Assembly: GCA_030425645.1 (NCBI GenBank)
Contig: JAUHZK010000010.1
Location: forward strand, 1 to 64,000
Source: Gammaproteobacteria bacterium
GTDB lineage: Bacteria; Pseudomonadota; Gammaproteobacteria; JAPPPA01
DNA: 64,000 nt
Direction: 5' to 3'
Shown here: piece by piece, positions 1-64,000 of the stretch
How positions within the stretch are numbered: the stretch's first letter is position 1
How the letters are laid out: the number at the start of each line of letters is the position of its first letter
Notes under the pieces: model-generated
Database searches by the model: none
Seen by the model: the letters and a program-made list of their open reading frames with translations, nothing else
What the model was told of the DNA's origin: nothing
Program-made: the position numbers and the translations under genes

Positions 1-5
1 TAACC

Positions 6-365
6 CTAAACGGCGTCATACTTATAATGATCGCGTTGCGCCAAACGTAATCGATCAACAGTATTTTTTAAAGCAGGAAAGTGTCTAGGAACCCTAGGCC
101 TTACCAAACTTGTCAGTACCCGAATGGTAATGGAAATTGTGTTTATTGCTGCGTATCGCTCAATAGGATGTTTGGCGATATGACACTGGCTGAGAAATTT
201 AAAGTAGTGCTGAATCAAAATGGCAAACTTCAATGTCCTAATTCCAATTAGACAGTTTCTTATCAAGCTGTCTGGAGTTCTAGTGGCGTACCAACCTTTC
301 CCCTGCATTAGTATCAATCCAGTTTTTACCTTTTTAGCGAACAATTGAACTCTATTGATATTCAT
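6..365 (-). CDS. Unrecognised open frame, 119 residues, doubtful
   Basis: I do not recognise this protein. It is basic, rich in Ile, Arg and His, with no clear membrane segment, signal peptide or catalytic motif. The ATG at 363-365 has no good Shine-Dalgarno sequence upstream, and the frame diverges from the lipid cassette that starts at 464. The stop is a TAG at 6-8. It may be a real small gene, a decayed remnant or chance coding. The remaining bases up to 463 are the leader of the next gene and hold only a short inverted repeat (ACCCT/AGGGT, 381-392). I see nothing else in the first 460 bases. Confidence 0.25.
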   Translation of the reverse strand: MNINRVQLFAKKVKTGLILMQGKGWYATRTPDSLIRNCLIGIRTLKFAILIQHYFKFLSQCHIAKHPIERYAAINTISITIRVLTSLVRPRVPRHFPALKNTVDRLRLAQRDHYKYDAV

Positions 366-463
366 TTGTCCGAATCATCAACCCTACAGGGTGGGTAAAC
401 CGCGCTATAACGTAGGCTAAAGCTGCTAAACGATGCGGTAATAATTAAATATTGGGAGATACC

Positions 464-2257
464 ATGACCTCACGGTTTGCCAAGGAAGACGCAAATTTAG
501 TCTTTCCACCACGTTTTATTTCATCGCCTGCTGATAAAGAAAACTTAGATGTTTGGGGTTTTACAGATTCAGGGTTTGAAGTCATGCCAGATGGTAACGT
601 CCACATCAAAGGTGAACGCTACGCGGCAGGCGGTGACGTTTTAGATAAGCTTTTGCCCTGGGTAAGGGATGTAATGGAAGTAGATATTCGCGGCGATTTG
701 CAAAATCCGCCAAATTACCCTCCAACCATTCCAGACCCTATAAAAAACCCTTCGCTTATAAAAGCATTAACAAAGTTTCTGAGCTCAGAACAGCTCTGTA
801 GCGATTCAGAAGTTCGCCTGCGCCATGGGCACGGCCATACCCAAGAAGATATGTATAGCATCAAGTATGGGGAAGTTAAACGGATTCCAGACTTAGTGGT
901 ATATCCAGATAACGAGGAAGATGTGGCGGCTATTGTGAAAGCCGTTGGTGAAAATGATGCTTGCTTGATCCCTTACGGTGGAGGCACTAACGTAACCGCG
1001 GCGTTGCAATGCCCAGAAGACGAGAAACGCTGCATCGTGTCAGTAGATATGAAGGGCCTTAATCGCATCCATTGGATAGACACCGACAACCACATGGCCT
1101 GTATTGAGGCCGGCGCCGTTGGCAGGAATATCTTTTCCCAGCTTAAAGAATATGGTTTTACCATTGGTCACGAACCCGACAGTGTCGAATTTTCAACCTT
1201 AGGCGGTTGGGTGGCGACGAATGCCAGCGGTATGAAGAAAAATCGTTACGGCAATATTGAAGATATTGTTTTAGATTTTAATGTGGTGACTGCAGACGGC
1301 ATCATCGAACGGCATGACCTAAACCCACGCGAATCAATCGGCTCAGACCCACGTACTTGGTTGTTTGGCTCTGAGGGCAATTTTGGCATTGTGACCAGCG
1401 TCGTTGTAAAACTATTTCCGTTGCCGGAATCTGAAGTGCATGGCTCTGTGTTGTTTCCAGATTTTGACGCGGGCTACCGGTTTATGAAAGAGATCACGCG
1501 TGCTGGCGTTATCCCGGCCAGTGTGCGCCTTGTTGATAATTTGCAGTTCCAGCTTAGCCAAGCCTTAAAGCCTACAAAAACCGGATTACCCGCCCTAAAA
1601 AGCCAAGCTGAAAAGCTTTTGGTAACTAAAGCTTTAGGCTTCAATCCACAAAAAATGTGTGCTTGTACGTTGGTTTTTGAGGGCAGCAGATCAGAAACAG
1701 AAGCGCAGCAAAAGTCACTTTACCAAATAGCGAAAAAACACGGCGGCATGAAGGCCGGTGCAGAGAACGGTAAGCGTGGATATCAATTAACGTTTGCGAT
1801 TGCCTATATCCGCGACTTCATTATGAACCATTATCTTATAGCTGAATCGTTCGAAACCTCGGTTCCTTGGAGCAAATTACCTAACTTGGTAGCGAGCGTT
1901 AAACAGCGCTTACATGATGAGTGCGCAGCGCGCGGTATTCCAGGCAAACCTTTTGTTACTGCTCGCATCACACAAGTCTACCCAACAGGCGCGGCGGTAT
2001 ATTTTTACTTTGCGTTTTATTACAAAGGTATAGAAAACCCCTCAGCGCTTTATGCGGAAATTGAGCACGCCGCCCGCGAGGAAATCTTGTCCTGTGGCGG
2101 ATCGTTGTCGCATCACCATGGAATTGGCAAATTACGCGAATCTTTTTTGCCGCAAATATTGTCACCCACTGCATTACAGTGGAAACGAAAGTTCAAAGAC
2201 ACAATAGATCCTAAGCACGTATTTGCCGTAGGTAATCAGGCATTGCGAGATCAATAA
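464..2257 (+). CDS. Alkyldihydroxyacetonephosphate synthase-like FAD enzyme
   Basis: This is a 597-residue protein of the VAO/PCMH flavoprotein fold and closely resembles animal AGPS. That enzyme replaces the acyl chain of acyl-DHAP by a fatty alcohol and so forms the ether bond of ether lipids. Visible features are the FAD pyrophosphate loop PYGGGTNV (about residue 170), the long conserved stretch beginning GHEPDSVEFSTLGGW (about 235), the Tyr-rich YFYFAFYY region and, near the C terminus, SHHHGIGKLR, which holds the catalytic histidines of AGPS. Length matches the AGPS core without a peroxisomal leader. A TTG at 452 is in frame, but GGGAG at 454-458 sits five bases before ATG 464, so I use 464. 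The stop overlaps the next start by one base, so it is co-translated with an acyltransferase of the same pathway. Other VAO-family oxidases are less likely. Substrate use in this organism is inferred. Confidence 0.85.
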   Translation: MTSRFAKEDANLVFPPRFISSPADKENLDVWGFTDSGFEVMPDGNVHIKGERYAAGGDVLDKLLPWVRDVMEVDIRGDLQNPPNYPPTIPDPIKNPSLIKALTKFLSSEQLCSDSEVRLRHGHGHTQEDMYSIKYGEVKRIPDLVVYPDNEEDVAAIVKAVGENDACLIPYGGGTNVTAALQCPEDEKRCIVSVDMKGLNRIHWIDTDNHMACIEAGAVGRNIFSQLKEYGFTIGHEPDSVEFSTLGGWVATNASGMKKNRYGNIEDIVLDFNVVTADGIIERHDLNPRESIGSDPRTWLFGSEGNFGIVTSVVVKLFPLPESEVHGSVLFPDFDAGYRFMKEITRAGVIPASVRLVDNLQFQLSQALKPTKTGLPALKSQAEKLLVTKALGFNPQKMCACTLVFEGSRSETEAQQKSLYQIAKKHGGMKAGAENGKRGYQLTFAIAYIRDFIMNHYLIAESFETSVPWSKLPNLVASVKQRLHDECAARGIPGKPFVTARITQVYPTGAAVYFYFAFYYKGIENPSALYAEIEHAAREEILSCGGSLSHHHGIGKLRESFLPQILSPTALQWKRKFKDTIDPKHVFAVGNQALRDQ

Positions 2258-3699
2258 TGTTCGCAAAAAGCCAAACAATATTGATCTCGCAAGGAGAGGC
2301 TTGTATCGCCGGCGCACAGAGCCAAGAACAGTCGGCAGATTTAGCTTGGGTGCTTAAGCAATCAGGTACAAATCCTGCAGTCAAACTGATGGCTTATTCT
2401 CTGCGGAAAATTTTTCGTGGTTCGTTAGATGGATTAACTGTAGACGTTGCTTCTTTCAAGCAGGCGCTTGCCGCGGCGCCGCGAGATGTGCCGCGTGTGC
2501 TTATACCGATCCATCGCAGCTATTTTGATTTCTTAGCCGCTGGGTATTTGCTTTTCGCGCGGCAAGATCTGGATATTCCGCTACCGCATATCGCGGCGGC
2601 CGAAGAGTTCGGGCAAGTGCCTTTCATTGGTCCGCTGTTGGCTCGGTGCGGGGCCTTTTTTATTAGGCGTGGTCAGGGCAAAGAAGACGTTGAGTTAACC
2701 AGCCAGATTGAAGATTTAGTAAGAAAGCGCGAGACCTTCGAGTTTTTTATCGAAGGCACACGCAGCCGGTCACGTCAGTTTCTAGCACCAAAACGTGGTT
2801 TGCTGCGTTGTTTGCAAGGAACCGGCGAGCGGTTTGCATTATTTCCTATTGCCATTACGTACGACAGGGTTGCTGACGAACAAAGTTTTGTAACCGAGCT
2901 AAGCGGCCAAGCAAAACCCAAAATGACATTGGGCAAATTGTTTTCTTGGTATCGACGGATGCGCCGGGGAGAAGTGAATTTGGGCCGAATGCATATTAGC
3001 TGTGCGCCACCGATTATCTTGGCACCAGATTCGGATATTTACTCACTGGCCCACAGTGTTAACATGGCTTTGCAAAAACATACTGCTACCACCGATTATC
3101 ACCTGCAAGTGTTTTGTAATCATCACGCAAATTTAGGCATTAGTGTTGAATGGTTGGCACGAAACATTAGTCTCCGGGGCGGTAAACTGTTGAGCAGTAG
3201 TCTCGACGCTAATCTTGAAAGCAATGATGTCGATGCGATTATTGAGCGTAGCTTTCAATATCAGTGGTTGCATTTGTTTGTAGATGAAGCAGTACAGCGT
3301 TGGCCTAGTAACAAGGCTTTAAGTGATTATGCGTCGCGTGTCAGATATTTCCAGCCTCCGAGTATTGCAAGCTCAGCTTCACAAGATCCCCTTTTACAGT
3401 CGTTATTGACTTGTCTCTTTGTGCCAGTAGCAAACAATTATGCGCTAACGGCGTTAACCTTGGCCGCCATGCCATCAGAGCAGCGCTTTACGAAAAACGA
3501 GCTTATACAAAGCGCGCAGGTGCTGGCTACCAAAATGGCCATCATCGCCGATGTGCCTGTAATCGAAAACGCGATTAGCGCCTTGCTGGATAATCAAATG
3601 TTAAACAAAACCCTTAATCAGCAGCTGCAAAGAAACGCCAAAGAATCAGAGCTGAAACATTATGCCGAAGCATGCCAAATTGCGATTGACGATAAATAG
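2257..3699 (+). CDS. DHAP/glycerol-3-phosphate O-acyltransferase (GNPAT/PlsB type)
   Basis: This is a 480-residue acyltransferase of the PlsB/GNPAT family. The four acyltransferase blocks are visible in order: HRSYFD (H-X4-D, residues 86-91), GAFFIRR (132-138), FFIEGTRSRS (163-172) and FPIAITYDR (196-204). The EGTRSRS form and the downstream helical region are more like animal DHAP acyltransferase than like Escherichia coli PlsB, which is about 800 residues long. It would acylate DHAP (or glycerol 3-phosphate) at sn-1, making the substrate of the AGPS-like enzyme. The ATG overlaps the preceding TAA by one base (TAATG), which implies translational coupling. No transmembrane helices are obvious, so it is probably membrane-associated. 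DHAP over G3P specificity is inferred from the neighbour. Confidence 0.85.
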   Translation: MFAKSQTILISQGEACIAGAQSQEQSADLAWVLKQSGTNPAVKLMAYSLRKIFRGSLDGLTVDVASFKQALAAAPRDVPRVLIPIHRSYFDFLAAGYLLFARQDLDIPLPHIAAAEEFGQVPFIGPLLARCGAFFIRRGQGKEDVELTSQIEDLVRKRETFEFFIEGTRSRSRQFLAPKRGLLRCLQGTGERFALFPIAITYDRVADEQSFVTELSGQAKPKMTLGKLFSWYRRMRRGEVNLGRMHISCAPPIILAPDSDIYSLAHSVNMALQKHTATTDYHLQVFCNHHANLGISVEWLARNISLRGGKLLSSSLDANLESNDVDAIIERSFQYQWLHLFVDEAVQRWPSNKALSDYASRVRYFQPPSIASSASQDPLLQSLLTCLFVPVANNYALTALTLAAMPSEQRFTKNELIQSAQVLATKMAIIADVPVIENAISALLDNQMLNKTLNQQLQRNAKESELKHYAEACQIAIDDK

Positions 3700-3751
3700 C
3701 AACTCGTCACTAACGGATCATTAAACCTAAACACCCTACACTCGATAATAA

Positions 3752-4780
3752 ATGAAAACAGTACTTGTAACCGGCGGCAGTGGTTTTGTTGGCCGACATT
3801 TAATTGATGGCTTAGAAGCCGACCCTAGCGTTGACCAAATTGTGGTGTTGATACGTAACCCAGTAGCCTGGTCTGATTTGCCTTGGGCCAAACATTATAA
3901 GAAGGTAAAGCTATTAGAGGGCGGGCTGCATGACTTGACCCAGTGGGAGTCAAGCCCACTTATTAGGAAACTTAATGGTGTCTTTCATTTGGCCGCAATG
4001 GTCGCCCACAATCGTCGAGAACGCGAGGCTGTTTTTAGAACCAATGTTGATGGCAGTATTAGCATGGCCAAGCTTGCACAACGCAAAGCTTGCCGCATGG
4101 TGTACGTTTCAACGTCCGGCACAGTGGGGTGTTTCAAAGATGCCAATAAGAAAGCCGACGAGCATGCTAAATATGTGCACGATACTGTAGGCCGCTGGCC
4201 TTACTACGCCTCCAAAATTAAGGCAGAACAGCAACTACTTGAGATGTCTAAAAATGGCTTGGATTTGGTGATTATACGCCCGCCAATTATGTTGGGCCCT
4301 GGTGATCACCGATATCGTTCTACAGGGTTACTTCTTAAGTTTCTTAATCGAAAGCTCCCGATGGTTATTCGTGGGGGGTTCCCGATGGTAGATGTACGCG
4401 ATGCAGCCGCAGCAATTCAGAAAGCCATGAATTTGGCTGCACCCCAAAATATCTATCACTTACCGGGTGAGCAACCGAGTATTGATGAGCTATTTTCGAT
4501 GTTAGAACAGATTTCCGGCGTGCCTGCTCCCACTTTGCATTTGCCAGAGAAAGTAGTGCTGGCGATCGCCCGCTTTGACGAATGGCTTGGGATGAAGTTG
4601 CGCGGCGAGCCACTGGCTCTGGTTCCAGACCCAGTAGTGATTGAGATGGGTACCTCTTATTGGGGATTAAGCAGCCTATTTGCAGCCGAAGACTTAGATT
4701 TTAAACCGCGTAGTGCCAGAACAACCTTGATTGATACTGTGGCATGGCTGCGAGAACATCCGCCCTCCGAAGACCACTAG
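3752..4780 (+). CDS. Extended SDR NAD(P)-dependent reductase/epimerase
   Basis: This is a 342-residue extended short-chain dehydrogenase with the Rossmann motif VTGGSGFVG (residues 6-14) and the catalytic Y151-x-x-x-K155 (YYASK). The family includes 3-beta-hydroxysteroid dehydrogenase, dihydroflavonol reductase and HpnA-like proteins, so the substrate cannot be read from sequence. It follows the acyltransferase by 52 bases on the same strand. By position it could be the keto-reductase that turns alkyl-DHAP into alkyl-glycerol-3-phosphate, or a reductase that supplies fatty alcohol; both are inferences. The ATG has no strong ribosome-binding site. Confidence 0.75.
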   Translation: MKTVLVTGGSGFVGRHLIDGLEADPSVDQIVVLIRNPVAWSDLPWAKHYKKVKLLEGGLHDLTQWESSPLIRKLNGVFHLAAMVAHNRREREAVFRTNVDGSISMAKLAQRKACRMVYVSTSGTVGCFKDANKKADEHAKYVHDTVGRWPYYASKIKAEQQLLEMSKNGLDLVIIRPPIMLGPGDHRYRSTGLLLKFLNRKLPMVIRGGFPMVDVRDAAAAIQKAMNLAAPQNIYHLPGEQPSIDELFSMLEQISGVPAPTLHLPEKVVLAIARFDEWLGMKLRGEPLALVPDPVVIEMGTSYWGLSSLFAAEDLDFKPRSARTTLIDTVAWLREHPPSEDH

Positions 4781-4782
4781 CC

Positions 4783-4860
4783 TAGATGCAAGTCCACTTA
4801 CTAAACAGCACTTTGTTAGTGGACAAGAAATAGCAGGCGTCAGCGGACTTTCTGCATCTA
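4783..4860. terminator. Nested inverted repeats between convergent genes
   Basis: An outer repeat pairs TAGATGCAAGTCC (4783-4795) with GGACT-TTC-TGCATCTA (4845-4860), a 13-base-pair stem with a three-base bulge. It encloses an inner hairpin GTCCACT (4792-4798) / AGTGGAC (4818-4824), which competes for the same bases. The element fills the 77 bases between the SDR stop and the P460 stop, and its right arm includes the P460 stop codon. No T-run follows, so a role as a bidirectional terminator or mRNA 3'-end stabiliser is inferred from position. Confidence 0.4.
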
Positions 4861-5370
4861 ATAGTCAGAACCCGCTTGAGTATCAAAATATTTGCTGTAG
4901 TGGAATATGTAGTCCGTATCAACGAGTGGCACATGACAACCACGGCATGACTCGTAATCAACACTTAAAGCATTGCCGCTTGCGTCAAAAGCACTATATG
5001 CCCAGTCACCGGTCTTGATGGTCGCACTCTGACCGTTTCCCTGATCTTTAGACATCACAAATACTTTGGCCAAGGCCGCTTTGACTATTCCGCCATCCCC
5101 ATTTTTCTCCGCGTTATAAATTTCCATCACGAATTTTGTGCCATTCGCAAAAGCCTTCCCTGCAACCGTTTCAGCTCCCGCGTTGTTGATGTAAATATCA
5201 CGAATGTGGCCACTGCTTTTTTCAATGCCAGAAACAAATACTGGCCAGCTTTTGTAATCACTCGGTAACGGAATTTCCCCATCATTGTAGCTAGTGCTTA
5301 CCGCGTCGTTACTACTACAGCCGGAAATTATTCCCATTCCAAGCAACGCTGTGATAATGATAGTGCGCAT
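4858..5370 (-). CDS. Cytochrome P460 family haem lipoprotein
   Basis: This is a 170-residue exported haem protein. The N terminus is a lipoprotein signal ending in a lipobox (IISGC), so the mature protein should be anchored by its Cys to the outer or inner membrane facing the periplasm. A single c-type haem motif CRGCH lies about 25 residues from the C terminus, as in the cytochrome P460/cytochrome c'-beta family. Members bind NO or oxidise hydroxylamine; which activity applies here cannot be told from the sequence. The start ATG at 5368-5370 has GGAGAG about five bases upstream, and I prefer it to an in-frame start 18 codons earlier that would spoil the signal peptide. The 233 bases upstream hold no gene I can see. 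Confidence 0.8.
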   Translation of the reverse strand: MRTIIITALLGMGIISGCSSNDAVSTSYNDGEIPLPSDYKSWPVFVSGIEKSSGHIRDIYINNAGAETVAGKAFANGTKFVMEIYNAEKNGDGGIVKAALAKVFVMSKDQGNGQSATIKTGDWAYSAFDASGNALSVDYESCRGCHVPLVDTDYIFHYSKYFDTQAGSDY

Positions 5371-5603
5371 ATTAACTCTCCACCCTAGTTTTACCGATGT
5401 AGTGACCAATCTGTATGTCGCCAAATCAGACTGATCATTTTTTGGAATAAACCTACCGATACCTTACAACATAACATGTGACATATTAATGAATATCCGA
5501 CACGCCACTAGCACCTGCGAAACTATTCCCAGAAAAAACCAGAAGAGCAGCTAGGAACCAGAATTTAATACGGTGAGGCATGTGGACTAGGCCGTTAGCT
5601 ACA

Positions 5604-6404
5604 TTAAGACTTTGCAATCAGTGGCTGAAGGTTAGCGCCAAACCAGCTGCCCATAATTTTGATTCCATCCATACCAGGCAGCTGACCAATTTTCTGATCC
5701 ACTTCCTCTATTAATTCATCTTTATAATCATCGCCGAATAAACCAGAGAAAAGTCGGGCAACTTCTTCGTTTGTCTTTACACCTGCCCCAACTGGACTCC
5801 AAAAACGCTCAAGCATAAAACGTACAAGTTTGCGATGACTTGGGTTCTCTTCTAGTCGCTTCTTAGCATTGTTGTAGTACCAAGAAAAATGCACCCGCTC
5901 TTGCTTCATGATTCTTTTGCAGATTTCATCTAGAACAGGATTGCTGGTGGTATCACGAATACGTTGATAACCAGAATGTGTTGTAAATTCCTGAACCGCA
6001 CCCCACGTCATATATAAGGTAACGAAGCGCTCATTCAGTAGACGAGAAACTTTACTGGTCAACCAAGCTAGAAACTTCTCTTTGAAGGTTGCTCTACGCC
6101 GGACTTCGGCAATACGATTCGGCTCAAGGCGAGTGCCACAAACCTCCAGCACTTTGGACAATGCTTCGCCATGGAAGTACTCCTCGTAGTTCCATGCAGA
6201 TAAAAAACCGATAACTTCAGGATCGTCCACAGCGGTGGTGTGAAGGATGTCCCGCATATACATAATTGTTTGCCCTTCGATATCGGTAAAGTAGGTAAGA
6301 ACAAACTCCTCCTCGTTCGTCAGCCCGGCGTTAGCTGCGACATCCCAGTCAATACCACCTAAATCGAGTTTGCTAGAGATTTCGAGTACGCGTTGAGTTT
6401 TCAT
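5604..6404 (-). CDS. Ferritin-like di-iron protein, acyl-desaturase-like
   Basis: This is a 266-residue helical protein with the two E...ExxH halves of a ferritin-superfamily di-iron site: E43 in DIEGQ, E75 and H78 in EEYFH, E139 in QEFTT, and E169 and H172 in QERVH. Spacing fits soluble acyl-ACP desaturase (DesA/FA_desaturase_2) relatives rather than ferritins. It would use O2 and an electron donor to desaturate or hydroxylate an acyl chain in the cytoplasm. ATG 6404 has AGGTG six bases before it and is preferred to a GTG three codons earlier. It stands alone, with 228 bases of unassigned DNA on its upstream side. A link to the ether-lipid cassette on the opposite strand is only positional. 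Confidence 0.7.
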   Translation of the reverse strand: MKTQRVLEISSKLDLGGIDWDVAANAGLTNEEEFVLTYFTDIEGQTIMYMRDILHTTAVDDPEVIGFLSAWNYEEYFHGEALSKVLEVCGTRLEPNRIAEVRRRATFKEKFLAWLTSKVSRLLNERFVTLYMTWGAVQEFTTHSGYQRIRDTTSNPVLDEICKRIMKQERVHFSWYYNNAKKRLEENPSHRKLVRFMLERFWSPVGAGVKTNEEVARLFSGLFGDDYKDELIEEVDQKIGQLPGMDGIKIMGSWFGANLQPLIAKS

Positions 6405-6558
6405 TTGATTCACCTAGTTGGATTGAATGGTGTAATCAAACCATGCCCCAGCATGGCCAACAAACCATTTTTGAATATCAAGACTGGGACATAGTAAATA
6501 CTAACTAGTTTCGGACCGTCGCCAAAAAGATAACAGTAAGAAGGCCAAACCAAATCAG

Positions 6559-6573
6559 ATAGCAGGGCTTACC
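6559..6573 (-). repeat. Possible left copy of a short direct repeat flanking the recombinase module
   Basis: On the minus strand, GTAAGCCCTGCTATC here resembles GTAAAGCCCTGATACA at 12824-12839, in the same orientation. About 12 positions match with one indel. The two copies bracket the two-gene recombinase module at a distance of about 6.27 kb, as attachment-site repeats would. The match is short enough to arise by chance, so the call is weak. The rest of the gap 6405-6632 has no gene I can support. Confidence 0.2.
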
Positions 6574-6632
6574 CCCCGATTGACTGGACCAAGGCATGGC
6601 AGTAAATAAGGATAAAAAGCCAATCACTCCTA

Positions 6633-9600
6633 CTAGGTAATCACCATTAACCAAGTCATCACCCAACGAATAGCCCCAGAGCACCGGGTGATTGTCTGCC
6701 CGGTATCTCCAATAATTGAGAAGCGTCCGTAGTGCTCTATAAAAGCCTCTGAATTAGAAGCAACCTTTTTACGCGGCGGCATCTGGTTTTCCAAATACGG
6801 TTTAACAAAATCTGTTTCTGGCAACGCAGCCCAAAGCTCAAGTTGTTCTTCATCTAGACGAACTCGAGCCAGTTTACTTTGTGCTTGCATCTTCCATGTC
6901 GTTAGCAACCAACTAAGTTGCTCGGGATTAGCTTGTCGCAAGGCTTCTAGATAATCACAAAACAAAGCCGCTGCGACCGTTGGCGAGCGAGCCGGCAGTG
7001 GTTTAGGCACCAATACGCCATCGCATTCCACCAGTGAGTGCCGAGGCACATCACTGCCCTTCTTGGCGGTTTTCAATTTTGAAAGGGCAATTAGTTCTTC
7101 TCGTATCTGTTCTAGGTTCTCACCAGTTTCGTTTGGCACATGTCCCGTTAAGAGAGCCTGCAAATGCTCAAAACGCTCGAAGTAAATTTCTCGTGAGGCT
7201 CCCTCAAGTAACTCACCCGCAGCAGCCTTCTGGACCTTAAAACCAGAAAAGCCATGATCCAAAGTTTCCGTATCCGAGTCGACTAGCTCCTTCAATACAT
7301 TATGAATGTGCGCTTGTTGATCCTTCGTTTCAAAATCAGCAGTGTTCTCTCGCCACACCCTCTGCCGTCGGCGCATCGTTGCAGGGCTTTTGATGCGATA
7401 TTCAAATGCACGATCAAAGTCGATCGCAGGCAGGGTGTGTAGGTATGCCAACTGAGCAATACCAACAGTGTGGATGTAATAGCGCAATGTAGTGGTTGGG
7501 TGCGAATGACCCAACATAGCAGAAATGGCTTGAACTCCGTGCCCACTAAACCCCTCGTTCCCTAATAAGACGCCTAAACGCCCTCTCGGAATTAATAATT
7601 GCTGCAACCAAGGGATGTGGTCCTGTATCGAATTAAAGTCTACAGCGGGCTGCAAAACCGATAACAGTAGCTGACTAGCAACGGTGTGTCGCAATATATG
7701 TAAGTGAGAGTTTGGATCTCCAGTAACTGCCTGAATCAGCTTATTGAGTGGATCAAAAAACTGGCTTCCATCAACCCACCGGTCAGGTGAGACTAATTGG
7801 TTAGGACGGTTAGTGTCATTTTCGCTTAACCATTTAGTGAAATTCTTGTCCGCATATCCAACCGGAAGATTGCGACGGGAGCTGTTCGTTTTTAGCGTAT
7901 GGTCATCGTAAGGCTGTACGCGCATCAGGTTTTTTTGCACGTCTAGCAACCGCAAGTTAATGGCCTCGGTACGCCGAAGACCATAAGTGCCGACCATGCG
8001 CATCACACCGACTGCAGATGCCCTTGCATCCTCAGATCCAATGCCGCTCAACGCAGACCCGAGCGCTTCAATTACCTGCCGTTGGTGTGCCGGCAAAACA
8101 AGCGTGCTCAGCACCCCCTGCAATTGGCCGGGCTCAATATCCCCTACTTTTATTCCGAGCTGTGACAGCTTGTTAACGGTGCCGCGCTGACGCAGACATT
8201 TCCTAAGCAGCCCAAATGCCTCGGCCGTGCTGACATTTGAGTGATGATCCACGAACCCATCATGGATTTGGCTAAGCAAGGACTCGTCAATAACAAAACC
8301 ACGGTTTGGCTCAGAGCAAAAGCCAAACAAACTGTAACCAACCACTTCAATCAACTTTTTATAGCGCTGCTTCTCCGCTTCGGGTAATTTGTTTTTAACA
8401 AGCTTAAGTTCTTTTTGGTGTAACCACGTCGCGAAATACCCGAGCAGTCGGTTCCGATAACCTTTCTCGGTCAGCTTGTTTATTCTTTTGATTCGCGTAC
8501 TTGGGTCAGGCGAGCGAATAGCAGCCACTTCGCGAACAGGGTTCGCGTTTCTAGGCAAATCTTGTGATGGCAGTTCAGAGGGTTCTGGCCTGAATGATTG
8601 CTCCAAACTATCATTTTCCACGGAGGCGACACGCGACTCTTGTGCTACTGGCAGCCCTAACAAGTGCCTTAATTCGTTCTCGGGTAAATCGTGTGTCTCA
8701 AACTCACCCGCAGCATAGGCGGCTAGCAACGGCGCGCCATTAAGCAAATGATATTGCTGAGATGCCTGCAAAAGCGTCGTTAGCAACTTTGTTCCAGCCA
8801 CGTCAGCCAATTCTTTGAGGTAGGCGGCTAACAACCGCTGACATTTAGCTCGGCGCTGTTGCGGATTTAATTCGACAAGAGGTTGTAGCAAGTCACTAAT
8901 TCGCTCTCGCTCAGCCGCCAGATAAATCGCACTGTAGGGCTCCAGAAAAATGAGTCGGTCCATCTTCGCCCCATTACGCCGACAACGAATCATCGCTGGG
9001 ACATATCGCAGACCTGCCGTGGCTCTTATTCCATGCTGGAGGAAGCCTTCGATAAATTGGTTGACCACCGGCCAGGTACTCAGTCCTTGTCGCCACATCA
9101 ATATCATAAAGAAACGAGCGAGCTGATGTTTATCACTATCCGGCGGTGGCAAGTGCGAAAGTTCTTTATTAAAGGCCGGCAATACATGCCGCTCTAAATA
9201 GGCCAAATTAACGATGGCATTACGCTTAATAAGCCAATCTTTTTGAAACTGCCTTCTAGGCTTATTGACGTATATCGGTACTTTCCACTCGCGTCGAGCG
9301 TAGTCGCAGCAGTCCTTAGCAATTTGGATTTCCGTTTTAATGTCTTTGCCGCATGCCTTAGCAACCTTCAATATCAAACTCATCACAGCGGCAGGGACTT
9401 TCTCAGTCGTGCCGCAAACCGCCTTATAAAGTTCTTCGGCATGCTCTTGAAAGGCTTCTTCAATTTGCTGCTTTTTAAGTACTGCCTTTGAGTCTTCCTT
9501 AACAGGCGATTTCTCGAGCGTCGAGGAGACAGGCACGAGCGTCAAAGGAATAGGCCAGGCGATTGCCGGCTTAGCAATCTTAGGATGAGTAATCACCCAA

Positions 9601-12110
9601 AAACCTAGGCGCTTTTCTAGCTGTTGCTGTCCTTCAAGCCACAAGCCATTGGCTTCTCGAGCACAATAGTTTGATGTAACGCGAAACGGATGGCGTCCTA
9701 ATACCCAATGACCTTGCATGGCGTTTTGAATTCGCCCACCAAGATTCGTCAAACTCGCCTGAATATACTTACGAGCCCAATTACCTGGCATAGGAATCAA
9801 CGCTTCAGATTCATAAAGCCACTTAGGTCGAAAATCGACGACTTGGCTCTGCGCATTGATGAACTGAAACCGGAGCACACCGTTCGTCAATGAATCAGCG
9901 AGCGGCTGAAATTGAGGTACTGTTAACGACAGATGCCACACATAAGCCACATACGCTTTCAGTTGCGCTTGAACACCCAGAGTAAGTGGTACTGGCCGTT
10001 CAGCACTGTCATCACCTCGGTGTTTATCACTGATTAATGCTGTACCACCAATGATCGCTACCGGCGAAGGATTGACCCGGCCACGCGAACCAGTTGCAAG
10101 GTTTAGCCACAACAGCGTATACATCGTCATGAGGTTAAACACATGGACATCTGCCCCCTGCTCAAGACGGACGGCTAGGCGCCTTTGGACCTGCTGTATC
10201 TGTTCACGCAAAGCCCTTTCATCAATGGCCTCTGGGGTGCCTAAGCACTGTTCACCGAACAAGTCATCAGACATGCCATCTTTTTGGGCTACAAGGCTTC
10301 GTGGACTAACCCCGATAAGATGTGCAACTGCATTAGCCCAGGCATAACAAACCGTTGACTCAGCAAAAGAGGCGTAATGAATAATATTGTTGTAGTTAAG
10401 ACCATTACGATCAGTAATAACCTTAACGATGCCTAAATCTCCCTTATTCAAGGATAAAAGCTCAAACAACAACGCATCACGCACAGCGGCGCTTGAAAAG
10501 CCATACCCGGTTGGCTGCCGCCGAACCAAATTTTCAGCTGCTTTCCGATAAGTTGAAGAGCGAAGATGACCGTCACCTAGCCACTTCGCGTCACCCATCA
10601 ATTCCTGTAAGAACTTCGGCAACTTAATCGTCACCATCTCACCGTGCGGAGAGAGTATGCGAGACCCTTCTAATTTGGATCTAGCCTTTTTTGTTAGGTT
10701 TGGCGCCCCGGCCTTAACCCGTAATAGCCCTTTAGCGATATCAACTTGAATAGTCGGCTCGTTCTTCCAACGATAAGCGACTGGCTGGATTTCAGTCACT
10801 CTCAATTCTTCAAAACTACGGCCTGTTATTAAGCTCAGACCGACTAATACCTTCCCCGCGCGTTTAGCGACGGATGCTTTGCGCTGTGATTCACTCAGCT
10901 TTTCGGAAACATTTCTGTCCTGGTGAGTTAATACATTTTTTATCAACTCTCTAACTGCAACAATGCTTAGACGGTGGGCCGACCACGGGAGCTGTGCATT
11001 TTGATATTCAACTGCATACTGAGCGCCTTTTGCCGCATACCAACCCTGAAGCAAGTCATCGGTGTCTTCATATACCAATCGGTAAGTCGGGTCCTTAGGC
11101 GGGAGGTCTTCATCATCGACATCATCAATGGCCTCTTTGGGTAGCTTCAATTTTGCTGGCTTCGGCTCGGGCGTTACATCAACAATTAACGTCTTGCCTG
11201 CATCAGTACCGACTACAAGGGAGTCCCCATAGCGGCTCGCTTTGGAGCCGAAGAGCTTTTTCTTTTCTTGCTTTTGCCTAGAAACATGATTTGGAGACGA
11301 TCGACCTGAAGTACCTGGGACCCACATAAGTCGCCATAAATACCTCATCGGACTCGCCACTGAGTCGCGAACCGTAACTAGTCGCTCTCTTAATTCGTCA
11401 ATATCTGTTTCGGGGGCAAACTGCTTGATGAAACCAAGCGTCTGCGAGATCCCGTTCCGCCCGCGAACATGTTCAGCCAGTTTAGCGAGTCTCTTGCCAG
11501 AGTCTGCAGTCATTCCTAAATCAAGCTGTGCGAGTCGCTCTAGATCTTTGGACTTTGACGAATCCGCAAGCTTCCTGACATAAAGAGCTGCAGACGCAAT
11601 ACGGCCACTGTATTTATTACTGGATAACTTAGGCCTACCCTCTGCCGATAAGATATAGCTTTCGTAACGGTCAGGACTAAGAGCTTCAGCATGGTATCTA
11701 AGCGCTATCCATAGGAACCACGCCAATACTTTTTCAAACTCTGCCTGTTGCTCACCGTCATATCGATTAAGCAACATCAGATCACAAATCGGGCTATCCC
11801 CAGTAAACGGGGTCAAGGGGCACGGAGAGTCTTTTGGAAGATGGGATTGCTTGAAGTGATCTTCCGCGAAATCCAACTGGGAAATACGGCGCAGAATATC
11901 CAGTCTTGGACTCAGGTTTTCTATGTTGTGGTCCAGAAGATTTGGGTACTGCTGTTCAAACTCAAAGATGCGCCGCGTGCATGTCACTATGGCTTCTAAA
12001 TTGTGGTGCGCTGAGATCAACCGCAGTGCATCGATTAGTTCAGCCTGTGTTACCACACCCATGCCCTGCGAGTTGAGCATGTCGAGTAGCTGCTTAAGGC
12101 GCGCATTCAC
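6633..12110 (-). CDS. Giant multi-module tyrosine recombinase-like protein, 1825 residues
   Basis: The C-terminal third (about residues 1330-1580) is a tyrosine recombinase catalytic domain with every key residue visible: R1379 in YGLRR, K1407 in TLKTNSSRR, H1471 and R1474 in HILRHTV, H1535 in LGHSH, and nucleophile Y1545 in TTTLRYYIHT. Two earlier regions look like degenerate versions of the same fold. Region A (about 415-590) has TGRSFEEL with R431 and an AAVRD box at 541-545 in place of HxxR. Region B (about 660-815) has ATGSRGRVN with R676, K696, and H807 and R810 in GRHPFR, but no following GH...Y. Ordinary recombinases are 300-450 residues, so this is four to five times too long. The GTG start overlaps the upstream stop (GTGA), so it is coupled to the 226-residue protein. 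No cargo gene lies between. Target site and function (integration, excision or defence-island mobility) are inferred. Confidence 0.75.
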   Translation of the reverse strand: MNARLKQLLDMLNSQGMGVVTQAELIDALRLISAHHNLEAIVTCTRRIFEFEQQYPNLLDHNIENLSPRLDILRRISQLDFAEDHFKQSHLPKDSPCPLTPFTGDSPICDLMLLNRYDGEQQAEFEKVLAWFLWIALRYHAEALSPDRYESYILSAEGRPKLSSNKYSGRIASAALYVRKLADSSKSKDLERLAQLDLGMTADSGKRLAKLAEHVRGRNGISQTLGFIKQFAPETDIDELRERLVTVRDSVASPMRYLWRLMWVPGTSGRSSPNHVSRQKQEKKKLFGSKASRYGDSLVVGTDAGKTLIVDVTPEPKPAKLKLPKEAIDDVDDEDLPPKDPTYRLVYEDTDDLLQGWYAAKGAQYAVEYQNAQLPWSAHRLSIVAVRELIKNVLTHQDRNVSEKLSESQRKASVAKRAGKVLVGLSLITGRSFEELRVTEIQPVAYRWKNEPTIQVDIAKGLLRVKAGAPNLTKKARSKLEGSRILSPHGEMVTIKLPKFLQELMGDAKWLGDGHLRSSTYRKAAENLVRRQPTGYGFSSAAVRDALLFELLSLNKGDLGIVKVITDRNGLNYNNIIHYASFAESTVCYAWANAVAHLIGVSPRSLVAQKDGMSDDLFGEQCLGTPEAIDERALREQIQQVQRRLAVRLEQGADVHVFNLMTMYTLLWLNLATGSRGRVNPSPVAIIGGTALISDKHRGDDSAERPVPLTLGVQAQLKAYVAYVWHLSLTVPQFQPLADSLTNGVLRFQFINAQSQVVDFRPKWLYESEALIPMPGNWARKYIQASLTNLGGRIQNAMQGHWVLGRHPFRVTSNYCAREANGLWLEGQQQLEKRLGFWVITHPKIAKPAIAWPIPLTLVPVSSTLEKSPVKEDSKAVLKKQQIEEAFQEHAEELYKAVCGTTEKVPAAVMSLILKVAKACGKDIKTEIQIAKDCCDYARREWKVPIYVNKPRRQFQKDWLIKRNAIVNLAYLERHVLPAFNKELSHLPPPDSDKHQLARFFMILMWRQGLSTWPVVNQFIEGFLQHGIRATAGLRYVPAMIRCRRNGAKMDRLIFLEPYSAIYLAAERERISDLLQPLVELNPQQRRAKCQRLLAAYLKELADVAGTKLLTTLLQASQQYHLLNGAPLLAAYAAGEFETHDLPENELRHLLGLPVAQESRVASVENDSLEQSFRPEPSELPSQDLPRNANPVREVAAIRSPDPSTRIKRINKLTEKGYRNRLLGYFATWLHQKELKLVKNKLPEAEKQRYKKLIEVVGYSLFGFCSEPNRGFVIDESLLSQIHDGFVDHHSNVSTAEAFGLLRKCLRQRGTVNKLSQLGIKVGDIEPGQLQGVLSTLVLPAHQRQVIEALGSALSGIGSEDARASAVGVMRMVGTYGLRRTEAINLRLLDVQKNLMRVQPYDDHTLKTNSSRRNLPVGYADKNFTKWLSENDTNRPNQLVSPDRWVDGSQFFDPLNKLIQAVTGDPNSHLHILRHTVASQLLLSVLQPAVDFNSIQDHIPWLQQLLIPRGRLGVLLGNEGFSGHGVQAISAMLGHSHPTTTLRYYIHTVGIAQLAYLHTLPAIDFDRAFEYRIKSPATMRRRQRVWRENTADFETKDQQAHIHNVLKELVDSDTETLDHGFSGFKVQKAAAGELLEGASREIYFERFEHLQALLTGHVPNETGENLEQIREELIALSKLKTAKKGSDVPRHSLVECDGVLVPKPLPARSPTVAAALFCDYLEALRQANPEQLSWLLTTWKMQAQSKLARVRLDEEQLELWAALPETDFVKPYLENQMPPRKKVASNSEAFIEHYGRFSIIGDTGQTITRCSGAIRWVMTWLMVIT

Positions 12111-12787
12111 AACGTTATAACGCCCATGTTCTTACGAATCGCACTGGCAGCGGACTTACTGTAACCAGTAAGTAACGCTGCCTCTGCTGCGGTGTCGGAC
12201 AACCTACAAATCAGCTCTAGGTTATTTGAAATCAAGTCCCCTAATACTGCCAAGACCATATCGGAAACTTGAGGAAGCGATAGCTGTCTAGGTAAAGGAT
12301 GCTTAATTACTGAGAATCTCGCCTTTGTCGCCGGTAATCGGTAACCAGCGATAGCGGCAATTAACTGTCCGTTGTATACGGTATGTTTGCCACTGTTGGA
12401 ATGAAATCCTACGACGGGAGATGCCCATTCCAACAAAACCGGTAAACGGGCTTTAGAAACACCAAGCAAGAATTGTTCGGCCGCTTGGTTGACCGAAACA
12501 TTTAGAACATCCCTGCGTGCGTATTTTTCAAGCTGGTACAGCTGCAGTTCACGGCGCCTACTCTCAAATGCGTAGTCCGCTACACGCCATCTATAACTAA
12601 ATCGATCATTGGGCCGCGTAACATTTAGATACCTAGCGAACGCCACTTCATACGCCGCGACAATAAGCGCTTTGTAATGCGCCTTGCCGAGCCTATTAAT
12701 GCAACCCGTTTCGGAAATCAGACACGCGGCATACCCCAAATAGAACTGCCACGATCGTTGCGGATAAATTGGAACATCTAGTTTCAA
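12107..12787 (-). CDS. Unknown 226-residue partner of the giant recombinase
   Basis: I do not recognise this family. The protein is basic (many Arg and Lys) with no signal peptide or membrane helix. Its C-terminal 50 residues (from about SDTAAEAALLTGYSKSAASA) look like a helix-turn-helix, which suggests DNA binding. It is translated just before the giant recombinase with a four-base overlap, so the two probably work together, for example as an accessory DNA-binding or directionality factor; this is inference. The ATG at 12787 begins about 290 bases downstream of the initiator-tRNA promoter on the same strand, and that promoter may drive it. Confidence 0.6.
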   Translation of the reverse strand: MKLDVPIYPQRSWQFYLGYAACLISETGCINRLGKAHYKALIVAAYEVAFARYLNVTRPNDRFSYRWRVADYAFESRRRELQLYQLEKYARRDVLNVSVNQAAEQFLLGVSKARLPVLLEWASPVVGFHSNSGKHTVYNGQLIAAIAGYRLPATKARFSVIKHPLPRQLSLPQVSDMVLAVLGDLISNNLELICRLSDTAAEAALLTGYSKSAASAIRKNMGVITL

Positions 12788-12812
12788 TTGCTAAGTGGCT
12801 TGTCGCCCCTTC

Positions 12813-12850
12813 TAAAGCGCCCTTGTATCAGGGCTTTACAGCACTAAAGC
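12813..12850. repeat. Interlocked inverted repeats, possible recombination core
   Basis: The hexamer TAAAGC occurs at 12813-12818, its complement GCTTTA at 12833-12838, and TAAAGC again at 12845-12850. Within the first pair GCCCT (12819-12823) and AGGGC (12830-12834) pair around the six-base spacer TGTATC. Two arms of about ten bases around a six-base spacer is the usual shape of a tyrosine recombinase core site. It lies just upstream of the 226-residue gene. A plain RNA hairpin is the alternative. Confidence 0.35.
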
Positions 12851-12899
12851 CTGTACCAGAAGAGACCGAAGGTCAAATTACAACTAGATTAGTTTTTTA

Positions 12900-12923
12900 T
12901 CAACAATGAATATATTGAGTTGA
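12900..12923. promoter_or_regulatory. AT-rich dyad, possible operator
   Basis: TCAAC at 12900-12904 and GTTGA at 12919-12923 bracket a symmetric AT-rich centre (AAT...ATT). A second small dyad GTCG/CGAC follows at 12926-12941. The position, between the tRNA-type promoter and the 226-residue gene, suits a binding site for an element-encoded regulator, but no protein can be named. Confidence 0.25.
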
Positions 12924-13040
12924 AAGTCGGTATAAATCGACAAAAATGGGCAAAAGTAATTTCGCCTATTAACATTATTTATCAATGTTTTAGGTGGATT
13001 TACGCCGAGTAATGACGCTTAAAGACATCTAAGACGTTAG

Positions 13041-13078
13041 CATTATGAGCGACGAGCTGCCAACTGCTCCACCCCGCA
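13041..13078 (-). pseudogene. 5' half of an initiator tRNA (tRNA-fMet) gene
   Basis: On the minus strand, 13078 to 13041 reads as the first half of tRNA-fMet: acceptor strand TGCGGGG, then TG, D-stem GAGC, D-loop AGTTGGCA, D-stem GCTC, G, TCG and the anticodon loop CTCATAA with anticodon CAT. Two G residues of the anticodon stem are missing. After the loop the sequence becomes unrelated, and there is no T-arm, 3' acceptor strand or CCA. A functional tRNA cannot be made. A canonical tRNA promoter lies immediately upstream, so this is a broken native gene, not chance similarity. The 3' half was not found elsewhere in the window. Breakage inside the anticodon region next to a tyrosine recombinase module suggests integration or rearrangement there. 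Confidence 0.8.
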
Positions 13079-13092
13079 TCAGGATGGCGCGC

Positions 13093-13121
13093 ATTATAGG
13101 GATGCCCCCTAGCCATAGCAA
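13093..13121 (-). promoter_or_regulatory. Strong tRNA-type sigma-70 promoter
   Basis: On the minus strand a -35 box TTGCTA (13116-13121) and a perfect -10 box TATAAT (13093-13098) are separated by 17 bases. They are followed by the GC-rich discriminator GCGCGCC usual for stable-RNA promoters under stringent control. The tRNA-fMet fragment starts 15 bases after the -10 box. With no tRNA left to make, transcription would run on into the 226-residue gene and the giant recombinase. Confidence 0.75.
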
Positions 13122-13341
13122 CCGATATTTGAGAAAACAACAAGAAATAAGTCAGTTAATATGGAATGCGCTCTTCGTCGGACCACTACATAACAAAACC
13201 AAACAGCACCACAAGAAACTTTTAGGCAACGCGCCGTCCTGATAACCTAATCAACGCAGGCCTCGACTGCTTAAGAGCCCTTACAGAGCCGGGGCCACAC
13301 CGACAACCAACAACGCCAACCCGCCCATTTAGACCGACCAA

Positions 13342-14406
13342 ATGAAGTTTTTAGTTACCGGCGGCGCCGGTTTTATTGGCTCCGCAGTGGTGCGCGAGTT
13401 AATTTTAAACACAGAGCACTCTGTTATTAACGCAGACTGCCTAACCTACGCTGGCAACACGGCGTCATTAGCAGGCGCATGGCAGCACCCTCGGCATACT
13501 TTTTGCCAGGTTAATATTTGCGATAGGCAGGCATTAAGCACTCTCTTTGCCAAACACCAACCAGATGTCGTCATACATCTTGCTGCCGAATCTCATGTTG
13601 ACCGTTCCATAGAGTGCTCCGCCCCATTCATTGAATCCAACATTGTTGGAAGCCATACTTTATTAGAGACATGCCGGCACTACTGGGAAGGCCTAGACTC
13701 AATTAAAAGCACCGCATTTCGGTTCCTGCACGTTAGCACCGACGAAGTGTATGGCGACCTAGCCAGTGGCATAGCTCCATTTAAAGAAAGCACAAGCTAC
13801 GCACCTAGCTCACCTTATGCCGCCAGCAAGGCCGCTAGCGACCATCTTGCGCGAGCTTGGCATCGCACATACGGATTGCCGGTGGTGGTCACTAATTGCT
13901 CCAATAATTATGGCCCCTATCAATTTCCCGAGAAGCTGATCCCTCACGCGATCATCAACGCGCTCGAAGGGAAACCTCTACCGGTGTATGGAGACGGTAA
14001 ACAAGTTCGAGACTGGCTTTACGTTGAAGATCATGCTCAGGCCCTTATCCTCGCCGCCACACAAGGCCAGCCTGGCGAAACTTACAATATAGGTAGCCAT
14101 TGTGAGCAACCTAATTTGTTAGTTGTGGAGACTATTTGCGACTTGCTTGAAGAATTAGCTCCAGAGCACAAACGTCGCGGGCTGAAACACTATAGAGACC
14201 TTATCACCCATGTTGCAGACCGGCCAGGGCACGACAAGCGCTACGCCATAAACGCCGAAAAATTTCAGACAACGTTTGACTGGTACCCAGCCCAAAGCTT
14301 CGAAACAGGTCTAAGTAAAACTTTACACTGGTATCTAGACAACCGGATATGGTGGCAGAAGTTAGTTAACAGCACACCCAACCTACAGCACCCAAACACG
14401 CCCTAG
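13342..14406 (+). CDS. rmlB: dTDP-glucose 4,6-dehydratase
   Basis: This is a 354-residue extended SDR with the RmlB hallmarks: GGAGFIG at the N terminus, [21 protein letters not shown] carrying the Thr-Asp-Glu catalytic triad, YAASK, and [10 protein letters not shown] near the C terminus. It converts dTDP-glucose to dTDP-4-keto-6-deoxyglucose for deoxy- or amino-sugar synthesis. It is on the plus strand, convergent with the wbpM-like gene, and has no rmlA, rmlC or rmlD beside it, so dTDP-glucose must come from elsewhere. A stop lies three codons upstream and no Shine-Dalgarno is visible, so the start rests on homology. Confidence 0.9.
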
Positions 14407-14439
14407 ACTTTTTACTACATTAACCCCGATGCTTGCCAG

Positions 14440-16377
14440 TCATGTGGCTAAAGCGCTGTCCTGCAGAGACTCTGTTGATGGGCTCCAATGCAGAGGCATA
14501 GTCTGCATAACTTGTTTAACGGTTTCCAGGTCGCCGCCGTCGACGGCCTTTTCTAACCGATCCAACAACGACTCCACCTCTCCCAATGGTAAACATGGCT
14601 CTACAATGCGGCGAATTCGCTCATGCTCGGTCTCAAACTCTTTACCACTTACCAATAGCTCTTCATACAACTTTTCACCCGGCCGCAAACCGCTATATTC
14701 AAGTGCTATATCGCCGTCCGGGGCATCCACGTTTTTGACTGAAAGACCCGACAACCGAATCATACGACTGGCCAAATCGACTATTCGAACAGGTTCTCCC
14801 ATATCAAGCACAAACACGTCGCCACGCCTTGCCATGGCCCCAGCCTGAATAACAAGCTGAGCAGCCTCAGGAATGGTCATAAAGTAGCGAATAATCTCTG
14901 GGTGGGTAACCGTTACCGGACCTCCGCTAGCTATCTGCCTACGAAATAGCGGCACTACTGAACCTGACGAGCCCAGCACATTCCCAAAACGTACGATACT
15001 GATATGTTGGCCTTTTTTCGCATAACTTTCGGCTAACGCTTGTACCGCCAGCTCTGCCATGCGTTTTGAAGCCCCCATCACGTTCGTTGGTCTTACCGCT
15101 TTATCAGTCGATATCAACACGAAAGACTCCACTTCGGCCGCTAGAGCCTCCTTGGCCGTTCGATATGTCGCCAATGCATTATTGACAATGGCCCTGGAAG
15201 CGTTTGCCTCAACCAACGGCACCTGTTTGTAGGCAGCAGCATGATAGACCGTATTTACTGAATGCGTACGAAAGACGGCAGCAACCCTATTAGCATCAGT
15301 AACCGACGCTAATACCGGCACTATTTCAGTAGCGACTCCTTTCCTACTACAGAGCGCCCGTAGCTCCTGGTCTATCGAATAAAGGGCAAACTCAGTGACC
15401 TCAATCAACACCAGTTTCTGAGCCCGCTGTAAAACAGCCTGCCGGCACAACTCCGAACCAATCGACCCACCAGCGCCAGTCACCGCCACAGTTTTTCCGG
15501 TAATATCAGCCGATATCAACACGGGCACAGGCTTAACCGAGGGCCTTCCCAGCAAGTCTTCAATTGCAATTTCTTTCAGCTCAGCCAAGTTGGCCTTACC
15601 AGAAATCAGATCCTTCACGCCAGGCACCGTCAATACTTTAACGTTTAGTTTTTCAAGAGCCTCAACTACCTTCTTGCGCCTTTCCAAACCTGCACTCGGG
15701 ATTGCGAGCAATATTGTTTGCACGCCGCAACGCTCCGCCACAGGCCCTACTCGCCCTGCCACCCAAACCGGCAAACCCATAATGCTTGCACCCGCTAGGT
15801 CTTGATCATCATCAACAAAACCGAGCACCCGAAAGTCATGCGAATTGCGTAAAGCTGCTAACAATTGCCTCCCCGCCGCGCCTGCTCCGTAAATTAAAGC
15901 AGCAGGCTTATTGACCATAGAGTTACGCTCTACCAGCCAGCGCAACAATCCCCGCGGAAACAATACAAACGCCGCTAAAAGCAGACTAACGTCAAAACCA
16001 ATACGCCAGCTATAGACATTATTTAACAACCCCAACAAAAAGGCTGAACCAAGACCGATCAAACACGACATAAAACCAAGACGTATGGCGACGCTAACAG
16101 CGATGAATCGCACGACATTCTTATAGACACCTCCTGATGCAAACAGGGCCGAAGCCATCAGGCCGGTACCAAATACCCACAACAGAGCCTGGACAGTACC
16201 AAGCTGCACATCCAAGCCATTCACATACAACGCCAAAACTGCAGCAACACAACCGGCAGCAGAGTCGAAAGACAGCTGCAGCAATTGCTTGCTTTGACGA
16301 TTAAAGGCCGACAGAACCCCCAAAGCACCTGCCAGCCAAGAATTAAACGTATTCACCCACCAACCCCAAAGAAACAC
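14440..16377 (-). CDS. UDP-GlcNAc 4,6-dehydratase, WbpM/PglF/CapD family
   Basis: This is a 645-residue membrane-bound nucleotide-sugar dehydratase. The first half has several hydrophobic segments and a first Rossmann domain (GAGAAGRQL); the second half is the catalytic SDR with VTGAGGSIGSELC, STDKAVRPTNVMGASKR (the family replaces the usual Tyr by Met) and RPGEKLYEEL. It makes UDP-4-keto-6-deoxy-HexNAc at the inner membrane, the precursor of bacillosamine- or QuiNAc4N-type sugars. The listed GTG start has no ribosome-binding site; a second GTG seven codons later sits behind a G-rich stretch. It is last in the polysaccharide locus, 241 bases after the aminotransferase that would use its product. 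Confidence 0.88.
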   Translation of the reverse strand: MFLWGWWVNTFNSWLAGALGVLSAFNRQSKQLLQLSFDSAAGCVAAVLALYVNGLDVQLGTVQALLWVFGTGLMASALFASGGVYKNVVRFIAVSVAIRLGFMSCLIGLGSAFLLGLLNNVYSWRIGFDVSLLLAAFVLFPRGLLRWLVERNSMVNKPAALIYGAGAAGRQLLAALRNSHDFRVLGFVDDDQDLAGASIMGLPVWVAGRVGPVAERCGVQTILLAIPSAGLERRKKVVEALEKLNVKVLTVPGVKDLISGKANLAELKEIAIEDLLGRPSVKPVPVLISADITGKTVAVTGAGGSIGSELCRQAVLQRAQKLVLIEVTEFALYSIDQELRALCSRKGVATEIVPVLASVTDANRVAAVFRTHSVNTVYHAAAYKQVPLVEANASRAIVNNALATYRTAKEALAAEVESFVLISTDKAVRPTNVMGASKRMAELAVQALAESYAKKGQHISIVRFGNVLGSSGSVVPLFRRQIASGGPVTVTHPEIIRYFMTIPEAAQLVIQAGAMARRGDVFVLDMGEPVRIVDLASRMIRLSGLSVKNVDAPDGDIALEYSGLRPGEKLYEELLVSGKEFETEHERIRRIVEPCLPLGEVESLLDRLEKAVDGGDLETVKQVMQTMPLHWSPSTESLQDSALAT

Positions 16378-16618
16378 TTGCTATTAGCTTATCTAAAGCC
16401 TAAAAGGCCCCAGCGCTAGCCGTGACGATGCTGTAGGAACAGCTCAACACAAGCTACCAGGTCCTAAACTTAAGCCAGAATCTAAATTATACGTTGCCGC
16501 CACCGATCCGTGGAAACGAAATGATGTCTAGCTATTCACAATAGCGCTGACCGTTTGCAAACGAAGGTTCAGCAGACTGATACGCTAGGGTCAGGAGCCC
16601 AGGCATCAGAACAAAGTA
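16378..16618. other. Intergenic gap with a perfect palindrome
   Basis: No gene is visible in these 241 bases between the aminotransferase and the dehydratase. A perfect 12-base palindrome CGTTTGCAAACG lies at 16552-16563 and a small hairpin GCTATT-cac-AATAGC at 16531-16545. Neither is followed by a T-run, so they look more like protein-binding or processing sites than terminators. Confidence 0.35.
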
Positions 16619-17803
16619 CTAACCAGACGCTTCAACCAATACCTTAACGGCCACATCACAAACTGTTTGCATGTCCCCTATCGAGAGAGTTGGGTGAACT
16701 AGAAACATGAGACTAGTAGCACCCAAGAGCTTGGCATTGACTAATCTTTTACTAGGCCTGAAGTTTGTTCCGTCAAAAGCCTTTTCTAAATAGACTTCAG
16801 AGCAAGTACCTTGAAAACAAGGCACTCCATGGTCAACGATGGCCCTCACAACACGGTCTCGGTCCCAGCCACTCTTTAGTTTGCGAGAATCGATGTAAAC
16901 GTAATGCTTATAACAGGCATGTTCCATATAGTCGGGCACCCGAACGGTCTGAATGCAGGCAAATTCACCCAAAGCATCATCTAACATCGCCGCGTTTTCT
17001 TGGCGCCTAGCTGTCCAGTCAGGCATTTTTCGAATTTGAATTCGGCCTATGGCAGACTGCATTTCGGTCAAGCGCCAGTTAGTACCAAACGACTCATGCA
17101 ACCAACGAAAACCCGGCGGATGTTTAGTCTCGTAAACTGCCGACCACGACTTCCCATGGTCCTTATAGCTCCACATCTTTGACCACAAGGATTTGTCATT
17201 GGTGGTAACCATTCCACCCTCCCCTCCGGTCGTCATAATTTTGTCCTGGCAAAAACTCCAAGCGCCAACATGTCCAATCGACCCAACCGAACGCCCTTTA
17301 TACCGTGCGCCATGCGCCTGAGCACAATCTTCGACCACGAGTAAGTCATGCTTTGCCGCTAGCGCCATGATTTCGTCCATTTCACAGGGAATACCAGCTA
17401 AATGAACACAAATAATCGCTTTGGTCTTCGACGACAACACTTGCTCAATAGTCTCAGCAGTTATGTTGCCGCTATTGGCATCCACGTCGGCAAACACGGG
17501 AATAGCTCCAGCATTTACGATACTAGAGGCTGAAGCTAAAAACGTTCGAGGTGTAACAACTACCTCGTCCCCAGCGCCGATATCAAGTGCTGTTAACGCT
17601 AAGTCTAGAGCCAGAGTGCCATTACCGACCGCAACGGCATACTTAGAGTCCGCATATTCAGCAAACTCTCTCTCAAACTCTCGCCCCTCGTTGCCTGTCC
17701 AATAATTTATCTTATTTGACAGCAGCACAGCACTCACCCTACGAGCCTCCTCTGCCGAGAAACTGGGCCAGCTCGGAAACTCCACTGAGTTCATAACAGT
17801 CAT
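16619..17803 (-). CDS. DegT/DnrJ/EryC1/StrS sugar aminotransferase
   Basis: This is a 394-residue PLP enzyme of the sugar aminotransferase family: VGNGTLALDLAL near residue 60, VVEDCAQAHGA with the PLP-contacting Asp, and SFCQDKIMTTGGEGG with the Schiff-base Lys. It would transfer an amino group from glutamate to the 4-keto sugar made by the WbpM-like dehydratase (UDP-linked) or by RmlB (dTDP-linked). Position in an operon with a PglC-type transferase favours the UDP-4-amino-4,6-dideoxy route, as PglE does in Campylobacter. It follows the acyltransferase gene by one base. Confidence 0.85.
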   Translation of the reverse strand: MTVMNSVEFPSWPSFSAEEARRVSAVLLSNKINYWTGNEGREFEREFAEYADSKYAVAVGNGTLALDLALTALDIGAGDEVVVTPRTFLASASSIVNAGAIPVFADVDANSGNITAETIEQVLSSKTKAIICVHLAGIPCEMDEIMALAAKHDLLVVEDCAQAHGARYKGRSVGSIGHVGAWSFCQDKIMTTGGEGGMVTTNDKSLWSKMWSYKDHGKSWSAVYETKHPPGFRWLHESFGTNWRLTEMQSAIGRIQIRKMPDWTARRQENAAMLDDALGEFACIQTVRVPDYMEHACYKHYVYIDSRKLKSGWDRDRVVRAIVDHGVPCFQGTCSEVYLEKAFDGTNFRPSKRLVNAKLLGATSLMFLVHPTLSIGDMQTVCDVAVKVLVEASG

Positions 17804-17804
17804 C

Positions 17805-18866
17805 TCACCACCTGTGCAGTTTCGTTCTTAACTGGCTCATTCTCACCTCAACAGCAAAGTACATTACTGTCGAAAATAGGACACTCACCGCAAATGCCAA
17901 CACTGTAGACAGCCCGGGTTGAGATGCAAAATAGCTATCAAAGACCAAAATGAAGAGCATGTGTGACAGGTAAAAAGTGTAGGAAATTTTACCGAAGCCG
18001 ACCATGAAGCGAGTGTTAAGAATACGAAAGGGCCACCAGTTACCCTTGCTCACTGCGAAATAGAATATTGGCATTAACGCTAGCCCCTGAATGGTGTAGC
18101 GAAAAACCTCCCGAAACAAATGCGAGCTAGGTATTAAACTCAGTATCAACACCACACTTGAACTCAACAAAATTAATAGCGCCCAAGCATTGCTTATAGG
18201 CATCGGCTTAGTTAAAGCAGGATTAACCGACAGCGCCAATATCGCGCCGAACAAAATTGAATCTATTCTTGCAAAAGTAGCCCAATATACCCTTTGAGGG
18301 AAAAAGTCATCTGCTACGTATAGCTTGTACCGCCAAGCTAACGTAACTAGGCAAATGACGCCCAACAGGAGCGCCAACTTTGGCATCGACACTTTTTTTA
18401 AACAAAAAATGAAGAGCAAAGGAAAGAGTAAGTAAAAGTGTTCTTCTACGGCCAATGACCAGGTCACGCGCATCCCTGGCAGCAACTGACTCACATCACG
18501 GTCACCCAAAATCACGAAGTAATTTGTGTAATGCAGAAAGCTCGAAAGAAGCCCCGCCAAAGTATGTTGCGACTCCACCACACCCGAATAAACCAGAATC
18601 AAAACCAACAGAAGCGTCAGGTAAAGTGGAGGAAATATGCGATAAACACGCCGCAGGTAGAAATTCTTTAACGAAATCGTCCCACTATTTGCGTACTCAA
18701 CACGCATCAACGTAGTAATAATATAACCACTCAAAAAGAAGAAAATGGTTACCCCAAAACCACCGGGCGCTAACGCCCCAAAATAATGGATGTGAGAAAA
18801 GAAGACGATAAGTACCGCGACCGCCCTAATTCCATCCAAAGAAGGTAAATAGCCTAGCTTAATCAT
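17805..18866 (-). CDS. Membrane acyltransferase, acyltransferase-3 (OafA-like)
   Basis: This is a 353-residue integral membrane protein with about ten hydrophobic segments. The N terminus SLDGIRAVAVLIVFFSHIH carries the family Arg and His residues used to move an acyl group, usually acetyl, across the inner membrane onto a polysaccharide. Such proteins O-acetylate exopolysaccharide or O-antigen. It lies between an epimerase and a sugar aminotransferase in the polysaccharide locus, so it probably decorates the repeat unit. N-acetylation of the amino sugar is less likely for this family. Confidence 0.85.
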   Translation of the reverse strand: MIKLGYLPSLDGIRAVAVLIVFFSHIHYFGALAPGGFGVTIFFFLSGYIITTLMRVEYANSGTISLKNFYLRRVYRIFPPLYLTLLLVLILVYSGVVESQHTLAGLLSSFLHYTNYFVILGDRDVSQLLPGMRVTWSLAVEEHFYLLFPLLFIFCLKKVSMPKLALLLGVICLVTLAWRYKLYVADDFFPQRVYWATFARIDSILFGAILALSVNPALTKPMPISNAWALLILLSSSVVLILSLIPSSHLFREVFRYTIQGLALMPIFYFAVSKGNWWPFRILNTRFMVGFGKISYTFYLSHMLFILVFDSYFASQPGLSTVLAFAVSVLFSTVMYFAVEVRMSQLRTKLHRW

Positions 18867-18899
18867 ACTTTCTCACAAAATATGGAGGCACAGCCAGCA

Positions 18900-19790
18900 T
18901 CATAAAAACCGCCTTTCAGCCATCAGCTTGATCCCCTCTCTAAGGGATATAGTCGATCGATAACCAAATGCCTCTGCCGCCTTCGTCACCTGTAGGTCAT
19001 ATCTACAAAACGGCGGCGAGGACTGCCCATCGCAAGGCTCTATAGAGGTCTCTCCAAGGCCTTCTTGTTCAATACAAACCTGAGCCAACTCCAGCACACT
19101 CGTCATAGTGTCCGAAGCAATGTTATAGGTGCCCCAGGCACCCTCCTCCAAAGCTTGGATCGCCGCATTAGCGACATCAAAACAGTGCACAAAGTTAATT
19201 CTATTTCCGCATGGACGAGCAATCCTGATTGTTTGTCCGTTCCTAGCTTGCGTCAAGAATCTAGCTACCAACTGCTGCTCATTCAAGCCATACCCATATA
19301 ACGATGACGGCCGCAAGACAACCAAGTTAAGGCCTTGATGAACATAGTGGCTTAGCACCTGCTCGGACATATATTTAGTGAAGCCATAGAAACCGCCGAA
19401 ATTGTTCGTCGTTAACCTAGCAGACTCCGTTATCGCCTTGGCGTGAGGCGCCTCGTATACAGTGGCCCCCGAGATGTATACCAGTGGCACCTCCCGCAGA
19501 ACAGCCCACTCAGCCAAAGCCACCGTCGCGCGAACATTTACATCAAAAAGCTCTCGACCAGTCTTAAACTTAGCCGCCGAAGGGACCGCGGCACCTACAT
19601 GAATCACCGCACTAACGTCACCAAATATTTGATCTAGCTGCTGACTTTCAACCCAGCAGGACAAGTCCCACTGCTTGCGGGTTATAGCGACAGACGGCAC
19701 TGACCTAGCCTCGAGCAACGCCTCAACGTGCCTGCCCAGCATTCCGCCACTACCAGTTACGCCAACCAGACTTAAAAGGCTACTAGACAC
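18900..19790 (-). CDS. NAD-dependent epimerase/dehydratase family protein
   Basis: This is a 296-residue extended SDR with GVTGSGGMLG at the N terminus and YGFTKYMSE as the Y-x-x-x-K site, giving a plausible nucleotide-sugar epimerase or reductase. The exact substrate is not clear. GTG 19790 directly follows the upstream stop (TAGCGTG), which suggests coupled translation; a TTG nine codons earlier is in frame but would overlap the ATP-grasp gene. It groups with the ATP-grasp and phosphoesterase genes as a tightly packed trio. Confidence 0.75.
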   Translation of the reverse strand: MSSSLLSLVGVTGSGGMLGRHVEALLEARSVPSVAITRKQWDLSCWVESQQLDQIFGDVSAVIHVGAAVPSAAKFKTGRELFDVNVRATVALAEWAVLREVPLVYISGATVYEAPHAKAITESARLTTNNFGGFYGFTKYMSEQVLSHYVHQGLNLVVLRPSSLYGYGLNEQQLVARFLTQARNGQTIRIARPCGNRINFVHCFDVANAAIQALEEGAWGTYNIASDTMTSVLELAQVCIEQEGLGETSIEPCDGQSSPPFCRYDLQVTKAAEAFGYRSTISLREGIKLMAERRFL

Positions 19791-19791
19791 G

Positions 19792-20802
19792 CTATAAAAC
19801 CGAAACGCTGGGAGCAACAGGTTCTAAATAGCCATCCTTGCGCAACTGATCCATATCTCCAACTGGAACCACCGACTCTGTCCAATGGCGCAGAACCATT
19901 TTTTCGTAATCAATATTAGCGGTATAAGAAAACCCTAAAACCATCGACAAATAATATTCGACAGGGTTAAAGCCCAACTGCGAACAAAATGGGGTAGTAC
20001 CAGAAAAGCGGCAATTAATTTCGAATACTTTTGGAACATTGCCACTAAGACGCAACTGAAAGTTACAGGAGCCGTTTACTTCAAGCCGTTTAGCTAACTC
20101 AGTCACATAACCTTCAATAGAAACAGAGCGCACAGGTCTGGCACGAAAGGTATCACCGGAACGCAACGTCCGTTGCAACAATAACGCCTCCGAGACCACT
20201 CCATTTACAGCAACGACCGTACACGTGTATTCCTCATCATCAGACCCGACTAACTCTTGCACCATCAAGCCCGGCTCTGCATCTATACGACGCCGTAACT
20301 CATTTTCGTTGTGCACAACACCCACGCCAATCGAACGGCAGCCAATGCGCGGCTTCACCACAACAGGAAAGCGCAAATCTACTGGCAACGCCTCAGGTAA
20401 ATAACTCTCCGGAGCCGGGAGGTTATGGCTTTTTATGAATTCATAAGTCAGATATTTATCATCAGCGATGTTGATCGCTGTCAGAGGCGAAACAACCACG
20501 GTGGTACCCGTTTCACGATTGATGAAATCTGCGTATTCCGCACACTTGACCAATTCAACATCAGTGCCTGGAAAATAGAAATCAACCCGTTCCTTCTTAA
20601 ATATCTCGATCAGCTCTGGTATGTAATCCGCCTCAGAGGCTTTAGGGACCAAATAAGATTTATTAGTTGTATAGAGCCCTGGCGCCAAATGGCTCGCGTC
20701 AGCCGATATGATGGATATATCAATGGCGGAAATTAACTTTAATGACTTTATTATTCCTTGCCCAACTCCACCACCAGCGCCGCTAACAAATACGGTAATC
20801 AT
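19792..20802 (-). CDS. ATP-grasp ligase (carbamoyl-phosphate synthase-like)
   Basis: This is a 336-residue ATP-grasp enzyme. The N-terminal Rossmann-like domain begins VFVSGAGGGVGQG; the ATP-grasp core follows with FPVVVKPRIGCRSIGV (ATP-binding Lys) and FEINCRFSGTTPF (metal-binding Glu and Asn). Members activate a carboxylate as acyl phosphate and join it to an amine or thiol. In polysaccharide loci such ligases are candidates for amide-linking amino acids to uronic acids or amino sugars. Here UDP-GalNAcA and a 4-amino sugar are both predicted, so either could be the acceptor; this is inference. The start overlaps the phosphoesterase stop by four bases. Confidence 0.8.
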   Translation of the reverse strand: MITVFVSGAGGGVGQGIIKSLKLISAIDISIISADASHLAPGLYTTNKSYLVPKASEADYIPELIEIFKKERVDFYFPGTDVELVKCAEYADFINRETGTTVVVSPLTAINIADDKYLTYEFIKSHNLPAPESYLPEALPVDLRFPVVVKPRIGCRSIGVGVVHNENELRRRIDAEPGLMVQELVGSDDEEYTCTVVAVNGVVSEALLLQRTLRSGDTFRARPVRSVSIEGYVTELAKRLEVNGSCNFQLRLSGNVPKVFEINCRFSGTTPFCSQLGFNPVEYYLSMVLGFSYTANIDYEKMVLRHWTESVVPVGDMDQLRKDGYLEPVAPSVSVL

Positions 20803-21629
20803 CGTTGCCCCTTAACGAAATAAGACTTTAGCCGATCCTTCGTTTGTCGGCTCAGACTGGAACACTCAATCTGACTGAGATGAGCATCAGTGTCGAAACA
20901 AATATTCACAACCTCTACCGCAGCCCCCTCACTACCAATATCCATTAGCAAAAAAGCCGGCTCTGTGCCACGGGGCTGCCCTATTGACCCGGTATTTAAG
21001 ACGTATATTTTATCGTTATTAGATGAACATCTGAGCACAGATTGCGACTCAGAAAAAGAAACATCCACTTCCGTGCCAACGGCAGAGCACACACCAATCT
21101 TGGAGCGGTGCGTGTGCCCGAACACGCCGGTGTAATAACCATCGTCTCTAAGCGCCCTAGCAGCCTCGGCATGATCCTTGGAACTATTGATATACCGCCA
21201 GTCTCCATAAACAAAAGGATTCGCGTGAGCAAAAAAGACACCTTCGAGCGCGTATTTATCTTGCCACTGAAATACGTCTCCTAACTTATAGCGGCAAACT
21301 TGATGCGTCCAAAGTACGGATTCTTTGACAAACTCTGGGACTTTATAGATAAACGGCGAGACCTCAGCGTCTAGGTCAAAATAAAACTGGTCATGATTAC
21401 CTTTTATAAAAATGACCTCGTAATCGCGCGTCAAACTCAACAACTGACCAACCACCCCATTGGGATCACAGCCATAAGTTAGCAAATCGCCCAGGACAAT
21501 CACTGCCTGGACCTCTTGTCGCCGAATTTCGGCAATCACAACCGACAAGGCCGCAGAGTTGCCATGTATATCAGACACTACCGCAACACGGGTAGACTCT
21601 TTCGCCAAGCTCCCCAGCACATTACTCAC
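20799..21629 (-). CDS. Calcineurin-like metallophosphoesterase
   Basis: This is a 276-residue protein with the full metallophosphoesterase signature: DIHGN (about 20), GDLLTYG, KGNHDQ, a His in FFAHANP and GHTHRS. It hydrolyses a phosphate ester with two metal ions in the cytoplasm. Its substrate is unknown. Position between the initiating sugar transferase and the ATP-grasp ligase suggests a role in making or recycling a phosphorylated intermediate of the polysaccharide pathway. It overlaps both neighbours by a few bases. Confidence 0.85.
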   Translation of the reverse strand: MSNVLGSLAKESTRVAVVSDIHGNSAALSVVIAEIRRQEVQAVIVLGDLLTYGCDPNGVVGQLLSLTRDYEVIFIKGNHDQFYFDLDAEVSPFIYKVPEFVKESVLWTHQVCRYKLGDVFQWQDKYALEGVFFAHANPFVYGDWRYINSSKDHAEAARALRDDGYYTGVFGHTHRSKIGVCSAVGTEVDVSFSESQSVLRCSSNNDKIYVLNTGSIGQPRGTEPAFLLMDIGSEGAAVEVVNICFDTDAHLSQIECSSLSRQTKDRLKSYFVKGQR

Positions 21630-22230
21630 TGCCCGTCCCCTTAGTGCCAGTAAATCTCGGCATGATTCCTTCTTGCTCAGAATTTACACCTTCTTTAGCG
21701 ACAACTTTTTTAACGGTTCGAAATAGGATTTTTAGGTCTAGTAACAGGCTCCGATTGTCGACGTACCAAACATCTAATTTGAACTTATCTTCCCAACTAA
21801 TGCCGTTGCGTCCATTTATCTGCGCCCAGCCAGTAATGCCCGGTTTGACTTCGTGTCTACGGGCTTGCTCAGGACTATACAAAGGCAGGTAATCAACTAG
21901 CAGCGGCCGAGGCCCTACCAAGCTCATATCCCCTTTCAATACAGACCACAATCCCGGCAGCTCGTCCAAACTGGAATTTCTTAGCCTACGACCAAGGGCA
22001 GTTACGCGCTCGTCATCCGGTATTGCTCCACCTTGCGCATCTACTGACGGCCCCATACTCCTAAATTTATACATCTTGAACGACCGCCCTTCTTTACCCG
22101 CTCTCAGCTGTGAAAACAGCACTGGCCGCCCCATGCTGCAGACAACACAGAAAGACACCGTCATTAATACGGGAATCAAAAGAATCAGAGCTAGGAAACT
22201 AAGGGAAAAATCTAACCCACGCTTAATCAC
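21622..22230 (-). CDS. Initiating sugar-phosphate transferase, PglC/WcaJ C-terminal type
   Basis: This is a 202-residue monotopic phosphoglycosyltransferase. It has one N-terminal hydrophobic re-entrant helix, then FKMYKFRSM, SLDELPGLWSVLKGDMSLVGPRPL (with the catalytic Asp-Glu pair) and KPGITGWAQINGR. It attaches the first sugar phosphate to undecaprenyl phosphate on the cytoplasmic face of the inner membrane. The small form resembles PglC, which uses UDP-diNAc-bacillosamine. GTG 22230 has GGAG seven bases upstream and overlaps the stop of the preceding glycosyltransferase (GTGATTAA); the ATG 11 codons earlier adds residues the family lacks. Confidence 0.9.
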   Translation of the reverse strand: MIKRGLDFSLSFLALILLIPVLMTVSFCVVCSMGRPVLFSQLRAGKEGRSFKMYKFRSMGPSVDAQGGAIPDDERVTALGRRLRNSSLDELPGLWSVLKGDMSLVGPRPLLVDYLPLYSPEQARRHEVKPGITGWAQINGRNGISWEDKFKLDVWYVDNRSLLLDLKILFRTVKKVVAKEGVNSEQEGIMPRFTGTKGTGSE

Positions 22231-23341
22231 TGACAGCTCCAACAATGTCCAGCAACTCAGCATTTACTTTATGCACATCAAACTCCTTCTCGACATACTG
22301 ACGACTGGCTTGTCCCATTCTATGTAATTGATCTGCATTCTCAATTAACCACTGCATTCTCTCTGCCAGCGCACCCGCATCCTTCGCTTCAACCAAAAAA
22401 CCATTGCGCCCATCAACTACAGTTTCATTGCAGCCGGGAACATCTGTAGTCAGTATTGGACGACCGATGGCCATTGCTTCCAGCACCGTGCGCGGCATTC
22501 CCTCGTGATAAGAAGGCAGCACAAACACTGTACAGTCCTCTAAGTAAGGACGCACATCATCGACTTGACCTAAATAATCGAGAACTCCGTCCCCGCTCCA
22601 TTTGTCAACTTGAGACATAGGGATGCCATCCGGAGAGGAGTCCTCAGGGCCAAGAAGTCTGAACTGCACATTAGGAAAACGCCGCTTAACTACCCGAGCA
22701 GCCTCCGCGTATTCGCAAACCCCCTTCTCACCCAACAACCGTGAGATCATCAAAAACACAAAGGGGGCAGTCCGTGTCCTAGAAAAACAAAATTGCCCAA
22801 CATTTACACCCGAGCCCGCAACCCGAGCAGTTTTTTGCTCTGGAACAATTCCAAAGTCACAAAATACTTGCTTGTTCTCGAAGTTTTGAAAAATCACTCC
22901 CTTAGATTTCATTAGCGCTGATTTATATAGGAACACAATCAACTGCCGCAACAAATTCCTTTTCAGCGAGCCGCCTTGAAAAGCATATCCAAGCCCCGTA
23001 ATCATGGCGAAGAATCGCGCCTTGGGCGTCAGCGCAGCAGCAATACCGCCCCAAATAACCGGCTTAATCGTATAGGCCAGAATTACATCCGGCCTTTCTC
23101 GCCAGAACGCAATTATTAACATCAGTAAAGTTTGCAAATCAGCAAGCGGCTGTAAACCGTTGCGAGAAACACGGTACGGCCTATATTTAGCTCCTAAATT
23201 AACGATCTGTTGTTCAATAGCGTCGCTTGCTGGCGCCGCCATCGCCACCACACTATGCCCTTCGGCAATCATCGCTTTCATTAAATCCTGACGAAACAAA
23301 ACCAGCGACTCAGGCAACGCTCCGATGACAACTATCTTCAC
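22223..23341 (-). CDS. Glycosyltransferase family 4, PglA-like
   Basis: This is a 372-residue GT-B enzyme. The N-terminal half has the sugar-acceptor domain with the conserved ITGLGYAF stretch; the C-terminal half has ISRLLGEKGVCEY and the nucleotide-sugar motif PSYHEGMPRTVLEAMAIGRP with the EX7E-type glutamates. It resembles PglA/WbpJ/CapM-type enzymes that add the second sugar to an undecaprenyl-linked bacillosamine-like residue. That fits its place directly before the PglC-type transferase. Donor sugar is not determined. Confidence 0.85.
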   Translation of the reverse strand: MKIVVIGALPESLVLFRQDLMKAMIAEGHSVVAMAAPASDAIEQQIVNLGAKYRPYRVSRNGLQPLADLQTLLMLIIAFWRERPDVILAYTIKPVIWGGIAAALTPKARFFAMITGLGYAFQGGSLKRNLLRQLIVFLYKSALMKSKGVIFQNFENKQVFCDFGIVPEQKTARVAGSGVNVGQFCFSRTRTAPFVFLMISRLLGEKGVCEYAEAARVVKRRFPNVQFRLLGPEDSSPDGIPMSQVDKWSGDGVLDYLGQVDDVRPYLEDCTVFVLPSYHEGMPRTVLEAMAIGRPILTTDVPGCNETVVDGRNGFLVEAKDAGALAERMQWLIENADQLHRMGQASRQYVEKEFDVHKVNAELLDIVGAVSD

Positions 23342-24441
23342 CTTGTGCGCCTCAGCCGACTAGTTCCAGATAAGAAAAGATAGATAAACATTGGTAAAAA
23401 CATCCATTTCTGCCTAATGGCTATCCCTAAGTTCGCCGTAACCAACGACAGTACGATTAAAGTCCCGAGCGCATATATCCACATAAAAGCTCTACCGTCA
23501 TGCCGCGCCAGCAAATGTTTAGAACGAAGACCAAATAAAGTGAGCACTAGCAAAAAGCAGTTATCAAGCGAGCCTAAAAATGCAACCACACTGTGAGCCT
23601 CAAATGGCAATGGCCTAAACATGTATGAAAACATCTGCAGAGGTAGGGTCATAGAGGCGATATCGACACTACTGCCGCCCCCCATATTTAGCGACTGCTT
23701 CGCTTGAACATAGGACGCCAGTGTTTCAATATCCGCCTGCCGACCGACCCCTGCGTAATCAAGCGCAAATGGGATTAAGGCCGCCGCCACGATTAACGCT
23801 AGTATCGCGATACCGACCCGCTGCGCGCCTCCGACGCCACGATTAAAAATGGCCGACACAGCTAAAGACAAAACCACCAAACTCGCTATATGAGGACGCA
23901 CGACCAACATCAACACAGTCGCGGCAGCAAACATGTACTTACGCCTATTCAAGCGTATTACCGACCACAACATCACGCTTACTGATAGAAAAGACAATGC
24001 GTCTTTACCCAAAGCAGCAGACCAAAAACTAATAGAAGGCAAAAACGGCACTAGCCTTATAAAAAGACTGGTCCAGCGATCTAACGCTTTCGAATACTTT
24101 ATATGCCCAAGCGCCGCATCGAAAAAAAGCAAGCCAATGGCACCAAAGATATTAAACAAAGCAAAACAAGTTGCTAACGTAAAGTTGGCGGCCACCAAGA
24201 CACAGGTAAAAGCACGTATCGCCTTAGTGCCGGGATATAACTCACACTCACCAGCAGAGGCCGCCAGAAAGTAAGCAACGGCATCGTTGTACCCGGTAGA
24301 GGTATAATAGAAATAGATTAGACAAAACAAAGAGTGCCATAGATATAAGGCAAATGCGCGCGATACATTTACGCGTAACACTTGGGCAAGCCCAAGCGAC
24401 AAAAACAGCCCGAGCAAAAAGATTATTATTGCAAGTAACAT
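23338..24441 (-). CDS. Polytopic membrane protein, probable Wzy polymerase
   Basis: This is a 367-residue protein with about ten hydrophobic segments and a larger periplasmic loop around residues 215-260. No catalytic signature is clear. Its topology and its place between two glycosyltransferases in a locus with Wzx, Wza and Wzc make it the only good candidate for the repeat-unit polymerase. It overlaps the next gene by four bases. Wzy proteins diverge so fast that sequence alone cannot confirm this. Confidence 0.65.
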   Translation of the reverse strand: MLLAIIIFLLGLFLSLGLAQVLRVNVSRAFALYLWHSLFCLIYFYYTSTGYNDAVAYFLAASAGECELYPGTKAIRAFTCVLVAANFTLATCFALFNIFGAIGLLFFDAALGHIKYSKALDRWTSLFIRLVPFLPSISFWSAALGKDALSFLSVSVMLWSVIRLNRRKYMFAAATVLMLVVRPHIASLVVLSLAVSAIFNRGVGGAQRVGIAILALIVAAALIPFALDYAGVGRQADIETLASYVQAKQSLNMGGGSSVDIASMTLPLQMFSYMFRPLPFEAHSVVAFLGSLDNCFLLVLTLFGLRSKHLLARHDGRAFMWIYALGTLIVLSLVTANLGIAIRQKWMFLPMFIYLFLSGTSRLRRTR

Positions 24442-24451
24442 AATAAAAACG

Positions 24452-25549
24452 CTAAGCGCTAGCTAGCCGATGGTAAAGCTCGCGGTGCTCCGTCAACGCC
24501 CGCCGAATGGAAAAAACATTTTCACCACTCAAGCTTTTCTCGGCGAGGGTTTTTCGCTTAGGTGCGCTAGTCACCAAAGACCGAATAGCCTGAGCTAAAG
24601 CCTCGACGTCAAAGGCTGGAACTACAACGCCTCCGCCAGTCATCTCGATCACCTCTTTACAGCCACCCACATCGGTCACAATACTTGGAACTCCGGATAT
24701 TTGCGCTTCAATAAGTGCAATCGGCAACCCTTCCCATGCCGATGACATAACGAAAATGTCAGACACCGAAAACAGCTCAGGCACGTCGCTTCTATTCCCG
24801 AGTAGCGATATACGCCCTTCTAACCCGTTCGCCCTAATTTCGTTGGTTAAGGTTTCACGAAGCACGCCCTCACCAGCAATTTTTACGCAAAAGTTAGAAA
24901 CCCCGGCATCCACCACCCGGCGAGCTGCCGCAACTAGCAAAGAGTAGTTTTTCTGTTCGATAAGCCCGCCAACCGACAAAATATTGATGTCAGCTTTACT
25001 GCCCAAGCTGTTCGGCTTGCGCCGCGAAAATCTCGAACTATCAACGGCGTTATAAATAACCGTAGACTTGGCTCCAACACGAGCAACCTCATTCACCCTA
25101 GCCTCACAGGTAGGCGAAATACTAATAATATGCTGGCACAGCGACATTAAAACTCTGAACAAAACCGCCGGCACTTTAACCACGGAATTGTGGTGCGTAT
25201 AGACCAAGGGCGTGGCCTTTTGACCAATAGCCCCATATAAAATACCGGACAACAAATGACTATGAATAATGTCTGGAGAGAATGCTTTTACCACGGCTCG
25301 AAAAGCGCGGATTCCTTTGAGTAAATTCCTTCGGCTTCCAGTAGGCAAAAAATAAAACGGCACACCATTCGACTGCAGCTCCGCCAAAAACTGTCGTTCG
25401 AAAGACTCGCTTCGACCAATATCCTCAGCGCGGGAAACAAAAAGCACGGCAGCCGAAACCCCTTCACTCTCAGACCCGATAGCCATATCCCTAACTAACA
25501 CTTCAGCGCCACCCGCCGCAGGAGCAGAAACTATATGCAAGACCTTCAC
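24452..25549 (-). CDS. Glycosyltransferase family 4
   Basis: This is a 365-residue GT-B enzyme: HIVSAPAAGGAEVLVRDMA at the N terminus, DIIHSHLLSG in the acceptor domain, and SSAWEGLPIALIEAQISGVPSI as the donor-binding EX7E region. It adds one sugar of the repeat unit on the cytoplasmic face of the membrane. It follows the small sulfotransferase by three bases. Linkage and donor are unknown. Confidence 0.85.
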   Translation of the reverse strand: MKVLHIVSAPAAGGAEVLVRDMAIGSESEGVSAAVLFVSRAEDIGRSESFERQFLAELQSNGVPFYFLPTGSRRNLLKGIRAFRAVVKAFSPDIIHSHLLSGILYGAIGQKATPLVYTHHNSVVKVPAVLFRVLMSLCQHIISISPTCEARVNEVARVGAKSTVIYNAVDSSRFSRRKPNSLGSKADINILSVGGLIEQKNYSLLVAAARRVVDAGVSNFCVKIAGEGVLRETLTNEIRANGLEGRISLLGNRSDVPELFSVSDIFVMSSAWEGLPIALIEAQISGVPSIVTDVGGCKEVIEMTGGGVVVPAFDVEALAQAIRSLVTSAPKRKTLAEKSLSGENVFSIRRALTEHRELYHRLASA

Positions 25550-25552
25550 TGC

Positions 25553-26185
25553 TTAGCTTCCATATCCGAATATCTCTATATCTTGCCTATATATGCCGGC
25601 GATTTTTTCTCTGATAGCAGGCGAAATTTGGCTCTTTAACCGCTGCTTCGATCCACTTGAATTCTTGGTATTCACAGAAATTGGGCGCCCTAGCAACTTA
25701 GCCACCTCTTGCATATCAGTATCAATATTTTCCAGTCGCCCTAGAAAATCCACCATCACCTGACCATCCGAGTCACATACAAAAGCGTGTTGAGGCTGAA
25801 AAACAAAGTCTAGGTCCGCAATGTTTTTCTTGTCCAACCAGTCAAATACAAACGACTCGAAGGTCTCAAACTCCGGTATCTGATATTGCTCAGGATTGTG
25901 TATTCCCATCGACTCGGTCTGCCCCTTTTTAGCAAAACAGTAAGCCGAATAAACTCGCTCCCATGGGTCGCGCACAAAAGCGAACGTAAAGGCATCTTGA
26001 TACAAGCGCGGAAACGCACGACGAATTTCTAACGCCGAATAGTGCCCCAGGGTACGCCCATACACTGCGTGATTAATGCTGGTACCGGCGACCTTCGGAA
26101 CATGAATAAAGATTGCCTTTTGAGCATGCCAATAACGCCGGCGGCGATAAAGGTTAAGCCTGTGTTTAACATCATTTAATGTCAT
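25553..26185 (-). CDS. Sulfotransferase family 2 (carbohydrate sulfotransferase-like)
   Basis: This is a 210-residue PAPS-dependent sulfotransferase. The 5'-phosphosulfate loop HVPKVAGTS lies at residues 28-36 and the 3'-phosphate loop FVRDPWERVYSAY at about 70-82, the two diagnostic sites of the HNK-1/chondroitin sulfotransferase family. It would move sulfate from PAPS to a sugar hydroxyl of the repeat unit in the cytoplasm. It overlaps the family-2 glycosyltransferase by 14 bases, so it is clearly part of this operon. Confidence 0.85.
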   Translation of the reverse strand: MTLNDVKHRLNLYRRRRYWHAQKAIFIHVPKVAGTSINHAVYGRTLGHYSALEIRRAFPRLYQDAFTFAFVRDPWERVYSAYCFAKKGQTESMGIHNPEQYQIPEFETFESFVFDWLDKKNIADLDFVFQPQHAFVCDSDGQVMVDFLGRLENIDTDMQEVAKLLGRPISVNTKNSSGSKQRLKSQISPAIREKIAGIYRQDIEIFGYGS

Positions 26186-27077
26186 AAAGCCGCCCCTTTC
26201 TTACAGCTGACAACAGCAATTTGGACGGACACATAATTAAGAAACAATATGACAAAACGTATGTAAAGCGCCCCGCCAACAGTGCCTGTTTAATCGCCGA
26301 TAAGAAGGCTAACTTGGTGCGCGCTTTAACCTCGTTCGCCGGCAATAGCGATTCAGCACCTGCTTTACCCAGAAACGCTAGGGTCTTTTTAAGCACCCCA
26401 TCAAAGTCAGCAGTCCGAGTCAACGACCCTGACCTGATATTGCGACTAAAGGCTGGGCGCGAATCACCCCTAATTTTATAGCCGGCGTGCAATAACCTCA
26501 AAATCAAGTCAAAGTCTTCATTAATTACCAGCTCTTCATCAAAGCCCGAAACAGACAACAGTGCCTTCCGGTTAAACAAATACGCCGGTGCGCCTCCGGG
26601 AAAGCCATTCTCTTTACCAATCATCGACCTGTCAGGGTAACCATCTACTTCGCTAAAAGCCCGAACCTCTCCGCTGTCAGATACCACGAAAGAATTGAAA
26701 ACACCTGCGTACTTTTCAGCCACCGGCAGACTCTCTAGCATCTTGCACTTGTAAAGCACAAAGTCTTCAAACCAGCTGTCATCTGCATCCAGAAATGCTA
26801 CGTAGTCCCCCTCTGCCTCTCGCAAGCCCCGGTTACGTGCTGCAGACGGCCCGGCGTTCTCTTGTCGAATGTACTTAATGGGCGCTCCCTCAGAACACAA
26901 TTTCTCCACGGCCTCACCAGCCAACGGCGTTTCTGAGCCATCATCAACTACGATAATTTCTTTAACAGGGCAGGACTGAGCTAACACCGACCCTACCGAT
27001 ATTGTTAAATACTCGCCGTCGTTATACGTCGGTATAACCACCGACACCGAGAAACCTAGCGACGTTGCCATATGCAC
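26172..27077 (-). CDS. Glycosyltransferase family 2
   Basis: This is a 301-residue GT-A enzyme: VSVVIPTYNDGEYL at the N terminus, AARNRGLREAEGDYVAFLDADDSW with the metal-binding DAD, and VINEDFDLILRLL with the catalytic-base region. It adds a sugar to the lipid-linked repeat unit. It lies between two sulfotransferase genes, with a one-base overlap upstream and 14 bases downstream. Confidence 0.88.
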   Translation of the reverse strand: MHMATSLGFSVSVVIPTYNDGEYLTISVGSVLAQSCPVKEIIVVDDGSETPLAGEAVEKLCSEGAPIKYIRQENAGPSAARNRGLREAEGDYVAFLDADDSWFEDFVLYKCKMLESLPVAEKYAGVFNSFVVSDSGEVRAFSEVDGYPDRSMIGKENGFPGGAPAYLFNRKALLSVSGFDEELVINEDFDLILRLLHAGYKIRGDSRPAFSRNIRSGSLTRTADFDGVLKKTLAFLGKAGAESLLPANEVKARTKLAFLSAIKQALLAGRFTYVLSYCFLIMCPSKLLLSAVRKGRLYDIK

Positions 27078-27976
27078 TACCTACCAACCCGCCAATGATC
27101 CAAATTCCGGCCAGTTAACGCACTCAACAACTGAATATCTGACTCAAAAAATGCCGCCATCTCTTCTAGCATCTCGTTAGAAAGTTGAGGCTTTTCTACC
27201 CTGTCCGTTGAAACATTGTATCGGTTCAGCATTTTTAGAAAGCCAAACCCCTTCCCGAACGGCACTTTAGAACGCAAGGTTCCTATCAAACGCACCAGCC
27301 TTTTAAAGGCTGGGAATCGAATCCGCTTCGCGGCGTTGACCACTACAAACTCTTCTCTGCCGTCATAATCCAACCCAAGAAAAGCTAGCAAACCTTTGTA
27401 AACATCTAGTGGCGACACCTTGATATCTTCTAAGAAGATAAAGTGAATTCGATGCGGTTCTACGTGTTGAAGCATGACTTCTAGCTGCTGCCCAAGCAAG
27501 CATGTGCGCTTATAATCCAAGAGCTTGGGCTCTCGGCACAACGTAGATATCTTCTCGCCCCGCGCACGGAAATCTGAATACTGCCAAGCGGTCCAAAAAT
27601 CACCTAAATTCTCTGTCGTGGCATAGCGATTCTCAACGTACAAAGAAACCGCCAACTCAACCGGATTGCGCAAACAAACAATATACTGGCTCGCAGAGTT
27701 GTGCTTTTCAATATTCTCTATTGCGCAATTGGAATACAAATACCATACCGAGCCATCACCATTTTTCTGGTGCTTTTTATCAGTCTCAAATAAAGCCGCG
27801 TAGTCGACAGGGTCTCTAAACTCAGGAAAATCCAAATCCTCATTAAAATGATTCAGTTCTTTTTGACTCGGTATATACGCACCAGGGTGAGCCATCAGCC
27901 ACTCAGAGACCGCTGTTGTGCCGCACTTCGGTGCTCCAACGATATAAAAATCTGGAGCTATAAAACCTCTAACCAT
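27077..27976 (-). CDS. PAPS-dependent sulfotransferase, second of the locus
   Basis: This is a 299-residue sulfotransferase of the Sulfotransfer_1/3 type, distinct from the smaller one nearby. The PAPS 5'-loop is YIVGAPKCGTTAVSEWL near the N terminus, and the 3'-loop is YIVCLRNPVELAVSLY near residue 115. ATG 27976 comes one base after the upstream stop (TAATATG); an in-frame GTG at 28000 would overlap the acetyltransferase and has no ribosome-binding site. With two sulfotransferases the polymer is probably sulfated at two positions. Confidence 0.83.
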   Translation of the reverse strand: MVRGFIAPDFYIVGAPKCGTTAVSEWLMAHPGAYIPSQKELNHFNEDLDFPEFRDPVDYAALFETDKKHQKNGDGSVWYLYSNCAIENIEKHNSASQYIVCLRNPVELAVSLYVENRYATTENLGDFWTAWQYSDFRARGEKISTLCREPKLLDYKRTCLLGQQLEVMLQHVEPHRIHFIFLEDIKVSPLDVYKGLLAFLGLDYDGREEFVVVNAAKRIRFPAFKRLVRLIGTLRSKVPFGKGFGFLKMLNRYNVSTDRVEKPQLSNEMLEEMAAFFESDIQLLSALTGRNLDHWRVGR

Positions 27977-27977
27977 A

Positions 27978-28550
27978 TTATTTGGAGTCACCCAGACCAC
28001 CTGAAAGGAGGCTTTTTAACTCAGCCGGAGATAGCTCAAATATCTTTTGGTCCTGATAAATAGAACAACTTACTTCACCAAGACGGCTCTTGAGAACACG
28101 GGCCGGATTCCCACCCACGACATCAAACGGCGCAACATCCTTTGTTACTACAGCACCGGCTGCAATAACTGCGCTGTGGCCTACATGAACCCCAGGGAGA
28201 ATAATTACGTTATCGCCAATCCAAACATTATGTTCAATAGTGATGTCTTTGTAATTGATGTAAGCCCTTCCATAAAGCTCCTTTTGAAGCGATAGGTTAA
28301 TAAACAACGGACTCAGATCATGATTCTGGGTAATCAGCCTAACCCCAGAGCCAACTGCACAATAACGCCCAATCGATACTCTCCCACCACCTCTGACAAC
28401 CAACTTTCCATTGATGCGCGAATAACCACCTATAGTCGTGTTTTGGTTCAATAACGAACCTTTGGCAACGAACGACCAAGCAGTCCGCTCCCCAAACCAC
28501 TTGACTTTAAATCGCCTAAACCTCGAGGCGTAACTAGTTTCCTTTAGCAC
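27978..28550 (-). CDS. Hexapeptide-repeat O-acetyltransferase (left-handed beta-helix)
   Basis: This is a 190-residue protein with the [LIV]-G-x4 hexapeptide pattern through most of its length, ending in VWIGDNVIILPGVHVGHSAVIAAGAVV and GGNPARVLKSR, as in the maltose/galactoside acetyltransferase family. It uses acetyl-CoA to acetylate a sugar hydroxyl, or possibly an amino group, in the cytoplasm. Its start overlaps the flippase stop by 17 bases. It could also supply the 4-N-acetyl group expected for a bacillosamine-type sugar. Confidence 0.8.
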   Translation of the reverse strand: MLKETSYASRFRRFKVKWFGERTAWSFVAKGSLLNQNTTIGGYSRINGKLVVRGGGRVSIGRYCAVGSGVRLITQNHDLSPLFINLSLQKELYGRAYINYKDITIEHNVWIGDNVIILPGVHVGHSAVIAAGAVVTKDVAPFDVVGGNPARVLKSRLGEVSCSIYQDQKIFELSPAELKSLLSGGLGDSK

Positions 28551-29835
28551 AGAACATCCCCAAAAACGAAGGCAAAACCCCTAATTTACTGTAAGCCACA
28601 TACGCAAGATAAACATTCCACATAACGATGTTAAACAAAAAGGCTATTGCAGCTCCGTAGACACCTAAAGGGGGGACAAGAAGGTAGCAGGCCCCAATAT
28701 TAACCAATAGTGACAGCACCACTCCTTTTAGGCTTTCTTTTTCATAGCCGGTCATATTCAGCAGTACGCCAACACAGCCCATAGAACAATTAACCAAACC
28801 AGCTATCGACAGCATCACTAAGGTGCCTTCGGCCGAAGCGTAATCTGCCCCAAAGATTGTTACCAAGAAAACGTCTGGAAAAAGAATAAAGGCGGATACA
28901 ACAGGAATAACCAGAGCGAATGCCGCCAATGCCACCCATGCAAACTGGCGTTGTAATGCATGCATGTCTTTCGCGGCAAAATGCGCTGCAAATCTAGGCT
29001 GCATAACAAGTGCAAATACGCTGAGCAAAATATTAAGTGGGTTAGTAAGCGTCTGCGCAACTTTGAATAGAGCAACGCTCTCTTCAGAAGCCATTCCACC
29101 AAGAAAGAGGATGCCAATTTGAGCGTTCAACACCTGAACGCCCGCTACTAAGGTTAACGGCCAGAGACTATTCAGCAGAGGCTTCCAACTCACATCTACA
29201 TAGTTGTGGAGACGTTTTAGGTCGCTGTAATCATATTTTTCAGCCATTACCCAAGACAGTATTCCGGCGATCCAATAAGAAGCGGCTGCGGTCAATAGCA
29301 GAGAAAGCAGATGCACTTGGTCGACCAATAGAAGATACATCCCTACGCAGATAAGGTGCACTACCGGCCTGATCAAAAACTCCGGCAACTGCCCTATAAA
29401 AACCTCACCCCTACCACGCATATAGGCACCTGAGGCAGCCATCGCCAAATAGGCGGGGGTGGCAGCTAGCAAAACCAGGTACGGAGAAACCTCTCCGGCA
29501 TTACACCACGCTAGAGCGGCTACAAGGCCACAGACAATAGTTACCAGTAACAGGAGGTTATAACGCCTCACTCCGCGCATCAGGCTCAGCAGCTGATCCA
29601 GTTTCTGCGCTTTAGACAGGCTAGCTACCTCTCGCACTAAAAGCTGCGGCAAGCCGCCAGCAACGGGAATCAACAAAATAAAATACAACGACAGGTAAAA
29701 TGAATACTGGCCAAATTGTTCAGTAGTTGCATTGCGCGCTATCAGCACGGTAATGGCGAACATCGCCAACACCGACACCAGCCGCAACCCAGCAGACTTA
29801 AGGATCTGCTGCAATAAGCTACTTCTCAACGGCAT
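28534..29835 (-). CDS. wzx: Polysaccharide flippase, Wzx type
   Basis: This is a 433-residue integral membrane protein with about 12-14 hydrophobic helices and the MOP-superfamily pattern, including the N-terminal SVLAMFAITVLIARNATTEQFG that is typical of Wzx. It moves the undecaprenyl-linked repeat unit from the inner to the outer leaflet of the inner membrane. It is the first gene after an intrinsic terminator at 29861-29888, so it needs read-through or its own promoter. Confidence 0.87.
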   Translation of the reverse strand: MPLRSSLLQQILKSAGLRLVSVLAMFAITVLIARNATTEQFGQYSFYLSLYFILLIPVAGGLPQLLVREVASLSKAQKLDQLLSLMRGVRRYNLLLLVTIVCGLVAALAWCNAGEVSPYLVLLAATPAYLAMAASGAYMRGRGEVFIGQLPEFLIRPVVHLICVGMYLLLVDQVHLLSLLLTAAASYWIAGILSWVMAEKYDYSDLKRLHNYVDVSWKPLLNSLWPLTLVAGVQVLNAQIGILFLGGMASEESVALFKVAQTLTNPLNILLSVFALVMQPRFAAHFAAKDMHALQRQFAWVALAAFALVIPVVSAFILFPDVFLVTIFGADYASAEGTLVMLSIAGLVNCSMGCVGVLLNMTGYEKESLKGVVLSLLVNIGACYLLVPPLGVYGAAIAFLFNIVMWNVYLAYVAYSKLGVLPSFLGMFCAKGN

Positions 29836-29860
29836 TGCGTAGCGGCCGCTCTTCCGGTCA

Positions 29861-29888
29861 CTAAAAAAGGTGCTTTAACAGCACCTTT
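29861..29888 (-). terminator. Intrinsic terminator between wbpP and wzx
   Basis: On the minus strand AAAGGTGCT (29880-29888), a five-base loop and AGCACCTTT (29866-29874) form a perfect nine-pair stem followed by TTTTTTAG. It lies 38 bases after the wbpP stop and only 26 bases before the wzx start. Assembly genes and repeat-unit genes are thus separated by a strong stop signal inside what otherwise looks like one operon. Confidence 0.85.
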
Positions 29889-29925
29889 ACTAAGGAGTTG
29901 CTTGGGAGCCATAAATAGCATCAAA

Positions 29926-30951
29926 CTAATCAAAAAACCTAACGTACCAAGGCATTGCCAAGCTAATCCCTTGCGCCAAGGTGTGGCTTGGCACATATCC
30001 CAAATTGGTTTCAGCCTTTGTAATATTCGCCTGAGAATGCCGTACGTCACCCGCTCGAAATTCGCGGTAGACGGGATCGCCACAGTTAAAATTTTTCTGA
30101 ACTTGAGCAAGCTCTGTTTTAATGCACTCGAATAAATTATTCAGCGTTGTACGGCCACCTACGGCAACGTTATAAACTTGATTTTGTGAATCAGCAGATG
30201 ATGTGGCCGCCAATATATTCATTTGGACTGTGTTTTCTATGAAACAGAAGTCTCGACTAGTCTCCCCATCTCCGTTAATAAAAACATCCTGGTTGCCAAT
30301 TAATGCAGCTGTCCATTTAGGAATAACCGCTGCGTAAGCGCCATCGGGGTCTTGGCGTTTACCAAAAACATTGAAATACCTCAGGCCAATGGTATTGAAG
30401 CCATACGTACTCGCAAATACATTGGCATAAAGTTCATTGACATACTTAGTAACCGCATATGGACTTAACGGGTTTCCAATATTTTCTTCAACTTTCGGCA
30501 ATGCTGGGTGATCGCCATAGGTGGAGCTGCTGGCAGCATAGGTAAAGCTCGTGACTTTTTCATCGCGGGCTGCCACCAACATATTCAGAAAACCATTTAT
30601 ATTTACGGCATTGGTAGTTGACGGATCCTTGATTGAACGTGGGACGCTACCCAAAGCCGCTTGATGCAATACATAGTCGACCCCTTTACAAGCGGCTTTG
30701 CAATCTTCAGACAAACAGATATCCCCTTGGATAAAGCGGAAGTTTGCCCATTGCTCGTCACTTACCATGCTCTTGACCTCGTCAAGATTATGCTGATAGC
30801 CAGTAGCAAAGTTGTCCAAACCGACAACTCGTTGGTCTAACAACAGCAAGGTCTCTAACAAATTTGAGCCTATGAAGCCGGCCACGCCAGTTACCAGCCA
30901 TGTCTTAGGCTCTGCCCGCAACTGTTGTCTTACTTGCTCGTATCTGGTCAT
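29926..30951 (-). CDS. wbpP: UDP-GlcNAc/UDP-GalNAc(A) 4-epimerase, WbpP type
   Basis: This is a 341-residue extended SDR that matches WbpP/TviC-type epimerases along its whole length: [19 protein letters not shown] after a roughly 20-residue leader, [39 protein letters not shown] with the catalytic Tyr and Lys, and [22 protein letters not shown]. It interconverts UDP-GlcNAc and UDP-GalNAc or their uronic acids. It sits four bases after the dehydrogenase, and the pair gives UDP-GalNAcA. Confidence 0.93.
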
Positions 30952-30954
30952 TAT

Positions 30955-32238
30955 TTACAACCTAAGGTCACTAGCTGAAGAAGGAAGAACGTATTTAAGG
31001 TCATAAAGCACATGCTCCTCTTTACCTAGCTCACGCACATCAGACTCACTTAACTGACTGAATTGCTTGTGTGCTACAGCCAATACCATGCCGTCGTAGG
31101 TATTGGCTTTCATTTCAGGCACCGGACTAATGCCATACTCGCGGATAGCTTCGTCTGCACTGACCCACGGATCATATACATCGACGTTAATATTGTATTC
31201 GCGAAGCTCGGAAATAATATCGACTACTTTGGTATTCCGAAGGTCCGGACAGTTTTCCTTAAAAGCCAATCCCATTATCAGCACTTTCGCTCCATCCACA
31301 TGGATGCGCTTTTTCATCAACGCTTTTACTAACTGGCTGGCGACGTATGCCCCCATTCCATCATTCAAGCGACGTCCTGCCAAAATAATTTCCGGCTGAT
31401 AACCAATACTCTGAGCCTTGTGCGTCAGGTAGTAAGGATCTACCCCAATGCAATGCCCACCAACCAAGCCCGGACGAAATGGCAGAAAATTCCATTTGGT
31501 ACCAGCTGCTTCGAGCACTGCCTCAGTATCAATTCCAAGCTTATTGAATATAAGTGCGAGTTCGTTTATTAGGGCTATATTTACGTCGCGCTGGGTATTT
31601 TCAATCACTTTGGCGGCTTCCGCAGTACGAATACTTGGGGCTTTATGCGTGCCTGCCGTAATAATTTCCGCGTACAAAGCATCCACGGTATCTGCCACTT
31701 GCATGGTGGACCCGGCTGTGACTTTTTTGATATTGGTTACCCTATGCTCTTTGTCACCCGGGTTAATTCGTTCAGGGCTATAACCAGCATAAAAATCTTG
31801 ATTAAACCGAAGGCCCGACACCCTCTCCAGCACCGGCACACAGTCCTCTTCCGTAGCCCCTGGGTACACTGTCGACTCGTAAATCACAATATCCCCCCTT
31901 TTTAGCACCGAGCCAATTGCTTCGGAAGCCATTATTAAGGGGGTTAAATCCGGTCGCTTGTGTTCATCTATGGGCGTGGGTACCGTAACGATATAGACGT
32001 CACATGTCGCCAAATCATCAATACTAGAAGTAAACTTGAGTAGCGAGGCTTCAGCCAGCTCTGCACTACTCAGTTCCAGAGTTTCATCATGGCCCGTAGC
32101 CAACTCAGCGATTCGCTTTCGGTTAATGTCAAACCCTATCACTGAGCGTTTCTTGCCAAACTCTACAGCCAGCGGCAGACCAACATACCCTAAGCCAATA
32201 ACCCCGATACGCCTATCTGCGACGTTGCTTGATACCAT
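30955..32238 (-). CDS. wbpO: UDP-N-acetyl-hexosamine 6-dehydrogenase, WbpO/TviB type
   Basis: This is a 427-residue nucleotide-sugar dehydrogenase: [14 protein letters not shown] for [25 protein letters not shown], and the catalytic C263 in [11 protein letters not shown]. It oxidises C6 of UDP-GalNAc (or GlcNAc) to the uronic acid with two NAD+. Similarity to WbpO/TviB and the neighbouring WbpP favour UDP-GalNAcA as product. A negatively charged uronic acid in the polymer is expected. Confidence 0.92.
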
Positions 32239-32343
32239 TGAAAATTGCCGTTCCGTTAAGAGTATAAAACCAAGGGCGCATTCTAGCCTCTAGAAGCACC
32301 ACCCCTTGATAAATTTGAGCTTAGCGCTGTCGACTTCGTCGAA

Positions 32344-32775
32344 CTATGTGAGTTGCTGAGCCCAGCTTTCTGAGCAAGCGACCAGTTGCTCATAGCACGC
32401 AGAAAAAAAACTTTCGTCTTTCCGATAGGGATCAGCTACGTCCTTTTGATCTAACCATTGGGTTGCCAACATTGTCTTGCCGGCCGCGGCGAACGCATAT
32501 TCCCTTATAGCCCGAACATGCCGCTGTTCCATAGCAATAATTAAGTCGGCCTCAGCCACAAGGCGATTATCTAACTGCCGAGCGGCATGCCCATCAGCAT
32601 TCACCCCTCCGGCCGACATCATTTTTGCCATCTTGCTATCTACTGGTTTCCCAACTAGAGCCCCTAAGCCTGCGGAGTGAACAACTTTACCGGGCAACTT
32701 AGCAGCAAGTAATCGCTCCAAAGCTGGACTACGGCAAATATTCCCCACGCAAACTACTAAAACATTGTTAAACAT
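32344..32775 (-). CDS. wzb: Low-molecular-weight protein-tyrosine phosphatase, Wzb type
   Basis: This is a 143-residue phosphatase with the P-loop C9-x5-R15 in CVGNICRS and the acid motif DPYR near residue 115. In capsule systems it removes phosphate from the C-terminal tyrosines of the Wzc kinase and so cycles the assembly machine. It begins two bases after the kinase gene. The usual order wza-wzb-wzc is changed here to wza-wzc-wzb. Confidence 0.9.
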   Translation of the reverse strand: MFNNVLVVCVGNICRSPALERLLAAKLPGKVVHSAGLGALVGKPVDSKMAKMMSAGGVNADGHAARQLDNRLVAEADLIIAMEQRHVRAIREYAFAAAGKTMLATQWLDQKDVADPYRKDESFFSACYEQLVACSESWAQQLT

Positions 32776-32777
32776 AA

Positions 32778-34925
32778 TTAGCGGTAGTCGTATTGGTAAT
32801 ACTGGTAGCCGCCATATTTACCACCCGCGGCGCCCGACCGTTGCATGCCATTAAGCAGCACTCCGCTGACCTTGCCCCCGTCTTGCGTTAAACGCTTCAC
32901 GGCAGCCTCTATTTCCCCTACAGGGTTGGTTCCGGCCCGCGCCACTACAAAAGCAGCTGCTGCGTGTGGCAACACAATACCTGCGTCAGCCACAGCCATA
33001 ATGGGCGGCGTATCAATAATAACGACATCAAACTGGCCGCTTAACTTGTCTAACACTTCCAAGAAACGCGTATTCAGCAGCAACTCAGACGGGTTCGGTG
33101 GAAGCTGACCGGTCGAAATCAACTGAAAATTTGCATTAGCCGGATGCGGCTTTAATATCGCTTCTAAGTCATCGGTTGCACCGGAAACATACTCAGATAG
33201 CCCATGTTCTCTAGCAGCGTCGAAATACGCATGGCAATGCCCCTTACGCATATCCGCATCAACCAGAACAACCTGTTTTCCAATTTCCGCTAGTAAAAAC
33301 CCTAAATTACTGGAAATAAAGGACTTACCGGTTCCGGGACTAGGGCCGGAGATAACTACGCGATTGTTCTCTGCACCCATCATCGCAAAATGCAAACTCG
33401 TGCGAAGGCCTCGCAGGGCTTCAACTGCCAAATCTTTCGGTTCGTTAGCCGCCAGAAGCTTGCGTCCACCTTGATGCTTCCTGCTCGTCTTAAAAAGCTG
33501 CTGCTCATTCTGACTTTCAGGAATCGTAGCATAAACCGATAGCCCTAGTTTTTGCTCCACTTCATCAGGGGACTTCACTCCCTGGTTGAGAAACTTAAGA
33601 ACAATCACCCACAGCACACCTAGAAGAAAACCTAGAACCATAGCCATTGCAACAATAAGCGTTTTCTGCGGTTTAACCGGCTGATACGGTAAAAAGGCTT
33701 CATCCAGTATGCGCACATTACCGACGGTGCCAGCCTTAATAACTCGCAATTCCTGCGCCTTATTTAGCAGAAAGGTGTAGAGAACGTTATTAACTTCAAC
33801 GTCACGTTTTAAGCGCAAAGCTTCCTGTTGCGTATCAGGTAACGCCGCAATCTGCCCTTCCATCTCGGTGCGCTGCTTTTGTAATTGTTTTTCTTGAGCT
33901 GACAATGCAACCAATGCTGGGTGCTGGCTATTAAACGCTTGCTCTAGCTCTGCTCGTTTAAGGTTTAGCTCCGACAGACTCTGTTCTATGGAGACCAATT
34001 GACCGAGTACTGATTGAGATTCGGCAGTCAAATCCACCAATTTATTATCGCTTAGGTAGTTATTAAGAGCCAACTCTGCCGCGTCGACTTCGCGGCGCAA
34101 ATTAGGCAACTGCTCATCCAAAAACTCGAGGCTTTTTTCAGCTTCTTCGGAGCGCCGTTCGACATTCTGCGCCACATAAACGTTAGCGAGGGTGTTCAAG
34201 AAGTCTTTCAGTTGCTGGTTATCAGCGCCCTGCAAACTAACCCGAATAACGCCGGTCTTCCTGCCTTTTTCCGATACTCCTAACTTCTGCTGTAAACCCC
34301 GAACAGCCTGTTGGCGACTCAGTTTAGATAACTCAAAAGTTGTTCCCACAGGAGCTCTAGCAACTTCGCTGATAAATAAACCGAGATCATATTCTGCTAC
34401 TGATAGCGGCTCACCAACAGCACCATCAGCCAGCAGTTTGCCATCCAAAAACAAGCTATAGCGCTCATCGGGCAATACCGAAACTTCAAACTCGCGGCCA
34501 ATTAAGGTGGGCGGCACATCAAAACGACCAACTTGCAACCAAGGCTTGGCACTAACGTGAGTTCTGTCCCAAATCGGAAGTTTTGGGGTAGCACTGACCG
34601 TTAAATTCAATTGGTCAATTGCACGCCCAATTACCGCTCGAGACCGAATCACTTCAATCTCGGTTTCACTAGCAGCTTCGTCACCCATAAATCCGGCAAT
34701 CTCGTCAAACGGCGTACTGCTGGACGAAGCTTCAACCTGCAACAGTGCGTCAGCCTCATAAATAGGTGTTGCAAAAAGTGCGTAAAAAACACCCAACAGC
34801 GCCACGACGAAAGTGGCCGTAAGGATTCTCCATTTCCCCTCGAGCAATACTGCCAACATTTCGCCCAAGTCAATTTCGTCATCAATCGTTGGACTGCTCA
34901 AAGGTGATATTGATTTATCTTCCAT
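32778..34925 (-). CDS. wzc: Polysaccharide co-polymerase and BY-kinase, Wzc type
   Basis: This is a 715-residue inner-membrane protein. The N-terminal Wzz domain has a first helix near residues 30-55, a coiled-coil periplasmic region (about 260-380) and a second helix near 415-440. The kinase domain follows: Walker A GPSPGTGKS (527-535), Walker A' VDADMR (about 555-560), Walker B VVIIDTPP (about 634-641), and a C-terminal tyrosine cluster YGGYQYYQYDY. It controls chain length and export together with Wza and is dephosphorylated by the adjacent phosphatase. Confidence 0.93.
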   Translation of the reverse strand: MEDKSISPLSSPTIDDEIDLGEMLAVLLEGKWRILTATFVVALLGVFYALFATPIYEADALLQVEASSSSTPFDEIAGFMGDEAASETEIEVIRSRAVIGRAIDQLNLTVSATPKLPIWDRTHVSAKPWLQVGRFDVPPTLIGREFEVSVLPDERYSLFLDGKLLADGAVGEPLSVAEYDLGLFISEVARAPVGTTFELSKLSRQQAVRGLQQKLGVSEKGRKTGVIRVSLQGADNQQLKDFLNTLANVYVAQNVERRSEEAEKSLEFLDEQLPNLRREVDAAELALNNYLSDNKLVDLTAESQSVLGQLVSIEQSLSELNLKRAELEQAFNSQHPALVALSAQEKQLQKQRTEMEGQIAALPDTQQEALRLKRDVEVNNVLYTFLLNKAQELRVIKAGTVGNVRILDEAFLPYQPVKPQKTLIVAMAMVLGFLLGVLWVIVLKFLNQGVKSPDEVEQKLGLSVYATIPESQNEQQLFKTSRKHQGGRKLLAANEPKDLAVEALRGLRTSLHFAMMGAENNRVVISGPSPGTGKSFISSNLGFLLAEIGKQVVLVDADMRKGHCHAYFDAAREHGLSEYVSGATDDLEAILKPHPANANFQLISTGQLPPNPSELLLNTRFLEVLDKLSGQFDVVIIDTPPIMAVADAGIVLPHAAAAFVVARAGTNPVGEIEAAVKRLTQDGGKVSGVLLNGMQRSGAAGGKYGGYQYYQYDYR

Positions 34926-34946
34926 ATTTCGTTATTTGCTTGTGGG

Positions 34947-36074
34947 TTAACGGCGCTCAATTAGCGCGTCGGTCTGGAATATGGTTTGCACAGTTGGCAA
35001 TATCTGCGTCACGACGCGGTTCCAGCGCGTAATACCCATAGTGGATACAAAAACTACGTCACGGGGCTTGAGCTGGAACATATCCGCAACTAATAACGCA
35101 CTCGGCGATTTGGCATTAAGTCTATAGACTTGGGTTTTAGGACTATCTTCGACGCTCAACTGACGGAGTACGTAAATACCTTTAACGTTGGCATACTGCA
35201 GGTCGACACCTTGCCCGCCCGCCAAAGCTTCGGCCAAGGTCAGCTTGCCTTTGTGCATCGGCACAGTTGTTTGATTTTCAACTTCGCCCATCACAAACAC
35301 ACGCTTAAATTTATTGTCAGGAACGTGGATGGTATCGCCAGTACGCACCCATATATTGTCGCTAGCATCGCCGCGCTCGTAGACAGAGGCCAAGTCAAGC
35401 TCGACCTCTTCTCCATAGCGAGACACAACTACCGTACTAAGGTCCGCTTGCCCAGTCATACCACCAGCAGCACTGATAGCATCCAGAATCGTTTTGGGCT
35501 GGCTCTCTATATACTGTATGCCGGGCACATTAACTTCGCCGGTAACGTAGTATTTACGGGATTGATGAATCGCAACCCGCACATCAACTTGCGGATTTTT
35601 AATGTAACGGTTCAAGCCTTCGGTTAGACGCTCGCGAATCTCTTCAACAGTTAAGTTGTTGACATCTACGACACCTACAAATGGGAAGAATATACTCCCA
35701 TCCGCCCTTACTTTGCGGCCACGGCTTTCCGGGGTTTGCGTCATGCCACCAGGGTTGTTCAACTCGGGGCGTCCCCAAATGACTACATCCAAAACATCAT
35801 GCGGCCCAACTCGGTATTCGGTTGGTACTTGAGTGGATCGAGAATTTGCTGGGTTTTGCGCGGCGCCAGACACTAAGGCATTTTGGTGAATTGCCGCCGC
35901 TGCATCTAAATCAATGAGTTCAACGTTTTCAAGGCCAACATCTTGAGAGTTTGCGATAGAAGGCTTCTTCATACCTGGTAAGCCGCAAGCAGAAAGTGCC
36001 AGCACCGCTGCAACCACCACCCCAACACGACCAACCCCAATTGCACTGACTGCCATGACAATAATCCCGAACAC
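34947..36074 (-). CDS. wza: Outer-membrane polysaccharide export lipoprotein, Wza type
   Basis: This is a 375-residue exported lipoprotein. The signal peptide ends in the lipobox LSAC near residue 30. The Poly_export domain follows (YRVGPHDVLDVVIWGRPELN) and then SLBB domains (YYVTGEVNVPGIQY and VFVMGEVENQTTVP). It forms the outer-membrane channel for the polymer. The GTG at 36074 has AAGG four bases upstream; an ATG six codons later is an alternative start. It is the first gene of the polysaccharide operon. Confidence 0.92.
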   Translation of the reverse strand: MFGIIVMAVSAIGVGRVGVVVAAVLALSACGLPGMKKPSIANSQDVGLENVELIDLDAAAAIHQNALVSGAAQNPANSRSTQVPTEYRVGPHDVLDVVIWGRPELNNPGGMTQTPESRGRKVRADGSIFFPFVGVVDVNNLTVEEIRERLTEGLNRYIKNPQVDVRVAIHQSRKYYVTGEVNVPGIQYIESQPKTILDAISAAGGMTGQADLSTVVVSRYGEEVELDLASVYERGDASDNIWVRTGDTIHVPDNKFKRVFVMGEVENQTTVPMHKGKLTLAEALAGGQGVDLQYANVKGIYVLRQLSVEDSPKTQVYRLNAKSPSALLVADMFQLKPRDVVFVSTMGITRWNRVVTQILPTVQTIFQTDALIERR

Positions 36075-36103
36075 ATGCCTTAAAAAGGAGGCATTGTAAC
36101 CGC

Positions 36104-36133
36104 ATCATAGCGTTTATACATTGAAGAAACCAA
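36104..36133 (-). promoter_or_regulatory. Candidate promoter of the polysaccharide operon
   Basis: On the minus strand TTGGTT (36128-36133) and TATGAT (36104-36109) are separated by 18 bases, which leaves a leader of about 25 bases before the wza start. Both boxes deviate from consensus. It is the best sigma-70-like pair I see in the gap, and a neighbouring TATAAA is an alternative -10. I found no clear ops/JUMPstart element for RfaH. Confidence 0.35.
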
Positions 36134-36195
36134 TAGGATTGGCAAACAAAATGCGACAACGAATTAAAACGTGACCGGCTTTTATCGACAAAAGC

Positions 36196-36217
36196 GCCGC
36201 TTAGTTATTTAAGCGGC
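36196..36217 (-). terminator. Hairpin terminator after the SDR gene
   Basis: GCCGCTTA (36196-36203) and TAAGCGGC (36210-36217) form a perfect eight-pair stem with a six-base loop. On the minus strand it is followed by GCGCTTTTG, a short T-run. It lies 85 bases after the SDR stop and before the promoter of wza, so it insulates the polysaccharide operon. Confidence 0.6.
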
Positions 36218-36301
36218 AAATAGCCACCGTCGCTTAGCCTTTCTTTGAGCCGTTGTAACGACCAAGCCTACGCAACCCTAAACGTCCGCAGAACCATCCA
36301 G

Positions 36302-37069
36302 CTAGTTCAGCTTTGCCACCTGTTTCAGCGGCAAATTGCGCATTAAAAAGCCTACCGGTTTCCAAGGCCATGCAGGTACACAGGCTTCGTCGACTTCGGC
36401 TTCAATCTCTTTCACCAGCAATTTGCAGCCTTTCTCGGCTTCGATAATAAATGGCAGCTTGTCGTTGTCGCCGGTAAGTTCGGTTTTGATATAACCCGGA
36501 TACAACGTGGTAACTTTAATGCCGGGCTTACGCATACAGTCAGCACGCAGGCCTTCTGCTAGGTGCGCGACGGCCGCTTTAGTGGCCGCATAGGTCGCTA
36601 GCATGCCGCGCTGGCCGCGCATAGCGCTCATGCTAGAGACAATCACTAAATGGCCTTTACCACTCTCGCGGAACAGCCCCATAGCCGCTTCGGCTTGGGC
36701 TAATACCGCGGTAAAGTTAATGTCGATAATGCGTTTGTTTTGCTCAAACTTACCCTTACCGACGGTTTCGCCTTCGGCACCAACACCGGCGTTGGCGATA
36801 TAACGCTCTAAGCCACGGCCAGTGGTGGCCTTAAATTCGGCATCAAAGGCTTCAGTAACGCTAAAGACATCATCAAACTGAGTCACGTCTAAGGCTTTAA
36901 CCAATACCGTGATATTCGGGTTAATGGCCAGCAACTCGGCTTTTAGTGCTTCAAGGCGATCGGTGCGGCGTGCACACAGGGCTAAGTTATTGCCTTTAGC
37001 TGCCAGCTCTTTGGCCATACCAGCGCCTAAACCAGAACTGGCACCAGTGATTAAGGTATTTTTGCTCAT
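36302..37069 (-). CDS. Short-chain dehydrogenase/reductase
   Basis: This is a 255-residue classical SDR: TGASSGLGAGMA for the cofactor, an NAG motif (IANAGVG), the catalytic Ser in IVSSMSA and YAATK as Y-x-x-x-K. Length fits a soluble NAD(P)-dependent alcohol/keto reductase. The substrate is unknown. It lies downstream of the acyl-CoA dehydrogenase/kinase genes but is set apart from them by an inverted repeat at 37091-37165, so it may be a separate transcript. Confidence 0.85.
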   Translation of the reverse strand: MSKNTLITGASSGLGAGMAKELAAKGNNLALCARRTDRLEALKAELLAINPNITVLVKALDVTQFDDVFSVTEAFDAEFKATTGRGLERYIANAGVGAEGETVGKGKFEQNKRIIDINFTAVLAQAEAAMGLFRESGKGHLVIVSSMSAMRGQRGMLATYAATKAAVAHLAEGLRADCMRKPGIKVTTLYPGYIKTELTGDNDKLPFIIEAEKGCKLLVKEIEAEVDEACVPAWPWKPVGFLMRNLPLKQVAKLN

Positions 37070-37090
37070 GTTATTTCCATCAGAGCTTTC

Positions 37091-37165
37091 GGGGACAGAC
37101 CCCTCCGCTCAAAACCATTTCAACTATGTAAGTTCATCATGCTAATCGAAGCGGGGTCTGTCCCC
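37091..37165. repeat. Paired REP-like inverted repeat
   Basis: GGGGACAGACCCC (37091-37103) and its exact reverse complement GGGGTCTGTCCCC (37153-37165) flank 49 bases. Each 13-mer is itself nearly palindromic. I recall this type of motif from dispersed REP-like repeats in other bacteria. It fills the gap between the histidine phosphatase and the SDR and could fold into one long hairpin. Confidence 0.75.
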
Positions 37166-37172
37166 TACCTCG

Positions 37173-37865
37173 CTAGCGGTAGGTAATTAAATGCTGGCGC
37201 TCGCCTTCAAAGGCGCTGTGTTCATTCAGTGACGACAGGTACATGCCGCGGTCACTGTAAATAATTTTGGTTATGCCGCAATTAGCGAGTGTCCAATTCA
37301 GTTTAAAGATGTCTTCGTCGCTGATATGCAGCAAGTGCTGGGCCACGGCAGAAATCGGCCCACCGCTGGTAAAGACAAAGGCCGTTTTCGATGGCCCCAA
37401 GCTATCTCGTAGGTGATTAAGGGATTGCAGCACACGGGCCTGAAACTGCTGCCAAGTTTCTGTGTATTCGTCGCTATACTCGTTGCTCAACCAGCGCTCA
37501 ATCGCGGCCGCAAACATCTTCTGAAATTCGCGTCGTGGGTTTAGCGTTCTAGCTAAATCAGCCTTCATCACCAGTTTGTTTTTATAGGCCGGTTTATAAC
37601 GCTCAATAACCTGTTCATGGTCATACTCATTCCAACCGGCGTTAATGATCCAGCCTCGACTATTGCCCATGCCTTGCAGGCAGCCTTCGGCAGTTTGCCG
37701 ATGCCGCTTCATGCTGCCAATTTGCACCGCATCTAATTGCGGCACACGGTGCTTTAAGGACTCCCCCAATACAAGCGGCTGCTTTAGGCCGGTCTTTGAG
37801 AGGTTGTCATAGTCGGCTTTTCCAAAGGAAGCCTGACCGTGGCGGATAAGATAAATCGCGCCCAT
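37173..37865 (-). CDS. Histidine phosphatase family protein (phosphoglycerate-mutase fold)
   Basis: This is a 230-residue protein with the N-terminal phosphohistidine motif LIRHGQASFG (family RHG) and the second catalytic His region as FTSGGPISA, where the usual GHG pattern is altered. It hydrolyses or transfers phosphate on a small molecule. It starts immediately after the kinase stop, so a paired kinase/phosphatase role in the same pathway is possible. The changed second motif makes the activity less certain. Confidence 0.8.
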   Translation of the reverse strand: MGAIYLIRHGQASFGKADYDNLSKTGLKQPLVLGESLKHRVPQLDAVQIGSMKRHRQTAEGCLQGMGNSRGWIINAGWNEYDHEQVIERYKPAYKNKLVMKADLARTLNPRREFQKMFAAAIERWLSNEYSDEYTETWQQFQARVLQSLNHLRDSLGPSKTAFVFTSGGPISAVAQHLLHISDEDIFKLNWTLANCGITKIIYSDRGMYLSSLNEHSAFEGERQHLITYR

Positions 37866-38933
37866 TTAACCAGCCTTTTTGATTAAACGCTGGCAGCGCC
37901 AGTTCAGGTAGTTGACCATAATCCAAAAGTTTTTAAAGGTTGGGTTGCGTGTTTGCTTGTGGTGATAACGGTAATAAATCTGCTGCAAGATCACAGCTAG
38001 ACGAAACAGCCCATAAACTTCGTAGAAGGCCCAATTATCGGGTTGCAAACCCGATTTCTCTAAGTAGTAGTCAACCACTTCTTGGCGAGTCAACATGCCC
38101 GGCAAATGGGTTGGCTGGCGGCGCATCGCTTTAATCAGAAAGTCATCGTCTTCTTGCACCCAATAGGCCAAGCTGTTGCCTAGATCCATCAATGGGTCGC
38201 CTAGGGTCGCCATTTCCCAATCCAGCACCCCGATAACCTCAGCGGGGTTATCTGGGTTTAGCACCACATTGTCAAAACGGTAGTCGTTATGAATCACACA
38301 AGTAGCAATATCGTCTGGGCAGTTTTTATCTAACCAGCGCATCACTTTTTTAAACGACGGCACATTCCAGGTTTTGGCCTTAGCGTAACGACCGCTCCAG
38401 CCATCAATCTGGCGGCGGCAATAACCATCGCCCTTGCCAATAGACTCTAGGCCTGCGGTTTGGTAATCCACTTGGTGCAGCTCAACAAACTTGTCGATCA
38501 CACTCATGCAAATTTCGCGGGTCGTCTGCGGCGTTAGTTCAAGCTCACGCGGCATATTGGCGCGCGGAATAATGCCCTTGAGCCGATCCATCACGTAAAA
38601 GTCGGTGCCAATCACGTTCTCGTCGTCACAGAAAGCATGCATTTGTGGCACGTAAGGAAATACCGGCTTTAAGGCAGACTGCACCTTAAACTCGCGCCCC
38701 ATATCATGGGCACCCTTTGCCTTGGTCCCCGCGGGGCCACGGCGCAGAATTAAGTCGTGGCTGGGATACTCAAGACGATAGGTCCAGTTAGACGCGCCAC
38801 CAGAGTATTGCGTCACCTCAGCCTGCCCTTCTAAGCCATGTAGCTGTGGTTTTAACCAAGCATCTACCGCAGCAATATCCAGTTCTTCACCAGCACGGAC
38901 AGCCCCACCTACATCTATTATTCCTTTAGGCAC
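37866..38933 (-). CDS. APH-fold phosphotransferase, ACAD11-N/LvaA-like
   Basis: This is a 355-residue kinase-fold protein of the aminoglycoside phosphotransferase superfamily, in the group related to the N-terminal half of ACAD10/11: SGGASNWTYRLEY for the nucleotide loop, HNDYRFDNVVL as catalytic loop and VLDWEMATLGDPLMDL as metal-binding loop. Known relatives such as LvaA phosphorylate 4-hydroxyacyl-CoA during levulinate or 4-hydroxyacid breakdown. An acyl-CoA dehydrogenase lies in the same gene group, as in ACAD11 fusions. GTG 38933 has GGAGG six bases upstream. The start overlaps a relic frame of a paralogue. Confidence 0.85.
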   Translation of the reverse strand: MPKGIIDVGGAVRAGEELDIAAVDAWLKPQLHGLEGQAEVTQYSGGASNWTYRLEYPSHDLILRRGPAGTKAKGAHDMGREFKVQSALKPVFPYVPQMHAFCDDENVIGTDFYVMDRLKGIIPRANMPRELELTPQTTREICMSVIDKFVELHQVDYQTAGLESIGKGDGYCRRQIDGWSGRYAKAKTWNVPSFKKVMRWLDKNCPDDIATCVIHNDYRFDNVVLNPDNPAEVIGVLDWEMATLGDPLMDLGNSLAYWVQEDDDFLIKAMRRQPTHLPGMLTRQEVVDYYLEKSGLQPDNWAFYEVYGLFRLAVILQQIYYRYHHKQTRNPTFKNFWIMVNYLNWRCQRLIKKAG

Positions 38934-39015
38934 GAGCTATCCTCCGATTGTCCTGAGCTTGTCGAAGGGCGCCTTCGCGTACGGCGCCGCCAATATCAAT
39001 CACGCCCTTACTCAT
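38926..39015 (-). pseudogene. N-terminal relic of a second APH-like kinase gene
   Basis: This 29-codon frame starts with ATG overlapping the SDR stop (ATGA). Its first 15 residues MSKGVIDIGGAVREG match the intact kinase start MPKGIIDVGGAVRAG, yet nearly every third codon position differs. After residue 15 it runs into a dispersed-repeat sequence and ends at TAA inside the start of the intact gene. It looks like the stub of an old tandem paralogue whose body was lost, rather than a recent duplication. It may still help translational coupling. Confidence 0.7.
38950..38969. repeat. Dispersed intergenic repeat motif
   Basis: The motif TCCTGAGCTTGTCGAAGG lies exactly where the kinase relic loses similarity. 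I recognise this string as a common dispersed repeat of many proteobacterial genomes. Only one copy is seen in this window, so its repeated nature here is from general knowledge. Confidence 0.5.
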
Positions 39016-39818
39016 TTTTTCTTCACTCTCGCTACCGTGCGCTTAATCATCATCTCGGCATATTGCTTAAACGGCAACACACGCTTGAGGTTAAAGATCA
39101 GCCGATCTTGATAGAGCGGAATCACATGAAACTGCCCCTTGTGTACGGCTTTCCAACAGGCTTCTGCCACATCGGGCGCGGTTAGTTTGGCATGCTTAAA
39201 TAGCTTCGACATCATCACCCGAATTTCATCATCATCCGTGCGCAACGACTCTTCCAAATTGGTTTTAAAAAACGACGGACAGATCACTGAAACGCCAATA
39301 TTGTCTTGTGACAACTCGATGGCTAAGGTTTCAGATAAAGCCACCGCGCCGGCCTTACTGGCGTTATAGCTGGCCATCCCCGGCGGATGAATCAGACCCG
39401 CCATGGAGGAGGTATTTAGGAAATAACCCCCACCCTGCCGCTTAAAAATGGGCGTAAAGACCTTACAACCGCGGGCAATACCGACAACGTTAATATCTAG
39501 TACAGCCAGCCAGTCTTCGATCTTATGGTTCTCAATCCGTCCGCCAGTAGCGATACCAGCGTTGTTAACCACCACGTCGACTCCACCCCAGTCGGCGACC
39601 AAACGATCCGCTACCGCTTGAAGGTCTTGCTCTTTGGTGACGTCAACGTGCTCGTAACGACCTTCGCCACCAAGCTCGTTGACCATGGCAACCACTTCAG
39701 CACCACGGTCGGCGTTAATGTCGCCAATGCAAACCTTCCAACCGGCCCGTGCCCAGCGTTCAGCAATCGCCCGGCCGAGGCCAGACGCACCACCTGTAAT
39801 AAAAATTCTATTGCTCAC
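39012..39818 (-). CDS. Short-chain dehydrogenase/reductase
   Basis: This is a 268-residue classical SDR with TGGASGLGRAIAERW, VNNAGIAT, a Ser in NTSSMAG and YNASK as Y-x-x-x-K. The basic C terminus (RTVARVKKK) may aid membrane contact. It lies between the acyl-CoA dehydrogenase and the kinase on the same strand, so it probably oxidises or reduces a hydroxyacyl or keto intermediate of the same pathway; LvaD in levulinate catabolism is a comparable SDR. Substrate is inferred. Confidence 0.87.
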   Translation of the reverse strand: MSNRIFITGGASGLGRAIAERWARAGWKVCIGDINADRGAEVVAMVNELGGEGRYEHVDVTKEQDLQAVADRLVADWGGVDVVVNNAGIATGGRIENHKIEDWLAVLDINVVGIARGCKVFTPIFKRQGGGYFLNTSSMAGLIHPPGMASYNASKAGAVALSETLAIELSQDNIGVSVICPSFFKTNLEESLRTDDDEIRVMMSKLFKHAKLTAPDVAEACWKAVHKGQFHVIPLYQDRLIFNLKRVLPFKQYAEMMIKRTVARVKKK

Positions 39819-39836
39819 TCATATCTCCATTTGATG

Positions 39837-39897
39837 GCCACGAAACTCACAAAACCCACAAAAAACGTTTTTCGTGTTCTTTCGTGGGGTTAGTGGC
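39837..39897. repeat. Imperfect inverted repeat with CACGAA units
   Basis: GCCAC (39837-39841) and GTGGC (39893-39897) close a 61-base imperfect inverted repeat whose arms contain CACGAAA/TTTCGTG-like units around an AACGTT centre. It fills the gap between the SDR start and the acyl-CoA dehydrogenase stop. It could be a small dispersed repeat. No T-run marks it as a terminator. Confidence 0.5.
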
Positions 39898-39904
39898 TAT
39901 GCCT

Positions 39905-41140
39905 TTATTTCTTGGCTAGACGTCTATATTTCGCTAGTTCTAAGCGGGCAACCATACCGCGATGCACTGCATCAGGGCCGTCGGCAATACGTAAGGTGCG
40001 GGCATAGGCGTACATGGCTGCTAATGGCGTGTCATGGCTAACACCGGCAGCGCCGAACATCTGGATGGCCTCATCAATGATTTGTTGCAACACATTAGGC
40101 GCAATCACCTTAATAGCGGAAATTTCCGTAAGCGCCGCTAAGGCACCCACAGCATCGATTTTCCAAGCGGCAGACAAGGTCAGCAAACGGGCTTGATCAA
40201 TCGCCATACGGAAATCGGCAATCTTTTCACGGTTACCACCCAAATGAATAATGGGTTTACCAAACGCCACTCGCTGCATGCCACGCTCAATCATTAGCTT
40301 TAGCGCCACCTCAGCAGCGCCAATGCAGCGCATGCAGTGGTGAATACGACCGGGGCCAAGACGGCCTTGGGCAATCTCAAAGCCCTTACCCGGGCCAACA
40401 ATAAAGTTATCTACCGGCACGCGAACATTATTGAAATGCACTTCACCGTGACCAAACGGTTCATCGTACTCACCAAATACTGGCAGCATCCGCTGTAACT
40501 CTACGCCAGCAGTATCCATTGGCACTAGCACCATGCTATGGCGATGGTGACGGTCAGCCTCGGCGTCTGTCAGCGCCATGACAATCAGGATTTTGCATTC
40601 AGGGTGACCAATTCCAGTGGCAAACCATTTTTTGCCATTTAGGACGATCTCATCACCGTCGACAATCGCAGTGGCTTCCATATTGGTGGCATCAGACGAG
40701 GCCACATCCGGCTCGGTCATACAAAACGCCGAACGAATCGTGCCGTCCATCAGTGGCTCTAACCACTGCGCTTTTTGCGCGTCGGTGCCGTATTTCCAAA
40801 GCACTTCCATATTGCCGGTATCGGGCGCGTTGCAGTTAAACACCACCGGGGCAATAAAGCTGCGGCCCATCTCTTCGGCTAATGGCGCGTAATCAACGTT
40901 ATTCAAACCCGCGGCAAGCTCGCTATCCGGCAAAAACAGATTCCACAAGCCTTCGGCCTTGGCTTTGGCCTTTAGCTCTTCCAGCTCGGCTGGGACTTCC
41001 CACTTGGTCCAGTCACCGGCATTGCCCTTGGCAACCACATCCAAATAATACTGATGCTCAATCGGCTCAATATGGGTTTGGATAAATTTGCGAATACGTT
41101 TTTGGTAGTCCAGCGTTTCGGCGGAATGTTTGAAATCCAT
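39905..41140 (-). CDS. Acyl-CoA dehydrogenase, ACAD11-like
   Basis: This is a 411-residue FAD enzyme of the acyl-CoA dehydrogenase family: FCMTEPDVASSDATN and GKKWFATGIGHP for FAD and substrate binding, CIGAAEVALKLM..R, and EAIQMFGAAGVSHDTPLA toward the C terminus. The length and motifs resemble the dehydrogenase half of ACAD10/11, which acts with a fused kinase on 4-hydroxyacyl-CoA. Here the kinase is a separate gene in the same group. It is divergent from a LysR regulator, which probably controls it. Confidence 0.88.
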   Translation of the reverse strand: MDFKHSAETLDYQKRIRKFIQTHIEPIEHQYYLDVVAKGNAGDWTKWEVPAELEELKAKAKAEGLWNLFLPDSELAAGLNNVDYAPLAEEMGRSFIAPVVFNCNAPDTGNMEVLWKYGTDAQKAQWLEPLMDGTIRSAFCMTEPDVASSDATNMEATAIVDGDEIVLNGKKWFATGIGHPECKILIVMALTDAEADRHHRHSMVLVPMDTAGVELQRMLPVFGEYDEPFGHGEVHFNNVRVPVDNFIVGPGKGFEIAQGRLGPGRIHHCMRCIGAAEVALKLMIERGMQRVAFGKPIIHLGGNREKIADFRMAIDQARLLTLSAAWKIDAVGALAALTEISAIKVIAPNVLQQIIDEAIQMFGAAGVSHDTPLAAMYAYARTLRIADGPDAVHRGMVARLELAKYRRLAKK

Positions 41141-41238
41141 GAGTATCTCCTAATGTTGCAGATACTCTATGTCAGCATTATCAATGAATGAAATGAATAT
41201 TTTTCATACTTATTAATAAATATGATTAATATATAGAA
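41141..41238. promoter_or_regulatory. Divergent control region with a LysR-type dyad
   Basis: This 98-base AT-rich gap separates the acyl-CoA dehydrogenase and the LysR gene. It contains ATGAA-N5-TTCAT (41193-41207), of the interrupted-dyad kind LysR regulators bind, followed by AT-rich steps suitable for -10 boxes. Binding by the adjacent regulator is inferred from position. Confidence 0.5.
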
Positions 41239-42135
41239 ATGGACTTGAACCTACTTCGCGTGTTTGCGGCGATTTACGAACAGCACAGCCTTAGCCGTGC
41301 TGCCGAGCAGCTATATTTAACGCAACCAGCCATTAGCCACAGCTTAAAACGCCTGCGTGAGCATTACGGAGACCCGCTATTTATTCGTGATGGTCGCGGC
41401 ATGCGCCCGAGTGCACTCGCACTACAAATGGGCCCAAAGCTATTGGCAACCTTAAAAGAGCTAGAGCTGTTACAACAAAGCCAACTAAGCTTTGACCCCA
41501 GCACCACTGAAAAGCGTTTTGTGATTGGCGCCCGCGAGGCTTTAGAGTCACTATTAATGGTCAAACTCGTGCAACGTTTAAGCGCACAAGCACCCTTGGT
41601 AGAAATCGCCAGTGTGGCCTTTAACCGCGAACAGCTTAGCCGCGATCTAGAACGGCGGCATTTAGACCTCGTGGTCGACGTGCCATTAGCCGTCAAACCT
41701 CATATCGGCCAACAAGCGCTAGTTACCGACGAATTCTGTGTATTGGCCTCTAAACAGCACCCATACGCGCACGAGCCGACCCTAGAACATTATCTCGCGG
41801 CCAAACACGTCGCGGTATCTGGCCGCCCCAGCGGCCCCACGGTGGTTGATTACGCGCTGCAGCGCCACGGCTTGGCGCGCAACACTGCCCTACGCTGCCA
41901 GCACTACCACGCCGCCTGTGCGATCGCGGCCGAGTCTGACTATTTAGTCACGCTGCCGCGCGGCATTGCCGAACAAATGCAACAAGGCCGCAAAACCTGC
42001 CTATTGCCGTTGCCGGTTAAAACCGAAGTTATTCAGCTGCAACTTTATTGGCACAAAAATTATGAAGACGAACCTAGTAATCGCTGGTTGCGACAACAGG
42101 CCTTAAGCTTGGGTAGCAAAAATTTCGAGCAATAA
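41239..42135 (+). CDS. LysR-family transcriptional regulator
   Basis: This is a 298-residue LysR regulator. The N-terminal helix-turn-helix is plain (DLNLLRVFAAIYEQHSLSRAAEQL then TQPAISHSLKRLREHYGDPLF), followed by a periplasmic-binding-like effector domain. It is divergent from the acyl-CoA dehydrogenase cluster and ends in a strong terminator. It probably senses an acid or CoA intermediate of that pathway; the effector is unknown. Confidence 0.92.
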   Translation: MDLNLLRVFAAIYEQHSLSRAAEQLYLTQPAISHSLKRLREHYGDPLFIRDGRGMRPSALALQMGPKLLATLKELELLQQSQLSFDPSTTEKRFVIGAREALESLLMVKLVQRLSAQAPLVEIASVAFNREQLSRDLERRHLDLVVDVPLAVKPHIGQQALVTDEFCVLASKQHPYAHEPTLEHYLAAKHVAVSGRPSGPTVVDYALQRHGLARNTALRCQHYHAACAIAAESDYLVTLPRGIAEQMQQGRKTCLLPLPVKTEVIQLQLYWHKNYEDEPSNRWLRQQALSLGSKNFEQ

Positions 42136-42139
42136 AAAA

Positions 42140-42159
42140 CCCCGCAATGCGGGGCTTTT
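42140..42159. terminator. Bidirectional intrinsic terminator
   Basis: CCCCGC (42140-42145), loop AAT, GCGGGG (42149-42154), then CTTTTT on the plus strand; an A-run on the left gives a T-run on the minus strand. It separates the convergent LysR and CBS genes and can stop both. Confidence 0.9.
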
Positions 42160-42181
42160 TAGAAGCAAATTTCGAGTGAGC

Positions 42182-42583
42182 TTACACGCGGATTTTTTCA
42201 ATCGCTCGCAACACATCAGCACGAGAGATTTGTCCGACTAAACGCTCTTCCTCGTCGACGACTGGAAAGCGCTTATAAGGCTGATCGATAAAGGCCTTGG
42301 CTACTTCCATAATGCTGGAATCAGCATCAATGGTTTCTACGTTTTTGGTCATGTAGTCCGCCACTTTGCCGCCCATGCCTTCGTTGTAACCGGCCTCAAG
42401 CGCCACTTTCATGCAGTCTTTCTCAGACAACATGCCAACAATATTGCCAGCACCGTCGACCACCGGCGAACCGGAAATACGACGCTCGACTAAAGTATGA
42501 ATAGCTTCGAGCACATCTTCATCTGGCGAAAACGTGACCACACTGGCAGACATATATTCTTTTACTGAAATGCTATGTAACAC
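42182..42583 (-). CDS. CBS-domain protein
   Basis: This is a 133-residue protein made of two CBS motifs (about 8-60 and 75-130: VKEYMSASVVTFSPDEDV and VADYMTKNVETIDADSSI), which form one Bateman module binding adenosyl nucleotides. It has no effector domain, so it is probably a small energy-sensing regulator or partner protein. It lies downstream of the nqr operon with a 73-base gap on the same strand. Confidence 0.88.
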   Translation of the reverse strand: MLHSISVKEYMSASVVTFSPDEDVLEAIHTLVERRISGSPVVDGAGNIVGMLSEKDCMKVALEAGYNEGMGGKVADYMTKNVETIDADSSIMEVAKAFIDQPYKRFPVVDEEERLVGQISRADVLRAIEKIRV

Positions 42584-42656
42584 CGGTTACTCCCCAATCC
42601 GTTTCTATAGTTATAGAAGGCCAGCAAATGCTGTGCCAGTCTCGTTTTGATTCGCG

Positions 42657-42824
42657 TTAGTCATCGCAACTGCCAAGCGGCTTGCCTGCTTTTTCGCAGG
42701 CACAGTCGCTGCCAGCAATACCACCACAAGAGCCTTTGATAGGTTTATTGCTGAACATGACCCCCACGGCCATGCCCGTCATTACCAAAGCAAAAACTAC
42801 AAATGCTGCTAGTACGGTTGCCAT
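42657..42824 (-). CDS. nqrM: Na+-NQR maturation protein NqrM (DUF539)
   Basis: This is a 55-residue protein with one N-terminal membrane helix ([19 protein letters not shown]) followed by [16 protein letters not shown] and a final GSC, the conserved cysteine pattern of NqrM. It delivers iron to the NQR complex for its Fe centre between NqrD and NqrE. The ATG follows the nqrF stop directly (TAAATG), as in other nqr operons. Confidence 0.9.
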
Positions 42825-44048
42825 TTAGCCACCAAAGTCGTCAAGCAAGATGTTCTCCCGCTCTACGCCTAGGTCCTCAAGCATTTTGATAACAGCCGCA
42901 TTCATCATTGGCGGTCCACACATGTAGAACTCTACATCCTCTGGGGCCGGGTGATCCTTCAAGTAGTTGTCGTACAACACTTGGTGGATAAAGCCGGTGT
43001 AACCTTCCCAGTTGTCTTCTTCCTGCGGGTCAGACAGTGCAGCATGCCAAACAAAGTTGTCGTTTTCTTTCTGCAGCATGTCGAAATCTTCTACATAGAA
43101 CATTTCACGCAATGAACGCGCGCCGTACCAGAAAGAAATCTTACGGTCAGTCTTAATGCGACGTAGCTGATCAAAGATATGAGAGCGCATTGGCGCCATA
43201 CCGGCACCACCGCCAACAAACACCATCTCAGCGTCGGTTTCTTTAGCAAAGAACTCACCGTAAGGACCCGAAATATTGACCTTGTCGCCAGGCTTCAGGT
43301 TAAAGATGTAGGAAGACATCTGACCCGCTGGGATCTCAGGGCCCGCGCCCGGAGGCGGCGTAGCAATACGCACGTTGAGCATAATAATGCCGCGCTCTTC
43401 CGGGTAGTTAGCCATCGAGTAAGCACGGATCACTGGCTCTTTAACCACTGACTTATAGCGCCAGATATCGAAATGATCCCAATCAGGGCGATACTGCTCT
43501 TCAACATCAAATGAGGTGTACTCAATTTCGTAAGGTGGGCATTCAATCTGAATATAACCACCAGCACGGAAATCAACGTTTTCACCTTCAGGCAGCTCCA
43601 ACACAAGCTCTTTAATAAAGGTCGCTTGGTTGTCGTTAGAACGTACTGTGCATTCCCATTTCTTAGTACCAAAGACTTCTTCTGGCACCTCGATCTTCAT
43701 GTCTTGTTTGACAGAAACCTGACAAGACAAACGGTCGCCTTCAGCGGCTTCACGTTTGGTGATATGGGTTTCCTCAGTCGGCAGAATAGAACCGCCACCT
43801 TCATGAACTTTTACCTTGCACTGCGCACAAGTACCGCCGCCACCACAAGCTGATGAAACAAATAGCTGATTCTCGGCCAAAGCGCCTAGCAGCTTACCGC
43901 CAGCAGGCACGGTAATTTCTTTCTCACCGTTAATGGTGATGGTAACTGGACCACTGGCTACCAATTTTGCTTTGGCAGCCAAAATGATCATCACCAGCAC
44001 TAAAACAATGGCGGTGAAAAAGGCTACACCTAATCCAATTTCAAGCAT
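42825..44048 (-). CDS. nqrF: Na+-translocating NADH:quinone reductase subunit F
   Basis: This is a 407-residue subunit: one N-terminal membrane helix, a [2Fe-2S] ferredoxin domain with C68, C74, C77 and C109 ([12 protein letters not shown] and RLSCQ), then a ferredoxin-reductase domain with FAD motif RAYSMAN and NADH motif [12 protein letters not shown]. It is the NADH entry point of the pump and faces the cytoplasm. Confidence 0.96.
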
Positions 44049-44061
44049 GTCGACTCCCGCC

Positions 44062-44670
44062 TTATAGCTGGATACCGCTGAAGGCCATAAAGCCCAGCGA
44101 CATCAAGCCAACAGTGATAAAGGTAATACCAAGGCCTTGTAGGCCATCTGGTACGTCTGAATATTTCAACTTCTCGCGCACACCAGCTAGGGCGGTAATC
44201 GCGATCGCCCAACCAATACCTGAGCTAACGCCGTAGGTAACAGATTCGGCAAAGTTGTAGTCACGCTCAACCATGAACAAGGTGCCACCTAAGATGGCGC
44301 AGTTCACAGTAATCAGCGGTAGATAAACACCCAAGGCGTTATATAGCGCTGGCATGTATTTATCTAAGACCATTTCCAAAATTTGCACCATCGCCGCAAT
44401 TACGCCGATGTAGCTGATGTAACCCAAGAAGCTTAGGTTCACATCCGGCAAACCAGCCCAAGCAAGGGCACCATCTGCCAATACATATTGGAACAACAGA
44501 TTATTGGCAGGAACGGTCAACACCTGAACCGCCACAACCGCAACACCTAGGCCAAAAGCTGTCTCAATCTTCTTGGACACGGCCAAGAAGGTGCACATAC
44601 CTAGGAAGAATGAAAGTGCGAGGTTCTCAACGAAAATCGACTTAACCGCAAGGCTCAGTAAACCTTCCAT
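44062..44670 (-). CDS. nqrE: Na+-NQR subunit E
   Basis: This is a 202-residue integral membrane subunit with six helices ([19 protein letters not shown] at the start), homologous to RnfA and paired with NqrD. With NqrD it holds the membrane-embedded iron centre; a Cys in the first helix (LGMCTF) and one in VNCAILGG are the expected ligands. Its ATG overlaps the nqrD stop. Confidence 0.95.
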
Positions 44671-45332
44671 TACAGCACCTCCGCACGGTGTACTTGGTGG
44701 ATTTGGTATTCGCGATCTTCAACTTGGTCTTTCTTCCAAGTGCGCTGCGCCCAAATCAACAAACCAATAATAAAGAATGCACTTGGTGGTAGTAGCATCA
44801 AGCCCATTGGCTGATACCAACCGCCATTGCTCACAAGCGGCATGATTTCGATACCCATCAATGAACCCGAACCAAATAGTTCGCGAACTACGCCAACGGC
44901 GATCAAAATGATGCTGTAACCAAGACCGTTACCAATACCATCTAGGAAAGAAGCACCTGGCGCCTCTTTCATAGCAAAGGCTTCAGCACGCCCCATCACA
45001 ATACAGTTGGTAATAATCAAACCAACAAATACTGACAGCTGCTTACTCACCTCGTAGGCGTAAGCCTTCAGGATTTGGTCAACCACGATTACTAGCGAGG
45101 CAATAATCGCCATCTGCGCAATGATGCGGATGCTGTTAGGAATTTGATTACGAATCATCGAAATAAACAAATTCGAGAATGCCGTTACCGAGGTCAGCGC
45201 CAAACACATAATTAGCGCCACGCCCAAGCTTGACGTAACCGCCAAGGCCGAACAAATGCCCAATACCTGCAAGGTAATGGGGTTGTTATTAACTAACGGA
45301 TCTAAGACAACTTTTTTAGCTGGATCTGCCAT
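44670..45332 (-). CDS. nqrD: Na+-NQR subunit D
   Basis: This is a 220-residue integral membrane subunit with six helices, homologous to RnfE. GICSALAV in helix one and [13 protein letters not shown] later carry the cysteines that bind iron with NqrE. It overlaps nqrE by one base and follows nqrC by 18 bases. Confidence 0.95.
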
Positions 45333-45350
45333 TTTTATACTCCCCTTACC

Positions 45351-46109
45351 TTAGCCTTGACCGGCTTGAACACGCTGCAGATAAGGACGGAAGCCCATAT
45401 CACCCAGCCAGAATTTAAGTAAATTGGTAACGCCGTTACTGGTCAACGTAGCGCCACCTAGTGCATCCACATGGTGCTTAGGATCAGCGCCGCTTTTAAC
45501 CAAGGCCAAGCCTGCTTCACCGGCTTCGGTGTAAGCGATTTTGCCAGGCCACTGAGCTTTCCAGCGTGGGTTATCAACCTCACCACCCAAACCTGGGGTT
45601 TCGGCGTGGTCGTAAAAGCTCAGACCGACCACGGTATTGCCATCACCTTCTAGGGCTAAGAAACCGTACAAGGTAGACCACAAGCCGTAACCGTGTACGG
45701 GCAGGATCACATACTTCAGGCTGCCGTCGTCGTTGCGCACTAGGTAGACCGAGGCCAACTTCGCTTGTGCACCAATCGCAGCAATATCTTCAGCCTTGTC
45801 TAAGGCAATCGATTGCGCCGGATCAGATGCCGCGTCACGCTGCTCATAGCTCACCGGGTCAACGCTGCTGTCATATTCGCCACTGCGAATATTGACCACG
45901 CGAGCTTCCACCTGTTTAAAGGCTTCTTCAACCGACTGACCTTCTTGCAACAAACCTACGACTTGCAGGATGTTGCGCTTTTTATCTTCTACCTTGTTGG
46001 CTTCTTGCAAAGGACGCAATTTAACCGCCGCTGTAGATACCACCACTGAGCAGACTAGGCAGAGTACCGCCGCCGCTAAAATGGTGTAGAGAGTACTGTC
46101 TTTATTCAT
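45351..46109 (-). CDS. nqrC: Na+-NQR subunit C
   Basis: This is a 252-residue subunit with one N-terminal membrane helix and a periplasmic FMN-binding domain. The FMN is attached to the Thr of GGATLTS at about residue 221; the first motif residue is Gly rather than the usual Ser. ApbE, which attaches this FMN, is not encoded in the window. Confidence 0.95.
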   Translation of the reverse strand: MNKDSTLYTILAAAVLCLVCSVVVSTAAVKLRPLQEANKVEDKKRNILQVVGLLQEGQSVEEAFKQVEARVVNIRSGEYDSSVDPVSYEQRDAASDPAQSIALDKAEDIAAIGAQAKLASVYLVRNDDGSLKYVILPVHGYGLWSTLYGFLALEGDGNTVVGLSFYDHAETPGLGGEVDNPRWKAQWPGKIAYTEAGEAGLALVKSGADPKHHVDALGGATLTSNGVTNLLKFWLGDMGFRPYLQRVQAGQG

Positions 46110-46121
46110 GGATAAGTCCTC

Positions 46122-47335
46122 CTACGCCGCGGTACGCGCCAGACGACGCTTAACGTTTGCTTGAACCACACCGTAATCAATCAACGGTGCCACTAAGTTG
46201 GCAAATAGAATCGCCAGCATCATGCCTTCTGGGAAAGCTGGGTTAACTACACGAATTAACACCACCATAAAGCCGATTAGGACGCCGAACATCCAACGGC
46301 CCTTGTTGGTCATTGCTGCTGACACAGGGTCAGTCGCCATATAAACCATACCGAAGGCAAAACCACCTACCACTAGGTGCCAGTACCAAGGCATTTCAAA
46401 CATTGGGTTGCTGTCGCTACCGATGGCATTCAATAGCAAGGTGGTACCCACCATGCCGAAGAACACACCAAGCATGATGCGATAAGAAGCAATCTTAGTA
46501 GCCAGCAAGAACACTGCGCCAATCAAACAAGCCAAGGTGGAAACCTCACCCATCGAACCTTGAATGGTACCTAGGAAGCTCTCCATCCAAGTCACAGAGT
46601 TTAGTACACCATCCATGCCATCAACCGCAGCAATACCTAATGGCGTAGCGCCACTAAAGCCGTCAACAGCAGTCCATACGGTGTCGCCAGACATGCTCGC
46701 TGGGTAAGCGAAGAAGAGGAAGGCACGACCGGTAAGCGCCGGGTTAAGGAAGTTTTTACCGGTACCACCGAAGACTTCTTTACCCAGTACCACACCAAAG
46801 CTAATACCTAGCGCGACTTGCCATAGCGGAATAGTCGGTGGGCAGGTTAAGGCGAATAGAATCGAGGTTACGAAGAAGCCTTCGTTAACTTCGTGGTTAC
46901 GCACGCCAGCAAATAACACTTCCCAGAAACCACCAACCGCAAAGGTCACTAGATAAACAGGAATGAAATACCAGAAACCGTGCCAGAAATTGTCCCATAG
47001 GCTATCCGGGCTAAAGCCGACGCCCATCATATTGATAAAGGCACCACGCCAGCCGTCAACGTCAGTCACACCTAAGGCCTGCATCGCCAAGTTAGCTTGC
47101 AAACCGGTATTCCAACAAGCGACAAAGGCGCATGGCATGGCTGCTAGCCATACAAAGATCATGATCCGCTTAAGATCAATGCCATCACGCACATGCGGTG
47201 CTGTGCGGGTAACATCAGAAGGCGAATAGAAGAACGTATCGATCGCTTCATAGACCGCGTAATAGTTCTCCCAGCGCCCGCCTTTAGCGAAATGCGGGTG
47301 CAGATCGTCTAATTTTTTACGCAACGCGCTAGCCA

Positions 47336-47336
<1 letters not shown>
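46122..47336 (-). CDS. nqrB: Na+-NQR subunit B
   Basis: This is a 404-residue polytopic membrane subunit. The covalent FMN site SGAT is at 228-231 (T231), and [17 protein letters not shown] precedes it. It carries riboflavin/FMN and the quinone-site region and forms part of the Na+ path. Its start overlaps the nqrA stop by one base. Confidence 0.96.
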
Positions 47337-48990
<1,654 letters not shown>

Positions 48991-49077
48991 TGGTGCCGAA
49001 GGCGGGACTTGAACCCGCACGAGCTTAAGCTCACCACCCCCTCAAGATGGCGTGTCTACCAATTCCACCACTTCGGC
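48991..49077 (-). tRNA. tRNA-Leu (anticodon GAG)
   Basis: This is an 87-base tRNA with acceptor strand GCCGAAG pairing CTTCGGC, a long variable arm typical of Leu, T-loop GGTTCAAGTCC and an encoded CCA end. Anticodon stem CCATC/GGTGG encloses the loop TTGAGGG, giving GAG. It lies 18 bases after secG, the usual gammaproteobacterial position. Confidence 0.97.
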
Positions 49078-49095
49078 TGATTATTTTCTCAGAGG

Positions 49096-49476
49096 CTATT
49101 CAGCTGCCGGCACGTCTAGGGCCGGAACTTCATCCGCTGCCGGCTGCGCAGCTTCATCGGCAACCGCCTCAATGCTTGGCACTTCGCTGTTCTGCTCTAC
49201 TGCGGATGCCTCAATAGCGTCTAATACGCTACCGGTACCTTTGTTCTCGGTATTCACGATAAATGCCATCGCAATGCAAAGCGCAAAGAAAACAGCCGCC
49301 AATACACCGGTTAACTTAGTCAAAAAGCCTGCCGCGCCACGAGCGCCAAAGACAGTGCCGGATGCACCGCCACCAAAACCTGCGCCTGCAGTAGCACCCT
49401 TACCTTGTTGAATAAGCACAAGGCCGATTAAAACAATAGCCAATACCAGCTGGGCAATTTGAAGAACGGTGTACAT
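49096..49476 (-). CDS. secG: Protein-export membrane protein SecG
   Basis: This is a 126-residue SecYEG subunit: first helix VLQIAQLVLAIVLIGLVLIQQGKGATAG, the glycine-rich loop FGGGASGTVFG, a second helix around FLTKLTGVLAAVFFALCIA, and an acidic, Ala-rich tail. It aids preprotein translocation. It follows tpiA and precedes tRNA-Leu, as in many relatives. Confidence 0.94.
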   Translation of the reverse strand: MYTVLQIAQLVLAIVLIGLVLIQQGKGATAGAGFGGGASGTVFGARGAAGFLTKLTGVLAAVFFALCIAMAFIVNTENKGTGSVLDAIEASAVEQNSEVPSIEAVADEAAQPAADEVPALDVPAAE

Positions 49477-49494
49477 ATCTAACCTTAATGGTTC

Positions 49495-50235
49495 TTAAAC
49501 AGCGCTAGATGCAGCGGCTGCTTGAATAATTTGATTAAAGCTCGCGGCCTCTAAAGAGGCGCCTCCTACCAGCGCTCCATTAATGTCTGGCATGGCGCAT
49601 AATTCCATTGCATTGTCTGGTTTTACGCTGCCGCCATACAGGATCCGCAAAGCGGCGGCGATTTTAGCATCAACTGCCGCGTACTGTGTACGGATAAACG
49701 CATGAACTTGCTGTGCATCACTACTACTTGCGGTTTTTCCGGTACCAATGGCCCAAACCGGCTCGTAAGCAACCACCGCAGCAGCCATCACTTGCGGCAA
49801 TTTCAACAGAGGTGCCAGCTGCTCTGCAATCACCTGCTCCACCTGACCGGCCTCGCGCTGCGCTAGCGTTTCACCGACGCAAAATACCGGCACCAAACCT
49901 TCGGCCACCGCGGCTGCCGCTTTGGCGGCGACCAATTCATTACTCTCAGCGTGATATTCGCGGCGCTCAGAATGACCCACAATGGCATAATCACAGCCAA
50001 TATCTTTCAACATCGCTGCGCTCAATTCACCCGTCCGCGCACCGCCCTTTTCTGCCGACACATCTTGCGCGCCAATGCTTAAACCCGACGACGCCGCTTG
50101 CGCAAGATAGACCGCTGGCGGACATAAGGCTGCTTCGGCCCCTTCCACCGTGACTACAGTCTGTAAAAATTCTGCCAACGACTGCGCGCGGCCATTCATT
50201 TTCCAATTGCCCATCACTAGTGGGGTAATTGCCAT
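49495..50235 (-). CDS. tpiA: Triosephosphate isomerase
   Basis: This is a 246-residue TIM barrel with GNWKMNG (catalytic Lys), VGHSERR (catalytic His), YEPVWAIGTG (catalytic Glu) and the phosphate-binding YGGSV. It interconverts DHAP and glyceraldehyde 3-phosphate. ATG 50235 has AAGGA about seven bases upstream; an earlier in-frame start would overlap glmM. It follows glmM by four bases. Confidence 0.96.
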   Translation of the reverse strand: MAITPLVMGNWKMNGRAQSLAEFLQTVVTVEGAEAALCPPAVYLAQAASSGLSIGAQDVSAEKGGARTGELSAAMLKDIGCDYAIVGHSERREYHAESNELVAAKAAAAVAEGLVPVFCVGETLAQREAGQVEQVIAEQLAPLLKLPQVMAAAVVAYEPVWAIGTGKTASSSDAQQVHAFIRTQYAAVDAKIAAALRILYGGSVKPDNAMELCAMPDINGALVGGASLEAASFNQIIQAAAASSAV

Positions 50236-50239
50236 GGTT

Positions 50240-51595
50240 TTATCCTTTTGCTGCGGCTTCAACAGCCGCTACTAATACAGGTAAATGCTCAGCGACTAAG
50301 GCTTCGGTCTCGGCTTCAACCGTCACACGCACAACTGGCTGCGTACCAGAAGGGCGCAAAATAATACGCCCGGACTTGCCTAGGGCGGCCTCTGCCGCTT
50401 GTTTAGCTGCCACTACCGCCGGTTGCGCAGCAATTTCCGCCTTCGCAAAAGAAGCCTGCTCAACATCTACATTAATGGTTTCTTGGGGATACTGCGGCAT
50501 CCCCGCAGCTAATGTCGCCAAATCCTGCTGACGGCGACACATGGCAGCGAGAATATCTAGAGCGGCGACAATCGCGTCACCCGTGGTGGTTTTATCTAGG
50601 CACAGCATATGCCCAGAGGTTTCGCCACCAATCACTCCGCCATGCTGTTTCAGTTCAGCCATGACGTAGCGATCACCGACATCAGCACGCATAAATTGCA
50701 TACCCTGCTCGGTAATCGCATTTTCAAGACCAAGGTTAGACATAATCGTACCCACCACCGGGCCTTTTAGCTCGCCTAAACGCTGTCGTTCTGTGGCAGC
50801 GATATATAGCAATTGGTCACCATCAACTAAGTCGCCAGACGCCGTCACCATTTGCAGCCGGTCAGCATCGCCATCCAGCGCAATGCCTACATCGGCGCCA
50901 CTTTCTTGCACCAATTGCATCAACGCCGCTGGCGCAGTGGAGCCAACGCCATCATTAATATTGACACCATTAGGCTCGGTGCCCATCACGGTAACTTGCG
51001 CACCTAGCTCTTCAAACACTTTAGGCGCACACATGTACGCAGCGCCATGGGCGCAATCTAAGGCGATATGCATGCCAGCCAGCGAACAGTCAGCCGGGTA
51101 AGTGCTTTTGCAAAATTCAATATAGCGACCAGCAGCATCATCTACCCGCTTGGCATGGCCCAGTGAGTCGGAATCATTGGTATGCAAACCCTCCGATACT
51201 GCAGCCTCAATAGCAGCTTCAGTTTCATCATCCAACTTCATCCCGTCAGGACCAAAGAACTTAATGCCGTTATCGTAATAAGGGTTGTGCGAGGCCGAAA
51301 TCACAATGCCAGCACTGGCGCGGAAGGTTCGCGTCAAATAGGCAATCGCTGGCGTAGGCAGCGGCCCTAACAAACGCACATCAACCCCGGCAGCAATGAG
51401 ACCAGCCTCTAGCGCCGACTCAATCATATACCCCGACACACGCGTATCTTTGCCAATCAAAACACGGCGTTTAATCTTGCCGTCAGCTTTCGCCGCTAAG
51501 ACACGGCCCGCGGCCTGCCCCAGAGCGAGCATGTTCGACGCTGTCATCGGCTCTACGCCAACTCGACCACGAACACCATCGGTTCCAAACTTCAC
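50240..51595 (-). CDS. glmM: Phosphoglucosamine mutase
   Basis: This is a 451-residue mutase of the alpha-D-phosphohexomutase family. The phosphoserine is S102 in SASHNPYYDNG; the metal loop DGDADR and GGETSGH follow, and RPSGTQP binds phosphate near the C terminus. It makes glucosamine 1-phosphate for UDP-GlcNAc, which also feeds the polysaccharide pathway. It follows folP by ten bases. Confidence 0.96.
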   Translation of the reverse strand: MKFGTDGVRGRVGVEPMTASNMLALGQAAGRVLAAKADGKIKRRVLIGKDTRVSGYMIESALEAGLIAAGVDVRLLGPLPTPAIAYLTRTFRASAGIVISASHNPYYDNGIKFFGPDGMKLDDETEAAIEAAVSEGLHTNDSDSLGHAKRVDDAAGRYIEFCKSTYPADCSLAGMHIALDCAHGAAYMCAPKVFEELGAQVTVMGTEPNGVNINDGVGSTAPAALMQLVQESGADVGIALDGDADRLQMVTASGDLVDGDQLLYIAATERQRLGELKGPVVGTIMSNLGLENAITEQGMQFMRADVGDRYVMAELKQHGGVIGGETSGHMLCLDKTTTGDAIVAALDILAAMCRRQQDLATLAAGMPQYPQETINVDVEQASFAKAEIAAQPAVVAAKQAAEAALGKSGRIILRPSGTQPVVRVTVEAETEALVAEHLPVLVAAVEAAAKG

Positions 51596-51605
51596 TGCAA
51601 CACTC

Positions 51606-52430
51606 CTAATTATTTTGGGGCTTAGCCGCGGCGCAAACCTTCAACGCATCAACGGTCTCAGCCACATCATGGGTACGCACTATTGCCGCCCCTTTCATGA
51701 CCGCAATTGTCGCTGCCGCCAAGCCTGCATGCAATCGTTGATCAACCGGTTTGCCTAATAAATTACCCAGCATGCTTTTACGAGACATTCCCACTAACAA
51801 AGGGAAGTCGCCGCGCAACCGCTCCAAACCAGACAACAAAGCGTAATTGTGGGCCAGCGTTTTACCAAAACCAAAACCCGGATCCAGCAAGATATTGTCG
51901 GCCACAACACCAGCCTCGATTGCGGCACCGACTCGGGCATTCAAAAACTCGCCAACCTCGGCCACCACGTCGTCATATTGAGGGTCCGCTTGCATGGTGC
52001 GCGGCGACCCCTGCATATGCATCAAACACACTGGCACCGCCAACTCGGCTGCCGCAGCTAAGGCTCCGTTTGCTTGCAAGGCCATAACGTCATTCACCAT
52101 ACCCGCGCCCGCCGCGACAGCTGCACGCATAACGGCAGGCTTGCTAGTATCAATTGAAATCGGCACAGCAAGCCTTGGCGCCAAGGCCTCAATCACCGGG
52201 ATTACCCGCGCCAGCTCATCGGCTTCGGTAACTGCCGGCGCACCGGGGCGAGTTGACTCACCACCAATATCAATAATCGCCGCACCCTGCTCAACCATCA
52301 ATTCAGCTTGCGCAATAGCGGCATCGGTCGCCGACCAACGCCCACCGTCGGAGAAAGAATCCGGCGTGACGTTGAGTATCCCCATCACCTGCGGAGTACT
52401 TAAATCGAGTTTTTTTCCAGCACAGTTCAT
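51606..52430 (-). CDS. folP: Dihydropteroate synthase
   Basis: This is a 274-residue TIM barrel for folate synthesis: VMGILNVTPDSFSDGG at the start, IIDIGGESTRPGA, and DPGFGFGKTLAHN with SRKSMLG. ATG 52430 matches the family length. Two upstream in-frame ATGs exist; the first lies inside the ftsH terminator hairpin and is rejected, while the one at 52442 remains possible. Confidence 0.94.
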   Translation of the reverse strand: MNCAGKKLDLSTPQVMGILNVTPDSFSDGGRWSATDAAIAQAELMVEQGAAIIDIGGESTRPGAPAVTEADELARVIPVIEALAPRLAVPISIDTSKPAVMRAAVAAGAGMVNDVMALQANGALAAAAELAVPVCLMHMQGSPRTMQADPQYDDVVAEVGEFLNARVGAAIEAGVVADNILLDPGFGFGKTLAHNYALLSGLERLRGDFPLLVGMSRKSMLGNLLGKPVDQRLHAGLAAATIAVMKGAAIVRTHDVAETVDALKVCAAAKPQNN

Positions 52431-52455
52431 GCGCGAAACCATCTCAGTAATAAAA

Positions 52456-52482
52456 AAAGCCGATGACTCAGTCATCGGCTTT
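52456..52482 (-). terminator. Strong intrinsic terminator after ftsH
   Basis: AAAGCCGATGACT (52456-52468) pairs with AGTCATCGGCTTT (52470-52482); on the minus strand a run of seven T follows. It lies 21 bases after the ftsH stop and about 25 bases before the folP start, so folP-glmM-tpiA-secG need read-through or a promoter I cannot see. Confidence 0.9.
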
Positions 52483-52502
52483 ATAGAGTAAGCGATTAGA
52501 GC

Positions 52503-54434
52503 TTAATGCTCGCCAGCTGGACCACCAATCGGCCCTGAGGTAGCGCCATCTGTGTTGCTATCGTCAGCCGAAGCAGATCCGCTACCACTAGACGGCTTAT
52601 CCCAGTCCTTAGGTTTACGCACCGGCTTGCCCTGCATTACGTCATCAATCTGATCAACGTCAATGGTTTCATATTCCATCAGCGCATCTGACATGGCGTG
52701 TAGCTTATCTTCATTATCTTTAAGGATTTTCTCAGCGCGGGCATAACTTTCATCAATAATGCGACGCACTTCCTCATCAATAGTCTTCGCTGTGGCACCA
52801 GACACATTCTTGTGCTGCGTCACCGAGCGACCTAGGAATACTTCGCCTTCTTCTTCAGAGTAAGAAAGCGGGCCGAGTTTTTCACTCAAACCCCATTTGG
52901 TCACCATATTGCGAGCAATATCGGTCGCGCGTTCAATGTCATTACTAGCGCCTGTGGTTACCGCCATCGCACCGAAAATCATTTCTTCAGCAATACGACC
53001 ACCAAACAATGAGTCAATCTGGCTTTGCAAACGCTGCTTGCTGTAACTGTAGCGATCCTGCTCTGGCAAGAACATTGTTACACCCAGCGCACGTCCGCGC
53101 GGGATGATGCTGACCTTATAAACAGGATCATGCTCAGGCACTGTCAAACCTACAATCGCGTGCCCAGCTTCATGGTAGGCGGTCATTTTCTTCTCGTCGT
53201 CCGACATCACCATGGACTTACGCTCGACGCCCATCAAGATTTTGTCTTTGGCCTGCTCGAAGTTTTCCATCGACACCAAACGCTGGTTCTTACGCGCAGC
53301 AAACAAGGCTGCCTCGTTGACCAAATTCGCTAAATCGGCACCAGAGAAACCCGGCGTGCCGCGTGCAATAACGCTGGCTTTAACATCTTGCCCAAGTGGT
53401 ACTTTGCGCATATGCACTTCAAGGATCTGCTCACGACCTTTAATGTCGGGCAAGCCCACCACCACTTGGCGGTCAAAACGACCCGGACGCAATAGCGCGG
53501 GATCCAAAACGTCTGGACGGTTAGTCGCGGCAATCACAATGATACCTTCGTGACCTTCAAAGCCATCCATTTCAACCAACAGTTGGTTAAGAGTTTGTTC
53601 ACGTTCGTCGTGACCACCGCCCAAGCCAGCGCCACGATGACGACCGACGGCATCGATCTCGTCAATAAAGATAATGCAAGGCGCGTGTTTCTTAGCCTGT
53701 TCGAACATGTCGCGCACACGAGACGCGCCGACACCTACAAACATCTCAACGAAGTCAGAACCAGAAATGGTGAAAAACGGCACTTTGGCTTCGCCAGCAA
53801 TCGATTTCGCCAACAAGGTTTTACCGGTACCCGGCGGGCCCACCATCAATACGCCCTTAGGGATGGTGCCGCCCAGTTTCTGGAATTTGCCGGGATCTCT
53901 CAAGAAATCAACCAGCTCCACCACTTCTTCTTTGGCTTCATCACAACCAGCAACATCTTCAAAGGTAACTTTTACCTGATCTTCGTTCAGCAGCTTGGCG
54001 CGGCTCTTACCAAACGACATCGCGCCACGACCGCCAGCGCCACCGCCGCCCTGCATCTGGCGCATAAAGAAGATCCAAACACCAATCAACAATAGGAACG
54101 GAAACCAAGAAATAAAGATATGGGTCAGCAACGACTGACGTTCTTTTTCTTTGGCTTCGAATTTAACGCCTTGCGCTTTTAGGTCACCCACTAGCGGGCT
54201 GTAGTCTGTCTCAGGGCTATTGGTACGGAACTGCTGGCCGGTGGACAATTTGCCGGAAATAACATCGCCATCGATCACAACCTCAGACACAGCACCATCG
54301 TCTACTAGTGACAGAAAGTCTGAGTAACCAATCGTGTGTTGCTGCTGTTGCTTGTCCGTATAGGTCTGAAAAACGCCAACCAATACGGCGGCAATCACGG
54401 CCCATAACAACAAATTCTTCATCGAGTTATTCAT
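52503..54434 (-). CDS. ftsH: ATP-dependent zinc metalloprotease FtsH
   Basis: This is a 643-residue inner-membrane AAA protease: two N-terminal helices (about 7-23 and 105-123) around a periplasmic domain, Walker A GPPGTGKT (199-206), IIFIDEID as Walker B, the SRH region, and zinc site HEAGH (421-425). It degrades membrane proteins and, in enterobacteria, LpxC and sigma-32. GGAG lies five bases before the ATG. Confidence 0.97.
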
Positions 54435-54512
54435 CCGAACTCCAACAATATACGGCGGTCATCACACCGCCCGGCCGCCTATTGGCGAAAAATAATTTTG
54501 CTAACACCCATT

Positions 54513-55160
54513 CTAGGTGCGCTTAGGTTTAGAAGCGAGCAAATAAACTTCGCGCGAGCGCGGCCGTGAAGCCTTTGGTTTGCGCGTAGTTACCTGACTG
54601 AAACGGCTGCGCATATCACGCAGATATTCCTCAAATCCCTCGCCTTGGAACACTTTGACTAGGAAACGGCCCTCAGGTTTCAACACCTGCACCGCCAAAT
54701 CCAGTGCCAGCTCACATAAATACATGGCGCGCGGCAAATCTACCGCGGCGACACCTGATGTATTGGGGGCCATATCCGATAATACAAGGTCTGCGCCCTT
54801 GTTTTCGGCTACATTCCCCATCAGCCCAAGTAACTGATCAAGCACTTCGGCCTCACGAAAGTCACCCTCAATAAAATCAACCCCGGCAATCGACGCCATT
54901 GGCAGAATATCCAATGCAAAGACCTTGCCAGCACCACCGCGCTCACGCATTGCCCGCGCTGCGTACTGACTCCAACCGCCTGGCGCCGCCCCTAAATCAA
55001 CTACATTCATACCTGGTTTGATTAGGCGGTCTTTAGCGTCAATCTCCTCTAGCTTATAAACCGCGCGCGAGCGCCAGCCTTCCGCTTGAGACTTTTTTAC
55101 ATAATGATCAGAAAAGTGCTCGTCCAACCACTTACGGCTACTTTTAGAGCTTTTGGCCAT
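54513..55160 (-). CDS. rlmE: 23S rRNA 2'-O-methyltransferase RlmE
   Basis: This is a 215-residue FtsJ/RrmJ methyltransferase: YKLEEID (catalytic Lys), [15 protein letters not shown] for [11 protein letters not shown] (catalytic Asp) and [13 protein letters not shown] (Lys and Glu), the full K-D-K-E set. It methylates U2552 in the ribosomal A-loop. GGAG lies before the ATG. It precedes ftsH as in most gammaproteobacteria and diverges from yhbY. Confidence 0.96.
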
Positions 55161-55312
55161 TTACGGCTCCTTGTTGCGCCCTTTGCTGGCGGCCTTATTA
55201 CTTTGTTTGCTGTTATCTACTCAGCAAACACTTTGTGCACTGCCGCTTTAGGGGCAGCTGCTGTATCATGCGCGCCACGCCAACCACTCAGCGCAGTCGA
55301 CACTGGAATCTC

Positions 55313-55639
55313 ATGGAATTCACAAACAATCAACGCAAATATCTTAAAGCAATTGCTCACGGGCTTCGCCCGGTGATTATGATTGGCGACAAGGGCCTCA
55401 CCGATGCCGTCCGCGCCGAAACCGATTTAGCTGCCAGTCACCACGAACTCATCAAAGTGAAATTTGCTGTAGGTGACCGCGAACTACGCGATCAAATGAT
55501 TAATGATCTGGCTACCCCGCTCAATCTCAGCCTAGTGCAGCGCATTGGTAACGTCGCCGTATTCTATCGCCCGCGTCCTAGCAGCTACAAAGCCGGCAAA
55601 CGCACAACGTTAGAAGAAATTCGCCTACCTAAATCCTAA
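55313..55639 (+). CDS. yhbY: RNA-binding protein YhbY (CRM domain)
   Basis: This is a 108-residue single CRM domain: RKYLKAIAHGLRPVIMIGDKGLTDAV with the GxxG-type loop, and LVQRIGNVAVFYRP near the end. It binds pre-50S ribosomal particles. ATG 55313 has GGA at a fitting distance; a frame starting 26 codons earlier is not family-like. It diverges from rlmE and overlaps the downstream convergent gene by four bases. Confidence 0.94.
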   Translation: MEFTNNQRKYLKAIAHGLRPVIMIGDKGLTDAVRAETDLAASHHELIKVKFAVGDRELRDQMINDLATPLNLSLVQRIGNVAVFYRPRPSSYKAGKRTTLEEIRLPKS

Positions 55640-56088
55640 GGCCTAGCTGCGGACGCCGAAACCGGATGCCCACGAAAAGCCACAATGGCTAAGCCGAGCA
55701 CACTGGCCGCCATATAAACCGCGCTCGCCCAACGATGCAGCTGCTCAAAATCAGCGCCGTCAGTCAGCCCCACTGCGCGGGCGGCCTCAATCTGCGGCGC
55801 TAGACCAAACTGCACTACCGACAGCAGCAATACCAGTACAAATACACCCCTAGTCGTCCAGCTTTGCAGCGCAGCGGCGCGCTCACGCAATGCACTTAGC
55901 AATAACAACAATACTCCGGCAGCTATACCCAGACCACCGGCAATGCTAAATAAGCGCCCCGCCACCATCCCAGCAAGAGCCTTGTCGTCCAAACTGGCGA
56001 ACACCACCGGCACAGCAACATAGCCAATACCCCATAAGCCACCAATAAGCAGCGTTAAGAGGACATTTTCACCGGACATGGGACGCAT
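55636..56088 (-). CDS. DUF4149-type four-helix membrane protein
   Basis: This is a 150-residue integral membrane protein with four hydrophobic segments (LLTLLIGGLWGIGYVAVPVVFASL; LFSIAGGLGIAAGVLLLLLSAL; VFVLVLLLSVVQFGLAPQI; AVYMAASVLGLAIVAF). It fits the DUF4149 family often found beside yhbY and greA. Function is unknown. It starts 14 bases after greA and overlaps the yhbY stop by four bases. Confidence 0.8.
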   Translation of the reverse strand: MRPMSGENVLLTLLIGGLWGIGYVAVPVVFASLDDKALAGMVAGRLFSIAGGLGIAAGVLLLLLSALRERAAALQSWTTRGVFVLVLLLSVVQFGLAPQIEAARAVGLTDGADFEQLHRWASAVYMAASVLGLAIVAFRGHPVSASAARP

Positions 56089-56102
56089 CGCTAAACCGCT
56101 AA

Positions 56103-56582
56103 CTAGTTGCCGTAACGAACTTCGATAATCTCATAGTCACTCTCACCGCCCGGCGTCGTGATGGTGACCTCATCGCCCTCTTGGCGGCCGATTAAGCCTC
56201 GCGCAATTGGCGAGTTGTAAGAAATCTTGCGTTGCTCTAGGTCAGACTCGTCATCCCCAACAATGGTCCAAACCTGCTCTTCTTCGGTGTCCAAGTTTTC
56301 AATAACCACCGTGGTACCGAAGATCACCTTGCCGTTGTTAGGCATCTTGCTGATATCAATAATTTCAGCAGCCGAAATCTTGCCTTCAATTTCTTGAATA
56401 CGACCCTCGATAAACCCCTGCTCTTCACGCGCCGCGTGGTACTCAGCGTTTTCTTTTAGATCACCATGCTCACGCGCTTCGGCAATTGAATCAATCACGC
56501 GTGGGCGATCAACCGTTTTTAGTTGTTCTAATTCTGCTTTTAGCGCCTCAGCGCCGGCGACCGTCATTGGTACACGATCCAT
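56103..56582 (-). CDS. greA: Transcription elongation factor GreA
   Basis: This is a 159-residue protein: N-terminal coiled coil ([20 protein letters not shown]...[20 protein letters not shown], with the Asp-Glu tip that aids RNA cleavage) and the C-terminal FKBP-like domain. It rescues backtracked RNA polymerase. ATG 56582 has GGGGA six bases upstream; an earlier in-frame start is less likely. Confidence 0.95.
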
Positions 56583-56614
56583 CTTAATCCCCAATCTCTA
56601 AATTTTTTGGAATA

Positions 56615-56652
56615 CAAAACAGCAGCCACGGTGAGCGAGTCACCGTGCTGCT
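56615..56652 (-). terminator. Intrinsic terminator after carB
   Basis: On the minus strand AGCAGCACGGTGA (56640-56652) pairs with TCACCGTGGCTGCT (56621-56634), with one bulged base, followed by GTTTTGT. It lies between the carB stop and the greA start and marks the end of the carAB transcript. Confidence 0.8.
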
Positions 56653-56675
56653 TAGGTTATTTGGTTGTAGCTAGG

Positions 56676-59600
56676 TTAGCGTGTGAAGGCTGCGTCGTGC
56701 AATTCAGCCAAATTAGTAACATTTGGAGAATTCAAACACTCAAGCGCGGCCACGGCCGCTTTACCACCAGCCAAGGTAGTGTAATAAGTGACTTTCTGCT
56801 GCAAGGCGCTACGACGAATCGTCATCGACTCACCAATCGACTTACGCCCTTCCGTGGTATTCACGATCAGCGAAATATCACCATTCACAATCGCATCGAC
56901 GATATGTGGACGTCCTTCATGCACTTTATTGACCTCTTCGCAGTCAATACCGGCCGCATTGATAGCGGCGGCGGTACCGCGGGTCGCGATCAAGCTAAAG
57001 CCTGCCGCGTGCAACTGGGCCGCCAACTCGACGGCGCCGTCTTTATCTGGCTCGCGCACTGAGATAAAGGCCTTGCCTTCAGTCGGCAAGGTCACGGAAG
57101 CACCAAGCTGAGACTTGGCAAAAGCTTCGGCAAAGGTTTTACCTACGCCCATCACTTCGCCAGTCGACTTCATTTCTGGCCCCAGAATCGGATCCACGCC
57201 TTGGAACTTGGCAAATGGGAACACCGACTCTTTCACGCAATAATGCCCAGGCACAGCCATACCGGTCACGCCTTGCTCAGCAAGACTTTCACCGGCCATG
57301 ACACGGGCAGCAATTTTAGCTAACGGACGACTGGTGGCTTTCGACACATAAGGTACGGTACGTGACGCACGAGGGTTGACCTCAATCACGTAAATATCGT
57401 CACCTTGAACGGCAAGCTGTGTATTCATTAGGCCACGCACTTTCAGCGCTTTGGCCATCGCTTTCACTTGCTCGATCATGCGCTCGACGATTTCCTCACT
57501 CAGAGAGTAAGGAGGAATTGAACAGGCAGAGTCACCAGAGTGAACACCCGCTTGTTCGATATGCTCCATAACACCGCCGATAATGACGTCGTCACCATCG
57601 CAGATGCAGTCAATATCCACTTCTACCGCTTGATCTAGGAAGCGGTCAAGCAGCACAGGGGCGTCGTTAGAAACACTCACCGCGTCGCGCATATAACGCT
57701 GCAAGTCAGCGATATCGTGCACGATTTCCATAGCGCGACCACCCAATACGTACGATGGACGCACTACCAGCGGGAAGCCAATACCTTCAGCCAGCTCTAC
57801 CGCTTCTTCGGTGCTACGCGCCAAAGCATTCGGTGGCTGCAACAGACCAAGATCATTTACCAACTGCTGGAAGCGCTCACGGTCTTCGGCATGGTCAATG
57901 GCGTCTGGGCTAGTACCGATAATCGGTGCACCAGCGGCTTCCAGTTCACGCGCCAACTTAAGCGGTGTTTGGCCACCATATTGCACGATTAAACCTTTCG
58001 GCTTTTCGGTCTCAACAATCTCTAATACATCTTCAGCTGTTAGCGGCTCAAAGAACAAACGATCCGAAGTGTCGTAGTCAGTCGATACGGTCTCAGGGTT
58101 ACAGTTCACCATAATGGTTTCGTAACCGGCTTCGCGTAACGACAGTGCCGCGTGCACGCAGCAGTAATCAAATTCGATACCCTGACCAATACGGTTAGGG
58201 CCGCCACCCAAAATCATGATCTTTTCACGATCTGACGGGTTGGCTTCGCACTCTTCGTCGTAGGTCGAATACATATAAGCGGTGCTGGTTGAGAACTCAG
58301 CCGCACAAGTATCCACACGTTTGTAAACCGGGCACACGCCATTGGCACGGCGGGTAGTACGCACTTCTGTTTCAGTCTTGCCCAACAAGGCAGCCAAGCG
58401 ACGGTCGGCATAACCCATACGCTTGTAACGGCGCAGATTGCTAGCCTCTAAGGCCGCATCACCCAGCGCTTTGATTTCTTTCTCAGCACTCAGAATCTGT
58501 TCAATATATGCCAAAAACCAAGGGTCAATCTTGGTGATATTAAAGACTTCTTCAGCGCTCAAGCCATGACGGAAAGCCTCACCGACAAACAACAAGCGCT
58601 CCGCACTGGGTTTGCCTAGCTGTTCTTTGATGCGCTCAATGGCATCTTCCGCTTCTGGGTTTTCTAAGACTTCTGAGAAACCATCGATACCAATTTCCAG
58701 ACCACGCAGTGCTTTCTGCAGCGACTCTTGGAAGTTGCGGCCCATCGCCATCACCTCACCCACAGACTTCATCTGCGTGGTTAGGCGCTCGTCAGCTTCT
58801 GGAAATTTTTCAAAGGTGAAACGTGGAATTTTAGTCACCACGTAGTCAATGCTTGGCTCAAACGATGCCGGCGTGGCACCGCCGGTAATATCATTTTGTA
58901 GCTCATCTAGGGTGTAACCCACCGCTAGCTTGGCCGCGACTTTAGCGATTGGGAAACCAGTGGCTTTAGAAGCCAAGGCAGATGAACGCGACACGCGCGG
59001 GTTCATCTCAATCACAATCAAGCGGCCATCATCCGGGTTTACCGAAAACTGTACGTTTGAGCCACCAGTTTCCACACCAATCTTACGCAGCACCGCCAAG
59101 CTGGCGTTACGCATAATCTGGTATTCCTTGTCGGTTAGGGTTTGTGCAGGCGCCACGGTGATCGAATCACCGGTGTGCACACCCATAGGGTCAAGGTTTT
59201 CAATCGAGCAAACAATGATGCAGTTGTCGTTTTTATCACGCACCACTTCCATCTCGTACTCTTTCCAGCCGAGCAGAGATTCCTCTAGCAGCACCTCGGT
59301 GGTTGGCGACAAGTCCAAACCACGGGCAACAATTTCATCAAATTCGTCTTTGTTATAAGCGATACCACCACCGGTACCACCCATGGTGAACGACGGACGA
59401 ATAATGACCGGGTAACCCAGTTCTGCTTGGGCTTTCCAAGCCTCGTCCATATCATGCACAGCAAATGATTTAGCTGAACCCAGACCAATATCGTCCATGG
59501 CCTTACGGAAACGCTCACGGTCCTCAGCCATGTCAATCGCATCTTGAGTCGCGCCGATCATTTCGACATTGAACTTCTCAAGTACACCTTCGCGATCAAG

Positions 59601-59903
59601 ATCCAAGGCGCAGTTCAGAGCGGTTTGGCCACCCATGGTTGGCAGCAAGGCATCTGGGCGCTCTTTTTCAATAATGCGCGCCACCGTGGTCCACTCTACC
59701 GGCTCAATGTAAACCGAGTCCGCCATATCGGGGTCGGTCATAATCGTGGCTGGGTTAGAGTTCACCAAAATAACTTTGTAACCCTCTTCACGCAGCGCTT
59801 TACAAGCTTGCGCGCCAGAGTAGTCGAACTCACAGGCCTGGCCGATCACAATCGGGCCAGCACCTAAAATCAAAATGCTTTGTATATCGTTACGTTTTGG
59901 CAT
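56676..59903 (-). CDS. carB: Carbamoyl-phosphate synthase large subunit
   Basis: This is a 1075-residue enzyme with two homologous ATP-grasp halves ([21 protein letters not shown] and [21 protein letters not shown]) and a C-terminal MGS-like regulatory domain (about 940-1075). It makes carbamoyl phosphate for arginine and pyrimidines. GAGGCG at the end of carA serves as its ribosome-binding site. Full length, no defect seen. Confidence 0.97.
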
Positions 59904-59905
59904 GA

Positions 59906-61039
59906 CTATTTCGCCTCCATTAGAGAGACGAACTTATCGAATAGGTATTGAATATCGTGCGGCCCTGGCGAAGCTTCTGGGTGACCTTGGAAGCTAAAAG
60001 CCGGCGTGTCAGTCCGCTCAACGCCCTGCAAAGAACCATCAAACAATGATTTGTGAGTCGCACGCAGGTTGGCTGGCAAGCTACTTTCATCAACAGCAAA
60101 GCCATGGTTTTGCGAAGTAATCGCAACCACTTTGCTATCAAGGTCTTGCACAGGGTGGTTAGCGCCGTGATGACCAAACTTCATCTTCAAGGTTTTTGCG
60201 CCACTAGCAAGTGACAGCAACTGGTGACCCAAACAGATACCAAAGGTCGGCACACCGGCGGCAAGAATTTCTTTAATCGCCTCAATCGCGTAATCGCATG
60301 GCTCAGGATCACCGGGGCCATTGGACAGGAATACGCCATCTGGATTCATCGCCAGCACTTCGCTAGCTGGGGTTTGTGCCGGTACTACGGTCAGTTCACA
60401 GCCGCGATCCACTAATAGGCGCAGAATATTATGTTTGACGCCGAAGTCGTAAGCCACCACTTTGAACTTGCCACTGTCTGGCACGGTGTGACCCACACCC
60501 AACTCCCAGGTGGTTTCTTTCCACTGGTAGGTTTCGCTAGTAGTGACTTCTTTGGCTAAATCCATGCCCGCCAGGCCGCCAAAGGCTTTGGCTTGCGCTA
60601 ACGCAGCAGCTTCATCGATGTCTCCAGCCACAATGCAACCAGCTTGAGCGCCCTTCTCACGCAAGATGCGGGTTAGGCGGCGTGTATCAATATCGGCGAT
60701 GGCGACAATATTGTTGCGCTCTAAATAAGCTTGCAGGGTTTCTTCGGCGCGAAAATTACTCATCACCGGCGGCAGCTCGCGAATAATCAAACCAGCCGCA
60801 TGCACTGCGTCCGATTCAGCATCTTCTGCATTAACACCAACGTTGCCGATATGGGGATAAGTCAAGGTCACAATCTGACGACTGTAAGATGGGTCAGTCA
60901 GAATTTCTTGATAGCCGGTCAGGGCAGTATTAAAAACAACTTCACCTACCGTAGAACCGGTAGCGCCAATTGCAGTGCCATGAAATACACTGCCATCTTC
61001 GAGAACCAGCAGCGCTGGTTGAGGTGCGGCTATAGACAC
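59906..61039 (-). CDS. carA: Carbamoyl-phosphate synthase small (glutaminase) subunit
   Basis: This is a 377-residue subunit: N-terminal CPSase domain ([16 protein letters not shown]) and C-terminal class-I glutamine amidotransferase with the nucleophile in GICLGHQLL and [11 protein letters not shown] for the His and Glu. The GTG start has GGAG five bases upstream. dapB, often found upstream, is absent; an alkB gene lies there. Confidence 0.96.
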
Positions 61040-61201
61040 ACAAGCTCCATAGTAGTGGGCGTCGCATACAAAAACAGCCAGTCCAAGGCATCACAAAAGT
61101 GACAATGAAACTGACTGCACCGCTCGGACTCTGAGTCACGAGCAAAACTGGCGGGATTTTACGCGCCTAAGGCCCCGCTGTCCATGCCAAAACCACTGCA
61201 A

Positions 61202-61768
61202 CTAACAGTTAACCCGACGAAAAGTCAGGTTAATGCGGGCACCCACCTGTCTCCGAGTTTTCGGCAAACAATGATCAAATAGTTGCTGGGTACCTGGCTT
61301 CATCAATAGCAGGCTGCCGTTCTCCAGCTCCCAGTGTTGAGTATGGCTACTCTGAGCTTTTTCTCGCATTCGAAACCGGCGACTCGCGCCGAAACTGAGC
61401 GAAGCGATCGCCGTATTCGGGCACAACTCCGGCTCATCATCAGCATGCCAGCCATTAGAGTCCTGACCATCTCGATAGAGGTTCAACAATACAGAGTTAT
61501 ATGACTGCTGAGTTTGCTGCTCTACTTGCTGCCGGATCGCTCGCAGCAGGCTCGTCCACGGCTGCGGTTGGTGCCGGATACCAGAATATTGGTATTCCGC
61601 GCCAGCATCTCCAAACCAAGCCGTTAAACGCGGCACCCGATGTTGCTGACCAAACAAGCGAATAATGGGCTGCTGCCAAGATGTCTCCGCCATTAGCTCT
61701 GCAAACACCAGATCAGCGTCACTAGCCGCCCAAAAATCTGGCTGATAGTCGACATAGTCCGCAAACAT
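61202..61768 (-). CDS. AlkB-family 2-oxoglutarate/Fe(II) dioxygenase
   Basis: This is a 188-residue dioxygenase: WHADDE supplies the HxD iron ligands, FGASRRFRMR the substrate-loop arginines, a distal His precedes the end, and RINLTFR holds the 2-oxoglutarate Arg pair. It resembles ALKBH2/3-type enzymes that repair 1-methyladenine and 3-methylcytosine. A TTG at 61777 overlapping the upstream stop (TTGA) is an alternative start; I use the ATG. Confidence 0.88.
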   Translation of the reverse strand: MFADYVDYQPDFWAASDADLVFAELMAETSWQQPIIRLFGQQHRVPRLTAWFGDAGAEYQYSGIRHQPQPWTSLLRAIRQQVEQQTQQSYNSVLLNLYRDGQDSNGWHADDEPELCPNTAIASLSFGASRRFRMREKAQSSHTQHWELENGSLLLMKPGTQQLFDHCLPKTRRQVGARINLTFRRVNC

Positions 61769-61773
61769 CGGGC

Positions 61774-62604
61774 TCAAGCGGCAAATACCGGACGCAAGGA
61801 CTGCGGCGTTTCGTACAAGCGGGACTGACCACTAAGCGGACAGCTAAAGGCCAATTTCACAGCACATAACTGCAAACCTTCAGCCGCCACCTCGCCAAAC
61901 ATAGCATCACCCACAATCGGAAAACCGGCCTCAGAAAGGTGCCGGCGAACTTGATGCTTGCGCCCGGTCGAAATTTGCACGTTCAGTAAGCTGCGACCCT
62001 CGGCTACGGCCAGTACAGTGACGTCGCTTAGCGCATGCTTGCCATCAATATCACTCTCAATACGCTGACAATGCCCTTGCTCGCCAAAGGTGCCGACAAC
62101 AATCGCCTGATAATGCTTTTCAATCGCGCGCTCACGAAACACCCGAGACAATTCTGCGGCAGCTTTTTTGCTATGCGCCAACAATATTAAGCCCGAGGTA
62201 TGGCGATCCAAGCGGTGCACAATCTTTGCCGTCCGTTGCGGCTCTAGATGCTGCTCGGCCCAGCGACCAATGGTGTGATGATCCCCCCATTTGGTGCCCT
62301 GAGTGAACATGCCACTGGGTTTGTACCAAACACTATAGTCACCCTCATCAGCAATAAGCTGCGCGGGCGGCGGCTGCAGATCGATGGTTTTGGCATCGTA
62401 ATACAGGTGCAGTGTATCGCCGGCCTGCAGCTCTGTTTTAGCCCGGCGCAAGCGCTTGGTCTGCTGGCCGCGACTCAGCCAAACCGCTCCGCATTGCATC
62501 ACCTGCTTTAAGCGGTTTTTTGACAGCTCACAATTTGCTTGCAGCAGGTCGAGCGCTGGCTGAGATTGCTGCGCAGTTAAATGGAGTTCGATATCACAGG
62601 GCAT
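61774..62604 (-). CDS. RluA-family pseudouridine synthase
   Basis: This is a 276-residue synthase: an S4-like N-terminal part (LLQANCELSKNRLKQVM), then KIVHRLDRHTSGLILLAHS with the catalytic Asp of HRLD, and GRKHQVRRHLSEAGFPIVGD. It isomerises uridines in rRNA or tRNA; which site cannot be told. It lies just upstream of alkB on the same strand. Confidence 0.9.
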   Translation of the reverse strand: MPCDIELHLTAQQSQPALDLLQANCELSKNRLKQVMQCGAVWLSRGQQTKRLRRAKTELQAGDTLHLYYDAKTIDLQPPPAQLIADEGDYSVWYKPSGMFTQGTKWGDHHTIGRWAEQHLEPQRTAKIVHRLDRHTSGLILLAHSKKAAAELSRVFRERAIEKHYQAIVVGTFGEQGHCQRIESDIDGKHALSDVTVLAVAEGRSLLNVQISTGRKHQVRRHLSEAGFPIVGDAMFGEVAAEGLQLCAVKLAFSCPLSGQSRLYETPQSLRPVFAA

Positions 62605-62664
62605 AGCGCCCAGTATAAAGCCTGCAAGCCCTTGGCTAGCAGTCCAAAATCACGACATTAATCG

Positions 62665-62979
62665 CTACATTTCCATTATTTCAGCAATTTCGATGGAACC
62701 ACCACGTTCACGAATTGGGCAGCCCTGTGCCAAGGTTTCTGCTGCGTCCTGGCTATCAGTACTAATAATGCTGTAACCACTAACCGGATTACTGCCGCCA
62801 TTGGCTTCAACAATGCCATCACTTTGCACGGTACTGGATAAGCCCACCGGGTTGCCGGCATCCACCACCGCTGGCCCCATTTGTTCAAACCAAGCCTGCC
62901 ATTGCGCCATCACCGCCATGCCCTCGGCTTCCGTTTCAGGCATCGAACCACCGTGATAGACAAATAAATATTTCGCCAT
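62665..62979 (-). CDS. YCII/DGPF-domain protein
   Basis: This is a 104-residue protein beginning AKYLFVYHGG and containing GGSNPVSGYSIISTDSQDAAETLAQGCPI, the pattern of the YCII-related (DGPF) dimeric alpha-beta barrel fold. Function is unknown; relatives are often encoded with ECF sigma factors, but none is present here. Confidence 0.8.
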   Translation of the reverse strand: MAKYLFVYHGGSMPETEAEGMAVMAQWQAWFEQMGPAVVDAGNPVGLSSTVQSDGIVEANGGSNPVSGYSIISTDSQDAAETLAQGCPIRERGGSIEIAEIMEM

Positions 62980-63032
62980 GACTGCTACTCCCCCAAAGAT
63001 GCTTTAAAAGGTGCTTTCTTAGCTTAGGATAT

Positions 63033-64000
63033 TTACTGCCAATCACCACGCAAAGCCTGCACTCGCTTTTGCAGCTCCGCAGCGCTGGCATCCTCTGGCG
63101 CCAATGGCTCACCGGCTCGTAATTGAATCTTTTTCCACGGCCGCGGCAGGCCCTTAAAGGTGCCACCACTACTACGACTAAACCAACTACCCCATAAACC
63201 ACGCAAAGCAATTGGCACTACCCTGACTGGGGTGCGTTTTAGAATCCGCTCAACACCCTCTTTGAAGGCGATCATCTCGCCATCCCAAGTAATGGCCCCC
63301 TCCGGAAATACTAAAACCACCTCGCCAGCCTGTAACTCGGCCGCAATTTGATCGTAGGCTCTAGCTAACATTTCAGGATCTTTTTTGGCCGGTGCAATCG
63401 GAATGGCTTTGGCGGTCCGAAATATCCAGTTCATCACCGGCACTTCATAAAAACCTTTGTCCATCACAAAACGGGGTGGCCTTTTGATGGTGCCGCCAAC
63501 CACAAAGGAGTCAATAAAACTCACATGGTTACAAACCAGCAATACCGGGCCGCGCGCCGGAATATGGTGTAGATCTCGTGCCTCAATTCGATAAAACAGG
63601 TGAATAAAAACCCAAGCGAAAAACTGCAAAAACGCGATTGGCAAACGCCACAACACAAAAGCACTGACCAACCAACCGGCAATCGCTAACAACGTGTAAA
63701 TATTTTGCTCCGGCATGAGCTGAGCCGCTAGCGCCGGTCCATTACAACCAACAAAAATGGCCGCGGCGACACTCAGCAGCAGTAGCACCGTACTGCGGCG
63801 CTGCGTTTGCGCCGAGCTGCGTTGGATCAGCAAACCTAATTGCGGCAGCGAAAACAGACCCGCCCAGAAACCCAACCACAGCGCCATCTGTCCCCAGTCG
63901 CTACTGAGGTAGTCAACAAAACCACCGGCCTCTGCGGGCAACTCCGGCAATAATAAGCCCCAATCAAAAAACACTAGACCAACGGCCGCCACCGGCACCA
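63033..64000 (-). CDS. Membrane protein with C-terminal 1-acylglycerol-phosphate acyltransferase domain, truncated by the window edge
   Basis: The visible 321 residues begin with several hydrophobic segments that look like the last helices of a major-facilitator transporter. They continue into a PlsC-type acyltransferase: CNHVSFIDS (H-X4-D), then FPEGAITWDG. The frame is still open at base 64000, so the N terminus lies outside. The layout matches transporter-acyltransferase fusions of the LplT-Aas kind, which import and re-acylate lysophospholipids. An AMP-ligase domain is not seen in this part. The next gene downstream is the YCII protein, 53 bases away. Confidence 0.8.
   Translation of the reverse strand, partial: VPVAAVGLVFFDWGLLLPELPAEAGGFVDYLSSDWGQMALWLGFWAGLFSLPQLGLLIQRSSAQTQRRSTVLLLLSVAAAIFVGCNGPALAAQLMPEQNIYTLLAIAGWLVSAFVLWRLPIAFLQFFAWVFIHLFYRIEARDLHHIPARGPVLLVCNHVSFIDSFVVGGTIKRPPRFVMDKGFYEVPVMNWIFRTAKAIPIAPAKKDPEMLARAYDQIAAELQAGEVVLVFPEGAITWDGEMIAFKEGVERILKRTPVRVVPIALRGLWGSWFSRSSGGTFKGLPRPWKKIQLRAGEPLAPEDASAAELQKRVQALRGDWQ

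Follow-up and report, generated by a model that had tools for sequence, protein, structure and literature searches.

A FAR-less form of a known bacterial AGPS operon type, predicted to serve alkyl ether-lipid synthesis, in a gammaproteobacterium

Gene content and setting of the cassette

Three genes on one strand, referred to here as the cassette, lie at the beginning of contig C4 in a 2.75 Mb genome (G000) that is 99.5% complete. The window is the whole stretch of DNA that was analysed, 64,000 nucleotides from the start of this contig. The genes are assigned, in order, to an AGPS, a GNPAT-like acyltransferase and an extended SDR (Table 1). The initial annotation had described a one-base overlap of the first two genes followed by an SDR gene, and this is what we found: three intact open reading frames, with the TAATG junction in place. 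The AGPS gene has an ATG start with GGGAG upstream, the overlap likely couples translation of the AGPS and GNPAT-like genes, and the SDR gene starts 52 bp past the end of the GNPAT-like gene. A scan for promoters and terminators gave no more matches than shuffled sequences.

Table 1. Features of the cassette and of the contig start (positions in the window)
Feature	Position	Strand	Remarks
AGPS gene	464..2257	+	597 aa; FAD_binding_4 + FAD-oxidase_C
GPAT/DHAPAT-type (GNPAT-like) acyltransferase gene	2257..3699	+	480 aa; stand-alone
Extended SDR gene (NAD-dependent epimerase/dehydratase family, MXAN_1674-like)	3752..4780	+	342 aa
TAATG junction, AGPS stop / GNPAT-like start	2255..2259	+	base 2257 common to both
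Exact repeat at contig start	1..106		sequence match to three other genome sites

Because contig C4 begins 463 bp before the AGPS gene, a further upstream gene, for example one for an alcohol maker, may have been lost in the assembly gap. Window positions 1-226 are probably the remnant of a mobile element at an assembly break. The repeat at the contig start recurs at C11:21-126, at C8:328043-328148 and at the far end of C4, two of these three sites being contig ends, and bases 135-226 share 74% identity with sequence close to where contig C12 begins.

On the other side, the next gene after the cassette is a cytochrome P460-like gene on the opposite strand (4858-5424). It is followed by the gene of a diiron desaturase-like protein (5604-6413, - strand), which has a weak PF03405 match and is without a solved relative; homologues that are 31-35% identical are encoded 3-4 kb away from AGPS in the actinobacterial loci L099, L101 and L103, which may be coincidence. 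Further along is a tyrosine-recombinase-like giant of 1825 aa (6633-12787, - strand), whose start is overlapped by a 226-aa partner and which no NCBIfam model fits apart from a weak XerC match.

The earlier view of the host as a gammaproteobacterium fits the data. A 16S rRNA search of the assembly found none, and the class assignment thus goes by the similarity of CarB to that of E. coli, by the kinship label of the genome and by a gene order that we take, from ORF sizes, to be tpiA-glmM-folP-ftsH-...-carB-carA-dapB, in which only CarB was confirmed by comparison.

Families of the three encoded proteins

Judged by family and active site, the FAD protein is a true AGPS. Both of its domains were recovered by Pfam domain search, and its residues 29-589 (561 residues) match guinea-pig AGPS (4bby) with 42% identity at E 7.7e-157, followed by Dictyostelium AGPS (2uuu, E 7e-89); the next family is that of the glycolate/lactate oxidases (E 2e-27). 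Because the guinea-pig match is so strong and the same gene order occurs in unrelated genomes, the cassette is not a product of chance. As the active-site set of the guinea-pig enzyme we took R419, R515, Y578 and H615-H617, chosen with the help of the mutants among the solved entries, in which positions 419 (4bc7) and 578 (4bca) are altered. These residues correspond to R355, R450, Y513 and H550-H552 of the cassette protein, and all are invariant across four AGPSs (alignment A1). A glycolate/lactate-type oxidase was considered and rejected, since the NCBIfam GlcD model scores 155.6 bits against a cut-off of 567.9 and AGPS fits far better. The AGPS-like identity first proposed for this gene has thus held up, with all checked active-site residues kept and no lactate- or vanillyl-type oxidase in question.

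The same holds for its placement on an AGPS tree of 88 rows, whose exact root is unsure owing to long outgroup branches: the cassette protein falls inside the AGPS clade, at a distance from the AGPS-like paralogue that the same genome encodes. It stands as a lone branch within a clade of 31 rows (SH-aLRT 98), which is made up of Acidobacteriota, Myxococcota, Nitrospira, Sericytochromatia, Gemmatimonadota and other groups and includes myxobacterial MXAN-type sequences. The animal enzyme stands apart on a long branch of its own, and the paralogue, encoded on contig C9, lies outside the clade with Dictyostelium and other distant forms.

Motifs and predicted fold indicate that the second protein is of the GPAT/DHAPAT class and not a PlsC, with DHAP as its putative acceptor. 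It matches PF01553 (Acyltransferase) and, weakly, GPAT_C, and its blocks I-IV read HRSYFDF, AFFIRR, FFIEGTRSR and PIAITYDR. Block I is HRSHxDY in PlsB and GPAT1, in contrast to the cassette protein, and HRSYxDF in animal GNPAT. In searches of sets that contained neither a GNPAT structure nor a GNPAT sequence, the predicted structure (pLDDT 88.7) matched the fold of human GPAT1 with Z 23.6 over 443 of 480 residues, and PlsC with only 12.1. On a tree, the protein belongs to an AGPS-linked GNPAT-like clade (98/96) that includes neither GPAT1 nor the genome's own PlsB. Motifs, full-length fold and clade therefore bear out the GNPAT-like label that the gene had been given. The best NCBIfam match is PlsB, far under its cut-off; a separate PlsB of 848 aa is encoded in the same genome, so that the cassette acyltransferase is not needed for bulk lipid.

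The third protein matches the Pfam families Epimerase, 3Beta_HSD and NAD_binding_4. Its nearest solved structure is gox2253 (3wj7), and both TGxxGxxG and YxSK are present in each of the 11 sequences aligned. The SDR family is broad and many epimerases match. Two specific identities were rejected: HpnA, at 165.9 bits against a cut-off of 367.65, and a classical SDR of the PexRAP/DHRS7B type, as the protein has no adh_short match and is of the extended type. The initial label of an SDR reductase stands, as the protein is a reductase-fold SDR tied to its neighbours by gene order and fusion; it is epimerase/3beta-HSD-like and not of the animal PexRAP type. Gene order and the Nitrospira fusion described below make it a probable alkyl-DHAP reductase.

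Relatives in other lineages and rarity in the class

The cluster is not a new type. The M. xanthus operon MXAN_1676-1675-1674 encodes an AGPS, a FAR1-GNPAT fusion and a NAD-dependent epimerase (PMC9131029), and AGPSs of the cassette kind are widespread in bacteria. Both gene sets encode these three functions on one strand in identical order, and the cassette AGPS sits in a clade with myxobacterial sequences; MXAN_1675, however, has an N-terminal FAR1-like domain, whereas the window acyltransferase has none and no FAR1-type gene was found in the genome. From these comparisons, the cassette is best described as a new FAR-less form of a known bacterial operon type, very rare in its class and presumably used for ether-lipid production. 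In M. xanthus, deletion of MXAN_1676 slightly lowered ether lipids, the operon being a minor route and ElbD the major one (PMC9131029). The elb system, too, relies on FAR- and acyltransferase-type domains to make alkyl ether lipids, and its ElbE is of the NAD-dependent epimerase family, but ElbD is a multidomain FAR, ACS, ACP and AGPAT-like enzyme and not an AGPS.

The order AGPS, GNPAT-like gene, extended SDR recurs in about a dozen other lineages. A GNPAT-like gene follows AGPS in 16 loci from other phyla, and a homologue of the cassette SDR comes next in 11 of the 15 with further downstream sequence (L043 only partial); such homologues occur in none of the loci that lack a GNPAT-like gene. 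In most relatives FAR is fused to GNPAT, and the cassette acyltransferase is homologous to the C-terminal half of these fusions, the FAR domain being missing. A Nitrospira sp. MAG (L032:7866-11378) encodes, directly after AGPS, a single 1170-aa protein with FAR, GNPAT-like and extended SDR parts, which places nearly the whole alkyl-G3P pathway within two proteins. The FAR-GNPAT and FAR-GNPAT-SDR fusions imply that all these activities belong to one pathway. GNPAT without a fused FAR is found in the window, in L046 (Binataceae) and in L054 (Myxococcales), and, if L043 is counted as a fusion on account of its spacing, the fusion state amounts to three changes along the AGPS tree; the resolution of the GNPAT tree is too poor to locate the loss of FAR. 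At its N-terminus, over some 18 residues, the cassette acyltransferase aligns weakly with the post-FAR linker of the fusions, which fits the loss of FAR from a fusion protein. A search of viral contigs and plasmids gave no close relative.

Among 369 genomes sampled from the class, full AGPS (E<=1e-90) was found in 3 and relatives of the cassette GNPAT-like protein (E<=1e-40) in 1, the window's own genome; the genus is represented by one further genome, 88% complete, which has neither. The cluster had been called notable for this class, and it is indeed very rare by its GNPAT-like gene, but AGPS itself is rare rather than unique, because other gammaproteobacteria in the sample have AGPS operons with other partners.

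G361 (L144:2106-6570, L024:3288-4130) has, one after the other, an 810-aa FAR-LPLAT fusion, an AGPS and a classical SDR, which is a complete set of another construction within the class. In G070 (L142:283-5270), an 822-aa protein joins an LPLAT to AGPS, and an HMGR/FcrA homologue lies close by, with the gene of a DegT-type aminotransferase in between. G004 (L143:2591-6975) has a row of genes for an HMGR/FcrA homologue, an LPLAT, an AGPS-like protein of 31% identity and an SDR; the HMGR/FcrA homologues of G070 and G004 may be either FcrA or ordinary HMGR. All three resemble the cassette in combining an AGPS or AGPS-like protein with an acyltransferase, two of them with an SDR as well. In contrast to the cassette, their acyltransferases are PlsC-type LPLATs, joined to FAR in G361 and to AGPS in G070, their SDRs are classical, and FAR or FcrA-type HMGR homologues are present. 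The AGPSs of G361 and G070 fall in another clade than that of the cassette, and the G004 protein lies even further away. The comparison shows that the four activities (fatty-alcohol maker, acyltransferase, AGPS and reductase) have come together on several occasions, with members of different enzyme families, a point relevant to the origin of the eukaryotic pathway.

A single gammaproteobacterial AGPS clade was rejected (p-AU 7e-6), which makes horizontal transfer likely. The GC content of the cassette is below that of the housekeeping part (46-49% vs 51-54%), a weak sign by itself because the neighbouring sugar gene cluster also has stretches of low GC. Taken together, the 106-bp repeat, the recombinase-like neighbour, the lower GC and the rejected clade suggest that the cassette was likely acquired by horizontal transfer.

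Proposed pathway, alcohol supply and alternatives

On the sequence evidence we consider it quite probable that the three genes form an operon for the core synthesis of 1-O-alkyl glycerolipids by the DHAP route, as a horizontally acquired, FAR-less relative of MXAN_1676-1674. The GNPAT-like enzyme would acylate dihydroxyacetone phosphate from fatty acyl-CoA or ACP, and AGPS, via its FAD, would exchange the acyl chain for a long-chain fatty alcohol to give 1-O-alkyl-DHAP. The SDR, to judge from its position and from the fusion, would reduce the ketone to 1-O-alkyl-glycerol-3-phosphate, and sn-2 acylation by another of the cell's PF01553 acyltransferases would then lead to alkyl-acyl phospholipids. 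The scheme resembles the animal FAR1/GNPAT/AGPS/PexRAP (DHRS7B) route in its AGPS with conserved active site, in an acyltransferase of the same GPAT/DHAPAT family and in SDR-type ketone reduction; it differs in that the SDR is extended and not classical, and in having no FAR1 and no peroxisome. If the proposal is true, animal-type alkyl ether lipid chemistry is present in Gammaproteobacteria and has spread as a transferable operon. Without FAR, the cassette is smaller than the myxobacterial operon, which shows which parts are separable, and it lends itself well to expression in E. coli as a set.

The least certain step is the supply of fatty alcohol. No FAR1-type reductase was found in the genome, a search for the FAR domain included, and FcrA, an HMGR-like reductase (PMC11948995), and full-length AcrB were not found in it either, which is a point against the proposal. 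What the genome does contain is a match to the C-terminal half of AcrB: a 269-aa SDR at C16:45378-46148 reaches 320 bits against the C-terminal reductase half of AcrB/PRK07201, under the full-length cut-off, and almost the same, 315 bits, to PRK05866, with both cut-offs unmet. This half of AcrB resembles Acinetobacter Acr1, an aldehyde-forming acyl-CoA reductase. The Acr1-like SDR is a candidate alcohol source, through a separate two-step route, or the alcohol may come from outside the cell. Lipid_desat (PF10520, CarF/PEDS1) had no match in this genome, and likewise none in the control genomes. That plasmalogens are made too, by an aerobic DHAP route without CarF in which the vinyl ether is introduced by the desaturase-like protein or another enzyme, seems to us highly improbable.

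The main competitor to the ether-lipid operon is that the cassette is decayed or idle, FAR having been lost after transfer, so that there is no alcohol donor and little or no ether lipid. The absence of FAR from both acyltransferase and genome favours this, as do the linker-like N-terminus, which looks truncated, the repeat at the cassette border and the lowered GC. However, all three frames are intact, with catalytic motifs and coupling kept, and the FAR-less GNPATs of L046 and L054, representing three separate changes on the AGPS tree with that of the window, suggest that the state is a workable one; we therefore regard decay as unlikely.

It is much less probable again that the FAD protein and its partners do something else in glycerol-phosphate metabolism. 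Pseudomonas has a PA3026-type AGPS-like protein encoded with GlpD-like and FGGY-kinase genes (PMC8151288). This PA3026-PA3024 group (GliR regulon) offers a gammaproteobacterial AGPS-like FAD protein, and the window genome has the same layout on contig C9, where the AGPS-like paralogue (C9:151645-152991) is encoded in one operon together with a GlpD-like protein and an FGGY kinase (L149:8327-13160). But this paralogue is distant and is accompanied by no acyltransferase or SDR; it is 32% identical to the cassette AGPS, which is closer to the guinea-pig enzyme, it has SHQHG where AGPS reads SHHHG, and the two are far apart on the tree. Equally improbable is a chance meeting of a second glycerol-3-phosphate acyltransferase (a PlsB duplicate) with a sugar epimerase, for although PlsB is the best NCBIfam match and the SDR scores to HpnA and many epimerases, the acyltransferase belongs to the AGPS-linked clade, its block I is not that of PlsB, and the gene order is conserved across phyla and fused in Nitrospira.

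Follow-up and report, generated by a model that had tools for sequence, protein, structure and literature searches.

A tyrosine recombinase family in which two tandem modules may divide one active site beside a third, complete module

A protein of three modules (M1, M2 and M3) of the tyrosine recombinase (YR) type is encoded as a single 1825-residue chain in the 64,000-nucleotide stretch of DNA analyzed here, the window, and its relatives lie at the ends of mobile elements. M3 carries a complete catalytic set, and the residues conserved in M1 and M2 appear to make up a further, nearly complete set between them. We propose, with a probability of roughly 0.58, that this protein is the integrase of a mobile-element family in which M1 and M2 divide one active site, M3 is complete, and the left end is placed at short palindromic targets.

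According to this model, two overlapping genes would give a chain in which three YR-fold modules are linked and a small partner that probably binds DNA. M3 would work as a complete tyrosine recombinase. M2 would bind and activate the scissile phosphate through its Arg-Lys-Arg-His residues, and M1 would supply the tyrosine nucleophile to M2 from the neighboring module, as happens between protomers in yeast Flp. Each recombination would thus draw its four active sites, in two non-equivalent pairs, from two chains or from two copies of each split protein, and the left end of the inserted element would come to lie at a short palindromic target, for example a tRNA anticodon stem-loop.

Gene pair and family architecture

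The gene for the fused three-module recombinase (6633..12110, minus strand) begins with GTG and encodes 1825 aa. It overlaps the partner gene of 226 aa (12107..12787, minus strand) by 4 bp, GTGA. Small genes of about 100-240 aa hold the same position in most relatives of this pair, and some of their products show a weak helix-turn-helix match; when conserved motifs were sought in the small partner protein, the members proved too divergent for safe alignment. The only Pfam match in the 1825-aa protein is to its C-terminal catalytic domain (PF00589, residues 1359-1484, E 9e-9). Nevertheless, tblastn against plasmids found homologues in 39 Acinetobacter plasmids that cover residues 1-1823 at about 27% identity, and in all the intact, annotated Acinetobacter plasmid copies examined the large gene follows one of about 220 aa. 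Because these homologues are full-length, the three-module chain is more than chance. Furthermore, an assembly artefact or a chance fusion as the source of the chain is ruled out by a well-supported fused clade, made of the window and the Acinetobacter chains, and by further fused members.

With a profile of M1+M2, 14 of the 369 class genomes and 20 of the 398 phylum genomes sampled proved to contain members, about 4-5%. When module HMMs were run on the open frames of 45 loci, a single order, M1-M2-M3, was found. The usual layout is two overlapping genes, [M1+M2] and [M3], of about 800 and 1000 aa. The three modules form one fused chain, of 1473-1941 aa, in the window, in the 39 Acinetobacter plasmids and at six other loci, and in one lineage (G143) M1 is a separate protein of 521 aa and M2+M3 are joined in one of 1278 aa. 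The window genome itself has a second, split copy on another contig, C2 (158 + 831 + 1033 aa), and further split copies were found in genome G026, Vibrio cyclitrophicus, Acinetobacter towneri, Sphingobium yanoikuyae and Aeromonas caviae. In a tree of M3 the window and the Acinetobacter chains form one group (support 100/99). The fused state requires two or more changes if well-supported branches alone are counted, and five on the best tree, in which many deep branches are weak. To date these proteins have been annotated merely as 'hypothetical protein' beside 'integrase'. No homologue of the trio was found in phage records; a weak match on a viral contig was dismissed as a 382-aa integrase-like ORF of ordinary size.

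The initial annotation of this locus had reported the 1825-residue frame and its 226-residue partner, both of which are present, and had suggested a recombinase trio fused in one chain that acts with the partner. The window chain does contain three YR modules, but fusion is not the rule, as most relatives have two overlapping genes. The outcome which that annotation had named as speaking against its proposal, conservation of the C-terminal domain alone, is not what we observed, since conservation extends beyond that domain.

Module folds and catalytic residues

M3 (residues 1331-1573; 7392..8120, minus strand) has the complete set R1379-K1407-H1471xxR1474H-H1535-Y1545. Residues R1379, K1407, R1413, H1471, R1474, H1475, H1535 and Y1545 are nearly invariant in 39-41 members (the first His in 35/40) and make up a second, complete catalytic set. 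In every aligned member the HxxRH motif is separated from the GH motif by a long insert.

M2 (about residues 629-843; 9582..10226, minus strand) is recognized as a tyrosine recombinase by sequence in 12 of 32 relatives, where PF00589 matches with a best E of 7e-5, below the curated cut-off. It retains Arg676, Lys696, Arg705, Arg780 and Gly800-His801, has Asn777 in place of His-II, and has lost the tyrosine. M1 (about residues 339-627; 10230..11096, minus strand) has lost the catalytic Arg and His and kept Tyr579 (codon at 10374..10376, minus strand). No match of M1 to known YR families was found by sequence in 31 members, each relative tested alone, and hhalign detected no similarity of M1, or of M1+M2, to the family's own M3. 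AlphaFold2, given an alignment of the window and genome loci only, modeled M1 alone with pLDDT 85 and pTM 0.82, and M1+M2 with pLDDT 82 and pTM 0.82. In Foldseek the eleven best PDB matches of the M1 model were all tyrosine recombinases (best probability 0.99, E 0.008, TM <0.5), and tyrosine recombinases were also the best PDB matches of the M1+M2 model (E 0.025, a modest value; TM <0.5); the top matches of the two models include the S. aureus integrase 3nkh, XerH, the Tn1549 integrase and Cre. The prediction of a YR fold for M1 is consequently good but not final, since the E-values are modest and the TM-scores below 0.5. Likewise, Tyr579 is matched to the YR nucleophile by predicted fold and alignment only, because M1 has no sequence similarity to known YR families and its profile comparison with M3 failed; we regard it as the probable counterpart of that nucleophile.

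Residues were counted in an alignment of 45 divergent members with 436 columns for M1+M2. The fully invariant columns are Tyr579 in M1 and Arg676, Lys696, Arg705, Gly800 and His801 in M2, and almost every other position varies across the family. By column, Tyr579 is present in 41/41 members, Arg676 and Lys696 in 43/43, His801 in 43/43 and Arg780 in 43/44, counts to be read with the caution that the members were collected with a profile that itself contains the invariant residues and that single rows may be misaligned at such divergence. Against the first caution, the search matched M2 only in many members, and yet the tyrosine stood in register. An independent MAFFT alignment of 32 members (A3, mean column identity 20%) has Y, R, K, R, R, G and H as its only invariant columns, and in an alignment of M1 alone (A4) Tyr579 is the sole one. 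M1 has no conserved Arg, Lys or His, and His-II of M2 is Asn in 36/43 members. As far as alignment and predicted fold allow the residues to be matched, M1 thus keeps the nucleophile only and M2 a pocket that lacks one, and together they hold one nearly complete catalytic set. In the G143 lineage the M1 protein, with its Tyr, is separate from the protein bearing M2+M3, and therefore the Tyr and the pocket are on different chains there. If the complementarity of the losses in M1 and M2 means what it suggests, each chain has two active sites rather than one, the first of them shared by M1 and M2.

Flp offers a parallel to such sharing. In the yeast enzyme the Tyr nucleophile of one protomer enters the pocket of another, and every protomer has all the residues. 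The sequence pattern in the window family is the one expected for cleavage in trans; the difference is that here Tyr and pocket appear to be segregated into different modules. Ser813 of M2 stands exactly 12 residues past the GH motif and is Ser in 37/43 members, so that M2 might instead be active alone, with Ser813 or a nearby residue as nucleophile and the M1 tyrosine in another role. The fixed distance and the frequency of Ser are in its favor. Asp, Asn, Thr or Ala takes its place in the other six members, the invariant M1 tyrosine is left unexplained, and a Ser nucleophile has, to our knowledge, no precedent in the YR fold; we consider this very improbable. M1 and M2 could also be non-catalytic YR-fold subunits that serve DNA binding and synapse shaping, with M3 alone cutting the DNA. 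Such a role would fit the absence of all pocket residues from M1 and of Tyr and His-II from M2, and has a parallel in Tfp of SEs and GinC of GInts, which have been proposed to lack DNA-processing activity (PMC10214605). It does not, though, require a Tyr conserved in 41/41 members, or Arg676, Lys696 and His801 in 43/43, amid positions that vary, and we hold it to be unlikely.

The division of one site between M1 and M2, which we favor, alters the earlier picture of this chain in part. The intact C-terminal module with its full R-K-HxxR-H-Y set was correctly described, and the two degenerate regions upstream, placed at about residues 415-590 and 660-815, correspond to real modules whose limits shift to about 339-627 and 629-843. 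The predicted structures of M1 and M1+M2 have YRs as their best matches, at the values given above. The loss of key residues from both is also real, but the losses are complementary and what remains is invariant (Tyr in M1; Arg-Lys-Arg-His in M2), so that the description of these modules as non-catalytic subunits does not agree with the nearly complete catalytic set that they jointly hold.

Left ends, insertion sites and neighboring genes

Family members are mobile elements with sharp left ends in different host DNA. The sequence shared by the Acinetobacter plasmids has an abrupt start, TTAGTATAAAAATAARGTTAGTAAATAAAT, at one fixed position some 150 bp ahead of the small gene. The left flanks of these copies differ: IS5 and IS3 transposase genes are interrupted at the start point, and in two plasmids the flank is the small gene of another copy, itself interrupted. 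A 6.7-kb unit shared by Vibrio methylphosphonaticus and V. thalassae is 90% identical, and its flanks in the two are unrelated. In four Vibrio-type copies (those two, Vibrio sp. 99-70-13A1 and genome G593) the left end coincides with a tRNA-Gly(UCC) 3' half whose break is at the anticodon loop. In the window, the left end adjoins a tRNA-fMet gene of which the promoter region and the 5' part are present (13029..13151, minus strand); this stretch is identical to the intact copy up to the anticodon stem and is interrupted there, in the anticodon stem-loop. In a related genome (G001) an uninterrupted tRNA-fMet lies between homologues of window 36302-39812 and rimP-nusA-infB; in the window genome the beginning of contig C12 carries rimP-nusA-infB, which follow an intact tRNA-fMet and an arm-binding integrase. 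From the cut tRNA-fMet in the window, the intact gene order in G001 and the position of rimP-nusA-infB on C12, the trio appears to stand at one end of an island at tRNA-fMet, an arrangement read from two separate contigs, C4 and C12.

Searches through the interrupted IS5 genes up to 50 kb away, through repeats and through the tRNA halves that are missing gave a right end for no copy. In the Acinetobacter and Vibrio copies searched, the left end did not recur in inverted form nearby, and the other half of each interrupted tRNA (tRNA-fMet, tRNA-Gly) was absent from the genomes searched. A 44-bp tRNA-Gly repeat 46 kb away was dropped as a candidate far end, as native flanks surround that copy in a related species. 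Either a substitute half is carried by the element, or the far end has been lost, or the mechanism is one-sided.

An arm-binding integrase of one type, sometimes or often with an HD-domain protein, is located within a few kb of about one third of the 45 loci, and may be either a partner of the trio or the true integrase at those loci. Since it is this close to so many loci and, on the far side of the island of the window, stands next to the intact tRNA-fMet, it may target tRNA-fMet in the window genome. The same observations could mean that the trio is cargo or an accessory (for defence, plasmid resolution or control) on elements moved by this separate enzyme. However, the Acinetobacter and Vibrio copies have no integrase of this kind close by, the sharp end of their moved unit is marked by the trio itself, and M3 is intact throughout the family; we judge a cargo role to be quite unlikely. 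Insertion would then be the work of the trio and not of the neighboring integrase.

Other features were observed around these loci. The split copy on contig C2 (L013/L125) faces two genes, one for an arm-binding integrase and one, overlapping the M3 stop, for an HD-domain protein; this neighboring pair recurs in several other genomes. At Acinetobacter loci L017, L018 and L028-L033, most of the copies examined have the 3' end of an IS5-family element, left as an inverted remnant, some 20-160 bp past the large gene, and in plasmid pXH901 of A. haemolyticus (L018) a BREX defence cluster is downstream of the recombinase pair. In the window, a ferritin-like protein gene (5604-6413) adjoins the element and has two paralogues of about 80% identity on contigs C12 and C14. 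A polysaccharide-type gene cluster (13342-36300) starts beside the interrupted tRNA-fMet and would appear to be a second insertion there, because the genes adjoining the tRNA in G001 match window 36302-39812.

Known multi-recombinase systems and significance

M3 contains the R-K-H/K-R-H/W-Y catalytic domain of the YR superfamily, and M2 is predicted to have the same fold. The likeness to recombinase-in-trio (RIT) elements, with which the fused trio had first been compared, lies in three YR units in fixed order with overlapping genes (ritA, ritB, ritC). Nevertheless, RitA, RitB and RitC each have their own catalytic motif, with no split set, in an element of about 3.5 kb (PMC3414803). A fused RIT is thereby ruled out, M1 and M2 each lacking part of the motif and the family having one or two genes instead of three YR genes.

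Strand-biased circularizing integrative elements (SEs), with genes intA, tfp, intB and srap (PMC10214605), resemble the window family in having several YR-fold proteins in a left-end operon, one of them without catalytic residues, a large YR, translational overlaps and site-preferring insertion. They differ in having two separate complete YRs, IntA and IntB, and Tfp without RHRY, in four genes; in the window family the small gene comes first, M1+M2 share one set, and M3 follows, often in the same chain. The intA-tfp-intB-srap operon with its two complete YRs is absent from the window family (compared with PMC10214605). SEs are further marked by imperfect terminal inverted repeats of 13-19 bp and a 6-bp fingerprint/footprint; such repeats were not found in the window family, where left ends only are defined. 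GInts (ginABCD; PMC5385486) share with it three YR-fold units, one of them degenerate (GinC), a small putative DNA-binding protein and residence in genomic islands. In GInts the units are encoded by separate genes, GinA and GinB are both complete, and GinD comes at the end (PMC5385486); by that published description the window family, with its small gene first and one complete YR, is set apart. YR-fold proteins without catalytic residues are known as separate subunits, Tfp and GinC (PMC10214605), and non-catalytic partners as such are therefore not new.

The gamma-mobile-trio is likewise a mobile-element recombinase module of three genes. Identity with it was rejected: the NCBIfam models for GmtY, GmtZ and GmtX miss the window proteins and hhalign found no profile similarity. 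All three models match a locus on contig C9 of the window genome (3519-8173, L014), a complete gamma-mobile-trio, and this strain therefore has at least two kinds of multi-recombinase element.

Neither two modules dividing one catalytic set nor a single three-module chain was found described in the searchable literature, which mostly excludes subscription papers, and we claim no priority; a survey makes no mention of fused, tandem or inactive forms (PMC8138268). We put at even odds the full statement that one active site is permanently split over two tandem modules and joined to a third, complete module in a chain of about 1.7-1.9 thousand residues, giving two non-equivalent sites that bring islands into tRNA anticodon loops.

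How RIT, GInt, SE and Tn554 use several YR proteins, some of them seemingly dead, is an unsolved question. If our reading is true, a pair that seems 'dead' may be a single active site in two parts, which would be a sharp and testable answer, and the family would represent a natural, obligate version of Flp-type cleavage in trans. Its recombinase modules are controlled in order and covalently linked, its fused and split forms are natural experiments, and it is common, in about 4-5% of the genomes sampled.

Follow-up and report, generated by a model that had tools for sequence, protein, structure and literature searches.

A 5' half of an initiator tRNA gene as the probable displaced arm of an island inserted at the anticodon stem-loop

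Elements that target tRNA genes keep the host promoter with very few exceptions, according to a review that cites Williams 2002 (PMC8371274). Passages of the Islander paper report a 5' tDNA fragment in 159 of 3919 islands and a site at the anticodon in 2083 of 3919 (PMC4383910). In M. abscessus, MabA1 prophages inserted at attB-5 rebuild the 5' end of tRNA-Met and supply its promoter, as stated in part of the report on them (PMC8092301). The geometry described below is thus rare but already known. No initiator-tRNA case of this kind was found in our literature searches, most subscription papers lying outside their scope. The locus considered here lies in a window, by which we mean the whole 64,000-nt stretch analysed, of contig C4 of a gammaproteobacterial genome (JAUHZK010000010.1, assembly GCA_030425645.1).

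On the minus strand, positions 13121-13043 carry a stable-RNA-type promoter followed by the 5' half of tRNA-fMet up to the anticodon loop, as the original prediction had it. The promoter (13086-13121) consists of a -35 box TTGCTA (13121-13116), a 17-bp spacer, a -10 box TATAAT (13098-13093) and the discriminator GCGCGCC (13092-13086). Its stable-RNA character and its TATAAT box stand; the word perfect, used of it at the time, is a little strong, as it agrees with the consensus at 10 of 12 positions and in the -35 box at 4 of 6. The tRNA half (13043-13078, 36 nt) runs from nt 1 at 13078 to the last base of the anticodon loop at 13043. The loop itself, CTCATAA (13043-13049), is the probable 7-bp overlap region, and just before it the GGG of the anticodon stem is two Gs short (GTCG--CTCATAA). 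A search of the 2.75-Mb genome with a 96-nt stretch covering these features gave eight matches, the best being the intact tRNA-fMet locus at C12:2621-2715 (92% identity, E 2.4e-32) and the second best having an E-value of 0.43. With upstream DNA added, the match to C12 spans window positions 13029-13151 (88.8% over 125 columns, E 3e-39). Identity is 36/38 columns inside the half and falls to 18/38 past the loop. Neither ARAGORN nor Rfam called a tRNA at 13041-13121, and no complete foldable tRNA is present there. Judged by alignment, the genome's only initiator tRNA gene is the source of the fragment, which is its displaced 5' half. A hit to the sRNA STnc430 at 12835-12979 scored 33.2 bits against a gathering threshold of 47 and was taken as chance.

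A genome-wide check for intact tRNA-fMet copies found one, a tRNA-Met(cat) at C12:2664-2739, upstream of rimP-nusA. This is a common setting, with rimP at most 1.5 kb from tRNA-fMet in 27 of 30 fMet loci of relatives. The 5' side of the C12 gene is occupied by the tyrosine integrase P0003 (C12:655-1959, some 700 bp away from the 5' end of the tRNA), small HTH genes and an HNH-type gene. The one same-genus genome compared (G001, 88% complete) carries the site empty on its contig C251, where an SDR gene, tRNA-fMet and rimP are contiguous and uninterrupted. The genes directly preceding tRNA-fMet-rimP in G001 correspond by synteny to a native flank at 36302-44077 (minus strand) of the window; flank genes share 76-81% DNA identity between the two genomes, and RimP is 91% identical. 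In the window genome, what lies between this flank and tRNA-fMet is a polysaccharide cluster of 23 kb, then the fragment and the recombinase genes, then other genes up to where the contig stops; on the C12 side of the same separation stands the integrase module. Two insert genes were checked in G001, one encoding a FAD-linked oxidase and one lying outermost in the polysaccharide cluster, and neither had a match at 1e-20. The same fragment at another locus in relatives without the recombinase would have spoken against insertion; among the matches listed at E ≤ 0.001, none of the other 36 relatives had a match to the 5' half only. Intact tDNA and cognate 5' fragment are both present, on different contigs (C12 and C4); given the junction of C4 with C12 that synteny with G001 implies, their order and orientation would fit. 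No assembled sequence connects the two contigs, and the whole island is therefore nowhere visible in one piece.

The window begins at a contig edge (1-240) made up, as labelled by eye, of an IS3-like transposase end (1-106, with an inverted copy at the opposite end of C4) and the remnant of an HNH-type gene (107-240), which resembles the HNH-type gene adjoining the integrase on C12. At 452-6413, a FAD-linked oxidase, an acyltransferase and an epimerase lie in a row, followed by a cytochrome P460 and a desaturase, possibly lipid-synthesis cargo. The polysaccharide cluster (13342-36074, 23 kb), between native flank and fragment, is absent from the G001 site and has no tRNA scar of its own. A scar of the native promoter was sought near 36.2 kb, where G001 predicts tRNA-fMet, and was rejected (best local score 16; ten highest of 200 shuffles, 20-22).

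A second island of this layout came up, without being searched for in advance, in Solimonas sp. SE-A11. In its genome a single full tRNA-fMet is accompanied by one 5' half that stops exactly at CTCATAA (query 1-58). The order is a secG-like gene, tRNA-Leu, the fMet 5' half, a 259-aa ORF and a 1961-aa recombinase ORF, the last being 30-32% identical to the giant recombinase of the window, P0001, over nearly the whole length. The sole full-length tRNA-fMet faces an integrase 64% identical to P0003, and this island is also divided over contigs. In both genomes CTCATAA is followed by xGCTAAC. The GGG run is one base shorter in the Solimonas fragment and two shorter in that of the window, and the exact crossover base is uncertain because of this shortening. 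On this comparison, the same arrangement is seen to recur independently in an unrelated bacterium. A third case, genome G090, concerns a 5'-side integrase of the P0003 family at tRNA-Val: the displaced tRNA-Val 5' half has the anticodon loop TTGACAT as its end and has lost five bases in the D-loop. Genome searches found no displaced 5' fragment for the 5'-side loci L095, L167 and L168; the L167 genome has two identical full tRNA copies. A caspase-domain protein with an effector-associated domain (L200, 16628-17764) adjoins the giant recombinase of Solimonas and is possibly defence cargo.

With high confidence, though on sequence comparison, we read the fragment as the attL of an island that a tyrosine recombinase integrated into the single tRNA-fMet gene, at its anticodon stem-loop. 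The whole copy accompanied by a half, the empty site and the Solimonas arrangement, as they appear in the assemblies, carry this reading. The attP of the island would bear the 5' half of tRNA-fMet together with a promoter; crossover would join this half to the native 3' half, forming attR on C12. The rebuilt tRNA-fMet would stay whole and be transcribed from the island's promoter, while the earlier promoter and 5' half would be pushed to the far end of the island, at 13043-13121. Insertion was probably carried out by P0003, the integrase beside the rebuilt gene, and C4 would join C12 through unassembled DNA. The original prediction of a mirror image of the usual 3'-half case, made by an element crossing over in the initiator-tRNA anticodon stem-loop, gains support from the C12 copy and the G001 site. 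Its further suggestion that the element breaks the initiator tRNA is not borne out, as the gene appears to be rebuilt at the other island end with a promoter and 5' half that the island carries.

P0003 has Arm-DNA-bind_2, SAM-like and Phage_integrase domains. Among the best 80 of 100 relatives in the genome collection, the closest are those of Salinisphaerales (L095) and Solimonas (L096, 64% identity). Each of the three is faced by the 5' end of a tRNA-Met(cat), and together they form one clade (support 100/98). The tree comprises 91 integrases, namely the 80 loci, 10 of 17 further loci and P0003; it excludes L175 (own duplicate), L185 and L186 (partial) and L187-L190 (31-34% identity). L185, outside the tree, also looks 5'-side. 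With side labels given where a tRNA lies within 1.3 kb upstream, 42 rows are labelled (36 3'-side and 6 5'-side) and 49 unlabelled, and the 5' label needs at least three changes on the tree. In the 3'-side members L101 and L131, displaced 3' fragments start at tRNA nt 62 and 67. These are the 2 of 36 loci with a visible fragment in a test where the available DNA reached no further than 10 kb from the integrase; a third candidate, L161, was rejected because its match is on the opposite strand and outside the tRNA. From where the displaced fragments end or start, crossover would lie at the anticodon in the three 5'-fragment cases, unlike the two 3' cases. Such a reversal of polarity within one integrase family, with the crossover moved to the anticodon, appears to be undescribed as far as our literature searches reached. 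Viral contigs held one relative of P0003 and none of P0001, and a viral origin was not retained.

Candidate arm-type sites were also noted. The motif CCGACGGTCAA is present at the integrase end of all three clade islands (own, Solimonas and L095), and its inverted form lies at the far end, exact in Solimonas and with one mismatch in the window, where TTGACCTTCGG (12866-12876, minus strand) is a possible arm-type site. As a family-wide mark CCGACGGTCAA was rejected, occurring at 6 of 78 integrase loci against a mean of 1.7 and a maximum of 7 for shuffled motifs. In both islands, tandem TGGGCTACA-like repeats, read by eye, separate the HTH gene from the promoter of the rebuilt tRNA (L072, 2459-2510; L096, about 9440-9500) and are possible arm-type integrase sites.

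The genes next to the fragment encode P0001 (6633-12110, minus strand), a giant tyrosine recombinase of 1825 aa with a Phage_integrase domain at aa 1359-1484, and P0002 (12107-12787, minus strand), a 226-aa partner without family match whose gene overlaps that of the recombinase by 4 bp. Residues R1379, K1407, H1471, R1474, H1535 and Y1545 are invariant in an alignment of four sequences, giving a complete R-K-HxxR-H-Y set at aa 1379-1545 (catalytic assignment by eye). Partners of similar size, 259 aa in Solimonas and 223 aa in Acinetobacter plasmids, align weakly with P0002. Among 72,556 plasmid records, relatives of P0001 occur on 42, all from Acinetobacter, and 39 of them cover at least 80% of the query. 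On two such plasmids (L205, 5333-11049; L206, 5336-11037) there is a two-gene module of about 223 aa and 1680 aa, and the stretches shown carry no P0003-type integrase annotation. Separate proteins of about 831-908 aa and 1031-1033 aa resemble the two halves of P0001 and lie near P0003-type integrases, on contig C2 of the same genome and in G026, with weaker matches to the halves in several other integrase loci; P0001 may, by this resemblance, be a fusion protein. On C2 (L202, 8852-17018), a P0003-type integrase is accompanied by split recombinase proteins of 158, 831 and 1033 aa. P0001 had no match in 50,697 phage records, no PDB relative was found, and the predicted structure of aa 340-870 (mean pLDDT 54) was too poor for use. 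A defence-system label was rejected (no PADLOC hits for five proteins). The Gamma-mobile-trio (GMT), likewise a multi-gene recombinase module, was considered as well; no NCBIfam match to GmtX, GmtY or GmtZ was found among eight proteins, in a library that may or may not include GMT models.

It is quite unlikely that the P0001/P0002 pair, and not P0003, splits tRNA-fMet, with P0003 belonging to a second, tandem element, as would follow if the recombinase module beside the fragment were the integrating element, as originally proposed. In both islands the pair does lie no more than about 260 bp from the fMet fragment, it keeps its full catalytic set, the full-length family is rare (at 1e-60, found in 1 of 369 genomes of the class, the window's own), and the HNH remnant at the contig edge hints at a second element. 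Against this, the two inspected Acinetobacter plasmid loci, out of the 42 records, have no fMet fragment, and P0003-type integrases routinely adjoin tRNA genes and have an arm-binding domain. The likely integrating enzyme is P0003, and we think that the recombinase pair would be island cargo or serve an accessory function. A duplicated and decaying tRNA-fMet locus, produced by segmental duplication unrelated to integration, could account for homology over about 70 bp of the DNA preceding the tRNA, and for weak similarity past the loop. That explanation is extremely improbable given the end point, gene order and partner genes shared with Solimonas, the empty site in G001 and the lack of the fragment among the matches listed for the 36 other relatives.

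The promoter raises a separate question, as the original prediction placed the element's own genes under its growth-coupled control. Capture of the promoter to drive the recombinase operon would agree with the shared orientation and a position about 300 bp upstream in both islands: here the first module ORF starts about 255 bp beyond the tRNA half. Between fragment and ORFs, however, lies a terminator-like hairpin with a T-rich tail (12949-12966, minus strand; 51-nt fold of -9.7 kcal/mol, z -2.6). Counting patterns by itself makes it a weak one (three local against 1.4 expected, not significant); its Solimonas counterpart is strong (-25.4 kcal/mol, z -3.9). These hairpins argue against a promoter that drives the recombinase genes, which makes capture unlikely; we expect that the stranded promoter would yield a short terminated RNA and not operon transcription.

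Integration by P0003 would also exchange promoters. In Solimonas, fragment and rebuilt gene agree at 31/60 positions in the promoter and 38/39 in the tRNA half, as expected if the rebuilt gene runs from an island promoter. In the window genome the displaced and rebuilt promoters agree at 52/55 columns, and each agrees with the G001 promoter at 33-35 of 55, so the displaced promoter is perhaps not the lineage's original. This pattern leaves two readings: an island that arrived from a close relative sharing the promoter, or a fragment that is itself an earlier island's arm. The rebuilt gene beside the integrase, the fragment at the far end and the repeat of both in Solimonas suggest that the island exchanges promoters, the host tRNA-fMet now presumably standing on an island-borne one and the displaced one being stranded in attL. 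In two distant bacteria, an essential tRNA encoded in single copy would thereby owe its promoter to a mobile element. Tentatively, and with more doubt than confidence, the islands may form a distinct class, in which a 5'-reading fMet integrase occupies one end and a 1.8-2.0-kaa recombinase pair the opposite one. This class would put the only initiator tRNA under an island promoter, influence translation initiation capacity and make its own imprecise loss lethal; its polarity would have reversed inside one integrase family as the crossover point moved off the tRNA 3' end and into the anticodon loop. Since close integrase relatives show both polarities, the switch of side and crossover point becomes testable. 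The case also flags a rare giant recombinase without assigned role.

Within our literature searches, the island family and its polarity reversal appear undescribed, and the rare giant recombinase at the island end opposite P0003 is new here. Islander islands are likewise integrase-bearing and bracketed by a whole tDNA and a displaced end fragment; passages of that paper give counts and do not name a P0003-type fMet family (PMC4383910). MabA1 differs in consisting of prophages from another phylum, and the initiator tRNA, the crossover and a giant recombinase are not mentioned in the part of the report consulted (PMC8092301). The pTN3-like integrases also use an attB that lies within the 5' half of a tRNA gene and differ in being archaeal, the review calling them, in the part concerned, unique in archaea (PMC8371274). 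Closest in domains are the phage-type tyrosine integrases with Arm-DNA-bind_2 (DUF3596, the name of annotated relatives), which have these domains in common with P0003; their tRNA-linked members are mostly 3'-side (36 of the 42 labelled rows), unlike P0003, which is faced by the 5' end of its target.
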